Part shown: piece after piece, positions 1 through 64,000 of the stretch | Layout of the letters: each line of letters begins with the position of its first letter | Position numbering within the stretch: the first letter of the stretch is position 1 | Origin: a virus | IMG/VR virus record: IMGVR_UViG_3300002144_000072 | Coordinates: 1 to 64,000 of that record | Reading direction: 5' to 3' (one strand) | Length of the DNA stretch: 64,000 nucleotides | The notes under the pieces: generated by a model | What the model was told of the DNA's origin: nothing | Databases searched by the model: none | Seen by the model: only the letters and a program-made list of their open reading frames with translations | Position numbers and translations under genes: made by a program

Positions 1-855
1 AAGATTGTTGGTGATGTTTATACCTCTGTTCTAAGAACAAGCGAAACAAAGATTGCACTTGGTGAAAATGCAGGTCTTACAACTCAAGGCGTCTATGCAG
101 TAGCAGTTGGAACAGATGCAGGTAAAACAACTCAAGGCACAGAAGCAGTAGCAATCGGTAATGATGCAGGTAACACAACTCAAGGCGCAGGTGCAGTGGC
201 AGTTGGTGGTTCGGCAGGCTACACAGGTCAAGGTGAATTTGCAGTAGCAGTTGGTAATGATGCAGGTAACACAACTCAAGGCTATGGTGCTACAGCAGTA
301 GGTAACTCCTCAGGTAGTAATACACAAGGCAATTTTGCAGTAGCAATTGGCTTTAATGCTGGAACTACATCGCAAGGCATAAGTGCAGTAGCAATTGGTG
401 ATACAGCAGGTAAAACTAATCAAGGTGAAGACTCAATAGCAATTGGTAAAGAAGCAGGTGAAACTAACCAAGCGGCAAACTCAATTGTACTTAACGCAAC
501 TGGCGCTGCGGTAGAAAATACAACAGCAAGTAGTTTAGTAATTAAACCAATTAGAGGTGCTGATGGTACATCTATATTACAATACAATTCTACCTCAGGC
601 GAGGTGACATATAGTTCTGCACTGGGATCAGTAAGTGGTACATTTACTGGTAATATTTTTACTACATTAATTGACAGTTCAGACAGTTCAGCAATTACTA
701 TTACTCCTGCTGTGTTTTTTAGCAGTGATATTATTGCGGAGAACGAAATAACAATTCAAGGCAGTAGAGTTATTAATCTAGCTGGATTAAAATCAGTGGT
801 AGCGGCAAGTACAGACTTTGCAGACTTCCAGATTAGAATTGCGGCATTGGTATAA
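1..855 (+). CDS. Fibre/adhesin with YadA-head-like repeats (5' partial)
   Basis: The frame is open from base 1, so the start lies outside the window. The first half is nine copies of a 16-residue repeat of the form AVAIGxxAGxTTQGxx, the left-handed beta-roll (Hep_Hag/YadA head) repeat of trimeric adhesins. The C-terminal 120 residues are Ser/Thr-rich and beta-like, with no repeats. In phages such repeats occur in trimeric fibre or baseplate-attached proteins, so a host-binding structural role is inferred. The next genes are also structural, with the next start 12 bp after the stop. An internal ATG at 196 is only a repeat codon and not a credible start. Confidence 0.75.
   Translation, partial: KIVGDVYTSVLRTSETKIALGENAGLTTQGVYAVAVGTDAGKTTQGTEAVAIGNDAGNTTQGAGAVAVGGSAGYTGQGEFAVAVGNDAGNTTQGYGATAVGNSSGSNTQGNFAVAIGFNAGTTSQGISAVAIGDTAGKTNQGEDSIAIGKEAGETNQAANSIVLNATGAAVENTTASSLVIKPIRGADGTSILQYNSTSGEVTYSSALGSVSGTFTGNIFTTLIDSSDSSAITITPAVFFSSDIIAENEITIQGSRVINLAGLKSVVAASTDFADFQIRIAALV
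52..483 (+). repeat. Nine tandem 48-bp repeats
   Basis: Nine head-to-tail 48-bp units each encode one 16-residue AVAIG..AG..TQG turn. Units 2 to 5 are the most alike and the outer units are diverged. The period is constant, so copy number could change by recombination without breaking the frame. Confidence 0.8.
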
Positions 856-867
856 TTGGAGCGATAA

Positions 868-1092
868 ATGACACAACAAACAATCAACGTAGGCGCTTCG
901 GCAAATGACAAACAAGGTGATAGCCTACGTGCTGCCTTTACCAAAGTTAATGCAAATTTTACAGAACTATATGCTACAACATATACACCAACTACAGCAG
1001 GCGACTGGGCAGGAACTGCACCAACTACTGTAGGAGCAGCATTGGACAGATTAGCTGCCGCGGTTAAAGCGATAGATAGTACTGGTGCATAA
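868..1092 (+). CDS. Small virion-associated protein, TIN-type N-terminus
   Basis: A 74-residue protein that starts with a motif (TINVGASANDKQGDSLRAAF) shared with the next gene and, in looser form, with the gene at 4170. This DGLGDDLRTAFxKVNANF-type motif is common at the N-terminus of fibre or baseplate-associated proteins in marine T4-like phages. Here little more than the motif and an alanine-rich tail remains. GGAG lies 7 nt before the ATG. A structural role is inferred from neighbours; the exact function is unknown. Confidence 0.6.
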   Translation: MTQQTINVGASANDKQGDSLRAAFTKVNANFTELYATTYTPTTAGDWAGTAPTTVGAALDRLAAAVKAIDSTGA

Positions 1093-1119
1093 CGGTAAAT
1101 ATACTAAAGAGAGCGCATA

Positions 1120-1695
1120 ATGACAGTACAAACAATTAATATCGGAAATGTAGTAAACGATGGCCTAGGTGATGATCTACGCACCGCCTTTCAAAAGGTT
1201 AACGCTAACTTTACATCATTGAGTACAGAATTAACCATTACAGCATCAAACGTAGGTATAACAGGATACGGAGTTTTTAAACAAAAAACTGGTGCTAATT
1301 TAGAATTCAAAACACTAGTGTCTGGTACTAAAATGTTGTTAGACGACACAAGTGACGCTATCATCTTTAATAATACTTCTCCGGATGCTTTTATTAGAAT
1401 TGACACAGATTCCGGTAGCATGTTAGCCAGCACACATCAACAGATCACATTTGGTGGTACTGCTGCTCCTGGTTCGGTGACTAGCAGAAAAGATATAGAA
1501 GTCACAACAACTGGTTCGACTGTTTCTTTTAAAACTATCATTCCAGTCACAGATATTCTAACATCGTATGATTTCGGTACCATTACCGGCGACTACGATA
1601 ATGCAATGCAAGTATTGTATCAATCATCAAACATAGACTTTGGCACCATAACTCTTCCAGGAAGACTAGCTCTAGACTGTGGTTCCATATTGTAA
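1120..1695 (+). CDS. Putative structural protein, TIN-type N-terminus
   Basis: A 191-residue protein whose first 35 residues repeat the motif of the preceding gene (TINIGNVVNDGLGDDLRTAF, then KVNANF). The rest is beta-rich and Thr/Ser/Gly-rich, as in fibre shafts. A GAGAG ribosome site precedes the ATG. A weak late-type motif (GGTAAATA, 1094-1101) lies in the 27-bp gap upstream. Likely a baseplate or fibre component; the function is not established. Confidence 0.6.
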   Translation: MTVQTINIGNVVNDGLGDDLRTAFQKVNANFTSLSTELTITASNVGITGYGVFKQKTGANLEFKTLVSGTKMLLDDTSDAIIFNNTSPDAFIRIDTDSGSMLASTHQQITFGGTAAPGSVTSRKDIEVTTTGSTVSFKTIIPVTDILTSYDFGTITGDYDNAMQVLYQSSNIDFGTITLPGRLALDCGSIL

Positions 1696-1707
1696 GGAGA
1701 TGTCCAG

Positions 1708-4173
1708 ATGATAACCTGGATAACACCAGCCGGAGACCTAGGACTACTAACTGAACGCATTTCAGTAGACGTTCCGTTGTCTGCAACTTCTAACGTCGGA
1801 GCAATAACATTTAGTTTGCTAGCAGGATCTCTTCCGAGAGGGTTGCGGTTATCAAACGGATCAATTATTGGCTCTCCCGTGGAAGTAAAAATTTACACAG
1901 AAAGCAAGTTTGTCATACGTGCCAGTGATGGTAGTGATGTAGAGGATAGAACATTTACTCTAGGAGTCGACGGCGCTGATGCACCATTATGGCTAACTAG
2001 AGAAGGGTTCCTTAATGTAGGTGCTGGCGATAACTATTTCGTTCTAGATAATGCCTATGTTGAATTTCAAGTGACTGCCACAGATACAGATCTAACCGCA
2101 GGAGATTTGTTGATCTATTATCTAGTGCCAAACGGCGGACTTCTTCCTCCGGGCTTGTCATTAAGCAACACTGGAGTAATTTCCGGATTCACTGATCCTA
2201 TTTTTGCGCTAGAGTATTCAACAGACACTTCCGGCGGGTATGATACTACACCGCTTGATATTATTCCTTTAGACTATCTCGAAGCACGCTCTAATGGTTT
2301 TGATACATTTTACTATGATACCGAAACATTCGATTACAATGAGCCTAATAGAACTCCAAGACGTTTGAGTAGAATTTACAACTTTGTAGTTGGCGTGACT
2401 GATGGAATTTACACCGAGAATAGACTTTTTAAGATCTATGTCGTCACTGAAGAATTTTTGCAAGCAGACAATAGTATTGTACAAGTAGATACAAATCTGT
2501 TCCAAGCTGACGCCTCAAGTAGCAGAACGCCTATTTGGATCACTGAAAGCAATCTAGGAAGATTCCGTGCTAACAACTATGTGACTATATTTTTAGATGT
2601 GTACGATCCTCCTAGTTTAGAAGGAACTATAACCTATTTCCTACTGCCATTAAATCCAGACACTAGTGCAAGCGAATTGCCTCCAGGAATGGAGTTAGAC
2701 AGCATCACTGGGGAAGTTGCAGGAAATGTTCCCTATCAAGCAAGAGTGTCTAAAACATACTCATTTACTCTGCGGGCTGTGAACTTTCCTGCAACGCTGG
2801 CATATACTACATATACTCTACGTGGCGACTGGAATGCATCAATTGCGTATGCTGTAAATGATGCAGTTATATATCTCGGTTTACTCTATATCTGTAATGT
2901 GAGCAATAGAAATGTATCGCCTACAGATACTGCATATTGGATTGCAGGTACTTCGTCTGCTGATAAAACATTCTCAGTTGAGATTGTTGGTGAGATCGAA
3001 AGTGCTGTAAGTTGGATTTCCGTAAGCGATCTAGGAACTATCAAACCTAATCAACCAAGTAAACTATATGTTGAGGCAGAAACTCTATTATATGGCGGTA
3101 GAGTAGGTTATGAATTCGTCAGCGGAGAATTGCCTCCAGGCCTTGAATTCCTACCAACTGGTAGCATACAAGGAAAAGTAAAGCAGTTTGCGGACAATGC
3201 AGGTCCTGGACTTACAAGATTTTTTGAAAGAACTGACAGCGCAGAAGATAGTTCTACTGCTTCTAGAGATTTTACTTCTACATACGATAGTGAAACCACA
3301 ACATACGACAAAAAGTTTACGTTTACAATTAAAGCCCGAGATAGTGTAAACTTTGCTGTATTGAATAAAATATTTACTATAACTGTTGTGTCTGAGCAGA
3401 CTAAAACATTTGCTAACTTATACCTTAAAGCCTTCCAAATAAAAAGTAAAAGACTAGAATGGTATAACTTTATTACCGATGCTACAATCTTTAAAAATTC
3501 AGAACTATATAGATACGGTGACATCAACTTCGGTATACAAACTGCTCTTAAGGTATTAGTATATGCCGGAATTGAAAGCACGGCGGCTGTAAATTATGTA
3601 CAGGCTATGAGCAGGAATCATTATAATAAGCGTCTAAAACTCGGAGACGTGTTATCTGCTAAAGCTAAAGATCTTACAACACAAGAAGTAATATACGAAA
3701 TAATATATGTAAATATCATCGACGATCTTGAAAAAAATGGTAAAAGCATTAGCAGCACTGTAGAATTAAGAAATGATATAAGCAGTAAGGTACTAATCAG
3801 CTATGATGCAATTAAAGTAGATAGCAATATACCGTTTGTAAGCGACAGCGATCATCAAAGAATATTCCCAAATAGTATAAAGAATATGCGAACCCAAATA
3901 GAAACAGTAGGCGACAGAGATCGTGAATTTTTGCCGCAATGGATGCGTAGTATTCAAGATTCTGCTTCATACGAGCTAGGATTTACCAAAGCTCTGCCCC
4001 TGTGCTACTGCTTGCCGGGTAAATCTGCAGGGATTATTTCTAGGATAAAGGCCTCTGGATTTGATTTTAAATCACTTGACTTCTTAGCAGATAGATATAT
4101 AATAGATATTATAGACGGCGAAATAGAGGATAAATACCTTGCGTTTCCACAACGGAGAGAAAAATTACCATGA
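1708..4173 (+). CDS. Large virion protein with putative-Ig (He_PIG) repeats
   Basis: An 821-residue protein. At least four He_PIG signatures (LPPGLxL..TGxIxG) occur near residues 40, 150, 330 and 475, marking cadherin/Ig-like beta-sandwich repeats. Residues about 370-412 (GDWNASIAYAVNDAVIYLGL, then YICN...W) match the carbohydrate-binding module 5/12 pattern of spaced aromatics. The C-terminal 250 residues are different, charged and mixed alpha/beta. AAGGAG lies 8 nt before the ATG. This fits a host-recognition or baseplate protein exposed on the tail; the exact T4 counterpart is unclear. Confidence 0.65.
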   Translation: MITWITPAGDLGLLTERISVDVPLSATSNVGAITFSLLAGSLPRGLRLSNGSIIGSPVEVKIYTESKFVIRASDGSDVEDRTFTLGVDGADAPLWLTREGFLNVGAGDNYFVLDNAYVEFQVTATDTDLTAGDLLIYYLVPNGGLLPPGLSLSNTGVISGFTDPIFALEYSTDTSGGYDTTPLDIIPLDYLEARSNGFDTFYYDTETFDYNEPNRTPRRLSRIYNFVVGVTDGIYTENRLFKIYVVTEEFLQADNSIVQVDTNLFQADASSSRTPIWITESNLGRFRANNYVTIFLDVYDPPSLEGTITYFLLPLNPDTSASELPPGMELDSITGEVAGNVPYQARVSKTYSFTLRAVNFPATLAYTTYTLRGDWNASIAYAVNDAVIYLGLLYICNVSNRNVSPTDTAYWIAGTSSADKTFSVEIVGEIESAVSWISVSDLGTIKPNQPSKLYVEAETLLYGGRVGYEFVSGELPPGLEFLPTGSIQGKVKQFADNAGPGLTRFFERTDSAEDSSTASRDFTSTYDSETTTYDKKFTFTIKARDSVNFAVLNKIFTITVVSEQTKTFANLYLKAFQIKSKRLEWYNFITDATIFKNSELYRYGDINFGIQTALKVLVYAGIESTAAVNYVQAMSRNHYNKRLKLGDVLSAKAKDLTTQEVIYEIIYVNIIDDLEKNGKSISSTVELRNDISSKVLISYDAIKVDSNIPFVSDSDHQRIFPNSIKNMRTQIETVGDRDREFLPQWMRSIQDSASYELGFTKALPLCYCLPGKSAGIISRIKASGFDFKSLDFLADRYIIDIIDGEIEDKYLAFPQRREKLP
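4076..4103 (+). promoter_or_regulatory. Candidate sigma70 promoter inside the 821-residue gene
   Basis: TTGACT (4076-4081), a 16-nt spacer and TATAAT (4098-4103), upstream of the gene at 4170. A GATAAATA late-type box follows at 4129-4136. Both lie in coding sequence, so chance matches are possible. Confidence 0.35.
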
Positions 4174-4742
4174 CAAGCAACATTAATTCCGCAGCAATCA
4201 ACGAAAACTTTCCTGTAGCTGGACAGGACAACGATACACAAGTCTTCCGAGACAATTTTGATACAATCAAAACAAACTTTTCAGCAGCAAAAACTGAGAT
4301 TGAAGACCTGCAGGACAACGTAGTAAGAACAGATGTGGACAACGACCTAAACGGCAATCTTATCCATAATGCTACTTTACAAAATAACAGAGAAGTCTTA
4401 AATCCTGCACAGTCATTTGAAGTAGCGCAAGTGACATACACGCTAGACTTTGAGAATGGCGGCTACCAAGTGTTTACATTTGCTTCTGCTGCATTTACAT
4501 TTGATTTCTTAGGATTTCCTGCGGTAGGAACAGCAGTTGGCAAAATGACAATTGAACTATATAGTAGTACTTCAACCACTGTATCTTTCTCATTGTCCGG
4601 TAGTGGTGCTACTGCTGTTAAAACTAATGCAGATTATCCAGGAACACTAACAGTTGCTTCCGATGCTAACCCGATTATTTTAGAAATTTGGCGCCACAGC
4701 GAAGATAATTTCTTTATAAACTACCTAGGTACATTTAGCTAA
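4170..4742 (+). CDS. Putative structural protein, fibre-type
   Basis: A 190-residue protein starting in an ATGA overlap with the preceding gene. The N-terminus (DNDTQVFRDNFDTIKTNF) is the same class of motif as in the genes at 868 and 1120 and is followed by a short coiled-coil-like stretch (AAKTEIEDLQDNVV). The C-terminal part is beta-rich and aromatic. This three-gene recurrence suggests a shared attachment module on virion proteins. Specific role unknown. Confidence 0.6.
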   Translation: MTSNINSAAINENFPVAGQDNDTQVFRDNFDTIKTNFSAAKTEIEDLQDNVVRTDVDNDLNGNLIHNATLQNNREVLNPAQSFEVAQVTYTLDFENGGYQVFTFASAAFTFDFLGFPAVGTAVGKMTIELYSSTSTTVSFSLSGSGATAVKTNADYPGTLTVASDANPIILEIWRHSEDNFFINYLGTFS

Positions 4743-4972
4743 TGTTCCATCCACTTGAAGAAGATCTGTCCAATCTCAAAGACCAAGAGGTTGAGCAGAA
4801 GCTTCTAGAATTAACCAAAAAATATCACACAGTTGCACGTTTAGGCAACCAAGATCTCTTGACACAACTATCAACATTTGTTATAATATACAGAGAGGAG
4901 ATGTCTAAAAGACATACTCGTAGACTGAAAGATACAGATAGTGATATGGGTCAATTGATTAATGTGGACTAA
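4742..4972 (+). CDS. Conserved small protein of unknown function
   Basis: A 76-residue, highly charged helical protein starting in a TAATG overlap with the previous stop. It has no membrane segment or recognisable motif. It is the last gene of the structural block. A consensus sigma70 promoter lies inside it and would leave an internal ATG (4901, preceded by GAGGAG) as the first start on that RNA, giving a basic 23-residue peptide if used. I do not recognise the family. Confidence 0.5.
   Translation: MFHPLEEDLSNLKDQEVEQKLLELTKKYHTVARLGNQDLLTQLSTFVIIYREEMSKRHTRRLKDTDSDMGQLINVD
4859..4887 (+). promoter_or_regulatory. Perfect sigma70 promoter for the early operon
   Basis: TTGACA (4859-4864), 17 nt, TATAAT (4882-4887), with an extended -10 TG one base upstream. 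Predicted start is about 4894, in the 3' part of the preceding gene. It would fire the run starting with the DnaE-like and GroES-like genes, at the change from structural to metabolic genes. Confidence 0.75.
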
Positions 4973-5423
4973 TACAACAGAGCAGCTAATACAAGGTGTC
5001 ATAAAACATGGCCCTCAGATTCTTTCTGAATGTGTTTCTGCAGATGATTTAAGTCAATACATCAATCGACTACATGACGAGCATCTAAACTATCCAATCC
5101 CCAAAACTAAAATCAATCCAAGCAACTGGTTTATTCCAGACGAATATAAAAACATGGATATCGAAGAGTTAGTAGTCCAGGTATGTCCGGAAGAAAATTA
5201 TAATAGGATAATTACTGAGTTAGAGCTTTTTCGTAAAAACAATATGATTCCAGTGCTGTTAGCAATGAAATTTGTAGTAGATACCCTTAGAGCTAATAAC
5301 ATAGTTTGGGGTGTGGGCAGAGGTAGTAGTGTAGCAAGTTATGTGTTATACTTGATTGGTGTACACAAGGTAGACAGTGTTAAATACAATTTACCAATAG
5401 AAGAATTCTTTAAGGAGAAATAA
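4962..5423 (+). CDS. DnaE-like fragment (DNA polymerase III alpha homologue, non-catalytic)
   Basis: A 153-residue protein. Residues 117-152 (GVGRGSSVASYVLYLIGVHK, then VDSVKYNLPIEEFF) match the GRGSxxGSLVAYxLGITDxDPxxYxLLFERF block of bacterial DNA polymerase III alpha (C-family). In DnaE the catalytic DFDID aspartates follow directly; here the protein stops at exactly that point, so no polymerase activity is expected. It overlaps the upstream gene by 11 bp. A stand-alone fragment may act in recruitment or inhibition of the host replicase, but that is a guess. Confidence 0.65.
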   Translation: MWTNTTEQLIQGVIKHGPQILSECVSADDLSQYINRLHDEHLNYPIPKTKINPSNWFIPDEYKNMDIEELVVQVCPEENYNRIITELELFRKNNMIPVLLAMKFVVDTLRANNIVWGVGRGSSVASYVLYLIGVHKVDSVKYNLPIEEFFKEK

Positions 5424-5424
5424 A

Positions 5425-5652
5425 ATGGGAAGAACATACACAAGTGTTAGAGGAAAAGAGATCGATATGGAGAAACTATTTCTCCGTAATGAACAAACTC
5501 CAGCAGTAGGCAACATGAGAGTTAATGCTCGTGGTGACGAAATTGGCGAAGGCGGAAAAGTCACTCGTACTAGAGAACAAGTTCTGCAAGATTTTTATGC
5601 AATCAATCCAGCCGCTTCAAAAGAAGAAGTTGTTTCACGCAAGAAAGGTTAA
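5425..5652 (+). CDS. Conserved small protein of unknown function
   Basis: A 75-residue basic protein with a strong AAGGAG ribosome site 8 nt before the ATG, placed directly before the GroES-like gene with a 2-bp gap. It has no membrane segment or catalytic motif. Residues 40-60 carry TRTREQVLQDFYAINPAA. The tight link to the co-chaperonin suggests co-expression only. Confidence 0.5.
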   Translation: MGRTYTSVRGKEIDMEKLFLRNEQTPAVGNMRVNARGDEIGEGGKVTRTREQVLQDFYAINPAASKEEVVSRKKG

Positions 5653-5654
5653 TT

Positions 5655-6077
5655 ATGAGTTTTGCATTTGAAGCTAAAAAAGTTAAAATCCGTGCCATGT
5701 CCAAGGATGTCCTTGTTATTAATATGGATATGGGTGAACAACTTACCAAAGGTGGTATTATCGTTGGCAGTGATGACGGTAAAGCACACGGAGTTAAACC
5801 TCGTTGGGCTGAAGTTTATAAAGTTGGCAGTGAGTGCGGAATTGATGTTAAGGTAGGGCAATGGGTATTAATTGAGCACGGTCGGTGGACTCGTAAGATT
5901 AAGATCGATGACGGCGATGGTGAGAAAGAGTTTCAAAAAGTAGAAATAAAATCTATCATAATTGTTGCCGACGAAAAGCCCAATGACTTTTATATCGGAA
6001 AAGAATACACTCACGGTAGCAGTATGGATATTAATCCAGAAGACTTCATGCCAGGCAACTTATCTAAAACAGGGTAA
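5655..6077 (+). CDS. 31: GroES-like co-chaperonin (T4 gp31 type)
   Basis: A 140-residue protein resembling GroES/gp31, which caps GroEL and in T4 is needed to fold the major capsid protein gp23. The N-terminal strand KVKIRAMSKDVLVIN, a mobile-loop-like region (MGEQLTKGGIIVGSDDGKAH), then WAEVYKVGSE and VKVGQWVLIEHGRW match the order of GroES elements (D..L......G....G...VGD.V). It is longer than GroES (about 97), as gp31 is (111). The C-terminal 40 residues are an extension. It lies in the early operon. Confidence 0.75.
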   Translation: MSFAFEAKKVKIRAMSKDVLVINMDMGEQLTKGGIIVGSDDGKAHGVKPRWAEVYKVGSECGIDVKVGQWVLIEHGRWTRKIKIDDGDGEKEFQKVEIKSIIIVADEKPNDFYIGKEYTHGSSMDINPEDFMPGNLSKTG

Positions 6078-6316
6078 TGGGTTTTAAAAAAGGCTGGGAC
6101 ATTCCTGAGATCATTTCTCAGATACATTCACTTGCTAGAGAATGTTCCAGTCCGCACAACGATGGATTTACTGCATTTGAATGTAAGAAAGATCTATATC
6201 AAATTCAGTCCATTATTAACGATACCTTAAAACGAGCACCTTCCTTCGGAAATGATGAAGAAGAGTGGTTGACAAAACAAGAACAACAGCGTATACTTAA
6301 GATATTAAAGTCTTAA
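6077..6316 (+). CDS. Conserved small protein of unknown function
   Basis: A 79-residue, mostly helical protein with a TAATG start overlapping the gp31-like stop. It contains the pattern ARECSSPHNDGFTAFECKKD and no recognised domain. A sigma70 promoter for the next gene is embedded in its 3' end. Confidence 0.5.
   Translation: MGFKKGWDIPEIISQIHSLARECSSPHNDGFTAFECKKDLYQIQSIINDTLKRAPSFGNDEEEWLTKQEQQRILKILKS
6269..6297 (+). promoter_or_regulatory. Sigma70 promoter before the MazG-like gene
   Basis: TTGACA (6269-6274), 17 nt, TATACT (6292-6297). Predicted start about 6304 leaves a 23-nt leader with AAGGAG before the ATG at 6327. The spacing to the gene makes it credible despite lying in coding sequence. 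Confidence 0.6.
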
Positions 6317-6326
6317 GGAGATACGA

Positions 6327-6692
6327 ATGACAAATCCATTTCGCGATCAAGCGAAGTTTATGACTGCCTGCGGTCAATCTGTAAGCGAAATCAATAATGC
6401 TCAATACGCAATGTATTTGGATCTAATTGATGAAGAGCGCGAAGAACTAAAAGAAGCTATTGTTGCAAGCGACCGTGTAGAACAATTAGATGCATTAATT
6501 GACATTCTAGTTGTGACTGTTGGAGCAATTCATTCAGGCGGATTCGATGCCGAAGCGGCATGGAACGAAGTAATGAAAACTAACTTTGCTAAAGTAGATC
6601 CGGAAACTGGACTAGTACGTAAACGTGAAGATGGTAAAGTTCTTAAGCCCGAAGGTTGGACTGCTCCTGAACTATCACCATTTGTAAAATGA
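6327..6692 (+). CDS. MazG-like nucleoside triphosphate pyrophosphohydrolase
   Basis: A 121-residue all-helical protein of the MazG/HisE-like superfamily, which hydrolyses NTPs or dNTPs to the monophosphate and PPi. The metal-binding pattern is visible: DEEREELKEA (residues 29-38) and EQLDALIDILVVTVG (51-65), then WNEVMKTNFAKVD. AAGGAG precedes the ATG. Many aquatic T4-like phages carry such enzymes; nucleotide-pool cleaning or alarmone effects have been proposed for the group. The substrate here is unknown. Confidence 0.75.
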   Translation: MTNPFRDQAKFMTACGQSVSEINNAQYAMYLDLIDEEREELKEAIVASDRVEQLDALIDILVVTVGAIHSGGFDAEAAWNEVMKTNFAKVDPETGLVRKREDGKVLKPEGWTAPELSPFVK

Positions 6693-7111
6693 AAGTAGGA
6701 TTTACTGCATCAACTTTTGATTTACTTCATGCCGGGCATGTACAAATGCTGCGTGAAGCAAAAGAGCAGTGCGACTATCTTATCTGCGGATTACAAGTAG
6801 ATCCGTCCGTTGATCGTGCAAATAAAAATGCTCCTATACAAACTATTGTTGAACGTTATACACAACTTAAAGCAGTAGGATATGTAGATGAAATTATTCC
6901 GTATGGTACTGAACAAGATCTAGAAGATATCTTGACAATGTATCATATTGATGTTAGAATATTAGGAGAGGAGTATAGAGATAAAGATTTTACTGGTAAA
7001 GACATTTGCCGTAAACGAGATATCGAACTATACTTCAATAAACGAGATCATAGATTTAGTTCAAGTGATTTACGTAAACGAGTGGCAGGAAGAGAGCAAG
7101 CTATTGATTGA
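6689..7111 (+). CDS. HxGH nucleotidyltransferase (glycerol-3-phosphate cytidylyltransferase-like)
   Basis: A 140-residue protein of the TagD/cytidylyltransferase family, which joins a nucleoside monophosphate to a phosphorylated alcohol or sugar. The N-terminus has the nucleotide-binding strand GFTASTFDLLHAGHVQML with HAGH at residues 14-17, and the C-terminus has RFSSSDLRKRV, the ISSTxxR-type signature. The length is right for a single-domain TagD-like enzyme. It starts in an ATGA overlap with the MazG-like gene. The substrate is not determined; CDP-glycerol or CDP-alcohol formation is possible. Confidence 0.75.
   Translation: MKVGFTASTFDLLHAGHVQMLREAKEQCDYLICGLQVDPSVDRANKNAPIQTIVERYTQLKAVGYVDEIIPYGTEQDLEDILTMYHIDVRILGEEYRDKDFTGKDICRKRDIELYFNKRDHRFSSSDLRKRVAGREQAID
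6932..6960 (+). promoter_or_regulatory. Possible sigma70 promoter in the cytidylyltransferase gene
   Basis: TTGACA (6932-6937), 17 nt, TAGAAT (6955-6960). It is 145 bp before the next start, so a role is less clear than for the others. Confidence 0.3.
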
Positions 7112-7292
7112 AAGTGAACGCAAGAAAAAAGCAGCAGAGGCTGCGGGAAAACTAGCGAATGAGGTAAGCGCATACTTTGAAAATGGCGGTACCGTGACAA
7201 CATACCCTAAGTACAAACGAAGCGAAGTCGTAGAGTACAAAAGAAAATGGGGTGCAGCAAAAGGAAAGAAGAAAAATGTCGAAACAAAATGA
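7104..7292 (+). CDS. Small lysine-rich protein of unknown function
   Basis: A basic protein containing a GGTVTTYPKYKR element. No ATG exists in frame. A TTG at 7104, preceded by AGGAAGAG 9 nt upstream, gives 62 residues; a GTG at 7065 would give 75 but overlaps the upstream gene by 47 bp. I prefer 7104. Codon 7101-7106 lies at the upstream gene's stop, as in the other coupled pairs here. Function unknown. Confidence 0.5.
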   Translation: MIESERKKKAAEAAGKLANEVSAYFENGGTVTTYPKYKRSEVVEYKRKWGAAKGKKKNVETK

Positions 7293-7467
7293 TGGACCAT
7301 TTACACAAGCATTTGAAAGCGATCTTTCAGGTGTAGTACGTAGAGAAATTACAACTTATCGATATCGTAGTGATGTGTTGATTAAAGAAACTGCAACACG
7401 CACATATCAGCAATCAGGCGATTATAATGATACAACATCGTCAATACCATTACCGGAGTTAAAATAA
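7276..7467 (+). CDS. Conserved small protein of unknown function
   Basis: A 63-residue protein starting at the ATG at 7276 (AAGGAAAGAAG upstream). An in-frame GTG at 7252 adds eight residues but has no ribosome site. It is beta-rich with a REITTYRYRSDVLIKETATR core. It overlaps the previous gene by 17 bp. No function recognised. Confidence 0.5.
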   Translation: MSKQNDGPFTQAFESDLSGVVRREITTYRYRSDVLIKETATRTYQQSGDYNDTTSSIPLPELK

Positions 7468-7468
7468 C

Positions 7469-7672
7469 ATGCCTATTCCAGAAAAAGTATTTGTACCTGC
7501 GGCAAAAGATCCAAGCCGTGGCCATTTTTATGTCAGTCTTGTAAAGAGTGCTCTACGTATTGTAGCAGGTGTAGCATTTGCCGGAACAGCATTTGGTTGG
7601 GGCTCTGTATTTGCAGGTGGATGTTTGCTTATCCTAGCAGAACTGTTGGGAATTTTAGAGGAAGTAGTATAA
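7469..7672 (+). CDS. Small membrane protein
   Basis: A 67-residue protein with one or two hydrophobic helices (about residues 24-45 and 46-64, rich in Ala, Gly, Phe and Leu) after a hydrophilic N-terminus. It likely sits in the host inner membrane. No motif gives a function. It is followed immediately by the next start (TAATG). Confidence 0.55.
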   Translation: MPIPEKVFVPAAKDPSRGHFYVSLVKSALRIVAGVAFAGTAFGWGSVFAGGCLLILAELLGILEEVV

Positions 7673-7914
7673 TGGTATACAAAACTGTTTACACAGAAGT
7701 TGAAGTCGAGGTTGATATTAGCGACTTTGACACAGAAGACTTGTTAGACGAACTAGAATCACGCGGCGAGAAGCATATTGAAATTGCACCAATTTCGCGA
7801 TATGAAGCAGCATTTTTAAGAAGTTTGCTTGATCAAGCTCGTGCAACTGGTATAACAAATCCACCAGGTGTTAGCCTGTGGGATCTAGATGAGAAAATTA
7901 AGGAACTAACATGA
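7672..7914 (+). CDS. Acidic small protein preceding the clamp loader
   Basis: An 80-residue acidic protein (EVEVEVDISDFDTEDLLDEL near the start). The ATG at 7672 overlaps the previous stop. An upstream in-frame start would overlap the membrane-protein gene by 75 bp and is not preferred. It joins gp44 by an ATGA overlap. The position just before gp44 does not by itself imply a replication role; unknown. Confidence 0.5.
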   Translation: MVYKTVYTEVEVEVDISDFDTEDLLDELESRGEKHIEIAPISRYEAAFLRSLLDQARATGITNPPGVSLWDLDEKIKELT

Positions 7915-8828
7915 AAGAACTATGGGTAGAGAAATACCGTCCTAAGAAGGTCGACGGATATGTGTTTAGAGATGCACATCAACGTAAACAAGTTGAAACT
8001 TGGATCAAAGATCAAAGCATTCCGCATCTGTTGTTAAGCGGAAGTGCAGGTATCGGTAAGACTACCCTTGCTAAAGTTCTTATTCAAGAACTAGGTATTG
8101 AAGATTTTGATTTACTAGAAATCAATGCGTCACGTACTAACAGTGTTGAAGATGTCCGTGATAAGATTACAAACTTCGTACAGATGATTCCGTTTGGTCC
8201 ATTTAAAGTTGTGCTACTTGACGAGGCTGATTACTTGAGTCCTAACGCACAGGCAGCGTTGCGTGGAGTTATGGAAGAGTATCATGCAACTTCGAGATTC
8301 ATTCTTACATGCAACTATCCTAACAGGATTATTCCAGCAATCCATAGTCGATGTCAAGGGTTCCACGTTGAACGAACTGATCATAATGAATTCACTGCCC
8401 GTGTTGCTACTATTCTTGTTGAAGAAAACATAGAGTTTGATCTTGATACACTTGACAACTATGTTAAAGTGACATATCCAGATCTCCGTAAGTGCATTAA
8501 CCTTGTGCAACAAAATGTCAATGAAGGCGTACTTGCGGCACCTAGCAAAGGTGATCAGGGTGCAGCTGACTGGAAGTTTGACATGGTCATGCTGTTTAAG
8601 GCAGGCAAAATTACAGAAGCACGTAAAATGCTATGTGGTAAAATTCGTGCAGAAGAAATGGAAGAAGTTTATCGTTGGTTGTATGACAACATCGAAATCT
8701 TCGGTACTGATGACAATCAAGATAAAGCTATACTTGTTATCAAGCAGGGCCTTGTAGATCATACAATTTGTGCAGATCCGGAAATCAACTTAGCAGCAAC
8801 ATTAGTGAGGTTAGCAAAACTTCTATGA
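7911..8828 (+). CDS. 44: Clamp loader large subunit gp44
   Basis: A 305-residue AAA+ ATPase of the RFC/gp44 family, which with gp62 opens and loads the sliding clamp gp45 at primer ends. Walker A GSAGIGKT is at residues 44-51, Walker B LLDEAD at 102-107, sensor-1 LTCNYPNRI near 132, and the SRC arginine finger at 146-148. The C-terminal collar is helical. Length is close to T4 gp44 (319). The partner gp62 is not in the window; the next gene is a ferredoxin overlapping by 4 bp. Confidence 0.9.
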
Positions 8829-9148
8829 CATATCTAGTCACTGATAATTGTATTAAGTGTAAACATACAGACTGTGTTAGTGTTTGTCCTGTAGACTGTT
8901 TCCACGAAGGTCCTAACTTCTTAGTAATTAATCCCGACGAGTGTATTGATTGCGGTGTATGTGTTCCTGAATGTCCGGTTGGGGCTATTGTAGCCGATAA
9001 CGATGCTAATACTGATATTGCTTTTTGGTTAGATATTAATACTAGACTAAGCAATAAATGGCCTGTTATTACTCAACAAAAAGATGCATTGCCTAACGCG
9101 GCAGAGTGGGATGGGGTACCTAACAAAATTAAACTTCTTGAAGAATGA
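8825..9148 (+). CDS. fdxA: 7Fe ferredoxin, FdxA (ferredoxin I) type
   Basis: A 107-residue soluble ferredoxin with one [3Fe-4S] and one [4Fe-4S] cluster expected. Cysteines lie at 9, 12, 17, 21, 25, 40, 43, 46 and 50, matching the pattern of Azotobacter Fd[21 protein letters not shown] and [18 protein letters not shown] are almost textbook FdxA. The C-terminal extension ending in [18 protein letters not shown] is also typical of proteobacterial FdxA. It starts in an ATGA overlap with gp44. It could carry electrons to phage or host reductases or radical SAM enzymes. Likely an acquired host gene. Confidence 0.9.
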
Positions 9149-9618
9149 CCGATAAGAAAAAGTCTAATCTAGCCAAGGGACGACACAGCTTTGATGCCGA
9201 CGTTGGTGGTACGCTAATTCCATTTTTTAATAGGAATGTATCTAAATATCCCACCGAAGCAGGCGGCCCTAACTTTGACCTAGTCCCTGTGACTAAGCAG
9301 AAAGATCTAATGATCAATCATGCTAGGATGTATGCCCAGCAAGAATATGATCGTATCATGGAACTTGTTAGTGTATTAGAAAAGCAGGCTGCACAGATTA
9401 AACGTAGATTGGATATTACAGATGCAGTACATGCTGCTGAATATGAATTTCAGCCTGTGATGGGTAAAGAGTACTGGTTGGTTTGGGATACTCGCAAAGA
9501 AAAGATGAGGCTAGTACTAGGAGGTCCTACTGATTGGTCTAGTAGTCCCCCTGATTGGTACGACTATCAAACACAAGTAAAATATATGGGCGACCACACA
9601 TGGTTGGAAATAGAATGA
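9145..9618 (+). CDS. Conserved protein, possibly DUF2452 family
   Basis: A 157-residue soluble protein, ATGA-coupled to the ferredoxin gene. It has a basic, flexible N-terminus ([20 protein letters not shown]), a helical middle ([20 protein letters not shown]) and a C-terminal segment with [20 protein letters not shown]. The layout resembles the uncharacterised bacterial DUF2452 family, from memory and not checked. Function unknown. Confidence 0.5.
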
Positions 9619-10142
9619 AAGAAAAGTTTGTAAAATTATATATGGACTGGGCAGGACGTACTGCCGAACTCAGTCATGCTGAGAGACTACAAGTAGGCGC
9701 TGTTATCGTCAAAGATGATACTGTAATCAGCTACGGCTACAATGGTATGCCTGCAGGCTGGGACAACAATTGTGAAAATGTAGAATGGTGCAGTGCAGGT
9801 GGGTGGCTTGATCCTGAAGAGATCGAAACAGGTTGGCCATTCGAAGGTACTTACTTAGATGCTGATGGTAATGAAATGCAAGGCCGGTATCGACTAAAAA
9901 CTAAACCTGAGGTGCTTCATGCGGAAAGCAATGCGATTGCAAAATTGGCTAAGTCTACTAACAGTGGTTTGGGTGCTAGCATGTTTATTACCCATGCTCC
10001 ATGTTTGGACTGTGCCAAACTTATATACCAAAGTGGTATTAGCAGTGTTCTATATAGGAACGCTTATAGGGATACTAGTGGTATTGCGTTTTTGCAAAAG
10101 TCCGGAGTGAATGTAAAACAATTCGGAGAAGAAGAAGAATGA
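9615..10142 (+). CDS. cd: dCMP deaminase
   Basis: A 175-residue zinc enzyme of the cytidine/deoxycytidylate deaminase family, converting dCMP to dUMP for dTMP synthesis (T4 cd type). The zinc motif is HAE at 102-104 and PCLDC at 129-133. An N-terminal helix carrying RTAELSHAERLQVGAVIVK is typical. Residues about 54-97 form the insert seen between strands in phage dCMP deaminases. I start at the ATG at 9615, which overlaps the previous stop as ATGA. Regulation by dCTP/dTTP as in T4 is possible but not visible. Confidence 0.85.
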   Translation: MKEKFVKLYMDWAGRTAELSHAERLQVGAVIVKDDTVISYGYNGMPAGWDNNCENVEWCSAGGWLDPEEIETGWPFEGTYLDADGNEMQGRYRLKTKPEVLHAESNAIAKLAKSTNSGLGASMFITHAPCLDCAKLIYQSGISSVLYRNAYRDTSGIAFLQKSGVNVKQFGEEEE

Positions 10143-10381
10143 GTGCAAGATATATGATCGTTAGCTATTATCAACAAGCCAACGGCAAATGGGACGAAAT
10201 CACTGAATTTAAAAACAGCATAAAGATGAAGCACACTCAGACCGCCAAGGTCATCTTAGACTTCAAAGAAAAGAAATGTGTTAAAAACTTACTTAACCCC
10301 AATGCTGGCTATGAGGATATGCTCGAATTTTACAAGCGGATGATAGGGGATCGGTTGACCCCCCATCTCCCTAAAGATTAA
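10139..10381 (+). CDS. Conserved small protein of unknown function
   Basis: An 80-residue basic protein, ATGA-coupled to dCMP deaminase, starting SARYMIVSYYQQANGKWDEI and containing a VILDFKEKKCVKNLL segment. It closes the early operon. Its TAA overlaps the stop codon of the convergent phoH gene (shared TTAA). No function recognised. Confidence 0.5.
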   Translation: MSARYMIVSYYQQANGKWDEITEFKNSIKMKHTQTAKVILDFKEKKCVKNLLNPNAGYEDMLEFYKRMIGDRLTPHLPKD

Positions 10382-11118
10382 GTGTCGCCGTAGATTGCTA
10401 GTATCTCCTTTACTGCTTCATGACGTTCTACATCCTGTACATCAAATTGTACTAGGTCAACGTATTGATGTCCTTCAAAATTACGATAAAGTCCTAAAAA
10501 CTCTAACAGTCCATTATTGCTAGGACGATCAGCTTGTTGTAGGTCTCCTGTGACTACCATCTTGCTGTCTGTTCCTAGACGAGTTAACAACATCTTCATC
10601 TGGCTAGGTGTTGTGTTTTGCATCTCGTCTGCAATAACTACTGCATTTTTAAATGTTCTACCACGCATATATGCTAAAGGACTGGTTTCGATTACTCCTT
10701 CTCTTACAAAGTTTTCGATTTCTCTAGCATTAAAGTTTTCGGCGAGTACATCAAAAATTGGTCTCGTCCATGGCGCCATCTTTTCATTTAAGTCGCCTGG
10801 TAGGAAACCGTGTTCCTCGTCTACTGATACAGCTGGTCGCGTTATGATGATTTTTTCAGCTGCGCCACTCTTTAATTGATCCACTGCCCACTGAACAGCC
10901 AACATGGTTTTGCCGGTACCCGCGGGCCCTATTGCAAATACTATCATTTTATTGGGATCATTCAGTTTGAATAAGTAAGTCTCTTGACTTAAATTCTTAG
11001 GATAGATTTGAACTCGTTTTCTTTTATCGTTCAATCTGCGGTCAATATTTATAACGTTGCTGTCAAAACGTGGGTCATATTGCTCTTTTCGCTGCACTTG
11101 CGCTCTTTTTCGCTTCAT
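10378..11118 (-). CDS. phoH: PhoH-like P-loop ATPase
   Basis: A 246-residue PhoH-family ATPase. Walker A GPAGTGKT is at residues 64-71 and Walker B VVIADEMQN near 160-168, with TGDLQQ as the following conserved motif. The N-terminal 60 residues are basic. PhoH is very common in marine phages; the host gene belongs to the phosphate-starvation regulon, but the phage role is unresolved (RNA-related helicase activity has been suggested for the family). It is the only minus-strand gene in the first 44 kb, with AGGAGGG about 14 nt before its ATG. Confidence 0.9.
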   Translation of the reverse strand: MKRKRAQVQRKEQYDPRFDSNVINIDRRLNDKRKRVQIYPKNLSQETYLFKLNDPNKMIVFAIGPAGTGKTMLAVQWAVDQLKSGAAEKIIITRPAVSVDEEHGFLPGDLNEKMAPWTRPIFDVLAENFNAREIENFVREGVIETSPLAYMRGRTFKNAVVIADEMQNTTPSQMKMLLTRLGTDSKMVVTGDLQQADRPSNNGLLEFLGLYRNFEGHQYVDLVQFDVQDVERHEAVKEILAIYGDT

Positions 11119-11148
11119 ATAAGGCTTTCCCTCCTAGTATTGTGCTGG

Positions 11149-11177
11149 ATCGGACCCTAAGTTCACTAGTGTCCGAT
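11149..11177 (-). promoter_or_regulatory. Inverted repeat in the phoH leader
   Basis: ATCGGAC (11149-11155) and GTCCGAT (11171-11177) form a possible 7-bp stem with a 15-nt loop, in the 146-bp divergent gap upstream of phoH. It could be an RNA hairpin or an operator. I see no convincing sigma70 promoter here. Confidence 0.3.
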
Positions 11178-11188
11178 ACCCGAACACA

Positions 11189-11203
11189 ACTGTATTTAAC
11201 AGT
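11189..11203. promoter_or_regulatory. 15-bp palindrome ACTGT-ATTTA-ACAGT
   Basis: A perfect 5-bp inverted repeat around an AT core in the divergent phoH gap. On the minus strand the core reads GTTAAATA, two mismatches from TATAAATA. It may be an operator, or a weak late-type promoter for phoH. Confidence 0.3.
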
Positions 11204-11240
11204 CTAGAGGAAATGATATATGTTATGTTTAAATTTCCGC

Positions 11241-11248
11241 GATAAATA
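11241..11248 (+). promoter_or_regulatory. Late-type promoter box GATAAATA
   Basis: Seven of eight bases of the T4 late box TATAAATA, 16 bp before the ATG at 11265, with a GGAG ribosome site between. Predicted start about 11254. Confidence 0.45.
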
Positions 11249-11264
11249 CAAATGGAGATTAATC

Positions 11265-11795
11265 ATGGCAGATATTAAAGATATTATTACAAACATCGAA
11301 CAAATTTACGGCTCTAATAACAGCCTAGGTTTGCTCAAAGATTTCGAACGTGTTATCGACGAACTAGATGTGTACGTCTACGATAACTGGCTGGACGGCG
11401 AACTAGTTAGTGGTCCGTACGAAAGCCGGTACTTTGTTGAATGTACTTTTATGTGGCCTGAAGATAAGATGCCTGAACCCAAAGGTGGTCAGCGTCTATT
11501 AGAATACGGATGTAAAGTACAAGTCGCTGAAGACATGTTGTCAGTTGTAAGGAAAATTAAGAAGCCAGAAGACATACGTCCTGGCACTAAAAAAGGAAAG
11601 ATTGATCACAAGAAAGTTTGGATGATCAAAATCAAGATGCCAAAGAAGTTAATGAAAGATATTAACCGTGGCTACACAGAATTAGATAAGAACAAGATTG
11701 AAGATATTGTTAGCTCATCCGGAGTTAACGCACATATTGATCCAGCAGAACAACAAGCACAGGAGATGGCAAATGCAGAACAACCAGCAGCTTGA
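11265..11795 (+). CDS. Conserved protein of unknown function
   Basis: A 176-residue soluble protein. The ATG at 11265 (TGGAGATTAATC before it) is preferred over an in-frame ATG at 11220, because the late-type box lies between them. Features are an N-terminal helix, an aromatic and acidic middle (YVYDNWLDGELVSGPYESRY) and a basic stretch with KVWMIKIKMPKKL. It has no catalytic motif. It precedes, with a short overlap, another unknown and the endolysin gene, so it may be late. Confidence 0.55.
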   Translation: MADIKDIITNIEQIYGSNNSLGLLKDFERVIDELDVYVYDNWLDGELVSGPYESRYFVECTFMWPEDKMPEPKGGQRLLEYGCKVQVAEDMLSVVRKIKKPEDIRPGTKKGKIDHKKVWMIKIKMPKKLMKDINRGYTELDKNKIEDIVSSSGVNAHIDPAEQQAQEMANAEQPAA

Positions 11796-12510
11796 TGAAG
11801 GACTTCGTCCTATGGACCTACAAGAAATGGTCCACTCCGTTTTTGAAATTGACAGCTTTAAGTCCAAGATGGGCGAAGACCGAGATGTTTGTGTTGTAAG
11901 TTTCAAAGTTAAAGATCGTAGTCCTGCCAAGGACATGATGGAATTCATTGAGAAAGGATATCCGTTTGTTTTAGATGCTGATATTAGTTCAGGTGAGGAC
12001 AACAAAGGTGAATATTCTGTTTTCGTTGAAATGTCTAGGACTCCGCAGTTATCAGAAAACATCAAAGACTTGATGTACGGTGTGACTAAGTTAACTGGTA
12101 TCGAGGGTTTCAAATTTAAATATTATAAAGAGTCTCAAGTACACGAAGCAACAGGTGAAAATCTTTCACAACATATTCCTTCCACAGCCAATGCTTACGA
12201 TGGATTTGTTAATAAAATGAAAGTTGAAAGTGTTAAATCATTTTTCAATAAAACATTAATGGACAGTCTAAGTCTAGATAACGATATTATTACTATTCAC
12301 AAACCGTTTGACAAACAAGTTAAGCTGCGGTGGCTAAGTGAGCAGGATCCTCAGGCAGTGGTAGAAGGTGCCATGGACTTAGACGAAACAGCTACCGCTG
12401 AAATGTTTTGGTTAACTAAAGTATTAGGTGACTACAACATTAGCAAGTTTGGAAATAAGTTTCTATTCACAAACGGTGATAGAGCTATGTTATTACAAAG
12501 GACAGAATAA
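11773..12510 (+). CDS. Conserved protein of unknown function
   Basis: A 245-residue soluble protein starting at an ATG with AGGAG 8 nt upstream, overlapping the previous gene in another frame by 23 bp. It contains MVHSVFEIDSFKSKMGEDRD near the start, an acidic middle, and ends directly at the endolysin start. Alpha/beta composition, no transmembrane segment. Family not recognised. Confidence 0.55.
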   Translation: MQNNQQLDEGLRPMDLQEMVHSVFEIDSFKSKMGEDRDVCVVSFKVKDRSPAKDMMEFIEKGYPFVLDADISSGEDNKGEYSVFVEMSRTPQLSENIKDLMYGVTKLTGIEGFKFKYYKESQVHEATGENLSQHIPSTANAYDGFVNKMKVESVKSFFNKTLMDSLSLDNDIITIHKPFDKQVKLRWLSEQDPQAVVEGAMDLDETATAEMFWLTKVLGDYNISKFGNKFLFTNGDRAMLLQRTE

Positions 12511-13358
12511 TGAGTGCAGAACATTTTAAATTTACATTCACAAAAGACCAAATCAGAGATCTAATCAAAACAGAATCAGATGCTTGGTATGAAGCAATGT
12601 GTGAGGTGTTGCCACTGTGGCAAATTGATACACCTGCTCGTGTTGCAGGATTCATCGCACAATGCGGCCACGAAAGTGCTGGGTTTAAAGTTTTAACAGA
12701 AAACTTAAATTATAGTGCTGACGGGTTAAACAAAATATTTCCAAAGTATTTTGTTAAAGCAGGGCGTGATGCTCAAGCATACAATCGTCAACCAGAAAAG
12801 ATTGCCAATGTAGTTTATGCAGGACGCATGGACAACGGTGATGAAGCAAGTGGTGATGGTTGGAGATTCCGTGGCGGCGGCTTGATCCAATTAACTGGTC
12901 GTCACAACTATACAAAATTCGCTGCTGCTATGAAGATGAACTTAGAAGAAGCCTGTGAATATGTTCGTACTAAGAAAGGCGCACTTGACAGTGCTTGCTG
13001 GTTCTGGGACGAGAACAATATCAATCAGTACTGCGATAGTGGCGACATTATTACTATGACCAAGCGTATCAATGGTGGTACTATTGGATTAGAAGATCGT
13101 AAGCAACATTGGGAACATGCTCTGCATGTGTTTGATCCTCATTGGACTGCGCCTGCAGAACCTGCATTAGTTTTAGAAACTGTTCGTAAAGGATCTAAGG
13201 GCCCCGTAGTAAAAAAGATGCAAGAGGCTTTGGGCTTGAACGCAGATGGAGATTTTGGTCCTGGAACCGAAAAAGCACTGATGGCGTGGCAAACAGCACA
13301 AGGCCTAACAGCCGATGGTATAGCTGGTCCAAAGACTCTGGGAAAACTACTAGGATAA
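12510..13358 (+). CDS. GH19 endolysin with peptidoglycan-binding domain
   Basis: A 282-residue cell-wall hydrolase. The N-terminal 210 residues form a GH19 (chitinase/lysozyme-like) domain with the catalytic-Glu segment FIAQCGHESAGFKVLTENLN and the substrate-binding block WRFRGGGLIQLTGRHNY. The last 65 residues are a PG_binding_1 domain (VRKGSKGPVVKKMQEALGLN, then ADGDFGPGTEKAL). It has no signal peptide, so a holin or membrane lesion is needed for release. It begins the lysis cassette, 2 bp before the spanin gene. Confidence 0.88.
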   Translation: MSAEHFKFTFTKDQIRDLIKTESDAWYEAMCEVLPLWQIDTPARVAGFIAQCGHESAGFKVLTENLNYSADGLNKIFPKYFVKAGRDAQAYNRQPEKIANVVYAGRMDNGDEASGDGWRFRGGGLIQLTGRHNYTKFAAAMKMNLEEACEYVRTKKGALDSACWFWDENNINQYCDSGDIITMTKRINGGTIGLEDRKQHWEHALHVFDPHWTAPAEPALVLETVRKGSKGPVVKKMQEALGLNADGDFGPGTEKALMAWQTAQGLTADGIAGPKTLGKLLG

Positions 13359-13360
13359 CA

Positions 13361-13783
13361 ATGTTTAGCTCTATTAAAATCGCATTGGCGTTATTTGTTC
13401 TTGCATCTGCAGGAGCAGGATATATGTATGTAAAAAAGATTGAGGGTGACTTACAGACTGCAAGAGAAAACGTTGCTAAGATGGAAGTTGCTATACAAGT
13501 TAGCGAAGCAAGTATTAAGATGATGGAAACAGATATCAAGCGTACAAGCGAGCTTAACATGCAGTTGCAAGGCGATTTACAGAAAGCAGAGAAGTATGGG
13601 GATGAACTTCGTGCTACTCTACAGAAGCACAACCTAACTATGCTGGCTCTAAAAAAGCCTGCTATGATCGAACAAAGGATGCAAGATGCAACTACTAAGA
13701 TTTGGGCTGACATCACTACTGATACTGACCCTAGCAGGGTGCAGTCTCCTGCGCCCGGAAGCAAAAGTAATAACGGTAACTAA
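13361..13783 (+). CDS. Inner-membrane spanin (Rz-like)
   Basis: A 140-residue protein with an N-terminal membrane anchor (about residues 5-22, ALALFVLASAGAGYMYV) followed by a long periplasmic coiled coil rich in Glu, Lys, Met and Leu. That is the i-spanin layout. The ATG at 13361 lies 2 bp after the endolysin stop. The o-spanin gene starts inside it in the +1 frame. The spanin pair fuses inner and outer membranes in the last step of Gram-negative lysis. Confidence 0.8.
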   Translation: MFSSIKIALALFVLASAGAGYMYVKKIEGDLQTARENVAKMEVAIQVSEASIKMMETDIKRTSELNMQLQGDLQKAEKYGDELRATLQKHNLTMLALKKPAMIEQRMQDATTKIWADITTDTDPSRVQSPAPGSKSNNGN

Positions 13784-14063
13784 TACTGTAAAAACTACAG
13801 TGCCTCCGGCTGCAAGGCCTAAGCCTGTACAGATGAACAATATTAAAATCTATGTTGTTAATAAAGACAACTATGATCTGTTCGTTGAAGAATTCACTAA
13901 GAAAAATGGTGAACTAGTATATATTGCTATTAGTGTTAAAGACTATGAAAATTTATCGTTAAACATAGCAGAGCTAAGAAGATATCTTAATCAACAAAAA
14001 GAAATAATTGTTTATTACGAAGAAGCAACTAAAGCAGAAGACATAAAACCAATATCTAAATAA
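13686..14063 (+). CDS. Outer-membrane spanin lipoprotein (Rz1-like)
   Basis: A 125-residue lipoprotein. The signal peptide LLRFGLTSLLILTLAGC ends in a lipobox LAGC with the lipidated Cys at residue 19. A short Pro-rich stretch (TTVPPAARPKP) follows, then a soluble alpha/beta domain, which is longer than the lambda Rz1 tail. The gene starts within the i-spanin gene (98-bp overlap, +1 frame) behind an AAGGA site. This overlapped layout supports the spanin assignment. Confidence 0.8.
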   Translation: MQLLRFGLTSLLILTLAGCSLLRPEAKVITVTNTVKTTVPPAARPKPVQMNNIKIYVVNKDNYDLFVEEFTKKNGELVYIAISVKDYENLSLNIAELRRYLNQQKEIIVYYEEATKAEDIKPISK

Positions 14064-14066
14064 ATA
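14058..14066 (+). promoter_or_regulatory. Late-type promoter box AATAAATA
   Basis: Seven of eight bases of TATAAATA (14059-14066), overlapping the o-spanin stop and 25 bp before the ATG at 14092. Predicted start about 14072, leaving a leader with AGGAG. Confidence 0.4.
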
Positions 14067-14091
14067 TTTAAGTTAGCATAGGAGCGAAGTT

Positions 14092-14499
14092 ATGCCTAGA
14101 TTAGATCCTTCAGATTTACAAAGTCCAACACCGGTAGCTGCACCTGCGGCGGCGGCCTCTCCTGTAGCAACATCGCAAACAGGAGCGTTATCACAAATGA
14201 GCATTCAAATACCAGAAACCCCAACAGCAGGCGATAGTCCGTTAAACTCGTCAGCTGTAATGAAAGACGTCGAAGGCAACCCATTTAAAAAATGGATTTA
14301 TCTAGCAGCAGCAGTTGATAGCTGGAGGATTTGGCCAAGGGCATTTATGAGTATATACATTATTTTAGTATACAAAGTTGTGACTTGGTTTATGACTGTA
14401 CCAACACCTAATCTAGAACAATCTGGATTAGTATCAATTATTGTTGGTGCTGGTGCAGCATGGTTTGGTTTATACTTAGGTAGTTCACCAAGAAAATAA
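14092..14499 (+). CDS. Membrane protein, candidate holin
   Basis: A 135-residue protein with a Pro/Ala/Ser-rich hydrophilic N-terminus (about 65 residues) and two hydrophobic helices near residues 82-102 (AFMSIYIILVYKVVTWFM) and 110-130 (LVSIIVGAGAAWFGLYLG), ending in a short basic tail SSPRK. The position at the end of the endolysin-spanin cassette and just before a terminator suggests a holin. There is no sequence proof. AGGAG precedes the ATG. Confidence 0.55.
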   Translation: MPRLDPSDLQSPTPVAAPAAAASPVATSQTGALSQMSIQIPETPTAGDSPLNSSAVMKDVEGNPFKKWIYLAAAVDSWRIWPRAFMSIYIILVYKVVTWFMTVPTPNLEQSGLVSIIVGAGAAWFGLYLGSSPRK

Positions 14500-14532
14500 A
14501 AATTTTTACTGAGTTAAAAATAAACTTAAATA

Positions 14533-14561
14533 AAAGGACTGCTTGACACAGTCCTTTTTTT
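14533..14561 (+). terminator. Rho-independent terminator ending the lysis cassette
   Basis: Stem AAAGGACTG (14533-14541) pairs with CAGTCCTTT (14549-14557), with a 7-nt loop CTTGACA, followed by an unbroken T-run to 14561. The loop contains the complete TTGACA -35 box of the dnaJ promoter. Confidence 0.85.
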
Positions 14562-14571
14562 ATTGTATAAT
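14543..14571 (+). promoter_or_regulatory. Perfect sigma70 promoter overlapping the terminator
   Basis: TTGACA (14543-14548, inside the terminator loop), 17 nt, TATAAT (14566-14571). With -10 at -12 to -7, +1 falls on 14578, the A of the dnaJ-like ATG, so the mRNA would be leaderless. There is no ribosome site upstream of that ATG. Confidence 0.8.
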
Positions 14572-14577
14572 GATACT

Positions 14578-15417
14578 ATGGATTATTACTCTACACTCGG
14601 ATTAACACGTGGCGCATCAGACGCCGATATCAAGAAAGCATATCGCACTATGGCGATGAAGCATCATCCCGACAGGGGTGGTGATGAACAAAAATTTAAA
14701 GAAATTGCAACGGCATACGAAGCATTAACTGATCCCCAGAAAAGACATATCATTGATATGGGTGGTGATCCTAATGCACAACCCGGTCGAAACAATCCCA
14801 ATCAAGGCAATCCATTTGAATTTCACTTTGGCACAGGTAATATGGAAGACATATTCAACAACTTTGGCTTTAGTGGGTTCAATCGAAATCTTCGTAAGAA
14901 TAAATCATTGAATATTTCTGTAGAAATTACTCTAGAAGAAGTATTAACTGGCAAAGACATTGCAGCAGAGCTAGGGCTTCCGACCGGTAGGAAGAAGATG
15001 ATTAATATTCAAATACCCCCGGGTATAGAACACGGTCAACAAATTCGATATGAAGGTATGGGAGATAATGCAATACCTAATCTGATGCCAGGAGATCTTA
15101 TAGTTAATGTGAATGTGCTTCCTCATAGATCTTTTAAAAGAGAGGGCACGTCATTAACTATCGATAAAGAAATCAATGCATGGGATGCTATTCTCGGAAC
15201 ATCCATAGAGATAAAAACACTGGGCGGAAAATCACTGTCGGTTAACTTACCGCAAGGCACACAGCCTGATACTACATTTAGAATACCAGACGAAGGATTG
15301 CCAGATATGAGAACTAGACGAAGAGGTAATCTTCTTATTAAAATTAAAGTTAAAATCCCGAAAGATTTAACTCAAGCACAGTTAGAAAAAATTCAACAGG
15401 TGCAACATGGAATTTAA
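14578..15417 (+). CDS. DnaJ-like co-chaperone (zinc-finger-less, CbpA type)
   Basis: A 279-residue class B J-protein that would stimulate host DnaK. The J domain (1-65) has HPD at residues 30-32, followed by a Gly/Phe-rich linker (about 66-105, NPFEFHFGTGNMEDIFNNFG) and two C-terminal beta domains (ISVEITLEEVLTGKDI, and GEGLPD-like PDEGLPDMRTRRRGNLLIKI). There are no cysteines, so no zinc finger. It is co-transcribed with deformylase and ClpA. The start is the ATG placed on the predicted +1; an upstream in-frame TTG lies within the promoter. Confidence 0.88.
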   Translation: MDYYSTLGLTRGASDADIKKAYRTMAMKHHPDRGGDEQKFKEIATAYEALTDPQKRHIIDMGGDPNAQPGRNNPNQGNPFEFHFGTGNMEDIFNNFGFSGFNRNLRKNKSLNISVEITLEEVLTGKDIAAELGLPTGRKKMINIQIPPGIEHGQQIRYEGMGDNAIPNLMPGDLIVNVNVLPHRSFKREGTSLTIDKEINAWDAILGTSIEIKTLGGKSLSVNLPQGTQPDTTFRIPDEGLPDMRTRRRGNLLIKIKVKIPKDLTQAQLEKIQQVQHGI

Positions 15418-15901
15418 ACTAGGACCGCACAATTCTTTAGTAGAACAAAGTACTCCTTGGGACTTTGCAAGTGATATCGGTGCAAAAGATCTAGAAAAAC
15501 AAATGTGTTCTTTTATGATCGAAGCAAAAGGCATAGGGCTTGCTGCTAATCAATTAGGATTAACTAAGCAAGTATTCGTTATGGGCAGCTATAGTATAGC
15601 GGGCTTTCCAGAACCGTTCGCCTTGTTTAATCCTAAGATACTAGAAGCAAGCAAAGAAGAAGTTCTAGACGAAGAAGGTTGTCTTAGCTATCCGGGATTG
15701 TTTTTAAAAGTAAAACGTCCTAGCTGGATAATTGTAGAATATCAAAACAGCAACGGTGATACTATCGAAGCCAAGTTTGATGGATACTTAGCAAAGTGCT
15801 TTCAGCATGAGTTAGATCACCTAAACGGCATCTGCTTTGTTGACAAAGTAGGTCAAGTGAAGTTAAAATTAGCTATGAAGAAACTTAGGAAAAACAAATA
15901 A
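15407..15901 (+). CDS. def: Peptide deformylase
   Basis: A 164-residue metalloenzyme removing the formyl group from nascent N-terminal Met. All three motifs are intact: GIGLAANQ (42-49), EGCLSYPG (90-97, metal ligand C92) and QHELDHLNG (133-141, ligands H134 and H138, catalytic E135). It lacks a C-terminal extension, like phage and organellar deformylases. It overlaps the dnaJ-like gene by 11 bp. Cyanophage deformylases are thought to help synthesis of host-derived proteins during infection; the role here is inferred. Confidence 0.92.
   Translation: MEFKLGPHNSLVEQSTPWDFASDIGAKDLEKQMCSFMIEAKGIGLAANQLGLTKQVFVMGSYSIAGFPEPFALFNPKILEASKEEVLDEEGCLSYPGLFLKVKRPSWIIVEYQNSNGDTIEAKFDGYLAKCFQHELDHLNGICFVDKVGQVKLKLAMKKLRKNK
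15840..15869 (+). promoter_or_regulatory. Possible sigma70 promoter before clpA
   Basis: TTGACA (15840-15845), 18 nt, TAAAAT (15864-15869), at the 3' end of def. Predicted start about 15876, 27 nt before the ClpA-like ATG. It would allow clpA expression separate from dnaJ. Confidence 0.4.
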
Positions 15902-15902
15902 T

Positions 15903-18272
15903 ATGATCGAACCAAGCAAAGATTTACAAGAAATATTTGAAGGTGCAGTAGAGCATTCTAAAGCACTTGACCACGAATACATTACTATCGAGCATATCGT
16001 CTTCGGCATTTTGAGTGACAAGAATTCCTTTGAACTTCTAAAGTCATACGGGGCAGATGCTGTTTTTATTAAAACAAATTTAGAGCATTATCTAAAAAAC
16101 AATCTCAATGACATTAAAACTAGTAATCCTAATGTCAAACCTAAAAAGACTAACAGTGTTGAGCGTGTGCTTAACCGTTGCTTTACGCAGGTATTGTTCA
16201 GTGGACGGCAGCGTATGGAAGTTGCTGATGTTATTATCAGCGTACTCAGTGAAAAAAATAGTTTCGCTTACTATTTCCTTACCAAGGGAGGAGTGACAAA
16301 AGAAAAGTTTGTTAAGTATTTCCAAGAAAATGTAATGCCGCAGCCCGAAGAAGAAGAAGATCATCAAGTGTCAGAAAACCGAGTAGCTAATGTAAGTCAA
16401 GCCGATAGGATTTTAAATCAGTTCTGCACAAATCTTTCATTGAAAGCCAAGCAGCGTAAAATTGATCCGGTTATTGGACGTGAAGAAGAAATTGAAAAAA
16501 TTCAGCTAGTTCTTGCTCGTCGAAATAAGAGCAATGTATTAATGGTAGGTGATCCAGGTGTTGGTAAAACTGCTATTGCTGAAGGTATTGCACTTAAGAT
16601 TCTTAATAAAAAAGTACCTAAGTTTATCCAAGACCACCAAGTATACACACTTGATATTAGTTCGTTGCTAGCAGGTTCTAAATATCGCGGTGACTTTGAA
16701 GAACGTGTTAAGGGTGTACTTGCTGCACTTGAGCGTAAGGGCAATATTATTTTGTTTATCGACGAAGCACACATGATGAATGGTGCAGGCGCAGGCGGTG
16801 GTAATAGTTCAAACGATATGGCTAATATGTTAAAGCCTATCCTTACCAAGGGTGTTATTAAACTAATTGCATCAACTACTTGGGAAGAATATCGCAAGCA
16901 CTTTGAAAGTGATCGTGCATTAATGCGTCGATTCCAGCGTGTTAACATCGACGAGCCTAGTGCAGAAATGACTGTTAAGATTCTCAAAGGTCTTAAGAAG
17001 CATTATGAACAACATCACAATGTTAAGATCAGCGATGCTGCTATCGAACAAGCAGTTAAGTTGTCTATTAAGTATATGGCTGACAAGAAACTTCCAGACA
17101 AAGCTATTGACATCATAGACTGTGCTTCTGCAAGATACAAGTTGAAAGACGATGTAGAGATGGAAGGCGTAGAACAAATTGTTGACATCGAACAAGTCAC
17201 TTACGAACTTAGTAAGATGATTAACATGCCTTTGGAAACTGTAGCTCAAAAAGAAAGCAAAAATCTTGCTTCATTAGAGAAACAAATGAAAGGAGTTGTG
17301 TACGGACAAGATACTGCTGTAGAAACATTACTTGATAAAATCTTTGTTGCACAAGCAGGTATGAAATCACCTAACAAGCCTATCGGTAGCTTCCTATTAT
17401 CTGGCCCAACTGGAACAGGTAAAACAGAAACTGCTAAAACTCTAGCAGAAAAGATGGGCATGGAGTTAATACGATTTGATATGGGCGAGTATCAAGAAAA
17501 GCACAGCGTTTCACGTTTGATTGGTGCTCCTCCTGGATATGTCGGCTACGAAGACAATGCAGGTATGTTGATCACTAAGCTGCAAGAACATCCTAATGCT
17601 GTACTATTGCTTGACGAAGTTGAGAAAGCACACCCAGATGTTATGAATATCCTATTAGCATTTATGGACAATGGCTTTGTCACTGGTTCAAACGGAAAAC
17701 AAGCAGACGGAAGAAACTGTATTCTGCTTATGACATCAAACCTAGGTGCCCGTGATAACGAGAATAACAATATCGGATTTGGTGAAATGGAGAGAGACGG
17801 AGAAGATGACAAAGCAGTTAAGAAGTTCTTTGCTCCAGAATTCCGTAATCGCTTAGATGCTGTTATCAAGTTTACTAAACTAGGCACTGAAGTTATACAT
17901 CAGATTGTTAGAAAGTTTGTAGGCGAACTTAATACTCAGCTTAAAGACAAAGGCATTGAAATCGTTCTTACAGACGCATCTACTAAGTGGTTAGCAGACA
18001 AGGGCTATGATAAAAAGATGGGTGCTCGTCCGCTAGCACGGTTGATTGACAATGAAGTTAAAAGTCCGTTAAGCCGTAGAGTATTGTTTGGTGATCTTAT
18101 CGAAGGTGGGCGTGTGACCATCGATATTGTTGAAGGTAAACTCGACTTTATAATTTCTGAAATTCCTAAGCCATTAACTAAAGAAGAGAAAAAAGCAATG
18201 AAAGCTCAGAGAGCGTTAGATGCTGCACAGTCCAAGGAACAAGATGTTATCAACGAAAACCAAGACAACTAA
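15903..18272 (+). CDS. clpA: ClpA-like AAA+ unfoldase
   Basis: A 789-residue Hsp100 protein with the ClpA/C layout. A double Clp_N repeat (1-145, with the EHIVFGIL motif near residue 30) precedes D1 with Walker A GDPGVGKT (216-223) and LFIDEAH, and D2 with GPTGTGKT (about 501-508) and LLLDEVEKAHPDV. There is no long ClpB middle coil. The ClpP-docking tripeptide IGF is at 624-626 in the same place as IGL of E. coli ClpA, so it may dock on host ClpP. It starts 1 bp after def. A very large accessory gene for a phage; likely acquired from a host. Confidence 0.9.
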   Translation: MIEPSKDLQEIFEGAVEHSKALDHEYITIEHIVFGILSDKNSFELLKSYGADAVFIKTNLEHYLKNNLNDIKTSNPNVKPKKTNSVERVLNRCFTQVLFSGRQRMEVADVIISVLSEKNSFAYYFLTKGGVTKEKFVKYFQENVMPQPEEEEDHQVSENRVANVSQADRILNQFCTNLSLKAKQRKIDPVIGREEEIEKIQLVLARRNKSNVLMVGDPGVGKTAIAEGIALKILNKKVPKFIQDHQVYTLDISSLLAGSKYRGDFEERVKGVLAALERKGNIILFIDEAHMMNGAGAGGGNSSNDMANMLKPILTKGVIKLIASTTWEEYRKHFESDRALMRRFQRVNIDEPSAEMTVKILKGLKKHYEQHHNVKISDAAIEQAVKLSIKYMADKKLPDKAIDIIDCASARYKLKDDVEMEGVEQIVDIEQVTYELSKMINMPLETVAQKESKNLASLEKQMKGVVYGQDTAVETLLDKIFVAQAGMKSPNKPIGSFLLSGPTGTGKTETAKTLAEKMGMELIRFDMGEYQEKHSVSRLIGAPPGYVGYEDNAGMLITKLQEHPNAVLLLDEVEKAHPDVMNILLAFMDNGFVTGSNGKQADGRNCILLMTSNLGARDNENNNIGFGEMERDGEDDKAVKKFFAPEFRNRLDAVIKFTKLGTEVIHQIVRKFVGELNTQLKDKGIEIVLTDASTKWLADKGYDKKMGARPLARLIDNEVKSPLSRRVLFGDLIEGGRVTIDIVEGKLDFIISEIPKPLTKEEKKAMKAQRALDAAQSKEQDVINENQDN

Positions 18273-18909
18273 TAAGAAGTTCTACAATAAGTGGCTTTAT
18301 AAGACTACTCTACAAGTTAGTGGTGCTGGTATCTTTAGAATGGCGGCGTTAGGAGACATAAAACTATTATGTAATCTTACAGAGGCGCCCTTACATGCGT
18401 TTCGTCAATCAGTATGGCATAATAAAGAGTTGATAGACAACATCTGCAACTTTTTATTGCCATACAACAAAAGCGACTACGCTACTAGGATAGAAAGTAG
18501 ACAGATCGACTATTATACAAACGATAAATTGTTCTATGATGCTATATCTGAAAAATTTGAATCGTATGTTGTTCATAGATTCGAACCAGGTGCAAACATC
18601 GACTTGTTAGATGCATCTACTATTATGGTTAAAAAGCTACCTAAGAATCAGTATCAGTACAGAGCTTATCTCCTTCCACATAAAATGGCAGGAGATAAAG
18701 AGGCTAAACAAAAGTATCTCGATTGGATCAAGTCGCAATCTACTAGAATTACCTGTACTGAGTCGTTGCAGTCATGGTTTATGCACACTGACTGGAATTG
18801 GGATAGAAGATATGTATTGGTGCAAGATGAAGCAACATTGCTTATGCTAAAGTTGCGTGATTCAACAGTTTTAGGGCGGATATACAAGTTTGTAGTTTCC
18901 GATAAATAA
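18244..18909 (+). CDS. Conserved protein of unknown function
   Basis: A 221-residue basic, aromatic-rich soluble protein. The start at 18244 has AAGGAAC 5-6 nt upstream and overlaps clpA by 29 bp; an earlier ATG at 18220 lacks a ribosome site. The C-terminal half has a WFMHTDWNWDRRYVLVQDE segment. No domain recognised. It ends in GATAAATAA, whose first eight bases form the late-type box for the next gene. Confidence 0.55.
   Translation: MLSTKTKTTNKKFYNKWLYKTTLQVSGAGIFRMAALGDIKLLCNLTEAPLHAFRQSVWHNKELIDNICNFLLPYNKSDYATRIESRQIDYYTNDKLFYDAISEKFESYVVHRFEPGANIDLLDASTIMVKKLPKNQYQYRAYLLPHKMAGDKEAKQKYLDWIKSQSTRITCTESLQSWFMHTDWNWDRRYVLVQDEATLLMLKLRDSTVLGRIYKFVVSDK
18901..18908 (+). promoter_or_regulatory. 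Late-type promoter box GATAAATA, leaderless geometry
   Basis: Seven of eight bases of TATAAATA, overlapping the stop of the preceding gene. In T4 the box spans -13 to -6, which puts +1 at 18914, the A of the next ATG. There is no ribosome site in the 4-bp gap. Confidence 0.45.
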
Positions 18910-18913
18910 TAAT

Positions 18914-19288
18914 ATGGGCTTCGAAACATTAAAATTATTAGAAAATATCACTGTATCGTCTGCATACGGTAGAGACTATCAAGCTGGGTCTGACGCAGAC
19001 ACTGTATTTTACTCCGATAAAAACAGAGGAGCAGGATATTATAAAAACGGCGATGGTATACACACCTTGTTATTCCACGCAGAAGGCTTGCTAGGAACTA
19101 TCACTATACAAGCTACACTAGAACTTTATCCGGGTGACAGTGACTGGGTTGACGTACATACAGAAACATTTGATGTAGATAGCTCAAACTCCAGCAGAAG
19201 CACAACAATCACAGGCAAGTTTGTGTTTATACGTGCTGCATACCACATCGAAGACGGTGAAATCATCAGTGTCCGTTATAATTCCTAA
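18914..19288 (+). CDS. Putative virion protein, beta-rich
   Basis: A 124-residue beta-rich protein (TLLFHAEGLLGTITIQATLE, and repeated Asp/Ser/Thr segments) with no signal or membrane segment. It resembles small structural beta-sandwich proteins. It begins a late cluster of head-type genes and has a late-type box placed for leaderless transcription. The structural role is an inference from composition and context. Confidence 0.5.
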   Translation: MGFETLKLLENITVSSAYGRDYQAGSDADTVFYSDKNRGAGYYKNGDGIHTLLFHAEGLLGTITIQATLELYPGDSDWVDVHTETFDVDSSNSSRSTTITGKFVFIRAAYHIEDGEIISVRYNS

Positions 19289-19300
19289 GTTGCGTTAAAC

Positions 19301-19331
19301 GATAAATATAGTATCAACTTATGGAAGATAC
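19301..19331 (+). promoter_or_regulatory. Late-type box with overlapping hairpin
   Basis: GATAAATA (19301-19308), predicted start 19314. GTATC (19311-19315) can pair with GATAC (19327-19331) around an 11-nt loop that holds TGGAA, part of the ribosome site. RNA starting at 19314 lacks most of the 5' arm, so only read-through RNA would form the hairpin. Confidence 0.4.
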
Positions 19332-19333
19332 GT

Positions 19334-20164
19334 ATGAGAGATATTTTATCAAAATTAGATGCTATCGTTAGCGAAACTGCACTAACAGACAACGACACCA
19401 TACAAGCAAAGCGCAACACTGATTTAGAACAGTTTGAAATCGGTGACGAGTTTGGCATCAGCTTTTCAGAAGATCACGAAATTGCCACTACTATTGTAGA
19501 CATGCTGGAAGACGGCATTGTTATCGAACTAGACGATCATGCTTTAGAAATGTTAACCAACGAAGGCCTACAGTTTTTAGAAGGCGAACTAGTAGAAGGC
19601 GTTGCCGGTCCACAAAAATGTTGGAAGGGCTACAGAAAAACTGGAACACAAGCAGGAACTGGTAAAAACGCAGGGAAGCGTGTAAACGACTGCGAAAAAA
19701 TTGGGGAAGGTTCTAATCCTGAATACGACGACGAAGCAGGAATGGCTGACAATAACCTAGAAACGATGAAACGTGCTGTTCAAGGTATCGACAACATCAT
19801 TCATGCAGGCGATAATCTCCCAGAATGGGTCCAAGAAAAGATTGCAGTCGCAAAATCCATGCTAGTCACCGTTTGGGATTACATGGCTTCTGAAGAATCT
19901 AGAAACAACGAAAGCATTAAAACAGAAGCTGAGTATCAAGGACGCAAGGTACAACTAGGCAAAAAAATGGCAGGCGATGTTAAAAAATCAAAAGTATATG
20001 TAAAGAATCCACAGGGCAATGTGGTCAAAGTAAATTTTGGCGACAAGAAGATGCGCATTAAAAAATCCAATCCAGCACGTAGAAAGAGTTTCCGTGCCAG
20101 ACATAACTGCTCTAATCCAGGGCCAAGACATAAAGCAAGATATTGGTCTTGTAGGAGCTGGTAA
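19334..20164 (+). CDS. Putative internal head/core protein with basic C-terminus
   Basis: A 276-residue protein. Its N-terminus (MRDILSKLDAIVSE) is a short amphipathic helix like that of the gene at 23965. The middle contains CWKGYRKTGTQAGTGKNAGK, and the last 70 residues are strongly basic with two Cys-containing elements (ARRKSFRARHNCSNPGPRHK, then ARYWSCRSW). The basic tail suggests DNA contact in the head. It is the first of a run of genes whose N-termini look like capsid-targeting sequences. The function is inferred from context. Confidence 0.6.
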   Translation: MRDILSKLDAIVSETALTDNDTIQAKRNTDLEQFEIGDEFGISFSEDHEIATTIVDMLEDGIVIELDDHALEMLTNEGLQFLEGELVEGVAGPQKCWKGYRKTGTQAGTGKNAGKRVNDCEKIGEGSNPEYDDEAGMADNNLETMKRAVQGIDNIIHAGDNLPEWVQEKIAVAKSMLVTVWDYMASEESRNNESIKTEAEYQGRKVQLGKKMAGDVKKSKVYVKNPQGNVVKVNFGDKKMRIKKSNPARRKSFRARHNCSNPGPRHKARYWSCRSW

Positions 20165-20499
20165 TGCTATTACGTGAAATGTTTTCGCCTATTGGCGCAC
20201 CTAAAGATGAGACCGAAGAAATAAACTGGCTCGACGATTTAAAGTTTTATATCGACAACGATGATAAAATGTTAAATCGATATTTCTTTCCAGCAGTAAA
20301 GCGACATAAAGAACACAAGGGAAATCCCAATGCATTCAAGGTTTATATTAGACCTATCGAACATTGCCTAGATCATTACTGTCAAAAATATGACATTGAC
20401 GACCGTGAAAAAAAGTTTCCTAAAGAAAAACTAATAGACCTTGCTAGGCACTTCGCTGAAGATCAAGAAAAGTTTATTGGTAAAGGCGATTACGAATAA
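20164..20499 (+). CDS. Putative capsid-internal protein
   Basis: A 111-residue charged protein with an MLLREMF N-terminus nearly identical to that of the next gene (MLLRELFE). It starts in a TAATG overlap. The rest is helical and acidic, with the motif YIRPIEHCLDHYCQKYDIDD. The shared N-terminus suggests a common packaging or processing signal. No enzyme motif. Confidence 0.5.
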   Translation: MLLREMFSPIGAPKDETEEINWLDDLKFYIDNDDKMLNRYFFPAVKRHKEHKGNPNAFKVYIRPIEHCLDHYCQKYDIDDREKKFPKEKLIDLARHFAEDQEKFIGKGDYE

Positions 20500-22175
20500 T
20501 GCTGTTAAGAGAACTATTTGAAGGTGGCAGCAAGCATGTCACATTTTGCTTTGGTAGATTTAATCCACCAACACTAGGTCACGACCAGGTTTTCAAAACT
20601 ATGAAAAGCCAAGGTGGTGAGATGCGAATCTTCACCAGCATGAGCCAAGATAAGAAAAAGAATCCATTAGATTATCCTACTAAAGTAAACTTTTTAAGAA
20701 AACTATTTCCACAGTATGCAGAGAGTATTGTTCAAGACACTAGTCTCAACACTATTGTAAAAGTTGCTACCTATCTTTATGAGCGTGGCTACAGAGATGC
20801 TACGTTTGTAGCGGGTAGCGATCGCATAGACGATATGAGTAAGCTATTAAAAGATTATAATGGTGTGGAAGGCAAGAGTCACGGATACTATAAGTTTGAT
20901 GTACTAGACTTTAAGTCAAGTGGTGAAAGAGAAGACGGGGCTGAAGGCGTTGCTGGTATTAGTGGAACTCTTGCTAGAGAAGATGCTGCTAACAACGACT
21001 TGAAAAAATTTGCAGAACATACAGGTGCAGGCGAGTTAGCTAAACCGTTGTTTGACGCTGTACGCAAAGGATTGGGTATTAGCGACAGCGTAGAGGAAAA
21101 TACTATGAGAGCTAAAGAATTTGAAGTTAAGCCAAGAAACTTTGTGGCAAAGAACGCTAAGATGGGCGGCGCTGGCGCACATAGAGATAAAAAGAAGGCA
21201 GAGAAGCAAGGTGACCTTAAGCATAAAGCTAAACAGATTCCTATGGAAGGCATTAGTTTAGATGAAGCATACATTAACACTAGCAATGATGCTGTTGAAG
21301 TGTTAGCTAATCTACGTAAGATTGGTAAGTCGATCGAACGAGGCCAAGGCAGTTATAAAGGCAACTTAGCAAACGAATATGCTAACGATGTTTGGGACGT
21401 ATACAGTTTTATTGAAGCAAGGACTAAAGGCTTTAGAGACGTTGACAAAAATGCAATGGCTGCAATTGATGCAATGATGGACCTACGTAAAGAAGCAAAA
21501 GGCATGGAAATGACCCCAGGTTCAGGTAGTAATGCAAGATTCGGAAATCAAATTGCAACTGTGTTATACTCCGTAATGGAGTATCTATATAAAACTAAGT
21601 TTGATAGAACTAAAGAAGAAAGTATAGCAGAAGGCCCCAACGACGGAAAAGAAGATAACTTTACAATTGATGATATTAAAAAATTAGAAAGAATTCGAGA
21701 TCTTGAAACACTTAAGGCACAGGCTAAAGAATTGGTCAAGGGCAAGCCTGCTCGTAGAATGAAGGCGGAAAAAATTAGATGGTTCTACAATCATATTGAT
21801 ACTCTTAAAAACCCGTCAGCCGTTATTAGAATGATGTATGACTTGATGCTTGCAGGCGAAGGACATAAAGTTATTGGAAGCAGAAACAGTACATCCTCTA
21901 ATTCTTATCGAACAAGATTTGGAGAGCAAGGTGTGGCGGAAAGAGTAAGAGATCCAGAAGATTGGGACGAAGGTAATACTGAGCCAGGTAATAATTTTGC
22001 AGTATACATTAATGGTAAGAAATGGAAAGTACTTCCAGGGCCAGCAGGTGCATATGCAGATAGTCCGGAAGAGCGTAGAGAGTTTGCTAGATTGCAAGCT
22101 ATGGCGCAACGTAAGTCTCAAGAGTCTGGCAAGAAGTGGGAAGTACATATTACTGGTGAACCGGCAACAAAATGA
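20499..22175 (+). CDS. Nucleotidyltransferase-headed polyprotein, probable internal head protein
   Basis: A 558-residue protein. Residues 1-8 (MLLRELFE, then GG) resemble a T4-type capsid-targeting peptide ending in an LxE cleavage site. Residues 14-160 are an HxGH nucleotidyltransferase: FGRFNPPTLGH (18-28), AGSDRIDD, and AGISGTLARED as the ISGTxxR motif. The remainder has segments joined by further LxE/IxE-like junctions (ISLDE|AY, SIAE|GP), suggesting that the prohead protease gp21 cuts it into pieces. The substrate is unknown; NMN or FAD-type adenylyltransferases share the fold. TAATG start. Confidence 0.65.
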   Translation: MLLRELFEGGSKHVTFCFGRFNPPTLGHDQVFKTMKSQGGEMRIFTSMSQDKKKNPLDYPTKVNFLRKLFPQYAESIVQDTSLNTIVKVATYLYERGYRDATFVAGSDRIDDMSKLLKDYNGVEGKSHGYYKFDVLDFKSSGEREDGAEGVAGISGTLAREDAANNDLKKFAEHTGAGELAKPLFDAVRKGLGISDSVEENTMRAKEFEVKPRNFVAKNAKMGGAGAHRDKKKAEKQGDLKHKAKQIPMEGISLDEAYINTSNDAVEVLANLRKIGKSIERGQGSYKGNLANEYANDVWDVYSFIEARTKGFRDVDKNAMAAIDAMMDLRKEAKGMEMTPGSGSNARFGNQIATVLYSVMEYLYKTKFDRTKEESIAEGPNDGKEDNFTIDDIKKLERIRDLETLKAQAKELVKGKPARRMKAEKIRWFYNHIDTLKNPSAVIRMMYDLMLAGEGHKVIGSRNSTSSNSYRTRFGEQGVAERVRDPEDWDEGNTEPGNNFAVYINGKKWKVLPGPAGAYADSPEERREFARLQAMAQRKSQESGKKWEVHITGEPATK

Positions 22176-22375
22176 TAGACGAACTTGCTGATATTAGACG
22201 CCTAGCAGGCATTACTGAGTTTAAAGGTCTACAGCCCTACGGCGGTAGTAATATTAGCGTCACTGGAAACGAAAAAGGCGAGTTAATGAAAAAGCACAAC
22301 ATCAAGCCCGGAACGCCCGAATGGTTTAAGTTGTGGTTTAGCAAGCCATATCTAACAGGAGAGAAGCCTGTATGA
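22172..22375 (+). CDS. Putative capsid-internal small protein
   Basis: A 67-residue protein, ATGA-coupled on both sides. The N-terminus MIDELADIRRLAGI is another acidic/hydrophobic leader; the body holds NISVTGNEKGELMKKHNIKP and TPEWFKLWFSKPY. No known domain. Position within the head-protein run suggests a virion component. Confidence 0.5.
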   Translation: MIDELADIRRLAGITEFKGLQPYGGSNISVTGNEKGELMKKHNIKPGTPEWFKLWFSKPYLTGEKPV

Positions 22376-23340
22376 AATCTAGTGAATTTGTAATAGAAAA
22401 GAAAAAACGCAAAAAGCGTAAGGCTCGCGGTGCTGCATGGGGTCCAGGTCCTTACGGCGGCTACGGCTTTGCTACAGGATACAGCGGAGATGGTAGTGGG
22501 GCCGCTGCAGGTGGCGACGGAGGCGGTGGTGGCGAAAGCATCGAGTTTGACGAAGGCATTAAAGATACTTTAATAAATTTAGGCATCAGTGCTGCTATAG
22601 CAGGTGGTGCAATGGGCGGTTTAACTATTAAGCAAGCTCTAACTAGTCCAACTATTCCTACTGCAACAAAGATTGAAATTGTACAGCAGGCTAAACTAGA
22701 ACAGCCCGCCATTGAAAAACTAATCGGCGAGATAAAACAAGAACAACAACAAATTAAACAGCAGTCTAAACTTGCTCCCAAGACTAGCATTAAACCAAAG
22801 TCTCGTCCAAAAGACCTAGGCCAACCTAAAATTGTTAGTGCTACAGGCACACCTGCAGAAGCACTGCTAATGAAAACTGCAAGAGCTGCTGGCATTAAAA
22901 GTACAGAGCTTGCTGCGTTCTTAGCACAGTGCGCACACGAGTCGCATGACTTTAAGACTATGGTAGAATACGGTGGCAGTTTAGACTTCCGTAAGTATGA
23001 TCCCAAGTATGCTCCTAAGAAAGCTAAAACACTGGGCAACACCAAAGTAGGTGATGGTGCTAGATTCAAAGGCAGAGGCTTTATACAAATCACAGGTCGC
23101 TACAACTACGGCATTGCAGGTAAAGCGATCGGTATGGATTTAATCAAGAATCCCGAACTAGCAGAAAAACCAGAAGTTGCTGCTAAGATTGCAGTATGGT
23201 TTTGGCAACATCGTGTACAGCCGAGAGTAGATAACTTCAAAGATGTTGAAGCAGTCACTAAGCCTATTAATCCTAGAATGAACGGTCTAGCTGATCGTAA
23301 AGATAACTTCAATAATTATATGCAGGTAGCTATGAGATGA
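22372..23340 (+). CDS. GH19 glycoside hydrolase with capsid-targeting-like N-terminus
   Basis: A 322-residue protein. It opens with MKSSEFVIE, like T4 internal proteins, followed by a basic KKKRKKRKARG tract and a Gly-rich linker. A hydrophobic segment (about 68-85, LGISAAIAGGAMGGL) and a Lys/Gln-rich coil precede the C-terminal GH19 domain (about 160-322) with the catalytic-Glu segment FLAQCAHESHDFKTMVEYGG and FKGRGFIQITGRYNYG. It is the second GH19 gene in the window and lies among head genes, so it may be a virion-carried wall hydrolase and not the endolysin. Confidence 0.75.
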   Translation: MKSSEFVIEKKKRKKRKARGAAWGPGPYGGYGFATGYSGDGSGAAAGGDGGGGGESIEFDEGIKDTLINLGISAAIAGGAMGGLTIKQALTSPTIPTATKIEIVQQAKLEQPAIEKLIGEIKQEQQQIKQQSKLAPKTSIKPKSRPKDLGQPKIVSATGTPAEALLMKTARAAGIKSTELAAFLAQCAHESHDFKTMVEYGGSLDFRKYDPKYAPKKAKTLGNTKVGDGARFKGRGFIQITGRYNYGIAGKAIGMDLIKNPELAEKPEVAAKIAVWFWQHRVQPRVDNFKDVEAVTKPINPRMNGLADRKDNFNNYMQVAMR

Positions 23341-23537
23341 AAGCTCATGAGTTTATTACCGAAAACTTTGCGGATGGTAAGAAGCCAGGCCGTAAGGGTC
23401 TAGCAAAACGCAGTGGTGTAAATACTAAAGCAAGTGTTGGCAGTTTAAGAAAGACTGCTAAAAGTTCAAGTGGTGAAAAGCAAAGGATGGCACACTGGCT
23501 TGCTAATATGAAAGCAGGAAAAGCTAAGAAAAAATGA
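23337..23537 (+). CDS. Small basic internal protein
   Basis: A 66-residue protein with about 18 Lys/Arg residues. It starts MKAHEFITE, the closest match here to the T4 internal-protein leader MKTYQEFIxEA, with a possible cut after ITE. The body (GKKPGRKGLAKRSGVNTKAS) is basic and flexible and ends KAGKAKKK, consistent with DNA binding inside the head. ATGA start. Confidence 0.6.
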   Translation: MKAHEFITENFADGKKPGRKGLAKRSGVNTKASVGSLRKTAKSSSGEKQRMAHWLANMKAGKAKKK

Positions 23538-23686
23538 CTCAAGCAGATCTAATTCATTATATAAAAAAATATAAAGAGCACGAAGCACGTAGAGCAAGTA
23601 CCAATGAGCGCAATGCTTATTGGCAACAACATGCAGAACGTAAAGACTATGTACCGCAATCACAAGCAAGATTTGAACACGGATAA
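23534..23686 (+). CDS. 50-residue protein, unknown
   Basis: A short gene starting in an ATGA overlap (MTQADLIHYIKKYKEHEARR...) and ending at a TAA just before a late-type promoter box. The protein is helical, charged and rich in His, Gln and Arg. Coupling on the left side supports translation. Function unknown. Confidence 0.5.
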   Translation: MTQADLIHYIKKYKEHEARRASTNERNAYWQQHAERKDYVPQSQARFEHG

Positions 23687-23694
23687 TATAAATA
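23687..23694 (+). promoter_or_regulatory. Late promoter box TATAAATA
   Basis: A perfect match to the T4 late consensus. Predicted +1 is about 23700, two bases before the ATG at 23702, so the leader would be almost absent. Confidence 0.6.
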
Positions 23695-23701
23695 ATACAC
23701 T

Positions 23702-23935
23702 ATGAGAATACATGAATTATTAGAAACAGCTACAACAGGTGCAACGTCCGCAGGCAATATTGCAACGGGACCTGTCGCTGCCTTTAAAGCTGATAAATCA
23801 TACACAGGCTCACCTGGCAAGCCTGGAACAAAAGCACCTAAACAAGGTAAAGTGAAGATGCAAAAGCCAACAGATAACGCACTTAACAGCAAAACCGGCC
23901 TCATGACAGGGCAAGGTAATATTATCAAAAGATAA
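23702..23935 (+). CDS. Putative capsid-internal small protein
   Basis: A 77-residue protein rich in Gly, Lys, Thr and Pro with low complexity (GSPGKPGTKAPKQGKVKMQK). The N-terminus MRIHELLE|TA again fits a short targeting leader with an LxE site. It has a perfect late promoter box directly upstream. Probably a head component. Confidence 0.55.
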   Translation: MRIHELLETATTGATSAGNIATGPVAAFKADKSYTGSPGKPGTKAPKQGKVKMQKPTDNALNSKTGLMTGQGNIIKR

Positions 23936-23938
23936 ATA
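23931..23938 (+). promoter_or_regulatory. Late-type promoter box GATAAATA
   Basis: Seven of eight bases of TATAAATA, overlapping the preceding stop and 26 bp before the ATG at 23965. Predicted start about 23944, with a weak AGGAA ribosome site in the leader. Confidence 0.45.
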
Positions 23939-23964
23939 CATTATAGACCATTAGGAATCAAAAA

Positions 23965-25005
23965 ATGAACTTCAAGTCATTACTTAACAAATTAGACAGT
24001 ATGGAAGCGCCAAAATCGACACCAGCTGCGCCGCAATTAGATAAAGCTGTACAGCTTAACGAAGACGCTCAATTACGTGTTTTAAGCGGACGTACTACTT
24101 ACGTTGCTGAAGCTAAGAAAAAAGCCGATGAAGAAGTTGCTGAAGAAATGAAAGTGGGAGATAAGAAAAAGTCTGCTACTGGTGGCACTATTGAAAAAAC
24201 TGCTACAGGAATTAAGCACACTGCGGGCAAGAACTACAGTGGTAAAGCTGCTGAAAAAGACGAAAAGAAGAAAGACGAAGCAGTTAAAGAAAGTTCCGAT
24301 GCACAAAAAGCTGCTCGTTCTAAGTTCATGGACATGGTAAAAAGCAAAAAAGGTCAAGCTGCTCTATCCACTGCCAAAGCACAACCTAAAGAGAAAGTTT
24401 CACTTAAGAAAGCTCCTTGGGATGACAAGAAAGATGAGTCTGTTAAAGAAAGTAAGAAAGAAGCTGACGGCAAATTACCATCAATGGCACACATTAAGAA
24501 AATGTGCCAGGATGGAAAATCTGTAGCAGAAATTTGTAAAATGCATCCCGATTGCAACCAAAAAGAATTAAAACAGATGATTTCTGATTGCAAAAGCAAA
24601 TTGGAAGAAGGGGCTAAGCCAGACTTCCTAGACATGGACAAAGACGGCGACAAGAAAGAGCCAATGAAGAAAGCAGTTGCTGATAAAAAAGCAGGTCCTA
24701 AGAAAGGTGTTAACCCATTTGCTAAGAAAACTGAAAGTGCAATGATGCCAAAAGGTAAAAAGCGTCCAGTTAAAGAAAGCGTAGAACAAAAACTATCTTT
24801 CAAACAAATGATTCAACTAGTACAAGAAAGCGGTGGCCAACAACAAATCGATCCAATGGACAAAGCATTGTTCAACTGGGCCGAGCGTGTTGCTAAATCT
24901 AAATTAGGTGAAGGCATGAAAGCAGAATTGTTTGCAGGTTTGATCTACGAGCGCAACGGTGGCGTATTTGAAATGTACGATGTACTAAGCGAAGACTCAA
25001 AGTAA
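23965..25005 (+). CDS. Putative prohead core/internal protein, Lys/Glu-rich
   Basis: A 346-residue protein with extreme Lys, Glu, Asp and Ala content, as in phage scaffold or core proteins. It begins MNFKSLLNKLDSME. Candidate prohead-protease sites include VQLNE|DA and YVAE|AK. Residues about 215-235 (KPDFLDMDKDGDKKEPMKKA) carry a DxDxDGD loop like a calcium-binding motif. Two cysteine pairs lie in KMCQDGKSVAEICKMHPDCN. The C-terminal 60 residues look folded (FNWAERVAKSKLGEGMKAEL). A terminator follows. Confidence 0.6.
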   Translation: MNFKSLLNKLDSMEAPKSTPAAPQLDKAVQLNEDAQLRVLSGRTTYVAEAKKKADEEVAEEMKVGDKKKSATGGTIEKTATGIKHTAGKNYSGKAAEKDEKKKDEAVKESSDAQKAARSKFMDMVKSKKGQAALSTAKAQPKEKVSLKKAPWDDKKDESVKESKKEADGKLPSMAHIKKMCQDGKSVAEICKMHPDCNQKELKQMISDCKSKLEEGAKPDFLDMDKDGDKKEPMKKAVADKKAGPKKGVNPFAKKTESAMMPKGKKRPVKESVEQKLSFKQMIQLVQESGGQQQIDPMDKALFNWAERVAKSKLGEGMKAELFAGLIYERNGGVFEMYDVLSEDSK

Positions 25006-25022
25006 TTCCTCCAATTACTAAT

Positions 25023-25055
25023 AAAAAGCCAGTCATAGGTTGACTGGCTTTTTTT
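25023..25055 (+). terminator. Rho-independent terminator after the head cluster
   Basis: A 13-bp stem, AAAAAGCCAGTCA (25023-25035) with TGACTGGCTTTTT (25041-25053), a 5-nt loop TAGGT, and a T-run to 25055. It shares its 3' arm with the -35 of the next promoter. Confidence 0.88.
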
Positions 25056-25068
25056 ATGGCTGTATAAT
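25040..25068 (+). promoter_or_regulatory. Sigma70 promoter overlapping the terminator
   Basis: TTGACT (25040-25045, loop/3' arm of the terminator), 17 nt, TATAAT (25063-25068). Predicted start 25075, giving a 21-nt leader with AAGGAG before the ATG at 25096. Same design as at 14.5 kb. Confidence 0.75.
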
Positions 25069-25095
25069 ATAGATTAACCCTAAGGAGATTATTAT

Positions 25096-25362
25096 ATGGC
25101 AAAGATGTACGGACCTGAAGAAAAAGCAAAGTTGGAACGACTTATTAACGAGGGTTCTAATGTATTGCGAGAAGTTGAAGACCTAACTGAAGGTCTTAAA
25201 GAAACTGTTAAAGCAGTTGCCGAAGAACTTCAAATTAAACCTAGCTGGATTAACAAAGCAATTAGAATTGCCCGTAAGGACAATTGGGCATCGCATGAAG
25301 AAGAGTGGAACGAAATTGAAATGATTCTAGGTGTCACTAAGAATCTTCCAGAGTCTGAATGA
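25096..25362 (+). CDS. dsbA: DsbA-like dsDNA-binding protein
   Basis: An 88-residue helical protein. The segment EDLTEGLKETVKAVAEELQI, then KPSWINKAIRIARKDN resembles the core of T4 DsbA, a small dsDNA-binding protein that binds late promoter regions. The length equals T4 DsbA (89). The resemblance is to pattern and not to a catalytic motif, so the call is moderate. It is the first gene after a terminator-promoter element and precedes the polymerase. Confidence 0.55.
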   Translation: MAKMYGPEEKAKLERLINEGSNVLREVEDLTEGLKETVKAVAEELQIKPSWINKAIRIARKDNWASHEEEWNEIEMILGVTKNLPESE

Positions 25363-25649
25363 TAGAACTATTTTCTGGAACATATCGTTGGGCTAAACGA
25401 GATTACAAAGAATGGCCGCTAAGGTTTATTTTAGAAATCTCAGCTTGGTTTATGAGCATTGTTTGCGCAGTGTGGATGGGATTAACTTTACCTAATCCTC
25501 CGTTTCTAATTTTATATCCGTTGTTTATTATGCAATGTGCTGTATTTGGATGGGCTGCTTGGACTCGTAAAAGTACAGGAATGGTTGCTAACTACTTACT
25601 GCTAGTCACTATTGATATTATAGCATTGATTCGCTTGATAAGTATGTAA
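25359..25649 (+). CDS. Membrane protein, three predicted helices
   Basis: A 96-residue protein with hydrophobic stretches near residues 22-42 (FILEISAWFMSIVCAVWMGL), 46-65 (NPPFLILYPLFIMQCAVFGW) and 75-93, and a positive N-terminal end. It probably inserts in the host inner membrane. ATGA-coupled to the DsbA-like gene. Function unknown. Confidence 0.55.
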   Translation: MIELFSGTYRWAKRDYKEWPLRFILEISAWFMSIVCAVWMGLTLPNPPFLILYPLFIMQCAVFGWAAWTRKSTGMVANYLLLVTIDIIALIRLISM

Positions 25650-25689
25650 GAGAAAGGTTTGATCAGCCACAATTGATTGTATTGGTATT

Positions 25690-25715
25690 TGCGAGCCGCA
25701 ATTCGCATAAAGGAG
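25690..25715 (+). promoter_or_regulatory. Hairpin before the gp43 ribosome site
   Basis: TGCGA (25690-25694) and TCGCA (25703-25707) form a 5-bp stem with an 8-nt loop GCCGCAAT, 3 nt before the AGGAG site (25711-25715) of gene 43. T4 gp43 represses its own translation through a hairpin with 5 bp and 8 nt overlapping its ribosome site, so this may be an equivalent operator. Confidence 0.5.
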
Positions 25716-25719
25716 AAAT

Positions 25720-28389
25720 ATGAGCTACGTTGACGCATTCTATGATCGCGACGAGGACATTATACGTGTCGTCGAGCGCAATGACAAAGGTGAAAGGCAT
25801 TATAAAGATTATCCTGCCAGACACATCTTTTATTATAAAGACCCCAAGGGCAAGTTCCTTTCAATTAAAGGTGAACCATTAACTAGAGTGACTTCTAGGA
25901 ATGTTAAAGAACACCGCAAAGAACTTGCAATTTATTCAAACAAAAAACTATATGAATCAGACATTAAGCCTGTATTCCGTTGTCTAGAAGACAACTATCT
26001 TAATCAAGATGCCCCCAAGCTAAACGTAGCATGGTTCGACATTGAGGTAGACTTTGATCCAGAACGTGGCTATGCTTCACCAGAAGATGCATTCATGCCA
26101 ATTACTGCTATCGCTGTCTACCTACAATGGATGCAGACTATGGTATGTTTAGCAATTCCTCCTAAGACATTATCAATGGAAGAAGCTGAAAAGCAAGTAG
26201 CAGAGTTTCCCAACACAATGCTTTTTAAGAACGAAGCAGATATGTTAGATACGTTCTTAGACTTAATTCAAGATGCAGACGTACTAAGTGGCTGGAACAG
26301 TGAAGGATTCGATATTCCGTATACTGTTAACCGTGTCACTAAAGTTCTAAGCAAAGAAGATACTAGACGATTCTGCTTGTGGAATCAGTTGCCGAAGAAA
26401 CGTGAATACGAAAAGTACGGCAAGACTGCTATTACATACGACTTCGTGGGTCGTGTACACTTGGATAGTTTGAACTTGTATCGTAAGTACACCTATGAAG
26501 AACGTCACAGCTATCGACTAGATGCTATTGGTGAGATCGAAGTAGGTGAGAACAAGACCGTCTACGAAGGCTCACTTGATCAGTTATACAACAATGACTT
26601 TAAAAAGTTTATTGAATATAACAGACAGGATACTATGCTTCTTGAGAAACTTGACAAGAAGTTAAAGTTTATGGATCTTGCTAACACACTAGCACATGAG
26701 TGTACTGTGTTGCTAATGACTACCATGGGTGCTGTGGCTGTGACCGAGCAGGCTATTATTAACGAAGCTCACAAGCGTGGCATGATTGTTCCTAATCGTA
26801 TTAGCCGTGATGAGAACGTTGATACACAGGCTGCGGGTGCATATGTTGCGTTTCCTAAGAAAGGAATTCACGAGTGGATTGGCTCACTGGATATTAATTC
26901 ACTGTATCCATCTGCGATTCGTGCATTAAACATGGGTCCAGAGACTATTGTTGGACAGTTGCGACAAGATGGTACTAACGACTTTGTTGCTGCTCAAATG
27001 GGCAAGGGTAAGTCATTCGCAGGTGCTTGGGAAGGTATCTTCGGAAGTTTAGAATATACTGCTGTAATGGAACGAAATGTCAGTCGAGATATTACAATTG
27101 ATTGGGAAGATGGTGGAAGCGATACATTAAGTGCTGCACAAGCATACGACTTGATATTTGAAAGCAACCAACCTTGGATGATTAGTGCTAACGGTACTAT
27201 CTTTACCTACGAAAAGGAAGGTATTATTCCTGGCTTGCTCAAGCGTTGGTATGCTGAACGTAAAGACATGCAGAAAAAACTCAAAGAATGTATTGCTGCC
27301 GGCAACAAGATTGAAGAAGAGTATTGGGACAAGCGTCAGTTAGTTAAGAAGATTAACTTGAATAGTTTGTACGGTGCTATCCTTAATGCTGGTTGCAGAT
27401 TCTTTGATAACCGTATTGGACAATCAACTACACTAACTGGTCGTGCTATTGCACAACACATGGCTGGAAAAGTAAATGAAATTATCACAGGCGAATTTGA
27501 TCACACAGGTAAAGCAATTATCTATGGTGATACAGACTCCTGTTATTTCTCAGCGTATGCCACGCTAAGAAAAGAAATTGACAAGGGCGCACTGCCTTGG
27601 ACAAGAGAGAGTGTAATTGAACTTTACGATACTATAGGAGAAACTGTAAATGACACATTCCCAAAATTTATGCAAGATGCTTTCCACTGCCCCAAGACTC
27701 GAGGAGAGGTCATTAAGGCAGGTCGCGAGATTGTTGCTTCCAAGGGACTATTCATCACCAAGAAGCGATACGCAGTTCTCTACTACGACAAAGAAGGTAA
27801 GCGAGCAGACAAAGAAGGACACGGCGGAAAGATCAAGGCAATGGGACTCGATCTCAAGCGGTCAGATACCCCTGTTGTTATCCAAGACTTTTTAAGTGAA
27901 GTATTGACTCGTGTACTAAACGGTGAGACTAAAGAATCTATTCTAGAGTACATTACTGAGTTTAGAACTGAGTTTAAACTTCGTCCAGGTTGGGAGAAAG
28001 GCAGTCCTAAACGTGCAAACAAGATTTCAGAGTATCGAGACAAAGAAAAGAAAGCAGGCAAGACTAACATGCCCGGGCATGTCCGTGCTAGTTTGAACTG
28101 GAACACTTTGAAACGGTTAAACTCTGACAAGTATTCTGTGGCTATTATAGATGGTGCTAAAGTTATTGTCTGTAAGGTCAAAGATAATCCAATGGGGTAT
28201 ACTAGTGTTGCATACCCTGTAGATGAACTACGGTTGCCGCAATGGTTTAAAGACTTACCATTCAATGATGCAGAAATGGAAACTGCTGTCATTGATGAAA
28301 AGCTAGGAAACTTGATTGGAGTACTAGAATGGGATATCAGTTCTACAAGAAATGATAATACCTTCGGTAAACTATTTGACTTTGAGTAA
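25720..28389 (+). CDS. 43: DNA polymerase gp43, family B
   Basis: An 889-residue replicative polymerase with proofreading exonuclease, close in length to T4 gp43 (898). Exo I FDIEVDFD is at residues 106-113 (D107, E109). Motif A SLDINSLYPS lies near 388-397, motif B KKINLNSLYGA near 543-555, and motif C YGDTDS at 602-607. All catalytic aspartates are present. AAGGAG precedes the ATG. Works with gp45 and gp44/62. No intein or split is seen. Confidence 0.95.
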   Translation: MSYVDAFYDRDEDIIRVVERNDKGERHYKDYPARHIFYYKDPKGKFLSIKGEPLTRVTSRNVKEHRKELAIYSNKKLYESDIKPVFRCLEDNYLNQDAPKLNVAWFDIEVDFDPERGYASPEDAFMPITAIAVYLQWMQTMVCLAIPPKTLSMEEAEKQVAEFPNTMLFKNEADMLDTFLDLIQDADVLSGWNSEGFDIPYTVNRVTKVLSKEDTRRFCLWNQLPKKREYEKYGKTAITYDFVGRVHLDSLNLYRKYTYEERHSYRLDAIGEIEVGENKTVYEGSLDQLYNNDFKKFIEYNRQDTMLLEKLDKKLKFMDLANTLAHECTVLLMTTMGAVAVTEQAIINEAHKRGMIVPNRISRDENVDTQAAGAYVAFPKKGIHEWIGSLDINSLYPSAIRALNMGPETIVGQLRQDGTNDFVAAQMGKGKSFAGAWEGIFGSLEYTAVMERNVSRDITIDWEDGGSDTLSAAQAYDLIFESNQPWMISANGTIFTYEKEGIIPGLLKRWYAERKDMQKKLKECIAAGNKIEEEYWDKRQLVKKINLNSLYGAILNAGCRFFDNRIGQSTTLTGRAIAQHMAGKVNEIITGEFDHTGKAIIYGDTDSCYFSAYATLRKEIDKGALPWTRESVIELYDTIGETVNDTFPKFMQDAFHCPKTRGEVIKAGREIVASKGLFITKKRYAVLYYDKEGKRADKEGHGGKIKAMGLDLKRSDTPVVIQDFLSEVLTRVLNGETKESILEYITEFRTEFKLRPGWEKGSPKRANKISEYRDKEKKAGKTNMPGHVRASLNWNTLKRLNSDKYSVAIIDGAKVIVCKVKDNPMGYTSVAYPVDELRLPQWFKDLPFNDAEMETAVIDEKLGNLIGVLEWDISSTRNDNTFGKLFDFE

Positions 28390-28397
28390 ATTCATGG

Positions 28398-28426
28398 TTG
28401 ACATTCACATCAAGTCCAATTATAAT
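28398..28426 (+). promoter_or_regulatory. Perfect sigma70 promoter for gene 45
   Basis: TTGACA (28398-28403), 17 nt, TATAAT (28421-28426), in the 61-bp gap after gene 43. Predicted start 28433, leaving an 18-nt leader with GGAG. This allows high clamp expression separate from polymerase. Confidence 0.8.
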
Positions 28427-28450
28427 ATTAACATACATGGAGATTTCTAA

Positions 28451-29188
28451 ATGAAAGATATTTTGCAAGACATTGTGTCGCATACACAAAACCTAGGCTT
28501 CTTAACTACAGTTAAAGTCACAGGCACAGAAAGCGGTACATCTATTAACTCAATGGCAGACGATCGTTCTGTTATTATGGAAGCTACTACTGCTGGTCCG
28601 TATCCAGATATGATCGGTGTCTTTGGTATGCCGCAACTTAACAAGTTGAAGTATTTGCTAGACGGCGCTGAGTATAAAGACAACGCTAAGATTACAATTA
28701 CTACAGCAGAACGTAATGGCGACACATTGCCAGTGGGTTTACACTTTGAAAACAAAGACGGCGACTTTAAAAACGACTACCGTTTTATGAATACAGAAAT
28801 TATCAACGAAAAGATGAAGACTGTCAAGTTCCGTGGTGTTAAGTGGGATGTAGAGATTGAGCCTACAGTTAGTTCAGTACAACGCTTTAACTTTCAAGCA
28901 GGCGCTAACAACGAACATCCTACGTTCTTAGCTAAGACAGATAGCGGCAACTTAAAGTTTATCTTTGGTGATGCTAGCACACATGGTGGTGAGTTTGTAT
29001 TTGCTACGGGTGTTGACGGTAAGTTGGATCGTGGTTGGACTTGGCCAGTGATGCCGATCTTGAGTATTCTTAAGATTGCCGATGTTAATAACACTAAGAT
29101 GTCGTTGAGTAATGAAGGTGCTATCCAGATTACTTTAGACAGTGGTCTAGCAACTTACAAATATATCATTCCAGCACAAGCGGCCTAA
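28451..29188 (+). CDS. 45: Sliding clamp gp45
   Basis: A 245-residue protein with the alternating beta/alpha pattern of a T4-type clamp (T4 gp45 is 228). The segment MIGVFGMPQLNKLKYLLDGA corresponds to the gp45 helix DLNGFLGILSL region, and the protein ends in a beta strand YKYIIPAQ. The assignment rests on length, fold-like pattern and position right after gene 43. In T4 the clamp is also the co-activator of late transcription. GGAG site at 28439. Confidence 0.75.
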   Translation: MKDILQDIVSHTQNLGFLTTVKVTGTESGTSINSMADDRSVIMEATTAGPYPDMIGVFGMPQLNKLKYLLDGAEYKDNAKITITTAERNGDTLPVGLHFENKDGDFKNDYRFMNTEIINEKMKTVKFRGVKWDVEIEPTVSSVQRFNFQAGANNEHPTFLAKTDSGNLKFIFGDASTHGGEFVFATGVDGKLDRGWTWPVMPILSILKIADVNNTKMSLSNEGAIQITLDSGLATYKYIIPAQAA

Positions 29189-29196
29189 ATATTAAT

Positions 29197-30732
29197 ATGA
29201 AAAAACCAGTTGACTTAACACCCTTACAGAAAGACTACGCAGTCTACTTGCCTGCGATTAGTTCTTTTTACTCAACATACATTGCCAAGCAACGTAAAGG
29301 AGAGTTTGTACCCAAGGATCGAATCCCAGCGGGGTTTGATCGCGGAATTGAAGGCATGAACTTCTTAAACCCAGAAGAAGGATACTTCTATTACAAGTTT
29401 GGTTTGTATTCAGCTGGTCATGCACAGTTAGACCTTAACAAGACTATGGATCATGATGCTATGGTACAGCAACGTGATCGTAGCAAGACTATGATCTTAG
29501 GCGACTCAGGCGGATATCAGATCGGTAAAGGCATTCTTAAGTTTGATTGGCTTGACTTTGAAGGCAAAGCAGCTAATAAGACACGTGATGATATTCTTAA
29601 CTGGCTTGAACTAACTGCTGACTGGTCCATGATGCTAGACGTTCCGACTTGGGCATGTGATCATATTCACAGTCCTAAGACCGGATTGAAGTCATTTGAA
29701 GACTGCCTGGATAAAACTCGTCACAACAACAAGTACTTCTTAGAAAATCGCTTAGGTGCTACTAAGTTCTTAAACGTTTTACAAGGAAGCAACTGGGATA
29801 CTGCGGAAGCGTGGTACGAAGGTGTTAAAGAGTTCAGTGACACTAAAGTTTGGGGCGAAAAAGCCGCTGAAGGTTGGGCAATGGGTGGTGCTAATATGTG
29901 CAAGATGCATATTACTCTACGTCGATTAATCACTATGCGCTTTGATGGTATGTTAGAAGGCAAGGATTGGATGCACTTCTTGGGTACTGCACAGTTAGAT
30001 TGGTCGTGCTACTTGACTAGTATTCAACGTCAGGTCCGTAAACATATTAATCCTAACTTTACAATCAGCTTTGACTGTGCGTCACCGTTCATTGCAACTG
30101 CACACGGACTTGTTTACACTAATAGTCAGCATACAGCCAAGCGATGGAGTGTTATCATGGACAAGGCTCCGGACAATAAAGCACTTGCATCACGTCCAGA
30201 CATTCCGTTTCCATTCGAAAGCGAAATTGGTCGTAGACTAAACATCTCTGATATCTGTCATTACAAGCCAGGAATGTTAAACAAGATTGGCAAAGAAGGC
30301 AAGACATCGTGGGATAGCTTTGGTTATGCTCTAATGATGGGTCATAATGTGTATCAACACATTGTTGCTGTACAACGTGCTAACAATTTGGCAGATATCG
30401 AGCTTGCTAAGATTCGTCCAGACTGGAGACAGTGGAAGAAGAACAAAGATCGTGATATGAGCGATGAGTACAGTGATTGGGTTCCACGGAACATCTTGTA
30501 CTTTGATCGCTTTGTTGAAGAACTGTTTGACTGCCCGGACAAAGAATCTGCATTTGATATGATTAAAGAAGCTGAAACTAGAGGCTTTATGCAGAATTTG
30601 GAAGGCTCACGCTTGCGTGGTGGTGTCACTAATATCTCAAATGACTTGTTCTACGAAGAAGGTGAAGAAGATAAAGATTCGTGGAATGACGATCGAGAAG
30701 ATACCGAATTGGATAAACTTGTAGCCGAATAA
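29197..30732 (+). CDS. dpdA: DpdA-like 7-deazaguanine DNA transglycosylase (TGT superfamily)
   Basis: A 511-residue protein of the tRNA-guanine transglycosylase fold. LGDSGGYQIG (D103) matches the TGT acid/base motif DSGGFQ, LQGS matches VQGG, GWAMGG (226-231) matches GYAIGG, and SFDCASP (D293) matches the nucleophile motif FDCxxP. The TGT zinc motif CxCxxC is absent, though a following H region (GHNVYQHIVAVQRA) is kept. Loss of canonical tRNA-type features and the presence of FolE and QueE nearby fit DpdA, which swaps guanine in DNA for preQ0. No ribosome site precedes the ATG. Confidence 0.78.
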   Translation: MKKPVDLTPLQKDYAVYLPAISSFYSTYIAKQRKGEFVPKDRIPAGFDRGIEGMNFLNPEEGYFYYKFGLYSAGHAQLDLNKTMDHDAMVQQRDRSKTMILGDSGGYQIGKGILKFDWLDFEGKAANKTRDDILNWLELTADWSMMLDVPTWACDHIHSPKTGLKSFEDCLDKTRHNNKYFLENRLGATKFLNVLQGSNWDTAEAWYEGVKEFSDTKVWGEKAAEGWAMGGANMCKMHITLRRLITMRFDGMLEGKDWMHFLGTAQLDWSCYLTSIQRQVRKHINPNFTISFDCASPFIATAHGLVYTNSQHTAKRWSVIMDKAPDNKALASRPDIPFPFESEIGRRLNISDICHYKPGMLNKIGKEGKTSWDSFGYALMMGHNVYQHIVAVQRANNLADIELAKIRPDWRQWKKNKDRDMSDEYSDWVPRNILYFDRFVEELFDCPDKESAFDMIKEAETRGFMQNLEGSRLRGGVTNISNDLFYEEGEEDKDSWNDDREDTELDKLVAE

Positions 30733-30743
30733 GGAAACTTACT

Positions 30744-30926
30744 ATGTACGAAAGAAGAATTGCGTTCTTAGAAGAAACACATCGAGTGTTGGATAAACAA
30801 ATTATCTCTTTAGAAAAAAGCGGTGATGCTACTAGCGAGAGAATCACCGATTTGAAGAAAAAGAAGTTGACAATGAAAGATGAACTTGCTATACTAATAC
30901 ATAAGCAAAACAACACCCTGAACTAA
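30744..30926 (+). CDS. DUF465/YdcH-like small coiled-coil protein
   Basis: A 60-residue helical hairpin protein. EETHRVLDKQIISLEKSG, then ITDLKKKKLTMKDELAILI matches the DUF465 (YdcH) pattern EHxxLDxxIxxLE...LKKxKLxLKDEI. AAGGA lies upstream. The family is common in proteobacteria and of unknown role. A sigma70 promoter is embedded in its 3' end. Confidence 0.65.
   Translation: MYERRIAFLEETHRVLDKQIISLEKSGDATSERITDLKKKKLTMKDELAILIHKQNNTLN
30867..30895 (+). promoter_or_regulatory. Sigma70 promoter before 30934
   Basis: TTGACA (30867-30872), 17 nt, TATACT (30890-30895). Predicted start about 30902, 32 nt before the next ATG. In coding sequence, but spacing and position are ideal. Confidence 0.55.
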
Positions 30927-30933
30927 GGCAACT

Positions 30934-31140
30934 ATGTCCTCTACATTTACACTCAATCGAACACAAGTTGAAAAACTTGCTAAGATGACTCAACACTTCA
31001 AAGAAGTAGAATGGTTTACTTTGGAAGAAACACGTTGTAGCGGCATTGGCCCTACGGTCACTGTTAAATTCAACCTTTTCAACGATAATGACAAAGATAA
31101 CGACACTACCGTTGATATTACAGATGTGAGTACATGGTAA
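30934..31140 (+). CDS. Conserved small protein of unknown function
   Basis: A 68-residue acidic protein (LFNDNDKDNDTTVDITDVST) with an AAGG site before the ATG. No domain is recognised. It overlaps the next start. Confidence 0.5.
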   Translation: MSSTFTLNRTQVEKLAKMTQHFKEVEWFTLEETRCSGIGPTVTVKFNLFNDNDKDNDTTVDITDVSTW

Positions 31141-31571
31141 TGAGTGAAGATCAAGAATACGAACAATTTACTAAAAACATGGAAGAACGTTTTCCAAAAA
31201 TGTTTAGTAGTCCATACGGTGGATTTGCTGTAGGTGCTGGCTGGTATCCCATTTTAGAAAAGCTGTGTGATAACATTCAAAATCATGTTGATTGGAAGAA
31301 CAGAGAAACTCTAGTTGTGCCACAAGTTGTCGTAGCACAGATTAAAGAAAAGTTTGGTGGTTTGCGATTTTACTACGATGGCGGCGATGACTACATTCGC
31401 GGACTAGTTAGCATGGCAGAATCGTGGGCAGACCGTGCTTGTGAAACATGCGGTGGCGCTGGTAAAAAGCGTAATAGTGGTTGGATTCGTACGCTGTGCG
31501 ATCTCCATGAAGAAGAACTGCAAGAACGTAAACGTACACAAGAAATGAAAGTATCGGGGTTAGAAGAATGA
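31134..31571 (+). CDS. Conserved protein with CxxC zinc-ribbon-like tail
   Basis: A 145-residue protein starting at 31134 or, in a TAATG overlap, at 31140. The middle contains VVVAQIKEKFGGLRFYYDGG, and the C-terminus has ACETCGGAGKKRNSGWIRTL followed by CDLHEEE, a possible metal site (C-x2-C and a later C-x2-H). No catalytic motif. Function unknown. Confidence 0.5.
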   Translation: MVMSEDQEYEQFTKNMEERFPKMFSSPYGGFAVGAGWYPILEKLCDNIQNHVDWKNRETLVVPQVVVAQIKEKFGGLRFYYDGGDDYIRGLVSMAESWADRACETCGGAGKKRNSGWIRTLCDLHEEELQERKRTQEMKVSGLEE

Positions 31572-32101
31572 AACGTAATTATGAAACAGGTGTTGCTGAT
31601 AGTATTAGCTTCTTTACAGGTATTGAAATCGAAACAACTCCTGCTTACGGAAAGAAAACTCTTTTCGTAGTAGGTGTACATGATCCTTATCAAGTCATGG
31701 CAGAAGCTAATAAACACAATTGCACTCATATATACTTTGGTGCTAATCAAAGTTTTCCTAAACTCGAAACCAACGATGCAGCAGGTTGGGCACTGTGGGA
31801 AAACATGATCTATGTATGTTTAGATGCAGATGACGAGTTTTGGTGTACACTAGACCTCGATGTATCACAAGTTGAAGGACTACTAGAAAGTGGTCTTACA
31901 GAAAAACGTCAGTTCATTCCGCAACTTAGTGTTAAGATCCCATACATTCAGCAACTAGGATACAATGCTACAATTAAAATTGACGATACCGGTTTTAAAG
32001 CATCTAATCCCGGTGTGTGGTGTCACTTGATTGCAGACATGATGGATCGTGAAAGATTCACTAGCTGGGATCAATATGGCAAAGATGAGATTATCAAATA
32101 A
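31568..32101 (+). CDS. Conserved protein of unknown function
   Basis: A 177-residue alpha/beta protein, ATGA-coupled to the preceding gene. FFTGIEIETTPAYGKKTLFV marks the N-terminal half and NPGVWCHLIADMMDRERFTS the C-terminal. No cofactor motif is visible. This kind of protein is widespread in marine T4-like phages. Confidence 0.55.
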   Translation: MKRNYETGVADSISFFTGIEIETTPAYGKKTLFVVGVHDPYQVMAEANKHNCTHIYFGANQSFPKLETNDAAGWALWENMIYVCLDADDEFWCTLDLDVSQVEGLLESGLTEKRQFIPQLSVKIPYIQQLGYNATIKIDDTGFKASNPGVWCHLIADMMDRERFTSWDQYGKDEIIK

Positions 32102-32493
32102 TGGGAACACACGGTCCAGCATACGCAACTGCTTCTAGTAGAGCGTCAACTCGTATATCACGTGGAATAGGCATTCCACTTCAATCCCGTAAAGCAATTA
32201 AAAAAGTAAAAACTATGAAATTAACATTTAGACAACGATTCCTCAACTGGCTTTTTGAAGAAAAAGCAGAAGCTGATGACTACAGTAATCACTCTGTCTC
32301 AGTTGATGAGTCTAAGCTTCATTCCGAAGGCATGCGTTTACAAATATATTCAGCGTCGGGCGGATTTGTTATTGAAACTAGAAAATATGATCGCCGTAAA
32401 GATGAGAACATTACCTCAATGTATGTTATTACAGAAGAAATGGATCTTGGAAACGAAATCGGAAAGATTCTCACTATGGAAAGTTTGAAGTAA
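32101..32493 (+). CDS. Conserved protein of unknown function
   Basis: Starts in a TAATG overlap and has 130 residues. The first 38 residues are Ser/Arg/Lys-rich and look different from the rest; an internal ATG at 32215 (MKLTFRQRFLNWLFEEK) may be the true start, giving 92 residues. The C-terminal half (SGGFVIETRKYDRRKDENIT, then GNEIGKILTMESLK) is a compact alpha/beta domain. Function unknown. Confidence 0.5.
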   Translation: MGTHGPAYATASSRASTRISRGIGIPLQSRKAIKKVKTMKLTFRQRFLNWLFEEKAEADDYSNHSVSVDESKLHSEGMRLQIYSASGGFVIETRKYDRRKDENITSMYVITEEMDLGNEIGKILTMESLK

Positions 32494-32958
32494 ATGTCAC
32501 TTGACAACGATGAACAAGAGTCGTATTATAAGTATATACAACGTAGATCTAAAGAAGAAGATAATAAAATGATTATTAAGCAAGACGTTCGCCCTAACAA
32601 AATGATTTGGGTGACATTTCGAAAAGAGGGTATGCACAAGTATCCTGCCGCACTAACTGATCCTGCTCTAGCTACAGGCGATGAGTATGATGTAAGTTTT
32701 CTAGGCTATCCGCATCGTCATATCTTCCACTTTAAAGTGTGGATTGGTATTACGCACGATGATCGCGATATTGAGTTCATTCAATTTAAACGCTGGTTGG
32801 AAAATCTGTACAAAGAAGGTACACTCCAACTTGATTTTAAGAGTTGCGAAATGATGTCAGGTGATTTATACGACAGCATTTCACAAAAGTATCCAGGCCG
32901 TGAGGTTTGGATTGAGGTCTCCGAAGACGGAGAAAATGGTTCATTTATTAAGTACTAA
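32494..32958 (+). CDS. Conserved protein of unknown function
   Basis: The frame opens at 32494 (154 residues), but a TTGACA-17-TATTAT promoter inside the first codons (32501-32529) would make the ATG at 32569 (MIIKQDVRPNKMIW, 129 residues) the first start. The N-terminal 25 residues are charged and the conserved-looking part begins at MIIKQ. It contains GREVWIEVSEDGENGSFIKY at the C-terminus. Unknown role. Confidence 0.5.
   Translation: MSLDNDEQESYYKYIQRRSKEEDNKMIIKQDVRPNKMIWVTFRKEGMHKYPAALTDPALATGDEYDVSFLGYPHRHIFHFKVWIGITHDDRDIEFIQFKRWLENLYKEGTLQLDFKSCEMMSGDLYDSISQKYPGREVWIEVSEDGENGSFIKY
32501..32529 (+). promoter_or_regulatory. Possible sigma70 promoter
   Basis: TTGACA (32501-32506), 17 nt, TATTAT (32524-32529); predicted start 32536, 33 nt before the internal ATG at 32569. 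Confidence 0.45.
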
Positions 32959-32970
32959 AGGAAAGCTATA

Positions 32971-33264
32971 ATGGCTAAGAACTACAAGGATTATTCCTAT
33001 TTCGCAAATCGCCCAGACGTTGTTAAAGTGTGGGAGGATCTCGAAGCGTATCTAGATTGGTGTAGATTCGAACTCCGAGAGTTCAATCCTGCGGACCTCT
33101 ATCGTAGAGATTCACAGAACTATGGTGCGTATCTGGCAAGTAAACGACCACGTCGCCCTTACCAAGGCAACAAGCCAAGGTTTGATAACAACAAGCCAAG
33201 GTTTGATAACAACAAGCCAAGGTTTGATAACAACAGTCCACGCTTTGAACGAGGTACTCGATAA
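32971..33264 (+). CDS. Small protein with C-terminal NKPRFDN repeats
   Basis: A 97-residue protein with a folded-looking N-terminal part (VVKVWEDLEAYLDWCRFELR) and a basic, disordered tail made of three perfect NKPRFDN repeats and a fourth degenerate copy (NSPRFER). AAAGGAAAG precedes the ATG. The tail, rich in Arg, Asn and Phe, could bind nucleic acid. Function unknown. Confidence 0.55.
   Translation: MAKNYKDYSYFANRPDVVKVWEDLEAYLDWCRFELREFNPADLYRRDSQNYGAYLASKRPRRPYQGNKPRFDNNKPRFDNNKPRFDNNSPRFERGTR
33169..33252 (+). repeat. 21-bp tandem repeat, three perfect copies plus one diverged
   Basis: Identical 21-bp units at 33169-33189, 33190-33210 and 33211-33231, then a diverged copy to 33252. 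Identity at the DNA level indicates recent expansion. Confidence 0.85.
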
Positions 33265-34335
33265 ATGGCAAGAGTTTTCCTTATTGACCTAGAAGCAGTT
33301 GAAACTCGCTATACGGGCCAGTGGAAAACTCACTTGCCTTTACTTCTTGAAAGGAACAAACACGATGTTCATGTTATATCAGGGCCTACGGATATCCCTA
33401 GTGCGACTACGCCTGGGGCTTTCCTTAACTTTGGCGGCACTAATATATATAAGGCTAGCCAAGTTGAGCAGATGGGTCGGCTTTTTTGCAACGGAGCCGT
33501 TCGCCCCGGCGATCATTTTATTTTTACTGATGCTTGGCACCCGGGTATTATCAACTTAAAGTACATGAGTGAATTGCTGGGCATTCCAGTAGTCACACAC
33601 GGCTTATGGCATGCTGGTAGTTATGATCCACAAGACTTCTTAGGACGTCTTGTTGGAGATAAGCCTTGGGTTAGACATGCTGAGAAGAGTTTCTTTTACG
33701 CATTTGACCACAACTACTTTGCCACAGACTTTCACATTGAAATGTTTTGCGAAGAACTTTTAGGCTGTATTGTTGGCTTACGTGAGAATCACGCCAATAA
33801 CAAAATTGTACGCACAGGTTGGCCTATGGAGTATATGCAGAATACACTAGCAATGTATAAGAACATGCCCAAGCGTGATCTTATTTTGTTTCCGCATCGT
33901 ATTGCTCCAGAGAAGCAGGTTGAAATCTTCCGTGACTTAAAAGAACACTTGCCGCAGTATGAGTTTGTTGTGTGCCAGGATCAACAGCTAACAAAGAATG
34001 AATATCATAATTTGTTAGGTGAAGCTAAACTTGTGTTCAGTGCTAACCTACAAGAAACACTGGGTATTAGTTGGTATGAAGGTGCAATAGTTGATGCTAT
34101 TCCTATGGTGCCAGATAGACTAAGCTACAGCGAAATGGCGTTTGAGGCGTTTAAGTACCCTAGCGAATGGGCCGAATCGTTTGAGTCTTATATAAAGTAT
34201 CGTCCGTTGGTAATCGAAAAGATCATCGACTATATGGAAAATTATAAAGATTACTTACCTCGCCTAAATAAACAAGTAAAGTTATTAACAGAAGATTATT
34301 TTAGTTGCAATCAGCTGTTAAAGATGTTAAACTAA
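33265..34335 (+). CDS. GT-B type glycosyltransferase-like protein
   Basis: A 356-residue protein with a two-lobe GT-B look. The C-terminal half contains LILFPHRIAPEKQVEIFRDL (the PHRIxPEK motif of family 4-like transferases) and ETLGISWYEGAIVDAIPMVP, a typical donor-site E-x7-E-type segment. A DNA-modifying role similar to T4 glucosyltransferases is possible given the nearby DNA-modification genes, but sugar donor and acceptor are unknown. Its start follows a GAGG site. Confidence 0.65.
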   Translation: MARVFLIDLEAVETRYTGQWKTHLPLLLERNKHDVHVISGPTDIPSATTPGAFLNFGGTNIYKASQVEQMGRLFCNGAVRPGDHFIFTDAWHPGIINLKYMSELLGIPVVTHGLWHAGSYDPQDFLGRLVGDKPWVRHAEKSFFYAFDHNYFATDFHIEMFCEELLGCIVGLRENHANNKIVRTGWPMEYMQNTLAMYKNMPKRDLILFPHRIAPEKQVEIFRDLKEHLPQYEFVVCQDQQLTKNEYHNLLGEAKLVFSANLQETLGISWYEGAIVDAIPMVPDRLSYSEMAFEAFKYPSEWAESFESYIKYRPLVIEKIIDYMENYKDYLPRLNKQVKLLTEDYFSCNQLLKMLN

Positions 34336-34342
34336 TTATAAC

Positions 34343-34358
34343 AGGTCATCCTCGACCT
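34343..34358 (+). promoter_or_regulatory. Small hairpin before the gene at 34374
   Basis: AGGTC (34343-34347) and GACCT (34354-34358) around a 6-nt loop ATCCTC, in the 38-bp gap, 7 nt before the CGGAG ribosome site. There is no T-run, so it is not a terminator; it may be a translational operator. Confidence 0.3.
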
Positions 34359-34373
34359 TAACTCGGAGAAAAA

Positions 34374-34766
34374 ATGCAATTAGTCAAAATACTAGAAGAC
34401 CTTACTTCTAATCAAGACGAATACAATGAGCTGTATAATACCGATCATTTATTTGTTATCAAAGGAAAAGACCTCGACGATCACGGTCTAATTGATGTCA
34501 TCAACGACATCGATCATCACGAGTGGTTTAGAAAACTGCGAGGTATGGGATTCGGTCCTGCAAAACTACACAACATCCATAACAATAAAGACTGGGTACA
34601 CGGATACATTATTGCTGTATCTAATCAAAATCTAACCAACTTTGAAAAGTTAGCTGTATTAGTTGGAATGAAACACGGGTATACATTTTCAAAAATAGAC
34701 ATCTTTCAATCTAAGAAAGAAAAAGTAGACACTCACTTTGATTCGCTATTTGAGGTAATTCAATGA
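34374..34766 (+). CDS. Conserved protein of unknown function
   Basis: A 130-residue alpha/beta protein, rich in His and Asp in the middle (LIDVINDIDHHEWFRKLRGM). GGAG site upstream and ATGA coupling to folE. I looked for a QueD (6-carboxytetrahydropterin synthase) signature because of its place before folE and found none: no HxH pair with the right spacing. Function unknown. Confidence 0.5.
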   Translation: MQLVKILEDLTSNQDEYNELYNTDHLFVIKGKDLDDHGLIDVINDIDHHEWFRKLRGMGFGPAKLHNIHNNKDWVHGYIIAVSNQNLTNFEKLAVLVGMKHGYTFSKIDIFQSKKEKVDTHFDSLFEVIQ

Positions 34767-35509
34767 CAGATAAAAAAGAAACAGGACTAGACGCTATGGC
34801 AGGTGATGGTGGCTATAGTGAAGGATATCTAGGCGATAACATTCGTGCTAGAATGAAACGTGATAAAAAGCGTTTCTGGGCAGGCGACAACATCAGCGAG
34901 TATGTACATTTTACAGATTTTGATAGACTTGTTGACGAAGCTACCGTCGCCTTTGAAGGCGTACTTGATGCACTGTTAATCGATCGTGAGAATGATCCTA
35001 ACTCGCAAGGTACTGCACGTAGACTTGCCAAGATGTACTTTAACGAAATTATGGCAGGGCGTTATGAATCTGCACCAGACGCAACAGCGTTTCCAAATGA
35101 CACCGAGGACAGATATGAAGGCATGTTGGTTGTACGTAGTGAGTTGCGTAGTATGTGTAGTCATCACCATCAGCCTGTCGCTGGGGTTGCCTACATTGGA
35201 ATTATTGCTGCTCAAAAGTTAATTGGTCTTAGCAAATATACTCGCATTGCACAGTGGTGTGCTAGACGAGGTACACTACAAGAAGAACTCTGCAACGACA
35301 TTGCTCGTGAGATCAGTAAGGCAACTGATAGTGAAAATGTAGCAGTTTACATTCAAGCAGTACACGGATGTTGTGAGAATCGTGGAATTATGGCGCATAG
35401 TAGTCTAACACAAACTACAGTATTGAAAGGTGCGTTCAATACAGATCAAAGCACAAAGAAAGAGTTCTTTGACAACATTAAACTACAACAGGAGTTTGCC
35501 TCAAGATGA
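34763..35509 (+). CDS. folE: GTP cyclohydrolase I (FolE)
   Basis: A 248-residue enzyme converting GTP to dihydroneopterin triphosphate, first step of folate and of 7-deazaguanine (preQ0) synthesis. Zinc ligands are C132 and H135 in RSMCSHHHQPVAGVAYIG and C203 in AVHGCCENRGIM, in the FolE order (C..HH....C). SKYTRIAQWCARRGTLQEEL and LTQTTVLKGAF complete the signature. In this setting with QueE and DpdA it most likely feeds DNA modification. ATGA-coupled on both sides. Confidence 0.9.
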   Translation: MTDKKETGLDAMAGDGGYSEGYLGDNIRARMKRDKKRFWAGDNISEYVHFTDFDRLVDEATVAFEGVLDALLIDRENDPNSQGTARRLAKMYFNEIMAGRYESAPDATAFPNDTEDRYEGMLVVRSELRSMCSHHHQPVAGVAYIGIIAAQKLIGLSKYTRIAQWCARRGTLQEELCNDIAREISKATDSENVAVYIQAVHGCCENRGIMAHSSLTQTTVLKGAFNTDQSTKKEFFDNIKLQQEFASR

Positions 35510-35931
35510 GTACTTGGTTTGCGCCGCTTAAAGATAATCTAATGGTACAACAGCAGATCGACGGCGCATGGCAACACATGGTTGGTGTGATTATGTTAAA
35601 TCAAACAGGAAGGAAGGCAGTGAAACTAACACTGCCCGAATTCTTATATTGGTTTCCTATGCCACAAAATCTGCTAGATGCTGACGAAGAGTTTGTTAAG
35701 AGTATTATCGCCCCGTTAGGAATGGTGAATGTTCGCTATACTCGTTTGTTTAGAATGACCCAAGACTTCTTGACATGGGACAGAAATGATGCTACAATAT
35801 TGTATGGCATTGGAAAGTATGGTTCTGATAGTTATGAAATCTTTTTTAAGAACAACTATAATGTAGAACCTACTGACAAAGAACTAAAACGTTATTTAGA
35901 AGAAGAGGTGTATTATATCTATGCTGCTTAA
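35506..35931 (+). CDS. MBD4-like HhH-GPD DNA glycosylase
   Basis: A 141-residue protein that aligns over its whole length with the glycosylase domain of MBD4: AWQHMVGVIMLNQTGRKAV (MBD4 [20 protein letters not shown]), FVKSIIAPLGMVNVRYTRL, then the HhH motif ILYGIGKYGSDSYEIF (MBD4 LHGIGKYGNDSYRIF) at 98-113 and the catalytic Asp D124 in EPTDKELKRY (MBD4 HPEDHKLNKY). MBD4 removes T or U mispaired with G. A repair or modified-base role is inferred. It is ATGA-coupled to folE. Confidence 0.8.
   Translation: MSTWFAPLKDNLMVQQQIDGAWQHMVGVIMLNQTGRKAVKLTLPEFLYWFPMPQNLLDADEEFVKSIIAPLGMVNVRYTRLFRMTQDFLTWDRNDATILYGIGKYGSDSYEIFFKNNYNVEPTDKELKRYLEEEVYYIYAA
35770..35798 (+). promoter_or_regulatory. Possible sigma70 promoter in the glycosylase gene
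   Basis: TTGACA (35770-35775), 17 nt, TACAAT (35793-35798); predicted start about 35805, upstream of the cupin gene at 35921. Confidence 0.35.
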
Positions 35932-36385
35932 ACTTTTAGAAAGAGTCGGTCGAAAGCGTATCATCTACGACCGTGTGCATAATGAACCTTACTTAGAACG
36001 CTACTACCTCTTTCTTAAAGAGCGTAAGAGTTTTCCTTTTAACGTATTCTTACACAAGTTCTTAAAAGGTGATCCGGACGATGTTCACGATCATCCTTGG
36101 CCTTATGCTACACTAATATTACGTGGGGGCTACTGGGAATACACTCCAGTGTTTACAGACGATGGCACAATGGTCGGGGAAGAAAAACACTGGCGTGGCC
36201 CTGGACATTTTAGAACGTGCCAACCAAACAGCTATCATAGAATTGAATTAGAACCAGGTATCACTGCTTGGACACTGTTCATGCCTGGTCCTCACAAACG
36301 TGAGTGGGGATTTTTAGTTAAGGATAAATGGGTACACAATGAACAGTATCTAGAAGGAAGAAGAATACATGGCAATGAATCATGA
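35921..36385 (+). CDS. Cupin-fold protein
   Basis: A 154-residue protein with a single cupin barrel. DDVHDHPWPYATLILRGGYW holds the first metal-type His motif and NSYHRIELEPGITAWTLFMP the second, followed by GPHKREWGFLV. A likely metal-dependent enzyme or sugar- or amino-acid-binding protein; the substrate cannot be told. Overlaps the glycosylase gene by 11 bp. Confidence 0.65.
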   Translation: MLLKLLERVGRKRIIYDRVHNEPYLERYYLFLKERKSFPFNVFLHKFLKGDPDDVHDHPWPYATLILRGGYWEYTPVFTDDGTMVGEEKHWRGPGHFRTCQPNSYHRIELEPGITAWTLFMPGPHKREWGFLVKDKWVHNEQYLEGRRIHGNES

Positions 36386-36557
36386 TGCAAAATCTAAAGA
36401 CGCAGAAACAGAACGACTGATGGCTGAATTTTTAGCCAAGGGCGGTGCGGTCACTAAAGGCAAAACTAAGCCCATGGCAAATGAATTAGGCATTAGCAAC
36501 TACACTTGGAATAATAAACTTACTAAAGCGGAGAAATCCGCAAAGGATGGAAAATGA
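36369..36557 (+). CDS. Conserved small basic protein
   Basis: A 62-residue Lys-rich protein with the element FLAKGGAVTKGKTKPMANEL. AAGGAAG site, 17-bp overlap with the cupin gene. Family unknown. A loosely similar GGxVTxxP element occurs in the protein at 7104. Confidence 0.5.
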   Translation: MAMNHDAKSKDAETERLMAEFLAKGGAVTKGKTKPMANELGISNYTWNNKLTKAEKSAKDGK

Positions 36558-37111
36558 TTAAAAAACATTATTACAGCTGGCAAGACGTAGAAACAATGTG
36601 TACTGATATATCGTTGCAGATGTATCAAGACAACTGGCGTCCTAATTATATTGTAGGTATTACTCGTGGTGGTAATGTTCCTGCTACTATTCTCAGCAAT
36701 ATGCTCGGCGTTCGATGCGAAGCACTTAAAGTTAGCCTACGTGACGACGAACAAGGGCCAGAAAGCAATTTATGGATGGCCGAAGATGCATTTGGATATA
36801 ACGATCCTCCCAAGAATGGCATCACAGGATCACGTTGGGATATTTCGCTGCGTAAGAATATTCTTATTGTAGATGATATTAACGATAGCGGTGCTACATT
36901 TAACTGGATTAAAGAAGATTGGCAGGGTAGTTGTTTGCCCGACGAAGCAGCTTGGAACACTGTTTGGGGCAACAATGTTCGGTTTGCAGTATTAACTGAA
37001 AACGGATCTAGTTCTTTTGATGATGTTTCGTACTATTCACACGCTGTAAACAAGTTAGAAGAAGATACTTGGTTAGTTTACCCGTGGGAGAAGGTAGGTC
37101 AATATGATTGA
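36554..37111 (+). CDS. Phosphoribosyltransferase (type I PRTase)
   Basis: A 185-residue protein with the PRPP motif ILIVDDINDSGATF (about 102-115) and the upstream loop YIVGITRGGNVPATILSNML. This is the layout of purine (xanthine/guanine/hypoxanthine) PRTases, which turn a free base and PRPP into a nucleotide. Base specificity is unclear. ATGA-coupled to the small gene before it. Could salvage purines released from host DNA. Confidence 0.8.
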   Translation: MIKKHYYSWQDVETMCTDISLQMYQDNWRPNYIVGITRGGNVPATILSNMLGVRCEALKVSLRDDEQGPESNLWMAEDAFGYNDPPKNGITGSRWDISLRKNILIVDDINDSGATFNWIKEDWQGSCLPDEAAWNTVWGNNVRFAVLTENGSSSFDDVSYYSHAVNKLEEDTWLVYPWEKVGQYD

Positions 37112-37337
37112 TACACGCATTGATGTGTACTGCACAGATAAAAATAAAAATGTTGACGGATATATTATAAATGTCAATAGGGGAAAGTTTCTAGAAATTG
37201 CCATTAACACTGTGAAAGTTAAGATGGCATTTGAAGCTAAACATGCTCACTATGTAGGCAATATGGCTGGCTACGAGTTTATCGTAAAGGACCGTGACTT
37301 GCCAGACGAACAACGAGAATATGCGAGAAAGCGATGA
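37104..37337 (+). CDS. Conserved small protein of unknown function
   Basis: A 77-residue beta-rich protein (VDGYIINVNRGKFLEIAINT). AGG site; overlaps the PRTase gene by 8 bp. Common in aquatic T4-like phages; no function known to me. Confidence 0.5.
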   Translation: MIDTRIDVYCTDKNKNVDGYIINVNRGKFLEIAINTVKVKMAFEAKHAHYVGNMAGYEFIVKDRDLPDEQREYARKR

Positions 37338-37723
37338 AAAAAGTTATTTTTTCAGAAGTAATGGACAAGGAAGATAGCAACGGTGCTCCTTGGACAGAAT
37401 TAGAGTACGACGACTTTCATGTTGCTGTGTACAAAGACAGCTATCCGGTCACAGAAGGTCACAGACTGTTTGTACCTAAGTATAATAATGTTGATGTTCT
37501 AAAAGATGCGTTTAACGATGCAGTTGATCGAGGTCTTAAAGGAATGTTAGACGGAGAGTGGGACGGCTTTAATATCGGTCTCAACGTTGGCGAAGTTGCA
37601 GGACAAACTTGCTCTTGGCCACATGTTCACTTAATTCCAAGAAGGAAAGGTGACATGGAAGACCCTCGTGGCGGGGTACGTCACGTTATACCAGAAAGAG
37701 GAAATTATAAATTATGGAAATGA
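37334..37723 (+). CDS. HIT-family nucleotide hydrolase/transferase
   Basis: A 129-residue protein with a HIT-like signature near residues 91-105 (GQTCSWPHVHLIPRRKGD). Only HVHLIP of the H-x-H-x-H triad is present; the position of the first His holds Trp or Ser, so activity may be reduced or changed. FHVAVYKDSYPVTEGHRLFV is the conserved N-terminal strand pair. Substrate probably a nucleotide conjugate. ATGA start. Confidence 0.7.
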   Translation: MKKVIFSEVMDKEDSNGAPWTELEYDDFHVAVYKDSYPVTEGHRLFVPKYNNVDVLKDAFNDAVDRGLKGMLDGEWDGFNIGLNVGEVAGQTCSWPHVHLIPRRKGDMEDPRGGVRHVIPERGNYKLWK

Positions 37724-37923
37724 GAGAAACTCTATTACAAGCTGTGCGTAATCATGCGTGGGGTCTTATTGAAAAACATCGTGCTAACGTAGAAGTATAT
37801 CTTGCTAATCCCGTTGGTATTGGCGAGCATTCTGATATTATTGAAGCCATCGAACACGAGCTTAAAGCTATAGCCGATTATCACGATCAGATCGAAGTAC
37901 TTGATAAATTTTTTAAAGACTAA
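37714..37923 (+). CDS. Conserved small protein of unknown function
   Basis: A 69-residue helical protein with YLANPVGIGEHSDIIEAIEH and an acidic C-terminus. A second ATG lies two codons in. Overlaps the HIT gene by 10 bp. Function unknown. Confidence 0.5.
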   Translation: MEMRETLLQAVRNHAWGLIEKHRANVEVYLANPVGIGEHSDIIEAIEHELKAIADYHDQIEVLDKFFKD

Positions 37924-38115
37924 ATGAATACAGTACATATTCGCTGGACTTCTAGTATAAACTGGAACGAATTGTGTATTAGGGTATTAGAACATTACGG
38001 ACTTCCAGGCGGCAAGTATACTACTAAACTAGATACTAATTGGATGGAATTTATTTTTAAAGATGAAAAGGATGCTTTTTTATGCAAGATAATGCTCAGC
38101 GAACATGGACAATAA
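37924..38115 (+). CDS. Conserved small protein of unknown function
   Basis: A 63-residue protein (HIRWTSSINWNELCIRVLEH; ends DAFLCKIMLSEHGQ). It starts directly after the previous stop and overlaps the next gene by 34 bp. No recognised domain. Confidence 0.5.
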   Translation: MNTVHIRWTSSINWNELCIRVLEHYGLPGGKYTTKLDTNWMEFIFKDEKDAFLCKIMLSEHGQ

Positions 38116-38282
38116 AACTCGAGGAAGATCCAGATACCGGTGATTTGGTTCTTCCATTTCCTCCAGACCTGCTAGCACAAGTAGGTTGGGATTTTGGAGA
38201 TACCCTAATTTGGGATGAAGGTAAAGACGGCACATTTATATTGTCAAAAAAGGTTGACAACGATTCAGAAAAGAGTGTATAA
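38082..38282 (+). CDS. AbrB/SpoVT-like small DNA-binding protein
   Basis: A 66-residue protein with the swapped-hairpin look of AbrB-type proteins: DTGDLVLPFPPDLLAQVGWD, then FGDTLIWDEGKDGTFILSKK. Such domains act as antitoxins or transition-state regulators. No toxin partner is seen next to it. Its end overlaps the queE promoter. Confidence 0.55.
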   Translation: MQDNAQRTWTIKLEEDPDTGDLVLPFPPDLLAQVGWDFGDTLIWDEGKDGTFILSKKVDNDSEKSV

Positions 38283-38283
38283 T
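38254..38283 (+). promoter_or_regulatory. Sigma70 promoter for queE, leaderless geometry
   Basis: TTGACA (38254-38259), 18 nt, TATAAT (38278-38283). With -10 at -12 to -7, +1 falls on 38290, the A of the queE ATG. There is no ribosome site in front of that ATG. Confidence 0.75.
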
Positions 38284-38289
38284 AATAAC

Positions 38290-39135
38290 ATGAGCAAATT
38301 AAAAATAGCAGAGCTGTTCTACAGCATTCAAGGTGAAGGACGCTACATGGGCGTTCCTTCTGTTTTCCTACGTGTCTTCGGATGCAATTTTAAATGTGCT
38401 GGATTCGGCATGCCTCGAGGAGAACTTTCAAACGAACTTGAGGCAATAGTATCTCGTGTTGCAGACTTTAAAGATTATAAAGAACTGCCACTAGTAAGTA
38501 CAGGATGTGACAGCTATGCTAGTTGGGATCCTCGTTTTAAACATTTAAGTCCAATGCTTACTAGTGAAGCTATTGTAGATCGTATTATGGAAATTCTTCC
38601 GCAAGATCACTGGAAGGACGAGCACCTGGTTATTACAGGCGGTGAGCCTTTACTAGGATGGCAACGTGCTTATCCAGATTTACTAAACAATCCTAAGATG
38701 CGTGACTTGAAAGAGATTACATTTGAAACAAATGGTACTCAGAAACTTACTCCGGAATTTAAAGGCTGGTTAGCTAAGTGGAACAGTACAGTTGGACATG
38801 AAGTCACATTTAGTGTAAGTGCTAAACTTCCATGTAGTGGCGAGAAGTGGGAAGAAGCGATCCTTCCAGAAGTTGTTTGTGAGTACGAAGAAGTAGGTAC
38901 AGCATACTTGAAGTTTGTTATTGCTACAGAACAAGACTTTGCTGATGCAGAACGTGCTGTTGAGGAATATCGTGCAGCAGGATTTAAAGGACACGTTTAC
39001 TTAATGCCAGTGGGTGGTGTAGAAAGCGTCTATGCATTAAACAATAAGAATGTAGCATTGTTAGCAATGAAGCATGGTTTGCGATATAGTGATAGATTGC
39101 AGGTACCCTTATTTAAAAACGAATGGGGTACTTAA
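38290..39135 (+). CDS. queE: QueE-like 7-carboxy-7-deazaguanine synthase (radical SAM)
   Basis: A 281-residue radical SAM enzyme. SIQGEGRYMGVPSVFLR and the FGCNFKC start match QueE. The cysteine motif is split: C32-x3-C36 is followed not by CD but by a 34-residue insert (AGFGMPRGELSNELEAIVSR...), and the expected C-D-T-like element reappears as GCDSYASW (C73). LVITGGEPLL follows at the normal distance. QueE makes the precursor of preQ0. In frame start codons upstream are within the promoter. Expected to work with FolE. Confidence 0.82.
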   Translation: MSKLKIAELFYSIQGEGRYMGVPSVFLRVFGCNFKCAGFGMPRGELSNELEAIVSRVADFKDYKELPLVSTGCDSYASWDPRFKHLSPMLTSEAIVDRIMEILPQDHWKDEHLVITGGEPLLGWQRAYPDLLNNPKMRDLKEITFETNGTQKLTPEFKGWLAKWNSTVGHEVTFSVSAKLPCSGEKWEEAILPEVVCEYEEVGTAYLKFVIATEQDFADAERAVEEYRAAGFKGHVYLMPVGGVESVYALNNKNVALLAMKHGLRYSDRLQVPLFKNEWGT

Positions 39136-39767
39136 TGAACGAAGATATTATAATACATAACGAAAACGAATATTGGAAGGCAGTTTATAAAAAACAAATA
39201 AAATTTGTATCTAAAAAAGATCCTACAGTAATACCATGGGAAATAAAAACATTTGATCCCAATTTAAAAGAAATTTTAGATTATTATAAATTAGATACGG
39301 GAAAACTTCTAGAATTAGGATGCGGGCGAGGAGACGATTGTAAATATCTTGCTGATAGAGGGTTCGATGTTACAGGCATAGATGTTTCTCCCGATGTGAT
39401 ACAGATTGCTAAAAATAATTCAACTAATGTTAAATTTATAGAAGGTGATATTTTTACAGAAGTATTTAATACACAATTTGATATTATATTTGACAGAGGT
39501 TTCTTACATAACTACGAAAATCAATTGTTTGAAATATTTGAAATATGTAGCAATGTAATAAAACAAGGCGGAAAGTTCATTATTATTTCAGGTAATGCTA
39601 ATCAACCGCCGATCGATAGCTGTACACCGCCTCCAATAAATATAGGTCAAATAGAATATCATTCGTTTCCATGGTTTAAAATACTCTACGCTAAAGAAAT
39701 AACATTTTACACAGATGAAAATTATTTGAATTGCCTAGGTTATATATTTGTATTAGAAAAAAAATAA
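39135..39767 (+). CDS. Class I SAM-dependent methyltransferase
   Basis: A 210-residue protein with motif I LLELGCGRGDDCKYLADRG and motif II VTGIDVSP, then FDIIFDRGFLHN, typical of small-molecule (TPMT-like) methyltransferases. I take the ATG at 39135, which overlaps the queE stop (TAATG); an in-frame ATG at 39123 is possible. Codon use is more AT-rich than in neighbours (runs of AAA, ATA, TTT), suggesting separate origin. Target unknown; a nucleobase or small molecule is as likely as DNA. Confidence 0.8.
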   Translation: MNEDIIIHNENEYWKAVYKKQIKFVSKKDPTVIPWEIKTFDPNLKEILDYYKLDTGKLLELGCGRGDDCKYLADRGFDVTGIDVSPDVIQIAKNNSTNVKFIEGDIFTEVFNTQFDIIFDRGFLHNYENQLFEIFEICSNVIKQGGKFIIISGNANQPPIDSCTPPPINIGQIEYHSFPWFKILYAKEITFYTDENYLNCLGYIFVLEKK

Positions 39768-39776
39768 GGAAACTTA

Positions 39777-40217
39777 ATGCGTAAGTGGATTGAAAAATTA
39801 TTTGGTATTGATAAAGTTCGAGCAGAAGTAGAACGTTCAATAGTAATAGCGGCTGAAGCGACTGAAAGAGCAAAACTATCAACAGCGGAGGCGGATCGTG
39901 CTAAGGAAGCAGAAGAACTAGCAAAGCTAGATCCAAAAGCTCGTGCTACACGTAAAAAAGAAGCGTGGGTTGGTGTTGTTAATACTCACGTAAACAAAGA
40001 AAATGTTAGAAACGGCTTCTTTGAACTTGACTGGAACCCACAGTTTGTGCTACAATTAAGGCAAGAAGGATACGGCGAAGAAGGCGATCTAGAGGAAGAA
40101 ATTGTAGATCGTTGGTTCCGTGAACTCTGTGCTAACGTAGTTGTTGACGGCGACTTTGGTGGTCCGATTAAGACTGGTTCACTTGACATTAACGAAATTA
40201 AAAAGAAGAACACATGA
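39777..40217 (+). CDS. Conserved protein with coiled coil, unknown function
   Basis: A 146-residue protein with an N-terminal amphipathic/coiled-coil region rich in Ala, Glu and Lys (AEVERSIVIAAEATERAKLS) and a C-terminal domain with VNKENVRNGFFELDWNPQFV and EEEIVDRWFRELCANVV. A typical conserved protein upstream of rnh in T4-like marine phages. AAGGAAAC site. Confidence 0.55.
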   Translation: MRKWIEKLFGIDKVRAEVERSIVIAAEATERAKLSTAEADRAKEAEELAKLDPKARATRKKEAWVGVVNTHVNKENVRNGFFELDWNPQFVLQLRQEGYGEEGDLEEEIVDRWFRELCANVVVDGDFGGPIKTGSLDINEIKKKNT

Positions 40218-41200
40218 CATATATTTTAGTTGATACGGCAAATACATTCTTCCGTGCAAGGCACGTTATTAACGGCGATGCTGATATCAAACTAGGCATG
40301 GCTTTTCATATTACACTCAACAGTGTAAAGAAGGCTTGGCAAGACTTTAACGGCAGTCACGTTATCTTCTGTTTAGAAGGGCGTAGCTGGCGCAAAGATT
40401 ACTATGCTCCTTACAAAGCTCAACGTGCAGCCGCCCGTGCTGCGCATACAGAAAAAGAAGCAGACGAAGAAAAAATCTTCTGGGAAGCATTTGACACGTT
40501 TAAAGACTTTATTGCAGATAAAACAAACTGTACAGTTTTGCAAAATTCTCGCTTAGAAGCAGACGACTTAATTGCTGGCTGGATTCAGAGTCATCCTAAT
40601 GACGATCATGTTATTATCAGCACAGACACAGATTTCGTACAGCTAATTGCACCTAATGTGAAACAGTACAACGGTGTAATGGAAACTACTATTACACACG
40701 AAGGTATCTTTGATGCAAAAGGTAAACGTGTGATCGATAAGAAAACACAAGAGCCTAAAGCAATCCCAAATCCAGAATGGCTGTTGTTTGAAAAATGTAT
40801 GCGTGGCGACACGAGCGATAATGTGTTTAGTGCATATCCCGGTGTTCGCACTAAAGGCACTAGCAAGAAAGTTGGCCTTACTGAAGCATTTGAAGATCGT
40901 AATACTAAAGGCTTCAACTGGAATAACTTAATGTTGCAACGGTGGACTGATCATAACGGGCTTGAACATCGAGTATTAGAAGATTACGAACGTAATCGTC
41001 GTTTGATTGATCTTGCACATCAGCCCGAGGACGTTAAACAAATCATGTTTGAAACAATTGCACATGCTACTGGCGCTAATAAAAATATTAGTCAGGTTGG
41101 TATTAGACTTATTAAATTCTGTAATCTATACGATCTTAAAAAGATTTCGGATCAAGCACAGGCTTATGCAGAACCACTTAATGCGAGGTACACACAATGA
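40214..41200 (+). CDS. rnh: 5'-3' exonuclease / RNase H (T4 rnh, FEN-1 family)
   Basis: A 328-residue FEN-1-type nuclease, which removes RNA primers on the lagging strand. Metal-binding acidic residues are visible: DTAN at the start, LEADDLIAGW near 120, STDTDFVQLI near 140, and MRGDTSDNVF near 200. ATGA-coupled upstream. The length is close to T4 RNase H (305). Confidence 0.85.
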   Translation: MTYILVDTANTFFRARHVINGDADIKLGMAFHITLNSVKKAWQDFNGSHVIFCLEGRSWRKDYYAPYKAQRAAARAAHTEKEADEEKIFWEAFDTFKDFIADKTNCTVLQNSRLEADDLIAGWIQSHPNDDHVIISTDTDFVQLIAPNVKQYNGVMETTITHEGIFDAKGKRVIDKKTQEPKAIPNPEWLLFEKCMRGDTSDNVFSAYPGVRTKGTSKKVGLTEAFEDRNTKGFNWNNLMLQRWTDHNGLEHRVLEDYERNRRLIDLAHQPEDVKQIMFETIAHATGANKNISQVGIRLIKFCNLYDLKKISDQAQAYAEPLNARYTQ

Positions 41201-41673
41201 CAGACTTTTTAGCTAAACCAATTATTGCAGATAAATTCTGGATTATTGAACAAGACGGAATTAAAATTGCTACACTAAGAAAGAACGAAGATAATCGTTT
41301 TGTAATGAGCAATGAAGATGGTGTTAAAATTTACGATACTAAAGAAAGCCTAACTCGAGAGTTTGGTAAAACATTTTTCACTGTTAAGATTGTTAAAGAA
41401 GCAAATACTGCACTACCTAACGAAGTTCACGGTTATCCTACAAGTACCGAACCGCATAACGCTATGTTTGATATTCGCAAGAAGCTTCCACTGTTTACAA
41501 AGAGCAGTGATTCAAAAAGTTTATACTGCGCTGGATATTATACAATTAAGTTTGATAAAGGTTGGGTAAAGAGTTTTTGTCCTAAAAAGATTACACTCGA
41601 ACGATATCCGTTTAAAGGCCCTTTTAAAACTGACATTGAGATGAAACAGGTACTAGCAAATGTCTCAAAATAA
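41197..41673 (+). CDS. Conserved protein of unknown function
   Basis: A 158-residue protein, ATGA-coupled to rnh. Conserved-looking elements are VHGYPTSTEPHNAMFDIRKK and SLYCAGYYTIKFDKGWVKSF, then CPKKITLERYP. Widespread in aquatic T4-like phages. In many such phages it lies close to rnh or helicase genes; no function is known to me. Confidence 0.55.
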   Translation: MTDFLAKPIIADKFWIIEQDGIKIATLRKNEDNRFVMSNEDGVKIYDTKESLTREFGKTFFTVKIVKEANTALPNEVHGYPTSTEPHNAMFDIRKKLPLFTKSSDSKSLYCAGYYTIKFDKGWVKSFCPKKITLERYPFKGPFKTDIEMKQVLANVSK

Positions 41674-41908
41674 TTTGCCTGCTACATTACCTACAGTTGA
41701 AAAACTAATTCAACGTATTTCTATTGCCGACAGAAGTCAACAGAAAGAAATACGCATTACTATACAAGAAGCTAGAGATCTAACTGCTGAACTAGCTATC
41801 TTAACTGCTAGACTAGGCCGTACTGTAGGTGAAATACATCAATACCTAGCAGAGATTAAAGAATCTACTACCAATATCGACGTTAAATTCGACGGCGGGA
41901 ACTTCTAA
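41660..41908 (+). CDS. Small helical protein of unknown function
   Basis: An 82-residue protein predicted as helical hairpin/coiled coil (ARDLTAELAILTARLGRTVG). Overlaps the preceding gene by 14 bp. Function unknown. Confidence 0.5.
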   Translation: MSQNNLPATLPTVEKLIQRISIADRSQQKEIRITIQEARDLTAELAILTARLGRTVGEIHQYLAEIKESTTNIDVKFDGGNF

Positions 41909-41912
41909 ATCA

Positions 41913-41920
41913 TATAAATA
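41913..41920 (+). promoter_or_regulatory. Late promoter box TATAAATA inside a hairpin arm
   Basis: A perfect late consensus. Predicted +1 is 41926, which lies inside the 5' arm of the hairpin at 41919-41951. Confidence 0.6.
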
Positions 41921-41951
41921 TATACGTGGTTAATTAGGAAACACGTATATA
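41919..41951 (+). promoter_or_regulatory. Hairpin enclosing the ribosome site of the gene at 41951
   Basis: TATATACGTG (41919-41928) pairs with CACGTATATA (41942-41951) over 10 bp; the 13-nt loop GTTAATTAGGAAA holds the ribosome site, and the stem ends on the A of the start codon. Late RNA starting at 41926 keeps only three bases of the 5' arm, so only read-through RNA would be shut off. Confidence 0.6.
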
Positions 41952-42235
41952 TGAGCAGACCGAAACCAAAAATTATTTTAGAGCACGCCAATAAAGATAC
42001 CTATAAGATAGAACAAATCTTAGAGTCCGATGCTATCTGGGCTGTGTTTTATAAAGGTCAACCGTTTAATCTAAAGAGCGGTAGTCTAATTGCTAGCTAT
42101 CCCGGGCCAAAGTATAAAAAAGTATCTTTTTCAAATCCCGGACATGCACACAATTTAGCTAAAAAGTTAAATCAGTTGTTTAAGTGTACCGACTTCTCTG
42201 TGTTTAAACTAACAAATGGCGAAGAGATTCAATGA
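41951..42235 (+). CDS. Conserved small protein under late/hairpin control
   Basis: A 94-residue basic protein (IILEHANKDTYKIEQILESD). Its start is embedded in the hairpin described above and it has its own late promoter, suggesting that expression is limited to late infection. Function unknown. Confidence 0.55.
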   Translation: MSRPKPKIILEHANKDTYKIEQILESDAIWAVFYKGQPFNLKSGSLIASYPGPKYKKVSFSNPGHAHNLAKKLNQLFKCTDFSVFKLTNGEEIQ

Positions 42236-42636
42236 CCAATGCAAAGGATGCTTACACTAAAGTATTCTTGCGAGCAGCAAACTTAGAAACAGATCAAGAA
42301 ACACTAAACAAGTATAACGTAGTTTGGTGGTGGAACTTTAGACAAAAAGAAACAGGCGGGCTACGCCTTACTGAACACGCATTGCAATTCATAGAAGAAC
42401 ATGCTAAAATAAAAACATACAAAGTAGAATTTCCAAAAGATTTTGCAATAACTCCACAAGTTTTGATATGGTTAGATCAGTTTATTGATTCACCATTCTT
42501 TATAACCAAGAAGTATATCATTGTAATGAAAGAAAAAGCAGCATTTGAACTTTATCTATTTTCAGGCGATATAAGGAAAATAGGGTATAACAAAGCATTA
42601 TCTAAAAGATTAAGCCAAGAATCACTCCCAGAATAA
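42232..42636 (+). CDS. Conserved protein of unknown function
   Basis: A 134-residue alpha/beta protein, ATGA-coupled. It has a VVWWWNFRQKETGGLRLTEH element. Common in aquatic T4-like phages, role unknown. Confidence 0.5.
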   Translation: MTNAKDAYTKVFLRAANLETDQETLNKYNVVWWWNFRQKETGGLRLTEHALQFIEEHAKIKTYKVEFPKDFAITPQVLIWLDQFIDSPFFITKKYIIVMKEKAAFELYLFSGDIRKIGYNKALSKRLSQESLPE

Positions 42637-42644
42637 ACTACATA

Positions 42645-42652
42645 TATAAATA
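42645..42652 (+). promoter_or_regulatory. Late promoter box TATAAATA, leaderless geometry
   Basis: A perfect late consensus ending 5 bp before the ATG at 42658. With the box at -13 to -6, +1 is exactly the A of that ATG. No ribosome site is present. Confidence 0.6.
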
Positions 42653-42657
42653 TTTTC

Positions 42658-42933
42658 ATGATGTTCGATCTAAACCCAATAGACGTTTTAAAACAACGAA
42701 AACTAAGTACTACTCCTCCGCACTTTAAAAAAGCTGAAGTGCCAGAGTCTACTATTTTCGACAGCAGCATTGACGACTGGATTAGGAATAAATTAAAAGG
42801 TAGATATTATCTTTTAAGACAACCTGGTATAGATCGTACAGGTCGTGTGCGATCAGCTACAGTTGTCGGGTTTGAAGATTCAAAAGAACTAACATACTTT
42901 ATGCTAGCATGTCCATTATTAAGGAGAAACTAA
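42658..42933 (+). CDS. Conserved small protein, likely late and leaderless
   Basis: A 91-residue basic protein (KLKGRYYLLRQPGIDRTGRV) starting at the first of two adjacent ATGs. The start coincides with the predicted late transcription start. It could be a minor virion or assembly protein. Function unknown. Confidence 0.55.
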   Translation: MMFDLNPIDVLKQRKLSTTPPHFKKAEVPESTIFDSSIDDWIRNKLKGRYYLLRQPGIDRTGRVRSATVVGFEDSKELTYFMLACPLLRRN

Positions 42934-43178
42934 TGACTGAAGAAATTAAAGAAACAGAAATTGCTGAACAAGCAGCACCCGAATCTACTCAGGCAACAAA
43001 TGCTGCGCCGCAGCCAGGTCCTGCAGATTTAAATATCAGCGATTTAACTGCTCTAAAGAGCATTATCGAAGTTGCAACATCACGTGGAGCGTTTAAAGCA
43101 GCCGAATACGAAGCAGTTGGTAAGACATTCAACAAACTAAGTGCTTTCTTAGAAGCTGTCGCTAAAAAGGAGGGCTAA
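42933..43178 (+). CDS. Small protein with acidic, Ala/Pro-rich N-terminus
   Basis: An 81-residue protein with AAGGAG 7 nt upstream and a TAATG overlap. The first half is disordered-looking (EQAAPESTQATNAAPQPGPA); the second is helical (SIIEVATSRGAFKAAEYEAV). In-frame upstream codons overlap the previous gene and are not preferred. Function unknown. Confidence 0.5.
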   Translation: MTEEIKETEIAEQAAPESTQATNAAPQPGPADLNISDLTALKSIIEVATSRGAFKAAEYEAVGKTFNKLSAFLEAVAKKEG

Positions 43179-43181
43179 ATC

Positions 43182-43835
43182 ATGGCCGGAACATTAAAAC
43201 ACATTGGTAGAATTAACAACACAGGCGTAAAAGTATTGGTTGTTTTTAGAACACTACCGGGCGAATCGAATATGGCATTGGTATTACCAGTTCACAACTT
43301 GCCAGACGTATATCATGATTCTATCATGACTACAGTAGAAAGTGATCAATCACAAGAAGCGTTTGAATTTGGTGAGATTATGTTCATCAGACCGTTTCCA
43401 GATGGACGACCTATGCTTCAAGCAATGCAAGCAGATGGAAGATTGCAGAAAGTTGCAACTGATGCTATCACAATGACTCCAACTACTAACGATACTATTT
43501 TACTATCTCAGTTAAACGTGCTTATTGCTGAACAGAAGAATTGCACAGTTGATGATCTTACTACATTTGTTAAAGGTGCTCCTAAGAAAGATCCAAATGC
43601 CCCTGTAGTTGCTAATGCAGAAGCACAACCGTTAGTTGATCCAGATGTTCCTGCACCAGTAAGAGCACAAGCATCAAGTGCAGAAGCATTATCTGATAAG
43701 GATATTGCTAAATCGTATCGCAGTCAAGCTGATGCTATGTACAAAGAAGCAGCACGTTTACGTAAAGAAGCAGACCTTTTAGATCCTGCAGTTAAGAAAG
43801 CATCTAAAAAAGTAGAAGAACCTGCTGATGCCTAA
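43182..43835 (+). CDS. Conserved protein with disordered Ala/Pro linker
   Basis: A 217-residue protein with a folded N-terminal half (NNTGVKVLVVFRTLPGESNM) and a Lys/Ala/Pro-rich C-terminal half ending in a helical, basic tail. GGAGG site. Widespread in marine T4-like phages near this gene group; role unknown. Confidence 0.55.
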   Translation: MAGTLKHIGRINNTGVKVLVVFRTLPGESNMALVLPVHNLPDVYHDSIMTTVESDQSQEAFEFGEIMFIRPFPDGRPMLQAMQADGRLQKVATDAITMTPTTNDTILLSQLNVLIAEQKNCTVDDLTTFVKGAPKKDPNAPVVANAEAQPLVDPDVPAPVRAQASSAEALSDKDIAKSYRSQADAMYKEAARLRKEADLLDPAVKKASKKVEEPADA

Positions 43836-44133
43836 TCCACTGTTTAAACCTCCGCGTCATCTTGTAAAAGAATGGCCGGAGGTTTTTGATGATCTCTATA
43901 TGAATACCATGCCTGTAGCATATCTAGACTTTATACATCTAGTATTTGAAGACGGCAGGGTGTGGGAGATTGATATTAAAACAGAACTAACTAAGAAAGA
44001 TCCAGAATCTATCGCAGATACACTGCTTAACACACTAACAGAATATAAAGACGAAATAGTTAAAATAGATTTTAAAGTTAATATAAATCGTCTTAAATCT
44101 GATATTAAAGATTCAACAGATACTATTTTTTAA
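43828..44133 (+). CDS. Conserved small protein of unknown function
   Basis: A 101-residue acidic protein (KPPRHLVKEWPEVFDDLYMN; LDFIHLVFEDGRVWEIDIKT). The last plus-strand gene; its 3' end overlaps the convergent SGNH gene by 21 bp. Function unknown. Confidence 0.5.
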   Translation: MPNPLFKPPRHLVKEWPEVFDDLYMNTMPVAYLDFIHLVFEDGRVWEIDIKTELTKKDPESIADTLLNTLTEYKDEIVKIDFKVNINRLKSDIKDSTDTIF

Positions 44134-44871
44134 TTTTGAATAAATGATTTCTGCATTGTGGTTGTTAGATTCAGCACCACAATGCATTAAATCTCTTGCT
44201 GTATTTGTAAAATATAGTTTGTCAACCTCGCAATATTGTACAGTATCGTCAAACCAAGACGCATTAAAAGATTTAGCATCTTTCCACATATACTGTATTT
44301 GCTGAGAATCCAATATTCCCTTTATCAGAGAATTATGAATAGTTTTCATGTGGCCTTTCCAATAGTCATCACTTTCTGACCACAATCCTTTAAACTCCAT
44401 ATGTGTTTCATTGAATGTGACTAGCCTATTGATATTAGAAAATACATTTACAACAGCCCATGGTGTTGGATAATTTTTCTTAAGAAGAAAGTTATTATAC
44501 AATGCAAAATCAATACCTGCCGCAGGTACTCCTAAGTTGATAACAGGACGACCTGATAATTTTTCTAAGTAGTGACTTATAGTTTCGTCTTCAGCAACGC
44601 CAACTCCTGCTACCATTGAACATCCTATAATAACAATAGACTCTTTCCAATAGATATCAGCAAACTCTCTAGTTCGATATCCAAGAGAATTCACTTTATA
44701 TTCAATCTTTTTAGTTCTATAATGCCATGTGTCTGGTTGACTGATCAAGTTTCTAGCTAGAGCAGCTTCATCATCTGTTCCAGAGAATCGATTGTTGCCA
44801 AGTGTTAACCAATTTACTTTAAACAGATTATCTTCGGAAAAGTAGCCTGGCATGTGCGATCTAGAGTTCAT
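44113..44871 (-). CDS. SGNH/GDSL hydrolase-like protein
   Basis: A 252-residue protein with SGNH-like blocks. SIVIIGCSMVAGVGVAEDET carries the nucleophile-Ser block as GCS in place of GDS, NLGVPAAGID is the Gly block, and the C-terminal DLMHCGAESNNHN carries Asp/His candidates. Such esterases remove acyl groups from sugars. It is ATGA-coupled to a second SGNH-like gene, and both begin the glycan-type island. Confidence 0.6.
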   Translation of the reverse strand: MNSRSHMPGYFSEDNLFKVNWLTLGNNRFSGTDDEAALARNLISQPDTWHYRTKKIEYKVNSLGYRTREFADIYWKESIVIIGCSMVAGVGVAEDETISHYLEKLSGRPVINLGVPAAGIDFALYNNFLLKKNYPTPWAVVNVFSNINRLVTFNETHMEFKGLWSESDDYWKGHMKTIHNSLIKGILDSQQIQYMWKDAKSFNASWFDDTVQYCEVDKLYFTNTARDLMHCGAESNNHNAEIIYSKLKNSIC

Positions 44872-45884
44872 TTGTGTATATCCTTGATGTGCTTGTGCAA
44901 TTCGCTAGCAAATAAGTCGTGAGCTTTTGCACTAGGGTGACAACATACTGTTATCCAATTATTTTCTGTTCCTACTCCATTAAAATCCCAGAACCCAACG
45001 TTAGATATATTCTCTTGTTTTAAACACAGGTCTATAAATGTAGGACACTGTTGTGGAAGAAACATACTATCCCATGGCCATTGATCTACCATCATTTCTA
45101 AGTGTTTAACTTGATCTTTCGATACATCGGCCTTGTTAGAAATAAGAGTTTGATCTATATCACGTTCAAAGCCTTGTTTTAAAAATGCTTTGAAATAATC
45201 ACGAGTATACGTTTTATCAAATGCTGGAGTTATCACAAGTTTAGCGTTATGTACTTTACACCAGTTGATTAATTCTTGGACATGCAATAGCTGTTCTATT
45301 GCAGCTGATTTAGTAGAGTAAACTGCCTCTCCGTATCCTTGCCATAACATCCTACGAGGTGTATTCTCTAGTTGATCTTTCCAGTGAGGCCACATACATT
45401 GAAACTGATTAAAATCATTAAATTGATCCGATACTAAATCAAACCTCTCTTGGCCGCTGGGGACATACAACACCATCAATTCTTCTATATCTCCCCAATT
45501 TAACTGCGGCCATGTATACAAACTTTTAATAGTTGCTCGATTGCCCCTACCTGCTCTACCTAGATTAATTGGAGTATATTCTCCGTCAAAATATTTTTTA
45601 CAAAGAACATTCACAAATGCATTGTTGTGTTGCATGTGTGTCCAATTTATTTTATTATGTTCTATATACAGTTCAGGATATTGTTTTACAATATCAATCA
45701 TATCGCTACGACTAAGATTAGGTTCCATAGGAACTCCTGTACGCTCCATTGTCCACTCTAACCTATCATATAATTCCTGATCAATTGCGCCTTGACCTTC
45801 GACAAACGAACACCCGAGACTTATAATAGCTTTCTTAGTTCTTTTTAAACTTTGATTTATTTCTTTAATTTGGTTGTAATACAT
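44868..45884 (-). CDS. SGNH/GDSL hydrolase-like protein
   Basis: A 338-residue protein. AIISLGCSFVEGQGAIDQEL holds the nucleophile block (GCS), and CCHPSAKAHDLFASELHKHI is the C-terminal HPS block with the catalytic His. The middle is longer than in the neighbour. Probably an acyl-ester hydrolase acting on glycans; substrate unknown. It overlaps the upstream gene by 20 bp. Confidence 0.65.
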   Translation of the reverse strand: MYYNQIKEINQSLKRTKKAIISLGCSFVEGQGAIDQELYDRLEWTMERTGVPMEPNLSRSDMIDIVKQYPELYIEHNKINWTHMQHNNAFVNVLCKKYFDGEYTPINLGRAGRGNRATIKSLYTWPQLNWGDIEELMVLYVPSGQERFDLVSDQFNDFNQFQCMWPHWKDQLENTPRRMLWQGYGEAVYSTKSAAIEQLLHVQELINWCKVHNAKLVITPAFDKTYTRDYFKAFLKQGFERDIDQTLISNKADVSKDQVKHLEMMVDQWPWDSMFLPQQCPTFIDLCLKQENISNVGFWDFNGVGTENNWITVCCHPSAKAHDLFASELHKHIKDIHK

Positions 45885-47157
45885 ATTCTCGTACCTTTGA
45901 AACTGAGCTAGGCTGCTTTATTGAATTATTTTTTAAAACTTCAAAGTTGTAATCTAAGATAGCTCTCATCGATTCGAACCATTCTATTTTTTTACTGTGA
46001 GACATATTTTTTATTATTTGTATCTGTTTAATGATAGCGTCTAATCGTTCCCAAGAATCTAACTCGTCATATGATTCGTCAATAACACCATCAAAAGTTT
46101 TGTATCCTAGTTCTCGAATATATCTCAGACTATGTTTATTACCGTATAATATAAAAGGGTGTCTAGCAGCGATCGGTTTAAATGTTTTCTCACTTATAAA
46201 GCATGTGCGTTCTGCAAAAGATGCTTCACTTACTATACTCACCCAAGAATTACGTGTTTCTATATGATATAAATCTCTTACAAACGAGTCGGCTGATGTG
46301 CCTTTGAAATCTTGTTTTAATGTATCATCCATATTAGATCTAGGAAACATAGGCAACAACTTAACCATTTGCTCGTAATCTTCATCAGTTATTGATTTTT
46401 CTTCATAGTATGAATTATTTTTAAAAAAACTATTCATACTATTAATACCATCTGAAAGTAAATTGTTTTTCCATAATGCATGAAATAACCAGATCCTGTG
46501 AGGCCTTGCACGTTTTTGAAAACAGTTATATGTTAATAAGGTTGACTCATTAGCTGTCTTATAACGTATATGTTCACTAACTGTTGGCAATATCTTTAGT
46601 TGCTGTGTGACCGAATCATAGGTAAATCTTTCAAACTGTATATGGGGTATAACACACATACGTTCTGATGTATTATTACGTTTGCACCAATCTGCATATT
46701 GTGTTTCTACTGACAAGTTTCCAGTGACATATATTATCTGACTAACAGGAATTTTATAAACTGTACAACAATAATGAAACCAATAAAACAACCATTCTTC
46801 ATGGTACCCTTCGTGACTTTGATCTAAAAGTAAGTATGCTTTCTTTGACTGTAAATCAGTTAGTAGTTCTTGATCTATATAAAAGAATACACTATTTCTA
46901 TTAGACGTCATATAATTTTTTTCTAGTTCTGCATGGCCTGCCCAATCCCAGGGCGAATGCGTCACTCCAGATGGAACAATATAACTTTTGTACTTTGTTC
47001 TGTTATTGAATGAATCAAATGTTGCAGACTTTGAAAAACTATATCTTAAAGTTGATACAAGAGGACTAGCAGTAAATCGATTGATTCCAGACGAATTAAC
47101 ATCATCACAATTAGAAAAATTTGTTAATTCTTTTTTATTTTGAAATAGAAAAATCAT
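45865..47157 (-). CDS. Glycosyltransferase-like protein (GT10/exostosin-like C-terminus)
   Basis: A 430-residue protein. Its C-terminal third has CFISEKTFKPIAARHPFILY, the FxSEKxxxPIxxxxPPIxxG pattern of fucosyltransferase/exostosin-type enzymes. The N-terminal part is aromatic-rich and not recognised. ATGA-coupled with the radical SAM gene. Likely transfers a sugar, but the call rests on one motif. Confidence 0.5.
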   Translation of the reverse strand: MIFLFQNKKELTNFSNCDDVNSSGINRFTASPLVSTLRYSFSKSATFDSFNNRTKYKSYIVPSGVTHSPWDWAGHAELEKNYMTSNRNSVFFYIDQELLTDLQSKKAYLLLDQSHEGYHEEWLFYWFHYCCTVYKIPVSQIIYVTGNLSVETQYADWCKRNNTSERMCVIPHIQFERFTYDSVTQQLKILPTVSEHIRYKTANESTLLTYNCFQKRARPHRIWLFHALWKNNLLSDGINSMNSFFKNNSYYEEKSITDEDYEQMVKLLPMFPRSNMDDTLKQDFKGTSADSFVRDLYHIETRNSWVSIVSEASFAERTCFISEKTFKPIAARHPFILYGNKHSLRYIRELGYKTFDGVIDESYDELDSWERLDAIIKQIQIIKNMSHSKKIEWFESMRAILDYNFEVLKNNSIKQPSSVSKVREYVLQPN

Positions 47158-48527
47158 AGCATCTCACTGTTGCAGCTTTCAAAGAAATTTGCTAGTCTTG
47201 GAAAAGTCTTAGAGAAATCGGTATTACGACGGCGGTCATGTTCAGTGAACCAATTAAAGAAGTCTAGTTTGCCTTCTTTAATCTTCTCTGGGGCATAGAT
47301 AGCTGATTCCATGTATTTAACGACTCTTTCAAATTTAGCATACTCTAAGTCGTTGAATTTAAAGCGGTTTTTATCGTCTAAATTGGCTAGAATGAAGTCT
47401 AGGTGACTTTGCATGTATGGCATAAACTCCTCTTTAGGCAATATATTCATATCATATTGCAACGGTTCTTTTAGGAACGGTGTATCAAAGCGTACACGCT
47501 GCCATTTGCTTTGCGTAGATCCATTGTACTTCTCACGCCATTCTAAAATCTTTTCTAGCAGACTTTGAAAGTTTGTCACTGATAGTATGTTAAACGTTAT
47601 CATGAATGTAATAGGTAGAGATGTTCTTGTTAGATATGTATCTAAATTCTGTTCCCATACATTCAAGTCTAGGCCAGTACGTATGTACTCTGCTGCTGGA
47701 CCCCATGTATCAATGCTCGTGAAAACTTTAAAGTCTTTGATCTTTCCGTTGTTAACTAGATTGTTTACCTTTTCAACCAATCGTTCTACTAGTACTGGCT
47801 TAACTCCGAAATTAGTATTGATATTAAGTTCTAAGTTAGGCAGAGGATTCTGTTCAAGATCTTCTAATAGCTTCCATGTTGATTTTTGAAGCAACGGTTC
47901 GCCTCCGGTGATACGAAGGATGGTTAAAGTTTTCTTTACTTCGGGCCACCAACGCCACCAGGCATCAACATAAGGGTTGTTATCTTCTTCATAAATCTTA
48001 AACCAGTCAATGTCGTTGCGGTGATTCTTAACCATGTCGTAGGGGCCGTGATCTTTAATCTCTTTGTAGTACGAGCTACTGTGCTTAGGATGGCAGTACC
48101 CGCATTTAAAATTACATTCGTTGCCAAAGCTAACTTCAATGTATTGCGGGTTTATATTCTGATCCCAGTCACCGTCTCGAATTTGTTCAAATCTTTCTGG
48201 AGTATAAATTGTACTATTGCGTTCCTTGCGATCACTAACGTAGCTATCGCCCATTGCTTCGATTTTCCAGCAGTAGTTGCAACCAGCGGGCTTACCACCG
48301 TTGAGCATTTCTAGTCGTTCAAGTTTTTTCTGTTCAGTATTATGTAGCGCACTAGGATCAATAAAGATTTCCTGCATAGGAATCTTGTGCGGGGCGGGAT
48401 GATAACAACTATGTGTTTCTCCTGTACCTAAGTAAATTGTCGTGTGATGCCATTTAGCCATACAGAACGTAGGCGAAACTTCATTCATAATAGGAATGAA
48501 CTTTTTAATTCTTTCTAAGTCGTCCAT
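47154..48527 (-). CDS. Radical SAM protein with twitch domain
   Basis: A 457-residue protein. The radical SAM core has C138-x3-C142-x2-C145 in SFGNECNFKCGYCHPKHSSS and LRITGGEPLL. The N-terminal 90 residues carry two cysteine pairs (FCMAKW, SCYHP and GCNYCW), the layout of a twitch-type auxiliary-cluster domain. Such proteins modify sugars or peptides. It lies among glycosyltransferase genes; substrate unknown. The FdxA ferredoxin might supply electrons, a guess. Confidence 0.75.
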   Translation of the reverse strand: MDDLERIKKFIPIMNEVSPTFCMAKWHHTTIYLGTGETHSCYHPAPHKIPMQEIFIDPSALHNTEQKKLERLEMLNGGKPAGCNYCWKIEAMGDSYVSDRKERNSTIYTPERFEQIRDGDWDQNINPQYIEVSFGNECNFKCGYCHPKHSSSYYKEIKDHGPYDMVKNHRNDIDWFKIYEEDNNPYVDAWWRWWPEVKKTLTILRITGGEPLLQKSTWKLLEDLEQNPLPNLELNINTNFGVKPVLVERLVEKVNNLVNNGKIKDFKVFTSIDTWGPAAEYIRTGLDLNVWEQNLDTYLTRTSLPITFMITFNILSVTNFQSLLEKILEWREKYNGSTQSKWQRVRFDTPFLKEPLQYDMNILPKEEFMPYMQSHLDFILANLDDKNRFKFNDLEYAKFERVVKYMESAIYAPEKIKEGKLDFFNWFTEHDRRRNTDFSKTFPRLANFFESCNSEML

Positions 48528-49557
48528 CGAACTGTTCCTTTAACCAAGCAAAGTCGTTGATTTTTTTAAGTGTTTCTAAATCTGTCTTGTGTTTAATACC
48601 GTATTCTTTTCCAGCATTGGCACCATCGATTGCATTTTCGTCACTTGAGTCTTCACACCATACTTTTAATCTATACTGCGTTTCTTCGTCTTGTTGTCGC
48701 TCAATCACACGACTAGCTAGCTTGGCACATTCTCTAAATGCACTTTTCCAAGTATTAAACGGATCAGTATTAAATCCGTTTATGTTAGATACTGATTGCA
48801 TAGGCCTAAACCATTTACTAATACTTGTAGTCATATCTGGTTTAGATAAATCCATGTCTATAGTTAGTTGTCTAGGTAATAGTTTAACTCCACCATTACC
48901 ATATTCTAAACCGTTAACCGGGTTTCTACTTTGCCATACATGCACTGTTTGCTTTGCATTAAAGTCATAGTGCGGAATGTAGTGATCAAACTTAAACGTA
49001 TTCTCAATAATCGCATCTGCATCAACTACATAAAACATGTCAGTAGTAGCTGTCTTTGCTGCTTCAATGTGTGCTTGATGTATACCTTTAATATCTTTAA
49101 TCCAGAAGATTTTATTTCCTCTTAATCTAGGAACCAGATCTGCAAATCGTTCAACTGCAAACGGTTCGTGATAGGATATAAACACAACATCAGACATCTG
49201 CGGTATGCTGGCTTGATATTCTATTTCTTTCTTTTTAGTAAAAAATCTATAATCCCATTCACGTTGTAGTATACGTGCGGCTTTAGGAAATATACAAATA
49301 CCATCATAATAATCACCATTTTTAAAAACATGAATGTATTCTTCGTCCCATTTAGGAATACGATAATCTAAATTAAAAACTTCTTTAAGATTAACATAAT
49401 CCCACACTACCCAGAAAAATTTAGTAAATGCCTTAGATTTAACTTCTTCAAATGTTTTTATATTTTCAAGTTTCTGTGCATTAGGAAACCGATGTTTGAA
49501 TCTTTCCCAAGCATCGTTATCTACTGATCCTTTTCCGACATAAAAAATATCATACAT
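48505..49557 (-). CDS. GT-A-like glycosyltransferase with N-terminal extension
   Basis: A 350-residue protein. The C-terminal 230 residues are a paralogue of the next upstream gene (VVFISYHEPFAVERFADLVP, then DMFYVVDADAII with the DxD metal motif, and LEYGNGGVKLLPR). The N-terminal 120 residues (MYDIFYVGKGSVDNDAWERF) form a separate module. Overlaps its neighbours slightly. Sugar donor unknown. Confidence 0.65.
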   Translation of the reverse strand: MYDIFYVGKGSVDNDAWERFKHRFPNAQKLENIKTFEEVKSKAFTKFFWVVWDYVNLKEVFNLDYRIPKWDEEYIHVFKNGDYYDGICIFPKAARILQREWDYRFFTKKKEIEYQASIPQMSDVVFISYHEPFAVERFADLVPRLRGNKIFWIKDIKGIHQAHIEAAKTATTDMFYVVDADAIIENTFKFDHYIPHYDFNAKQTVHVWQSRNPVNGLEYGNGGVKLLPRQLTIDMDLSKPDMTTSISKWFRPMQSVSNINGFNTDPFNTWKSAFRECAKLASRVIERQQDEETQYRLKVWCEDSSDENAIDGANAGKEYGIKHKTDLETLKKINDFAWLKEQFDGRLRKN

Positions 49558-50443
49558 TATCGGGCATCCGATAATACGTTAAGCCTAGATTAATTGTTTC
49601 GTCATACAGATCTAAAATATATTTGCTCTGTTGTGAATCAAAGTTAGGCCAGTCTAGTCCAAGTTGCTGTTTAAGTTGTACGCCTAACGCTCGTGCATCA
49701 GCTTCGGGATTAGTATGATTAACTTTTTCTTCGTAGATGTCTCTTAATATTTCAAAGTCTCTAACGTCAATGTAATTCCAATCTGTACAATTAGTCATGT
49801 ACGTTCCCATACGGGCGCCAAGGATTGCATACACTCCGTTTTCTTCATGCATGCCTACAGTTGACCACATACGTAATCTATGGATATTGTGCCACCATAT
49901 ACTCTCTTTAATTTCCTGAGGTGGAACTTTAACTCCGTCAAGTAGAGTCATTTTAACACCTTCACGGAATCCAGCACGCCAGGCTTGGAACGGACTTCCT
50001 GTAATAATACTTTCGCTATAAACTCTAGGAAAGTTTTTATAGCCATCTTCCCAACAGAAGTCTACTTGACCTCTATCACTGTCCGAATTTTCGTGTGTAC
50101 GCATATCGAGTACAAAATCTTTCTTCCAGATTTTCACGCCGCCGTTGCCATATCGCAATCCGTTAATAGTATTGCGGCCGCACCATCCATAGACTTGTAT
50201 CTTAGGATCGCTCATGTCTAATTCTAGATTAAAGAAAGCAGGATCAACAATGTTATCAGCGTCAACAGTAATAAACCATTCAGTATCGCTGAGTTCAGCT
50301 GCGGCTTTGTGTGCATGATCACTGCCTTTGACGCCGTGAACTCGTTTTGCCCATGGTACTTTATTACACAAGTCAGCATAATGCAGATCAGCATTAGGCT
50401 CATCATAACTTAAAAATATAACGTCAAATTCTACTGTTTTCAT
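49550..50443 (-). CDS. GT-A-like glycosyltransferase
   Basis: A 297-residue protein with DVIFLSYDEPNADLHYADLC at the N-terminus, a DxD motif in TEWFITVDADNIVDPAFF, and the RYGNGGVKIWKKD block. It is a paralogue of the C-terminal part of the gene at 48505. Fits a nucleotide-sugar transferase. ATGA-coupled upstream. Confidence 0.65.
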   Translation of the reverse strand: MKTVEFDVIFLSYDEPNADLHYADLCNKVPWAKRVHGVKGSDHAHKAAAELSDTEWFITVDADNIVDPAFFNLELDMSDPKIQVYGWCGRNTINGLRYGNGGVKIWKKDFVLDMRTHENSDSDRGQVDFCWEDGYKNFPRVYSESIITGSPFQAWRAGFREGVKMTLLDGVKVPPQEIKESIWWHNIHRLRMWSTVGMHEENGVYAILGARMGTYMTNCTDWNYIDVRDFEILRDIYEEKVNHTNPEADARALGVQLKQQLGLDWPNFDSQQSKYILDLYDETINLGLTYYRMPDNV

Positions 50444-51048
50444 TTATACTCTATTACATAATTTTTAAATAAGCGTCTAGTATACACACTGAAATTTTCA
50501 TAATCAATATCTTTTAATGTTTTAGTTTTACCTACTAGTTCATTAATTTTAACAGAAAACATCTCAAAGATCAAGTTCGGATCGTTGTATTCGGTAATTA
50601 AAAAATTCATTTCAGTGTCACCATCCCAAACAATTTTTCTTTTTTTGATATCACCTTTTACTTTTTTAGTTCCGCCTAGTTCTGCTGACAATTGAATTTT
50701 TAGAGTTTTATTTTTTGATGAGTATGCCAAATAAACATCAGGTTTTATAATATCCGAAAATTCAATTGACGAGATTCTATGTAAAACATCATCAATTTTA
50801 AAAATGCTTTTTGTTTCAGCTATTTCTAAACTACTCGAATCTATGTCAACAAAGCATTTATGAATCATAATTTCGCTGTTGATAATAGATTCTGCAGTTT
50901 CTGTATCTAAAGAAATCTTATTTTTCTCTGTTGTAAAAGCATGATCCGGGCCAACTGATTTTACTGCGCCTGTTTCAGGATCAAACACTGCAACATACTT
51001 GGTTGGCTCAGGAATATAATTAGCTAACCATTCGTCAAAGTCTATCAT
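50440..51048 (-). CDS. Conserved protein of unknown function
   Basis: A 202-residue acidic protein. The ATG at 51048 overlaps the upstream stop as ATGA and is preferred over a start three codons earlier (51057). It contains VFDPETGAVKSVGPDHAFTT and a beta-rich middle. It lies between glycosyltransferase genes. Function unknown. Confidence 0.55.
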   Translation of the reverse strand: MIDFDEWLANYIPEPTKYVAVFDPETGAVKSVGPDHAFTTEKNKISLDTETAESIINSEIMIHKCFVDIDSSSLEIAETKSIFKIDDVLHRISSIEFSDIIKPDVYLAYSSKNKTLKIQLSAELGGTKKVKGDIKKRKIVWDGDTEMNFLITEYNDPNLIFEMFSVKINELVGKTKTLKDIDYENFSVYTRRLFKNYVIEYK

Positions 51049-51884
51049 TTTTTCCATGCTATTTCCTCTAACACACTTATAACTTCATCTGTAATTTTAT
51101 CTTTTTCTACATAATGAACGATGTCGTGCTGTTGATAATTTCCAATTTTCAATTGTCCGCCCTTACCAAAATAAAATCCAACATGGTCGCTCCACTTAGT
51201 GGCAGGCCAGGGCCAATTTTGTACTAGCGGTTTCATATGTACTACTCTAGGAAATTCTAAAGGATATGCAATATCATCTTGAATATCTAGAATTTTTGCC
51301 GATAAACTAAATGCTTCGTCTGTTCCTATAACTTTAGGCTTGCCTGCTGACAAAAACATATTAGAGAATTCAATAGGGTTTTTAATAATTTCTCTGCCAA
51401 GATTAAAAAACTCTTTTACTAGCTTGCTATCTTTCTTAAAAAATGTATAAAATGAATATAGATTAGGCAACTCGTTTCTGACGAATGTTTTTCTATAATC
51501 AGTGCCTGTAATTAGCTCACCCCTGTAAGTGTACGCTTTGTTAGCAACGTACAATTCACTATTCTCAATAAAATATTCTGCCCAGTGGCTATAATCTCTT
51601 GTAAACAACATATCAACATCTAGACATACTGTATGCTCAAAAGGTGTTAGTTCATCCATCCAACTACGACCATCCCAGAATGTTTCTTGATCCCATTCAA
51701 TAACATGATCAAATACCCAAGGACTCTTTAACTTAGCTAGCTTGTCTTTGCTATCAATTACCAATGCAACTTTGTCGTAGCCTTCTCTTTGTGTATTCTT
51801 AATACTTAATGCTAATGCATACGCTAATTGTAGATAATCTACAGACTTGTGTTCGGCAACAATTAAAAGATATCCAAAGTTCAT
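51045..51884 (-). CDS. Glycosyltransferase-like protein, GT8-type
   Basis: A 279-residue protein with HTVCLDVDMLFTRDYSHWAE (DxD, typical of GT8-like nucleotide-diphospho-sugar transferases) and an N-terminal Rossmann-like strand. The C-terminal HMKPLVQNWPWPATKWSDHV may be the His-containing metal site. ATGA-coupled on both sides. Acceptor unknown. Confidence 0.65.
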   Translation of the reverse strand: MNFGYLLIVAEHKSVDYLQLAYALALSIKNTQREGYDKVALVIDSKDKLAKLKSPWVFDHVIEWDQETFWDGRSWMDELTPFEHTVCLDVDMLFTRDYSHWAEYFIENSELYVANKAYTYRGELITGTDYRKTFVRNELPNLYSFYTFFKKDSKLVKEFFNLGREIIKNPIEFSNMFLSAGKPKVIGTDEAFSLSAKILDIQDDIAYPLEFPRVVHMKPLVQNWPWPATKWSDHVGFYFGKGGQLKIGNYQQHDIVHYVEKDKITDEVISVLEEIAWKK

Positions 51885-52741
51885 ATTAGCTCCAGTAATT
51901 TATCTTTATTACGAATAATACTTTGCTTATTCATTACATGAACATCAACTCCTGATAATGCTGCTGCACAATAATCAGATCCTAACCTGGAACTAACTAA
52001 CACCGTTAGGCGATCTCCAATAACCTCATGTAGTACATCCTTATCTAATAAAGACAATACAGGGGGTAATATTCCATTTTCGTCTTCTTCAAATCCACCT
52101 AGTATATGTTTGGCTACACTAAATGCAATATCGTTTCTAAACTGTCTGCTGTCAAATCTAAAAATATCAGCATAGTACTGATAGTGGTCTTTAACAAAAT
52201 TTACTGTGTCAAATAATAACTTAGCGTCACTTGTTTTACTAAACATAACTGTAGTGGCCCAGTAAAGTTTTACTCCAACTTCTGAAATATAAACATCGTT
52301 ATATCCTAATCGTTCTTGACCATATATATCATTTATCGATTCGCCGATTAGTACGTCAGCATCAACATTCCAATATTCACTTAGTCTATTAGAAAAAATT
52401 AAAAAGTCACTGTCAATTAACAGTGTACGATCATACGGAGTTAGGTCCCATGCTGATCCCCTGTTTGAATTTATGAACGGCACAACCATATTAGATTCAC
52501 CATCGTGTAATCTTCGTTGATTGTCTGTTTGTGGACGATCTACAACTATGATGTTTTCAAATACAGCTGATGCTGTGTCTAACATATTAGATTCAGCTAA
52601 CCAATCAACTGTCGATTGGTCAGTCACTAAAGATGCAGGTACCATTAACTGTTTTTTTGCAAGGCCGCCTGATATAATAGCCATCAGCGCATAATCAACT
52701 GTTCGATTGTTATGAGCATAGATTAAAATTCCACGTGTCAT
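51881..52741 (-). CDS. Glycosyltransferase-like protein
   Basis: A 286-residue protein similar in layout to its downstream neighbour. DRTLLIDSDFLIFSNRLSEY holds a DxD motif, and MTRGILIYAHNNRTVDYALM is the N-terminal strand. Probably a distant paralogue. ATGA-coupled. Confidence 0.6.
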   Translation of the reverse strand: MTRGILIYAHNNRTVDYALMAIISGGLAKKQLMVPASLVTDQSTVDWLAESNMLDTASAVFENIIVVDRPQTDNQRRLHDGESNMVVPFINSNRGSAWDLTPYDRTLLIDSDFLIFSNRLSEYWNVDADVLIGESINDIYGQERLGYNDVYISEVGVKLYWATTVMFSKTSDAKLLFDTVNFVKDHYQYYADIFRFDSRQFRNDIAFSVAKHILGGFEEDENGILPPVLSLLDKDVLHEVIGDRLTVLVSSRLGSDYCAAALSGVDVHVMNKQSIIRNKDKLLELI

Positions 52742-53088
52742 TGTTCTAGCATCTTCTCTACAGAACGACTCTTCTTTAATTTTTGATAATGCTCGAAGTA
52801 TTCATTTGTAGCTTCAAAATATCTACTAAACACTTCATCTTTAAACGCTTCTACATCTTCTATAAGAATAGGATTATCATTTACATCTAGCAGTACAACG
52901 CCGCTAGTGCGGCCTTTATTACACAACATTTCGACAAATGTTAAAAGAGTTTGGTCAATGTGAAACAAGCCGCCATTAAACCCGTAGGTTAATCTAGCTT
53001 CTGCTTTTTCTTTAAGAGTTTTACGTTGGATTGAAAATGTTTGCTTGTAATTAGCAAACTCCAGAGCTCGTTTGAGTTGCTCTTGCAT
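52738..53088 (-). CDS. Conserved small protein between fibre and glycan genes
   Basis: A 116-residue helical protein with LTYGFNGGLFHIDQTLLTFV and the C-terminal YQKLKKSRSVEKML. AAGGAG lies upstream. A candidate TATAAATA box sits 140 bp upstream in the preceding gene. Function unknown; it may assist fibre assembly, from position only. Confidence 0.5.
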   Translation of the reverse strand: MQEQLKRALEFANYKQTFSIQRKTLKEKAEARLTYGFNGGLFHIDQTLLTFVEMLCNKGRTSGVVLLDVNDNPILIEDVEAFKDEVFSRYFEATNEYFEHYQKLKKSRSVEKMLEQ

Positions 53089-53146
53089 GTTTTCTCCTTA
53101 ATTAACTGCGCTGTTTATTTAGCGGCCAGCTGTTTCAAGGAAAAAT

Positions 53147-54037
53147 TTATCCGCCTATATTGGCTACAGTTAACGAAGTAGGAACATACTGTAGCCAGGT
53201 GCTCGAAGCAGGCAACAACGTTCCAGTTGGATATTTATAAGATGCTGATATTGTTAGTATACCGTCAACAGTATCTGGGCCAGCGCCCGTAGCAGTATGG
53301 CCATCTTGCAAATCAACAAAAATTTCTAGGCTTGATGCAGTTGATCTAGCTGAAAGAGAATATGTGTTTGATCCGTACGGGCTGGAGGCAGAGGTTGAAT
53401 AAAATGTTCTATAATTACTATCTGTCCTATACCAATTAGTACCGTCTGTCGGTGATGTGCCTGCGCCTGGATTGTTGCCGCCAATGCCTTGTGTGCCCGC
53501 AGAACTTAATAGCGACGACCAACTTGTATTTTGAGATGTAGCAGTTCCACCAGCTCTAGCAGCACTTATTAATATTTGGCCGCCTGCATTGAAGAAGTAT
53601 CTTGCAGCATTAGCATCTGCCCAAATAGCTGTCACTGTTGTCCTTAATTGCACCGACCAAGCACTAGTAAATGTTTTTGGAACGGCGGTGGCAACTCCAA
53701 ATTGACCAGATCCGACATTAAATCTGTTAGATGCAAGAGTCGCTGCTAACGTACTATAATAAGTGACTGGTTCGGTAGATGCATTAAATGCAACTGTTTG
53801 ACCTTCGGTTTTACTAGGAACTGTTGCATAGCTACCATTCTGATGCAATGAAGCATTTAAAATGTCGTATCTTAAATTACTCCATTCGTTGACTGTGACT
53901 TTATTTCCTATAGCAACACTTGCACTTATCGGAGTTTGTCCATACCCATAAGTTGCTGAGCCTGCACCGAGTACTTCAATGACAGCATTTCTAATGTTAT
54001 TGTAGTCAGTGTACTTAATTGTGTCGTTAACGGCCAT
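53147..54037 (-). CDS. Tail-associated adhesin-like protein, paralogue 1
   Basis: A 296-residue Ser/Thr/Gly-rich beta protein. It shares with the next upstream gene a plan of GYGQT, SLRYD-type (NLRYDILNASLHQNG), RYFFNAGG and a C-terminal VDGxLTIS strand. No enzyme motif. Likely a structural protein at the tail. Its start has no clear ribosome site. Confidence 0.6.
   Translation of the reverse strand: MAVNDTIKYTDYNNIRNAVIEVLGAGSATYGYGQTPISASVAIGNKVTVNEWSNLRYDILNASLHQNGSYATVPSKTEGQTVAFNASTEPVTYYSTLAATLASNRFNVGSGQFGVATAVPKTFTSAWSVQLRTTVTAIWADANAARYFFNAGGQILISAARAGGTATSQNTSWSSLLSSAGTQGIGGNNPGAGTSPTDGTNWYRTDSNYRTFYSTSASSPYGSNTYSLSARSTASSLEIFVDLQDGHTATGAGPDTVDGILTISASYKYPTGTLLPASSTWLQYVPTSLTVANIGG
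53232..53239 (-). promoter_or_regulatory. TATAAATA box on the minus strand
   Basis: A perfect late consensus inside the 3' part of the 53147 gene, about 140 bp before the gene at 53088. It could drive the glycan island late; it may also be chance. Confidence 0.35.
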
Positions 54038-54073
54038 GAATATATTCTTCTATATGAGTTTCTATTTAATATC

Positions 54074-54970
54074 TTACGATGCTATAATACTCGAAAGTGA
54101 GTACGAAGGACTAGTTATAGCAAACGTTCCGCTAGGAAATAATGATCCAGCGGCTTTGACTTCGGCAACTGAAACTGTTAATGTTCCGTCTACACTATCG
54201 CCTGGGGGATCTATATGTGGATCAACATAGCTATCATTTAATGTAATCTTTATAGTCAACACTGTTGCTGTTCCAGATGAATTATCTGCAACATCAGTTT
54301 TAGCCTCTAGTACGTAGTTGTTCGCAGAATAAGGCGTAGACAATGAGTTTTGATAATATGTTTGATATGCGTTAGTAAGTGTATAATAGTTAATAGCCGG
54401 ATCAGTATTAGCTCCAAACGCTCTAGTTCCTACACTAGATAAAAATGTTTTCCACGCATTGACTTGTGCAGTTGTCGACCCCCCGGATATAATAGAATTA
54501 ATCCTAACAGTGCCTCCACTATTAAAAAAGTATCTAGCTTCAGTAGGAGTGGAAAATGTCACAGTTAACTCAGATGTAGCTGTTAACGACCAAGTAGACG
54601 AATACGAAGTAGATGCTGCATTTGCAACAATAGATTGATTATTTGCTAGTACAAACCTGTTTGCAATAGCCTGATCTAATAAAGTGTCATAGTTGCTATT
54701 AGGTGATGATCCGCCATAGCCTATTGGATCTCCAACATTAACAGTGACAATAGCTGGCATAACTCCGTCTTGATGATATCGAATACTAGTGACATCATAT
54801 CTCAATAGATCCCATTGAGCTTTAGTGATATTATTACCTGTAAAAACGTCAGCTGATTGTACGGTTTGACCATAACCTCGGGTGCCAGTACCTGTTCCTA
54901 ACAAAGACTGAGCTTTATCCTGAATAGTAATATAGTCGGCTGCTGTTATTTGAGATCCTGAAGACGCCAT
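54074..54970 (-). CDS. Tail-associated adhesin-like protein, paralogue 2
   Basis: A 298-residue paralogue of the preceding entry: RGYGQTVQSADVFTGNNITK, LLRYDVTSIRYHQDG, ARYFFNSGGTVRIN and DSVDGTLTVS are shared elements. AAGGAT ribosome site. The pair likely arose by duplication and diverged. Structural. Confidence 0.6.
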   Translation of the reverse strand: MASSGSQITAADYITIQDKAQSLLGTGTGTRGYGQTVQSADVFTGNNITKAQWDLLRYDVTSIRYHQDGVMPAIVTVNVGDPIGYGGSSPNSNYDTLLDQAIANRFVLANNQSIVANAASTSYSSTWSLTATSELTVTFSTPTEARYFFNSGGTVRINSIISGGSTTAQVNAWKTFLSSVGTRAFGANTDPAINYYTLTNAYQTYYQNSLSTPYSANNYVLEAKTDVADNSSGTATVLTIKITLNDSYVDPHIDPPGDSVDGTLTVSVAEVKAAGSLFPSGTFAITSPSYSLSSIIAS

Positions 54971-54979
54971 TTGTTATCC

Positions 54980-56782
54980 TTAAACTTTAAGTACACACTC
55001 AACTAACTTTTCAGCGTCGTCTGCGTTTGATTCTAATGCAACACCAACCATTGCAGTTGTTGCTACTGTTGTGCATACGCCGTCGATCCAAGCATACACA
55101 ACTTGACCTTTTTTAACAGCACCTTTAACACGCACAGGAACACGACCTGTAAGTGCAATATATTGCCCTTCGGCATCACTATTCATCATAATTGCTGGGT
55201 TTGTTGAAACAACACCAATACAATGATTACTTGCAGTTGCTGGCTCTACTTCATGCTCTTCACACGTACATACTGCCACTGCTGTACCTGGCACTAGTTC
55301 AATTGCTGTTGTGTATTTTTCTGCTAAGTCAGCATAGCGAGCTGCGGTTGCAGTTCCGTTGAATAAATTAGCAGTAATATTTCCACTAGAATCTCTAGCA
55401 GCAATACTATATGCAGTTGCACTTAGTCTAGCCGTTCTGTATTTGGTACTCGTTGTACCATCATTCCACGTTGGGTCTGATAATGCATCAGTTTTATCTA
55501 TAAATGTTCTATCTACTTTGTCAGCAATACCAATAAATTGAGTTGCATATATGTTGCCAGTAGCATCACGCACCGGAATCGTAGCAACTGCTGACCCCGG
55601 AACTGCCACTGACGGTTCTAAGTCGTTTAACTTACCAGAGTTTGTTGCTGTTGCTGCTGATCCTGTCACAGAACCAGTGAGTGTACCAACAATGTTTGCT
55701 CCGGCATACCCAATTTGCTTAGTTGTTCCGTCAATCATTATCTGACTGTCAGACGAATAAACATTACCGTAATGACTACCTGTAGTAGTACCAGTAGCAT
55801 TGCCTGTTAGATTACCAGTAAACACAGTAGAATAAACGTTGCTCCACTTAGATAGTGACGATCCTAATGTATAAGCATTGTTATCTGCTGGTACTACTCC
55901 TGTAGAGGTAATAACTGCAATGTCTCGCTCGTCTGTTGTTTCTGCAACAGAAATTCTAAATGTAATCGAATTGCCTAATCGGTTCTCGAAAATAGCTTCG
56001 TCACCATTTTCAATACGGATTCGTATGTCGTTGCCGTCACCAATTTGTATGCCCGTATCTGCAAACGATACTTCTTCAGTGAACGCATTGTCGCCCTTTC
56101 TCAAGAACTGGTCAGCGCCAACACCTCCTAGTTGAATTGCATTTTGTGTTGTGCCCCACATGATGTAATCATCAGTAGAAACACCTGTTTGAGATTTAGC
56201 AAGGGTAAACCCTTTCTTAATAACTGAAAAGTCTTCAATTGTATTCTGTGCATTATCAAGTGTAAATGCAGTTTTGCTAAAGATACCAATTACTTTGCTA
56301 TCTGCAATAATTTTTAAAATAGTGTGAGGGCCAACTGTGGTCGACACTGTACCTTTTACAGTATCCGGGCTCACCGTCGATGTGCCTAGATCCGGGCTCG
56401 AAACTGGACCAACAAGAGTAAAGTCTACACCGTTCCATGCATATAACTGTTTTGCAGAACTATCCCACCAAAAATCACCTGACGCTAATCCGCTTGGAGC
56501 AGTAGCACTAACTTCAGCGCCGCCGGCTAGTTTAAATCTAGAACCGTTATAAAATTTTAGCTTTTGATTTGCAGAATCGTACCATATCTGACCAGTCACA
56601 ACCTTGGGTGGTGCTGTAGTATTTGAAAAAGATTCTAGTAAGTGCAAGAAATTTTCGTTCTGTACTTCGCCATAACCGGCGTAGTTTTTACCCACAAATC
56701 TAAGATCTGTTGTAGTATCAATAGTGCCATCCGCTACTGATACTAGGAATGTTCCGTTAAATTTATCTACTTGATATGCCAT
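54980..56782 (-). CDS. Long tail-fibre protein, N-module family, Peptidase-G2-like tail
   Basis: A 600-residue fibre. Residues 1-170 are the module shared by four genes (KNYAGYGEVQNENFLHLLES, then GQIWYDSANQKLKFYNGSRF). The shaft is Ser/Thr/Gly-rich. The C-terminal 120 residues (ADLAEKYTTAIELVPGTAVA, then TGRVPVRVKGAVKKGQVVYA) resemble intramolecular-chaperone Peptidase_G2-type ends of phage fibres. An AATAAATA late-type box lies in the gap upstream (56800-56815, minus strand). Confidence 0.65.
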   Translation of the reverse strand: MAYQVDKFNGTFLVSVADGTIDTTTDLRFVGKNYAGYGEVQNENFLHLLESFSNTTAPPKVVTGQIWYDSANQKLKFYNGSRFKLAGGAEVSATAPSGLASGDFWWDSSAKQLYAWNGVDFTLVGPVSSPDLGTSTVSPDTVKGTVSTTVGPHTILKIIADSKVIGIFSKTAFTLDNAQNTIEDFSVIKKGFTLAKSQTGVSTDDYIMWGTTQNAIQLGGVGADQFLRKGDNAFTEEVSFADTGIQIGDGNDIRIRIENGDEAIFENRLGNSITFRISVAETTDERDIAVITSTGVVPADNNAYTLGSSLSKWSNVYSTVFTGNLTGNATGTTTGSHYGNVYSSDSQIMIDGTTKQIGYAGANIVGTLTGSVTGSAATATNSGKLNDLEPSVAVPGSAVATIPVRDATGNIYATQFIGIADKVDRTFIDKTDALSDPTWNDGTTSTKYRTARLSATAYSIAARDSSGNITANLFNGTATAARYADLAEKYTTAIELVPGTAVAVCTCEEHEVEPATASNHCIGVVSTNPAIMMNSDAEGQYIALTGRVPVRVKGAVKKGQVVYAWIDGVCTTVATTAMVGVALESNADDAEKLVECVLKV

Positions 56783-56815
56783 TCTGTTAGCCCCTAATGT
56801 CTATTATTTATTGTA

Positions 56816-57172
56816 TTAAACTATACGAGCAGCAGCGTCTTCTCGCTGTTGTTCGAGTGTTAAATATTCTTCTTCTGTTAAACTAGTTGTAATACCCAAT
56901 GCTTTTTGTCTAATATGACGTAGCACTTTCCAGTCTGTACTGTTTAAATATTCTCGTTCTGTGCCGTTTGCTAGCTCAGTTTCTTTCTGTGCAGTTATTT
57001 CAGACGACATCAGTAAAACACTATTTGATGCAACATCAAAATAGTGCGTTTGACCTTCTATACTAGTATACTCTTCATCAGTGATCGGTGAAACTGTCAC
57101 TGTTGCAGGAACCGACGGTTCGTAGTTTAATATACTAATTACTGTGTTATTTTCTATACATACGTAGTGCAT
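56816..57172 (-). CDS. Tail-fibre assembly (Tfa-like) protein
   Basis: A 118-residue protein starting at the ATG at 57172 (TTGGAG upstream). The C-terminus has REYLNSTDWKVLRHIRQKAL followed by TSLTEEEYLTLEQQRE, matching the REFLNSTDWKVLRHRDQ.. pattern of Tfa/gp38-like fibre chaperones. It lies directly after the 757-residue fibre gene, the usual place for the chaperone. A TTG start at 57184 is possible but unlikely. Confidence 0.65.
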   Translation of the reverse strand: MHYVCIENNTVISILNYEPSVPATVTVSPITDEEYTSIEGQTHYFDVASNSVLLMSSEITAQKETELANGTEREYLNSTDWKVLRHIRQKALGITTSLTEEEYLTLEQQREDAAARIV

Positions 57173-57174
57173 TA

Positions 57175-59448
57175 TTAGCTCCAAATTGCCATGTAGTTTG
57201 CCGCTGGTGTAGAGCGTTGTTCGGTGTTCTGTACATAAACTCTAACCCTATCTGCTAGTTGACTCCAGGTACAACGTAGCGAGTCGTTGCCATCAACTCC
57301 GCCTGCATAATGTATCACTGCAATCGACGGAACAAATGCTACTAGGTTGCCCATTGTTTTGCCGGCCGGTGGAAAAACGTCAAAATAGTTAGCACCGTTA
57401 TTAAACGAGCCAACTTGATTAGTGAATCCTGTTGTGCTGTAAACAGTATTGCCGTATGTAAATGTATACTGTGGTAGTCGACCGTCAACATATGTTTTAG
57501 TAGCAGCATGGTTAGCAGCAGTAGGTGCTCCAACTAGTGTTAAATACCCTGACATTGTTCCGCCAGCTAACGGAACTTTTGTAGTGTCAGATGCTGTCAC
57601 AGTTATGTCAGCACTTCCGTTAAAGCTAACTCCGTTGATACTTCTAGCAGTTTGTAATGTTGTTGCTGTTGTAGCATTACCACTAACATTACCAGTTAAA
57701 CTTGCAGTGATAGTACCTGCTACAAAATTACCACTACTGTCTCTAGCAACTACTTTACTTGCTGTGTTTGCTGAAGTAGCATCAACTGAAATTGTGACTC
57801 CGACTGTTGAACTAAACGAATCAACACTACCGCTAGTAGAAGTGTTAATCATATTAACATAACTACCCTTGGTTAACTGTTCAAGTGTTAACGATTCCCA
57901 AGATGGGCCACTAGCCCTTGCTCGTAGTACATAGTTGTCTGCTCCTAATCCTAGCATCGATGTTGTACCGGCTGCTGTCTGATAAGGTATTGCACCTAGG
58001 CCGCCGCCTACAATGTTAGTTGCAGTTGTTGCCAGTGTCGATGTATCAGCATTTCCAACTAAGCTGTTAGCATAGATGTTGTTAAACTTATATCCTACGA
58101 TACCTAAGTTTGTTGTATTGTCTCCAATAATTGCAGGAGCACTTGGGCCGCCTAACGATAAGGAAGTTGCAGAATCTACAAACGAAATATCAGGACCAGT
58201 TGACCCCATATCAAAATTCAATGTACCGGTTTGCGATCTAATAGTAGGAATTGACGAATCAACTTGTAATCTAAGTTGTCCTGAGCTACCTATGCTAATT
58301 CCGCTGTCTGCAACTGATACATCAATTAATGTACCTACTCGTTGTAAACTAGATACTGTGACTGTAGAATTGAGTGTTGTTCCGGTAATTGTGCTTGCTG
58401 CTGCTGGAACTGTTATATCACTAGTTCCGTTAAAACTTACCCCATTGATAGATCTAGTTGTTTCTAGTTGTGATGCACTAAATGCATTTCCACTTAGTGT
58501 TGCGCCAACAAAGTTAGTAGCCCGTACTTCATTAAATGTAGATACGCCGCTGTCTGCTGTCACATTCCCTGATAAGTTTCCTGAGAATGATGCAGTAATT
58601 AATCCTGCAGAAAAGCCGCCTTGAGCATTACGTGCAACGAGCTTGCCTATTACATTCGAGGATGTAGCATCAACTGACCACGTTTGTTGAGTAGTACCAT
58701 CAAAATTACTTCCAGTAATATAATCACCCTTTATAAGTGAATTAGTTGTGGATGCTCTAATTGTTATATTTTGTTGACCATCAAATGCAACATTGTTGAT
58801 AAACCGGCTATTTGTTAATTTTTCAGCGCTAGCTGCACTACCAGTCACATCGCCGTTAATCTTTTTACCGTCAGCAAGGTTAATACCTGCAATTAAATTA
58901 TTACTAATACCTAAAATTGAAAATGCAGGATTGATTGTAAATGCTTCTGCTGTTATAACAGCAACCGCAGTATCGTTGGTTTCTATAATTATAACTGGCT
59001 TAGGATTTCCTAGATAGTCATCAACTGATGCTGACCTAGCTCTAGTATTACCGAATCCGTCAACTGCTTCTGGACCAATAAATCTCCACTCAGTTCCTGT
59101 CCACACATTTAGTGTATTAACAGGAGTCTTCAACCATAATGCGCCCGGTTTTGGATCTGTTAACGGTATATCAGATAATGCTGCGGATCCAACAATCGCC
59201 CAACTAGTACCATCATATACATTAAGCACTCCGTTGGCTGAATCAAACCATAGCTGACCTTGCATCGGCCGGGACGGAGCAGATTCGTTAGCGAAGTTTT
59301 CTAATAGGTATACAAAATTTTCATTTTGCGTTTCGCCGTATCCTACATAGTTTCTGCCTACAAGGCCGAGACTAGTTGAGGTATTAATAGTTCCATCTTC
59401 AAGAACTATTAATTGTTCTCCGCTGTATTTGTTAATTATATAGGCCAT
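57175..59448 (-). CDS. Long tail-fibre protein, N-module family
   Basis: A 757-residue protein, the longest fibre here. The N-terminal module (GLVGRNYVGYGETQNENFVY, then GQLWFDSANGVLNVYDGTSW) is shared with three other genes. The shaft has many SxNGVSFNGTxDITV-type repeats (RSINGVSFNGTSDITV, RSINGVSFNGSADITV). The C-terminal 100 residues (TKTYVDGRLPQYTFTYGNTV...) look like a distinct tip. Probably receptor-contacting. AGGAG site. Confidence 0.65.
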   Translation of the reverse strand: MAYIINKYSGEQLIVLEDGTINTSTSLGLVGRNYVGYGETQNENFVYLLENFANESAPSRPMQGQLWFDSANGVLNVYDGTSWAIVGSAALSDIPLTDPKPGALWLKTPVNTLNVWTGTEWRFIGPEAVDGFGNTRARSASVDDYLGNPKPVIIIETNDTAVAVITAEAFTINPAFSILGISNNLIAGINLADGKKINGDVTGSAASAEKLTNSRFINNVAFDGQQNITIRASTTNSLIKGDYITGSNFDGTTQQTWSVDATSSNVIGKLVARNAQGGFSAGLITASFSGNLSGNVTADSGVSTFNEVRATNFVGATLSGNAFSASQLETTRSINGVSFNGTSDITVPAAASTITGTTLNSTVTVSSLQRVGTLIDVSVADSGISIGSSGQLRLQVDSSIPTIRSQTGTLNFDMGSTGPDISFVDSATSLSLGGPSAPAIIGDNTTNLGIVGYKFNNIYANSLVGNADTSTLATTATNIVGGGLGAIPYQTAAGTTSMLGLGADNYVLRARASGPSWESLTLEQLTKGSYVNMINTSTSGSVDSFSSTVGVTISVDATSANTASKVVARDSSGNFVAGTITASLTGNVSGNATTATTLQTARSINGVSFNGSADITVTASDTTKVPLAGGTMSGYLTLVGAPTAANHAATKTYVDGRLPQYTFTYGNTVYSTTGFTNQVGSFNNGANYFDVFPPAGKTMGNLVAFVPSIAVIHYAGGVDGNDSLRCTWSQLADRVRVYVQNTEQRSTPAANYMAIWS

Positions 59449-59468
59449 CTATGCCGCTCCTGAATTCA

Positions 59469-61298
59469 TTATGCTGGTAAAATTATATCGCTATCATGTT
59501 GCCAATATCTAGATCCTGCAAGACCTGCTATTGAAAACTGTTTAACAATTCTCGTGGTCGATACCGACTGCCCTGGAATAGTAGCTGTTGGGAACGAGAT
59601 ATTAGTGACTGCCGGAGCAGTTGCGCCGCCTAGGTTTGTTAAGAACTGTGCCGTTGACTGTGATGGAGGTAAAGAGTTAATAGCTAAGTTTACGCTTGAA
59701 TTACTAATCAAATTACACAACACTCTTGCAACAGTTCCTGTTCTAAACTCTGTAGGGGGAGCAAGATTATTTAAAATATTTGCAATAATGTATGTGTTTG
59801 GTTTACCGTCTGATAAATCAATACTGAATACTAAAGGTCTGCTTTCTATACGATTGTCAGTATATTCTTTTGTTGCTGCATCTTGTTCAGCTGCAGGATC
59901 TGCAAGACCTGTAATTTTCGGACTACCAATTAGTGCAACATTGCCAGCACCGTCTGGTGCTAACTCAATGTCTAAATCGCTAGACAATGTAGAAATCCTG
60001 TTATCTGCTAATCTCAAATAAGCAGGATCTAAGGCACCACCTGGGCCAACGTTAACCACAGTTTGCTTACCAAAAGACGTCACACCCGGAATACTAGTAA
60101 TTGCAGAACCTAAACTATTTCCGTTAATAACTAATGTATCTCCGATATATAGTGCTTTTCCCGATGCTAAATTTATTGTTTCTGAAATATCTAGCCAATT
60201 GTCTGATGTAGAATAAGCAATTGTTTTATCAGTGGCGCCTTTGATTGTAAGGCCTGCGCCGTTTGCGGTGTCATCAGTTGGAGATGCTACGTTAGCAATA
60301 ATGATATTAGTATCTTCAACAGTTAGTGTTTCGGTATTAAGTACCGTCTGTGTTCCCTCAACAGTTAAGTTGCCTATAACTGTTAAATCGCCGCCGATAG
60401 TGGTCACACTATCAGTAAAGCCATCATATATATCAACTGTTCTATTAACTGCACTAATAGAAATAGCATCTTCTTGATCGATACCTTTTCTAACGTTTAG
60501 TACTAATTTTTTATCAGTTGATGCATTAGACATGTAAACATCACCTGCCGTCACATACAAGTTTAACTGACCTGCACTACCTACAACTAGACCAAGGTCT
60601 GTAGTAATACGTAGTTGGCCCTCAAGAGCATTTGACGTATCTCTTCGAATATAAATTGTTGCTGCGGCGCCACCTAACTGCTCTGCATTGGTACAGGTCA
60701 CATCAAACTTAATTCCTGCTAATGTACCAGCATTAAATCCTGGTCCAATGCTTCCACTGTATCCAATGATGTCATTTTTAGGTGTAAAACTATCTTTAGC
60801 AAATATTCCTAGTAGGATACCGTTATTATAAAGATATGTGACTACTCGAGTTTGGTTAAGTGTATCAAGAATACTATCTACCTTTAGTCCGCTTAATCCT
60901 TGTGTATTTGAATAAGCAGGACCAATCAAGATCGGAGTAGTACCGTCAAAGAAATATAGCTGGCCGCCTACGTCGTCCCACCACAAATCTCCAATTGCCA
61001 ATGTACTAGGCTGTGTGTTTGAAATTGTAGCAGAACTTACAGGAATAAAACTACTGCCGTTATAGACCTTTAGTTTTAACTCGCTGGTATCATACCAAAT
61101 TTGACCTTTGATAGGATGTGTCGGAGCTGACGTACTAGAAAAGTTTTCTAGTAGCTTGATTAAATTCTCATTAAATGCTTCGCCGAATCCGCTGTAATTT
61201 TTACCAATAAGAGTAAGGTCAGTGGATAAATTATCTACTTGACCGTCTGCTACCGTTGCTACAATAGTTCCGTCTGTCTTGTTTATTTGATATGCCAT
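59469..61298 (-). CDS. Long tail-fibre protein, N-module family
   Basis: A 609-residue protein with the shared N-module (LIGKNYSGFGEAFNENLIKL, then GQIWYDTSELKLKVYNGSSF), a shaft of beta repeats, and an Ile/Ser/Pro-rich C-terminus (IAGLAGSRYWQHDSDIILPA). The C-terminus is unlike those of its paralogues. Structural. Confidence 0.65.
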   Translation of the reverse strand: MAYQINKTDGTIVATVADGQVDNLSTDLTLIGKNYSGFGEAFNENLIKLLENFSSTSAPTHPIKGQIWYDTSELKLKVYNGSSFIPVSSATISNTQPSTLAIGDLWWDDVGGQLYFFDGTTPILIGPAYSNTQGLSGLKVDSILDTLNQTRVVTYLYNNGILLGIFAKDSFTPKNDIIGYSGSIGPGFNAGTLAGIKFDVTCTNAEQLGGAAATIYIRRDTSNALEGQLRITTDLGLVVGSAGQLNLYVTAGDVYMSNASTDKKLVLNVRKGIDQEDAISISAVNRTVDIYDGFTDSVTTIGGDLTVIGNLTVEGTQTVLNTETLTVEDTNIIIANVASPTDDTANGAGLTIKGATDKTIAYSTSDNWLDISETINLASGKALYIGDTLVINGNSLGSAITSIPGVTSFGKQTVVNVGPGGALDPAYLRLADNRISTLSSDLDIELAPDGAGNVALIGSPKITGLADPAAEQDAATKEYTDNRIESRPLVFSIDLSDGKPNTYIIANILNNLAPPTEFRTGTVARVLCNLISNSSVNLAINSLPPSQSTAQFLTNLGGATAPAVTNISFPTATIPGQSVSTTRIVKQFSIAGLAGSRYWQHDSDIILPA

Positions 61299-61314
61299 AT
61301 TTCCATCGACCTAA

Positions 61315-63426
61315 TTAGAATGCGGGTGGTCCAGATCTAATGATATAATTAATCGTTAGATATGGGTTCATAATACCAACAGCAGTGCTTAATGTTGTTC
61401 CTGAAGGCTTTTTAATTCCTCCAGAATCTTTCAGATACTGTGCCTGACCCGGAGCAGTAGGACCTAGTCCTGTCACTGCGTCTGGATCAATTGTTGTTGT
61501 GACTGCTACTGCTGCGTAGTCTTGTCTTGCAGAACTTAATGAGTGACTATGTTCTGGAAGATTTGCTAGTGTTAGTGTAGTCGAGCTCTGTCCTGCATCA
61601 CCACCTAGTGTTTGGGCTTTGATGTCTGGAACTCGACTTGCCGTGCCGCCACCGGCATCGACATAGCCACCTGATGCAATAGGAACAGTTCCAGCATTAT
61701 CCATGTTATCACGTCCCAGTGGAAATCTTCCTCTAAGATCTGGTAATCTAAACGTACCTACACCTACAAGTGCAGTTATTCCGTTGTATGCTGTTCCGAT
61801 TGTATCATATAAAGAGGAATACTTTGTTCTTTCTACTTCGGATCCGTCGCAGAATAAAAACCCGTAAGGTGCAGATGATCCTGCATACGGAAGTATAGCT
61901 CCCATTGGAATTCCTAAGTCTCCAACAAATGTGTCTCTTGTTTGTTTTAATAGACCTGAGGAAGTTGACGCCGCTTCGCTAGCTCTATAAGTTAGAATAA
62001 AGTCTGAAGTTTTAGATACGTTAGGAAACGGAGTGTCTTTTCCAGAAATAATATTAGCTGTAAGAGACGTGTTGAATACTTTTGTATAGCTACCTACTTG
62101 TCCGTCAAACTGTACTGCAGGAGAAATAACATCTCCTGATAGCTGAAAACTTGTGACATTGCGTAAGCTAGTAGCTGTATTAGAATTTCCGCTGATGTTG
62201 CCTTCTAGCACACCTTGAATAGTGTCAGCAATAATAGTTTTTGCTCTAACAGTATCCCAGCGTTTTAAACTTGTTCCTAGATCATAAGTGTCGGTAGTTT
62301 TAGGCTGAATGTTGTTGACCTGCAATGTACCAGTTATGTCGGCGCCGTCACCAACTAATAGATTCTTTGTTATCGATGCGCCACCTGCTGTTCGAATACT
62401 ACCGTTATTAAGATTAGTGCTAGAAGTGGTACTAGTGACAATAACTGCACCAGTTAATGTAATATTACCATCTATGTCTAATGTTTCAGTTGGATCTGCT
62501 TTGTTGATACCAATTCTATTATCAACAACTTTCAAAACAGTTGACGGAATGCCATTTCTGTTTGTCTGAATATCAATCGAACTACCTGCTGCAGAGTTGT
62601 AAATTTTAGCAGCAGTAGTTGTATTAGAAATATTAAATGTTCCGTCAACTCCTAGGGTAATACCATTGTTATTCCTAACGTTAAATCCGTAGTCAGTTGT
62701 ATTGATAACATCGGATCTTAAAAATTTACCGGCAGCAACAGCAACACCTGCAACATTCAGTGCGTCTGAATTTTTTGCTGTGCCATATAGTGTTGGCAAA
62801 AAGCCGCCAACAAATTCTGCAATTTCAGTACCAGTTGCTGGGGATGAAACGTTAATGCCGGATCTAATGATATCAAATCCGGAAATTAAAACTTTAGGCG
62901 TAAAGCTGTCTTTTGAGAAAACAATTATAGGAATGTCTGCAATATAAAATGTTAAAATATATTTTGTTAAGTTGTCAGAGTCAGCAATGCTTTCGACCAC
63001 TGGGCCGTATCGCAGACCGTCAACTGAACTTTCACTCGGACCAACTAATAACCATCGAGTTCCGGTAAAAATACGCAGTTGTTGATTAGTAGTATCAACC
63101 CATAACTCTCCAACTTTACTATCAGACACTGCTGGTTCTGATGGGCCTTTTTGGATACCCGATGCTGCTTTCCATGCAGTATTGTCCCATAGCATTAGTA
63201 CGCCGTTCGTACTGTCATACCAGATTTGACCTTCGATAGGATTAATTGGTTGAGTTGAGCTAGCAAAATTTTCCAATAATGCTAAAAAGTTTTCTGCAAT
63301 AATTTGACCATAACCTGTGACATTTCTGCCAGGAAATGTTAAACTTGTATCTGTACTCGAAGTATTATCAAATACAGTAATTGGAGTTTTATTATCGCTG
63401 TCTGTAAAATTAACGGTATATGGCAT
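61315..63426 (-). CDS. Tail-fibre protein with phage tail-collar domain (gp12-like end)
   Basis: A 703-residue protein. It has the shared N-module (TGYGQIIAENFLALLENFAS, then GQIWYDSTNGVLMLWDNTAW) and a C-terminal tail-collar domain like T4 gp12: AILPYAGSSAPYGFLFCDGS, then GTFRLPDLRGRFPLGRDN, LANLPEHSHS and NPYLTINYIIR. T4 gp12 short tail fibres bind lipopolysaccharide with this type of domain. GGAGG site. Confidence 0.75.
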   Translation of the reverse strand: MPYTVNFTDSDNKTPITVFDNTSSTDTSLTFPGRNVTGYGQIIAENFLALLENFASSTQPINPIEGQIWYDSTNGVLMLWDNTAWKAASGIQKGPSEPAVSDSKVGELWVDTTNQQLRIFTGTRWLLVGPSESSVDGLRYGPVVESIADSDNLTKYILTFYIADIPIIVFSKDSFTPKVLISGFDIIRSGINVSSPATGTEIAEFVGGFLPTLYGTAKNSDALNVAGVAVAAGKFLRSDVINTTDYGFNVRNNNGITLGVDGTFNISNTTTAAKIYNSAAGSSIDIQTNRNGIPSTVLKVVDNRIGINKADPTETLDIDGNITLTGAVIVTSTTSSTNLNNGSIRTAGGASITKNLLVGDGADITGTLQVNNIQPKTTDTYDLGTSLKRWDTVRAKTIIADTIQGVLEGNISGNSNTATSLRNVTSFQLSGDVISPAVQFDGQVGSYTKVFNTSLTANIISGKDTPFPNVSKTSDFILTYRASEAASTSSGLLKQTRDTFVGDLGIPMGAILPYAGSSAPYGFLFCDGSEVERTKYSSLYDTIGTAYNGITALVGVGTFRLPDLRGRFPLGRDNMDNAGTVPIASGGYVDAGGGTASRVPDIKAQTLGGDAGQSSTTLTLANLPEHSHSLSSARQDYAAVAVTTTIDPDAVTGLGPTAPGQAQYLKDSGGIKKPSGTTLSTAVGIMNPYLTINYIIRSGPPAF

Positions 63427-63429
63427 CTA

Positions 63430-64000
63430 TTAAACCTCCGTGAAACCAGTTAAGCTCTGTACACGGATTGTGTAATCGATCTGTAGTAATCTGTTCAATG
63501 ACTTTTGCACAGGGTGGAAAATAACGTGAGTTAATAGTTTGCCTGTTCCATTGGGATTATAACCTACTAAGCCTAATTCATCAAAAACAAAGTTTCCATT
63601 CATATCGACAGAGTTGTCAAACGCCTGTTGATCAAGTGGCTCACCGTAATCTAACAAACAACTAATTAAGATGTCACTATATGTTGCACCACTAATATGA
63701 CGTATTTCCATTTTATTTCGAATAGGATCTACGTTTTCAATTGCGTTTTGATCTACAACTTTTGTATATGTTTGATTATATAAACTAGAATTTATACCCA
63801 CGGTGTTTGGAGTTAGATATGTAATTAATCCAGTAGGATCAACAATTGTACCTCCTGTACCAAACGCCATTTGATAAACAGTGCCTTGCCCTTGATTACT
63901 CAAGCTCTGCACCATTGCTACGCTCATGTTTTCATAATGAATTGCATTACGTTTGTCGATGTAAATTTCTTTAGATTCCGGATCAAATATTTTAATATGC
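63430..64000 (-). CDS. Conserved virion protein, 5' end outside the window
   Basis: The frame is open to the window edge beyond the internal ATG at 63927; the upstream codons read HIKIFDPESKEIYIDKRNAI, then HYENMSVAMV, a normal-looking continuation, so the ATG at 63927 is unlikely to be the start. The visible part has 189 residues with YQMAFGTGGTIVDPTGLITY, NKMEIRHISGATYSDILISC and LLDYGEP. It precedes the fibre operon and is probably a baseplate or fibre-network protein. Confidence 0.65.
   Translation of the reverse strand, partial: HIKIFDPESKEIYIDKRNAIHYENMSVAMVQSLSNQGQGTVYQMAFGTGGTIVDPTGLITYLTPNTVGINSSLYNQTYTKVVDQNAIENVDPIRNKMEIRHISGATYSDILISCLLDYGEPLDQQAFDNSVDMNGNFVFDELGLVGYNPNGTGKLLTHVIFHPVQKSLNRLLQIDYTIRVQSLTGFTEV

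Follow-up and report, generated by a model that had tools for sequence, protein, structure and literature searches.

Several described phage systems come close to the locus analysed here. For the DpdA transglycosylases, the subfamilies DpdA3 and DpdA4 are said to be defined in the work of Cui et al. from 2023, in which DpdL is reportedly a 7-carboxy-7-deazaguanine (CDG) decarboxylase. The DNA of Cellulophaga phage phiST reportedly carries a decarboxylated 7-deazaguanine. In phage T4, the C-terminal end of the DNA polymerase binds the sliding clamp. To our knowledge, there is no earlier report of a 7-deazaguanine in DNA that bears a sugar, or of a DpdA that docks on the clamp. In titles and abstract beginnings among the literature matches listed, from a search covering few subscription journals, 7-deazaguanine is not linked to a glycosyltransferase, nor DpdA to the sliding clamp, and the string 'deaza' is absent from the published texts on MIJ3, Paride, Callisto and PA5oct. 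Vibrio phage nt-1, a DpdA2 carrier, is reported to have modified DNA (PMC6884629).

The window is a stretch of 64,000 nucleotides, positions 1 to 64,000 of IMG/VR virus record IMGVR_UViG_3300002144_000072, whose parent record has 97,111 bases and is possibly itself a fragment. FolE (34763), QueE (38290) and a 511-residue TGT-fold protein (29197) lie in a common replication operon of a T4-like phage. The original prediction had placed these three genes here, and they are found at 34763-35509 (+), at an ATG at 38290 and at 29197-30732 (+), respectively, with FolE matched in both PHROG and Pfam and QueE in PHROG (Table 1). For QueE, the listed open reading frame begins at 38215, and the ATG at 38290 yields the 281-residue protein; its three cysteines align with those of other phage QueE proteins, the second and third being separated by an insertion. 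The glycosyltransferase (33265), the PTPS-like protein (32494) and the polymerase-like tail peptide of relatives were overlooked in that prediction. A putative guanine-swapping enzyme encoded beside a glycosyltransferase, without a preQ0-making gene, suggests an undescribed DNA base.

Table 1 Features of the transglycosylase locus, in window coordinates.
Feature	Coordinates	Strand	Evidence
Family B DNA polymerase (gp43-like)	25720..28389	+	Homologues in PA5oct, 2.275.O, Phosso and others; C-terminal end NTFGKLFDFE, the peptide type compared with the DpdA tail
Sliding clamp (gp45-like)	28451..29188	+	phmmer 1.1e-46 to Phosso 'DNA polymerase III sliding clamp beta'; 2e-47 to PA5oct EST35_0314
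Putative DpdA-type transglycosylase, 511 aa, deep DpdA2-related branch	29197..30732	+	TGT fold, invariant active-site residues, DpdA2 profile match
Disordered C-terminal tail (residues 473-511) of DpdA-type protein	30613..30732	+	Degenerate polymerase-tail-like peptide NISNDLFYE; pLDDT <50 at 472-511
Family A, role unassigned, conserved in module	31568..32101	+	Homologues in 141 loci including ACP17 (1.8e-40)
Family B (PHROG 17812), small PTPS-like protein, candidate CDG-processing enzyme	32494..32958	+	PHROG match; His...HxH...SCE pattern; weak QueD profile similarity
GT4-like glycosyltransferase, most constant partner	33265..34335	+	GT-B fold; linkage; conserved Arg212, Lys217, Glu272, Glu264
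FolE, GTP cyclohydrolase I, 248 aa	34763..35509	+	Pfam PF01227 GTP_cyclohydroI E 3.8e-40; PHROG 2197
Cupin-like protein	35921..36385	+	PHROG 4786 (annotated cysteine dioxygenase) 5.4e-38
Phosphoribosyltransferase	36554..37111	+	Pfam PF00156 1.8e-11
QueE, 7-carboxy-7-deazaguanine synthase, 281 aa	38290..39135	+	PHROG 2076 'QueE-like radical SAM domain' E 8.7e-52

The 29197 protein carries DSGGYQ and FDCASP motifs, and Asp103, Asp148, Gln196 and Asp293 are invariant in an alignment with 40 relatives; we take these four residues, from TGT, to be the catalytic Asp pair and the residues that read the base. The CxCxxC zinc motif of tRNA TGT is absent from all 41 representatives. No match was found in Pfam up to E 0.1 or in PHROG up to 0.01, and a search of PDB sequences returned two poor matches only (E 0.096 and 1.5). 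The structure search, which had been proposed as a check, was run with an AlphaFold model (mean pLDDT 84.6) and led to TGTs in all 19 Foldseek matches below 0.001 (best E 1.6e-7), with 2ash_A as the best VIA row (Z 19.4, rmsd 4.6, 307 aligned). The protein resembles TGT in its predicted fold and in the active-site residues, whereas it is longer, has a disordered tail, lacks CxCxxC and shares 14-16% identity with the top structural rows.

The DpdA2 phages are not among the tblastn matches of the 29197 protein. Its profile aligns with a profile of seven DpdA2 proteins (hhalign: prob 78, P 1.8e-5, 186 columns), the DSGG and SFD/SYD catalytic motifs both being aligned, which is consistent with a deep-branching, remote relative of DpdA2. 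Alignment to the single sequences CAjan gp35 and HVTV-1 gp69, as a test for DpdA1, DpdA3 and DpdA4, gave prob <=1.2, and nothing convincing was obtained against eight single candidate proteins (best prob 11.6); only the seven-protein DpdA2 profile matched. Collectively, the fold, the active-site residues, the loss of the zinc motif, the association with 7-deazaguanine genes across unrelated phages and the distant DpdA2 match make the assignment as a DpdA-type DNA-guanine transglycosylase, in the broad sense, well supported at the level of sequence and model, and DNA is very likely the substrate.

The surroundings of the enzyme were compared in 149 IMG/VR loci with a 29197-type enzyme, which are the best matches of two scans, and the sample therefore leans to close relatives. 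Many of these records are fragments and mutually related, with about six lineages overall, and the linkage counts omit the record's own loci (L001-L003), the isolate loci and loci with too little downstream sequence. Searches for related loci with the Phosso protein and with the VH7D DpdA2 gave two loci each, and none was found with the 2.275.O protein. UTS52045 of BUCT-ZZ01, likewise of 511 residues, was judged by eye from its sequence not to be a DpdA. Among the best-matching loci, 64 continue downstream for at least 7 kb, of which 56 have FolE and eight do not, and QueE occurs in all 21 that continue for at least 10 kb; the linkage of both genes to the enzyme exceeds chance. Of 61 loci that continue for at least 8 kb, 55 encode the cupin-like protein (35921), with no counterpart found in the isolate loci, and the phosphoribosyltransferase (36554), which perhaps recycles the released guanine, occurs in 38 of 55 with at least 9 kb, with relatives in BUCT-ZZ01 and PA5oct. 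The Family A gene precedes DpdA2 in ACP17.

A search of the full record for QueC and QueD, also proposed beforehand, found neither across the 97,111 bases (QueC at the curated cut-off). QueC is likewise over the cut-off in none of 20 other glycosyltransferase-bearing phage records, complete isolate genomes among them, although FolE, QueE and partly QueD are retained; X1 has a match below the cut-off (16.2 bits). Eight comparison phages without this glycosyltransferase, picked as known 7-deazaguanine phages, do have QueC. Since QueC is missing from every tested glycosyltransferase-bearing record, the base is rather likely to derive from CDG than from preQ0. Of the original reading of 7-deazaguanine modification, the DpdA-type enzyme stands on its fold, residues, linkage and DpdA2 match, while the preQ0 route it implied gains no support, given the missing QueC. 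An ordinary preQ0 (or preQ1 or archaeosine) modification, with phage FolE and QueE raising the supply, QueD and QueC provided by the host, preQ0 as the base inserted by DpdA, and a separate process employing the glycosyltransferase and Family B, appears unlikely to us. A host QueC could finish preQ0, with a QueC signal in all 14 control cell genomes (12 over the cut-off), and 2.275.O encodes QueF, QueC, FolE and QueD beside its related DpdA; among phages with DpdA, some are known to lack the complete pathway, and a contribution from the host has been proposed (PMC6884629). Against it stand the absence of QueC over the cut-off from all 20 glycosyltransferase-bearing records, in which FolE, QueE and partly QueD are retained, and the recurrence of the glycosyltransferase and Family B with two DpdA subfamilies.

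The glycosyltransferase is found in all 68 best-matching loci that continue downstream for at least 5.5 kb. Its predicted GT-B fold and its Glu264/Glu272 motif, which we take to be the one named EX7E, place it with GT4; Arg212, Lys217 and Glu272 are invariant and Glu264 nearly so across 33 rows. Nothing in Pfam scored over the cut-off, and the VIA comparison gave 6tvp_B (Z 22.0, rmsd 3.4, 309 aligned). The GT-B fold is shared with GT4 enzymes of the BshA/MshA type (3mbo_C, Foldseek E 4.0e-10; 3mbo_D, Z 21.8, rmsd 3.7, 304 aligned), but identity is only about 11-12% and the genes linked to it here are those for 7-deazaguanine, not those for thiol synthesis. The gene is common to two DpdA subfamilies that are unconnected by tblastn and joined by the distant profile match only, and with Family B it recurs next to the DpdA2-type enzymes of ACP17, X1 and BUCT-ZZ01. 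Weak glycosyltransferase matches in PhiXhv-12 have neighbours annotated as GlcN-malate deacetylase and aminotransferase; this phage and its two sister records, as well as Ep032, each with 26% identity across 63% of the query, were excluded from the glycosyltransferase-bearing count. We consider it quite likely that the 33265 enzyme acts in this pathway.

Family B occurs in all six glycosyltransferase-bearing lineages. Its His...HxH motif is conserved, within the full pattern His...HxH...SCE, and a nine-sequence QueD profile matches the 32494 protein weakly over 43 C-terminal columns (prob 28; three controls <=2.1). Family B probably turns CDG into the base used; it may do so by decarboxylation, and C7 would then offer no handle for attaching a sugar. 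As a CDG decarboxylase (DpdL), Family B would have DpdA insert plain 7-deazaguanine (dDG) or dCDG, with another base, a protein or a surface glycan as the target of the glycosyltransferase. The Cellulophaga phiST/phi19:2 group speaks for such a route: it shares FolE, QueD, QueE and Family B and likewise lacks QueC (none of six tested; D479, with Family B, has a partial QueC match), and differs in its other DpdA-like protein (gp042, by eye) and in the absence of a 33265-type homologue from the listed matches. On the other side, the glycosyltransferase gene overlaps or adjoins that of DpdA in PA5oct, ACP17 and X1, and it accompanies DpdA homologues in bacterial contigs that have no Family B (7 of 68 loci), and we judge plain dDG or dCDG as improbable as the preQ0 modification. 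A pterin target, by analogy with cyanobacterial biopterin glucosides, with FolE and PTPS-like proteins feeding a pterin glycoside, is very unlikely: a Synechococcus biopterin glucosyltransferase is among the 33265 matches (5zes_A, E 3.1e-7; 5ze7_B, Z 19.3, rmsd 3.6, 296 aligned), but many GT4 enzymes match equally or better, the constantly linked QueE is not part of pterin-cofactor synthesis, and the overlap partner in ACP17 and PA5oct is DpdA, not FolE. That the 29197 protein is a tRNA-modifying TGT by which the phage tunes host queuosine is less probable still, for although it has the TGT fold and its nearest solved structures are tRNA enzymes, it lacks both a Pfam match and CxCxxC, distantly resembles, by profile, the DpdA2 type that in nt-1 comes with modified DNA, and is encoded between clamp and replication genes.

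A clamp gene lies alongside the enzyme in 137 of 142 best-matching IMG/VR loci. In two DpdA subfamilies, the disordered DpdA tail is often like the C-terminal peptide of the DNA polymerase of the same phage. The peptide scores above 8.15 bits in 26 of 41 DpdA representatives versus 29 of 3980 other open reading frames, and in only 51 of the 149 full-length relatives from the best-matching IMG/VR loci. The two tails covary across genomes, the own-genome pairing being equalled in 20 of 100,000 shuffles. Three of ten isolates (nt-1, pf16 and Phosso) have a DpdA tail unlike that of their own polymerase, and PA5oct is borderline. The NISNDLFYE of the window protein reaches 4.4 bits, inside the shuffled range, as a degenerate copy of a peptide that is strong in many relatives. 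The likeness of the tail to the polymerase peptide suggests docking on the sliding clamp, which we hold to be moderately likely for the family, judging from tail sequences, and doubtful for the window's own protein.

We slightly favor, as a joint core, a DpdA-type enzyme, a CDG-derived base and a glycosyltransferase in the same pathway. The 29197 enzyme would replace guanines of the phage DNA with a 7-deazaguanine whose precursor would be made by phage FolE and QueE, with QueD from the host or an unsequenced part of the genome. With no QueC, the pathway would end at CDG, not at preQ0; Family B would probably convert CDG to the base used, and the 33265 enzyme probably put a sugar on that base or on the modified DNA. 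Among relatives, many probably have the transglycosylase docked on the clamp by its polymerase-like tail peptide, which is weak in the window protein, and modification would then follow the fork. The complete scheme, a glycosylated 7-deazaguanine in DNA reached by a QueC-less route to CDG or a Family B product, inserted behind the fork by a transglycosylase that is clamp-docked in many relatives and finished by GT4 sugar addition, is put forward tentatively. If true, phage guanine hypermodification would be broader than the preQ0/archaeosine set, and a CDG-derived, perhaps glycosylated base would occur in many metagenomic T4-like and jumbo phages. A sugar on the purine could shield DNA from nucleases that tolerate plain 7-deazaguanines, and docking on the clamp would account for the targeting of a base-exchange enzyme to the phage's own replicating DNA. 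Cultured relatives (Paride, PA5oct, Phosso and BUCT-ZZ01) make the question open to direct test.

Among known systems, the DpdA2 of Vibrio phage nt-1 (YP_008125322) shares the catalytic motifs, and several DpdA2 proteins also have polymerase-like tails, whereas the DpdA2 phages nt-1, VH7D, pf16 and Ps15 possess QueC and no homologue of the 33265 glycosyltransferase. The T4 alpha-glucosyltransferase is a phage DNA-glycosylating enzyme reported as a gp45 clamp binder, and a 2026 paper states that the glucosylation level in T4 is not explained by clamp binding (PMC13216743). Here, in contrast, it is mostly the transglycosylase that bears the polymerase-like peptide, and a purine is the likely target.

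The window belongs to a record of 97,111 bases from a T4-like phage, as read from its genes for polymerase, clamp, RNase H, tail and baseplate. The FolE, TGT-fold and QueE genes named in the original prediction were all confirmed as open reading frames at their proposed positions. In a comparison with eight phage QueE proteins, the three cysteines of QueE line up with those of most of them, and an insertion lies between its cysteines two and three. The 511-residue protein at 29197 gave no Pfam family, no PHROG and no convincing PDB-sequence match. In the structure search proposed for it, all 19 Foldseek matches below 0.001 of its AlphaFold model (mean pLDDT 84.6; input alignment of 40 sequences) against the PDB were tRNA-guanine transglycosylases (TGTs; best 1.6e-7), and the best VIA row was 2ash_A (Z 19.4, rmsd 4.6, 307 aligned). 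Asp103 (DSGG), Asp148, Gln196 and Asp293 (SFDCAS) are invariant in 40/40 aligned rows; from TGT numbering we take them to be the acid/base, the two base-reading residues and the nucleophile, respectively. The loss of the zinc site noted originally extends across the family, with CxCxxC missing in 41/41 representatives. By hhalign, the family appears distantly related to DpdA2 (prob 78, P 1.8e-5, 186 columns, both catalytic motifs aligned; two control profiles ≤0.2), the reference of which, nt-1 YP_008125322, is named in PMC6884629. Collectively, the fold, catalytic residues, lost zinc motif, context and relatives uphold a DpdA-type enzyme; the fold alone is no proof of function, and the probable DNA role rests on gene context and relatives.

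Coordinates of the features discussed (L numbers denote individual loci)
Feature	Source	Position	Remark
FolE	window	34763-35509	Pfam GTP_cyclohydroI 3.8e-40
QueE	window	38290-39135	PHROG 2076 8.7e-52
Family B	window	32494	PHROG 17812, annotated unknown function
130-aa ORF just 5' of FolE	window	34374-34766	
Methyltransferase ORF 3' of QueE	window	39123-39767	
370-aa protein after DpdA	Vibrio phage 2.275.O	L006:16726-17838	
Second GT4-like protein (UTS52035)	BUCT-ZZ01	L157:16778-18121	adjoins DpdA2-type gene
Longer protein ending in B	Vibrio phage Bakedbeans	L189:6212-7363	383 aa
Longer protein ending in B	Chryseobacterium phage MA9V-3	L193:4464-5345	293 aa
Motif protein near B	D479	L191:7683-8540	
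Motif protein near B	Ahp1	L190:7450-8322	
Motif protein near B	phi19:2	L163:7943-8722	
Motif protein near B	MA9V-3	L193:5818-6612	
Motif protein near B	Roos	L192:5281-6192	
Annotated myo-inositol-1-phosphate synthase	Stenotrophomonas phage Ps15	L184:4505-5755	inside FolE-QueC-DpdA2-QueE operon
Large protein adjoining DpdA	bacterial	L249:7306-9063	
Large protein adjoining DpdA	bacterial	L247:3961-5973	
Large protein adjoining DpdA	bacterial	L205:4058-5848	
Large protein adjoining DpdA	bacterial	L237:3655-5772	

A tblastn search with the 29197 protein found 13 phage records, comprising 11 PA5oct-like Pseudomonas records (~45%), Sinorhizobium phage Phosso and Vibrio phage 2.275.O. Downstream of the DpdA homologue of 2.275.O come QueF, a transporter, QueC, FolE, QueE (assigned by match) and QueD, and in PA5oct QueE lies 2.8 kb downstream of the transglycosylase gene. 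Among the best-matching 149 IMG/VR loci from two scans, a polymerase end lies within 2.5 kb upstream of the DpdA gene in 125/126 loci with room and a clamp within 600 nt in 137/142, and FolE is found in 56/64 loci with at least 7 kb downstream, the 33265 glycosyltransferase homologue in 68/68 with at least 5.5 kb and QueE in 21/21 with at least 10 kb.

At one relative's locus (L007), DpdA is identical to the window's over residues 2-511 and the next gene lies ~650 nt closer. The methyltransferase ORF, found in 0/157 other loci searched including L007, looks like a recent insertion, and the 130-aa ORF was seen in the window and L007 only. Relatives of the window's DpdA also occur at 68 loci in cellular genome contigs (23-74% identity in the best segment). 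Seven of these (L216, L226, L248, L249, L252, L257, L258), mostly Rhodobacterales and Rhizobiales by title, carry a glycosyltransferase homologue near DpdA without family B; five further loci also carry B, four of them on phage-like-looking MAG contigs, 45-49% identical. Proteins of ~590-700 aa adjoin bacterial DpdA homologues; the blast cluster around that of L247 covers 28/68 loci, and the others grouped separately. No Pfam match was obtained for six proteins from the cellular loci, nor for the two large proteins searched.

The model of the 33265 glycosyltransferase (pLDDT 82.9) adopts a GT-B fold, matching BshA in Foldseek (4.0e-10) and 6tvp_B as best VIA row (Z 22.0, rmsd 3.4, 309 aligned). 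Across 33 rows of the family, Arg212, Lys217 and Glu272 are invariant and Glu264 almost so, the spacing of the two glutamates being what we take to be the EX7E pattern of GT4. In PA5oct the homologue lies directly 3' of the transglycosylase gene with a 1-base overlap, and in Phosso it lies beside FolE and QueE; the DpdA homologue of Phosso maps to another part of its genome. This partner is not bound to a single transglycosylase type and is found with DpdA2-type genes in three phages. It overlaps such a gene by 4 nt in Acidovorax phage ACP17, in an operon also containing QueD, FolE and QueE; it lies directly 5' of a gene annotated queuine tRNA-ribosyltransferase, which we place with DpdA2, in Xanthomonas phage X1; and it is separated by one gene (family B) in Synechococcus phage BUCT-ZZ01, with QueE, QueD and FolE in the same stretch.

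QueC converts 7-carboxy-7-deazaguanine (CDG) to preQ0. Neither QueC (curated cut-off) nor QueD was found in the profile search of the full 97,111-base record that the original prediction had suggested. QueC was likewise found in 0/14 long IMG/VR records and not in PA5oct, Phosso or BUCT-ZZ01, all 17 of which carry the glycosyltransferase, nor in ACP17 or MIJ3, and X1 scored 16.2 bits, under the cut-off; these three carry the glycosyltransferase as well. QueC thus exceeded the cut-off in 0/20 glycosyltransferase-bearing records, which represent about six lineages; PA5oct and MIJ3 are closely related, and the records from IMG/VR may be fragmentary. Among phages chosen as 7-deazaguanine phages, and hence a biased sample of eight, QueC is present in 5/5 of 2.275.O, VH7D, HVTV-1, CAjan and CPt10, with a glycosyltransferase homologue in 0/5, and in 3/3 of nt-1, pf16 and Ps15 (Ps15 partial, 30.8 bits), none of which is among the 19 records listed with the glycosyltransferase. 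QueD occurs in 5/14 IMG/VR records and in PA5oct (two copies), Phosso and BUCT-ZZ01; QueF exceeded the cut-off in 3/22 records (2.275.O, VH7D and HVTV-1). The simplest interpretation is that the pathway in glycosyltransferase-bearing phages ends at CDG; the chemistry is probably not that of the preQ0 route implied originally.

Family B occurs in all six glycosyltransferase-bearing lineages (window type, Phosso, PA5oct, ACP17, X1, BUCT-ZZ01) and also in the phiST group, RHph_I1_18, Bakedbeans, Ahp1_CNU-2021, D479, MA9V-3 and Roos. In seven of these further genomes, QueC was not found in six and gave a partial match in D479 (32.8 bits). The 26 and 23 B-bearing records (E 1e-5) include none of nt-1, VH7D, pf16, Ps15, 2.275.O, CAjan, HVTV-1 and CPt10. 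Conserved in the alignment of B are a His, an HxH and an SCE, in that order, reminiscent of the zinc site of PTPS/QueD and of the Glu that binds pterin there; the match to the QueD profile is weak (prob 28, C-terminal part only; three controls ≤2.1). We propose that B acts on CDG, and it may correspond to DpdL, reported as a CDG decarboxylase (Cui et al. 2023). In Bakedbeans and MA9V-3, longer proteins have B as their C-terminal portion. Near B, D479, Ahp1, phi19:2, MA9V-3 and Roos encode proteins that combine a DNSAFE, DNGAGDHD or QDSGLF motif with a D-S/T motif further along; judged by eye, these look to be further TGT-like enzymes.

Residues 472-511 of the 29197 protein are predicted to be disordered in the AlphaFold model. 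In many relatives the DpdA tail peptide is very like the polymerase C-terminus (QNTFNNLFDL at locus L102, polymerase ends such as STFNNLFSFD). A matrix built on 33 polymerase peptides was used to score the last 80 residues, 8.15 bits being the 99% point of shuffled tails: at least 8.15 bits was reached by 26/41 DpdA representatives versus 29/3980 other ORFs, and at least 14 bits by 14/41 versus 1/3980. Among 149 full-length DpdA proteins, 51 reached 8.15 bits; NISNDLFYE, the corresponding peptide in the window, reaches 4.4 bits, inside the shuffled range. The polymerase-DpdA similarity tracks the genome, the respective ends being NNTDLFDW and NNNDLFGW in 2.275.O, SLDDLFE and TLDELFE in ACP17, SLESLFG and SLEELFG in X1, and SLEDLFGW and SLDDLFG in Ps15. 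The own pairing was reached by 20/100,000 shuffled pairings in 11 genomes and by 34/5040 permutations in seven DpdA2 genomes, with shared ancestry contributing to both. The match of DpdA to the polymerase tail of its own genome was better than that of shuffled tails (<0.05) in 6/9 isolate genomes, and among the other pathway proteins this held for 1/42, the second BUCT-ZZ01 glycosyltransferase (0.008); DpdA of nt-1, pf16 and Phosso gave no match, and that of PA5oct was borderline (0.04 and 0.056).

Similar peptides were observed in other proteins. The end of UTS52035, SLEDFFND, resembles the BUCT-ZZ01 polymerase end STLDDFFS and DpdA2 end SLDSFFD; the 370-aa protein of 2.275.O begins with MFNELFDF (9.1 bits), and the 130-aa ORF of the window ends with HFDSLFEV (11.0 bits).

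We infer all enzyme steps past FolE and QueE. GTP would be converted by FolE, QueD (from the host or the unsequenced part) and QueE to CDG, which B may convert further. The transglycosylase would then swap guanine in DNA for CDG or the B product, held on the clamp in phages with a good tail peptide, and the glycosyltransferase would add a sugar. Guanine freed by base exchange could be recycled by the phosphoribosyltransferase at 36554, relatives of which occur in BUCT-ZZ01 and PA5oct. In T4, the C-terminal end of the polymerase binds gp45. According to PMC13216743, the T4 alpha-glucosyltransferase binds gp45, and the level of alpha-glucosylation is not accounted for by this interaction. For a carboxyl group as the handle for DNA hypermodification, carboxymethylcytosine, as described in PMC12783734, is a recent parallel.
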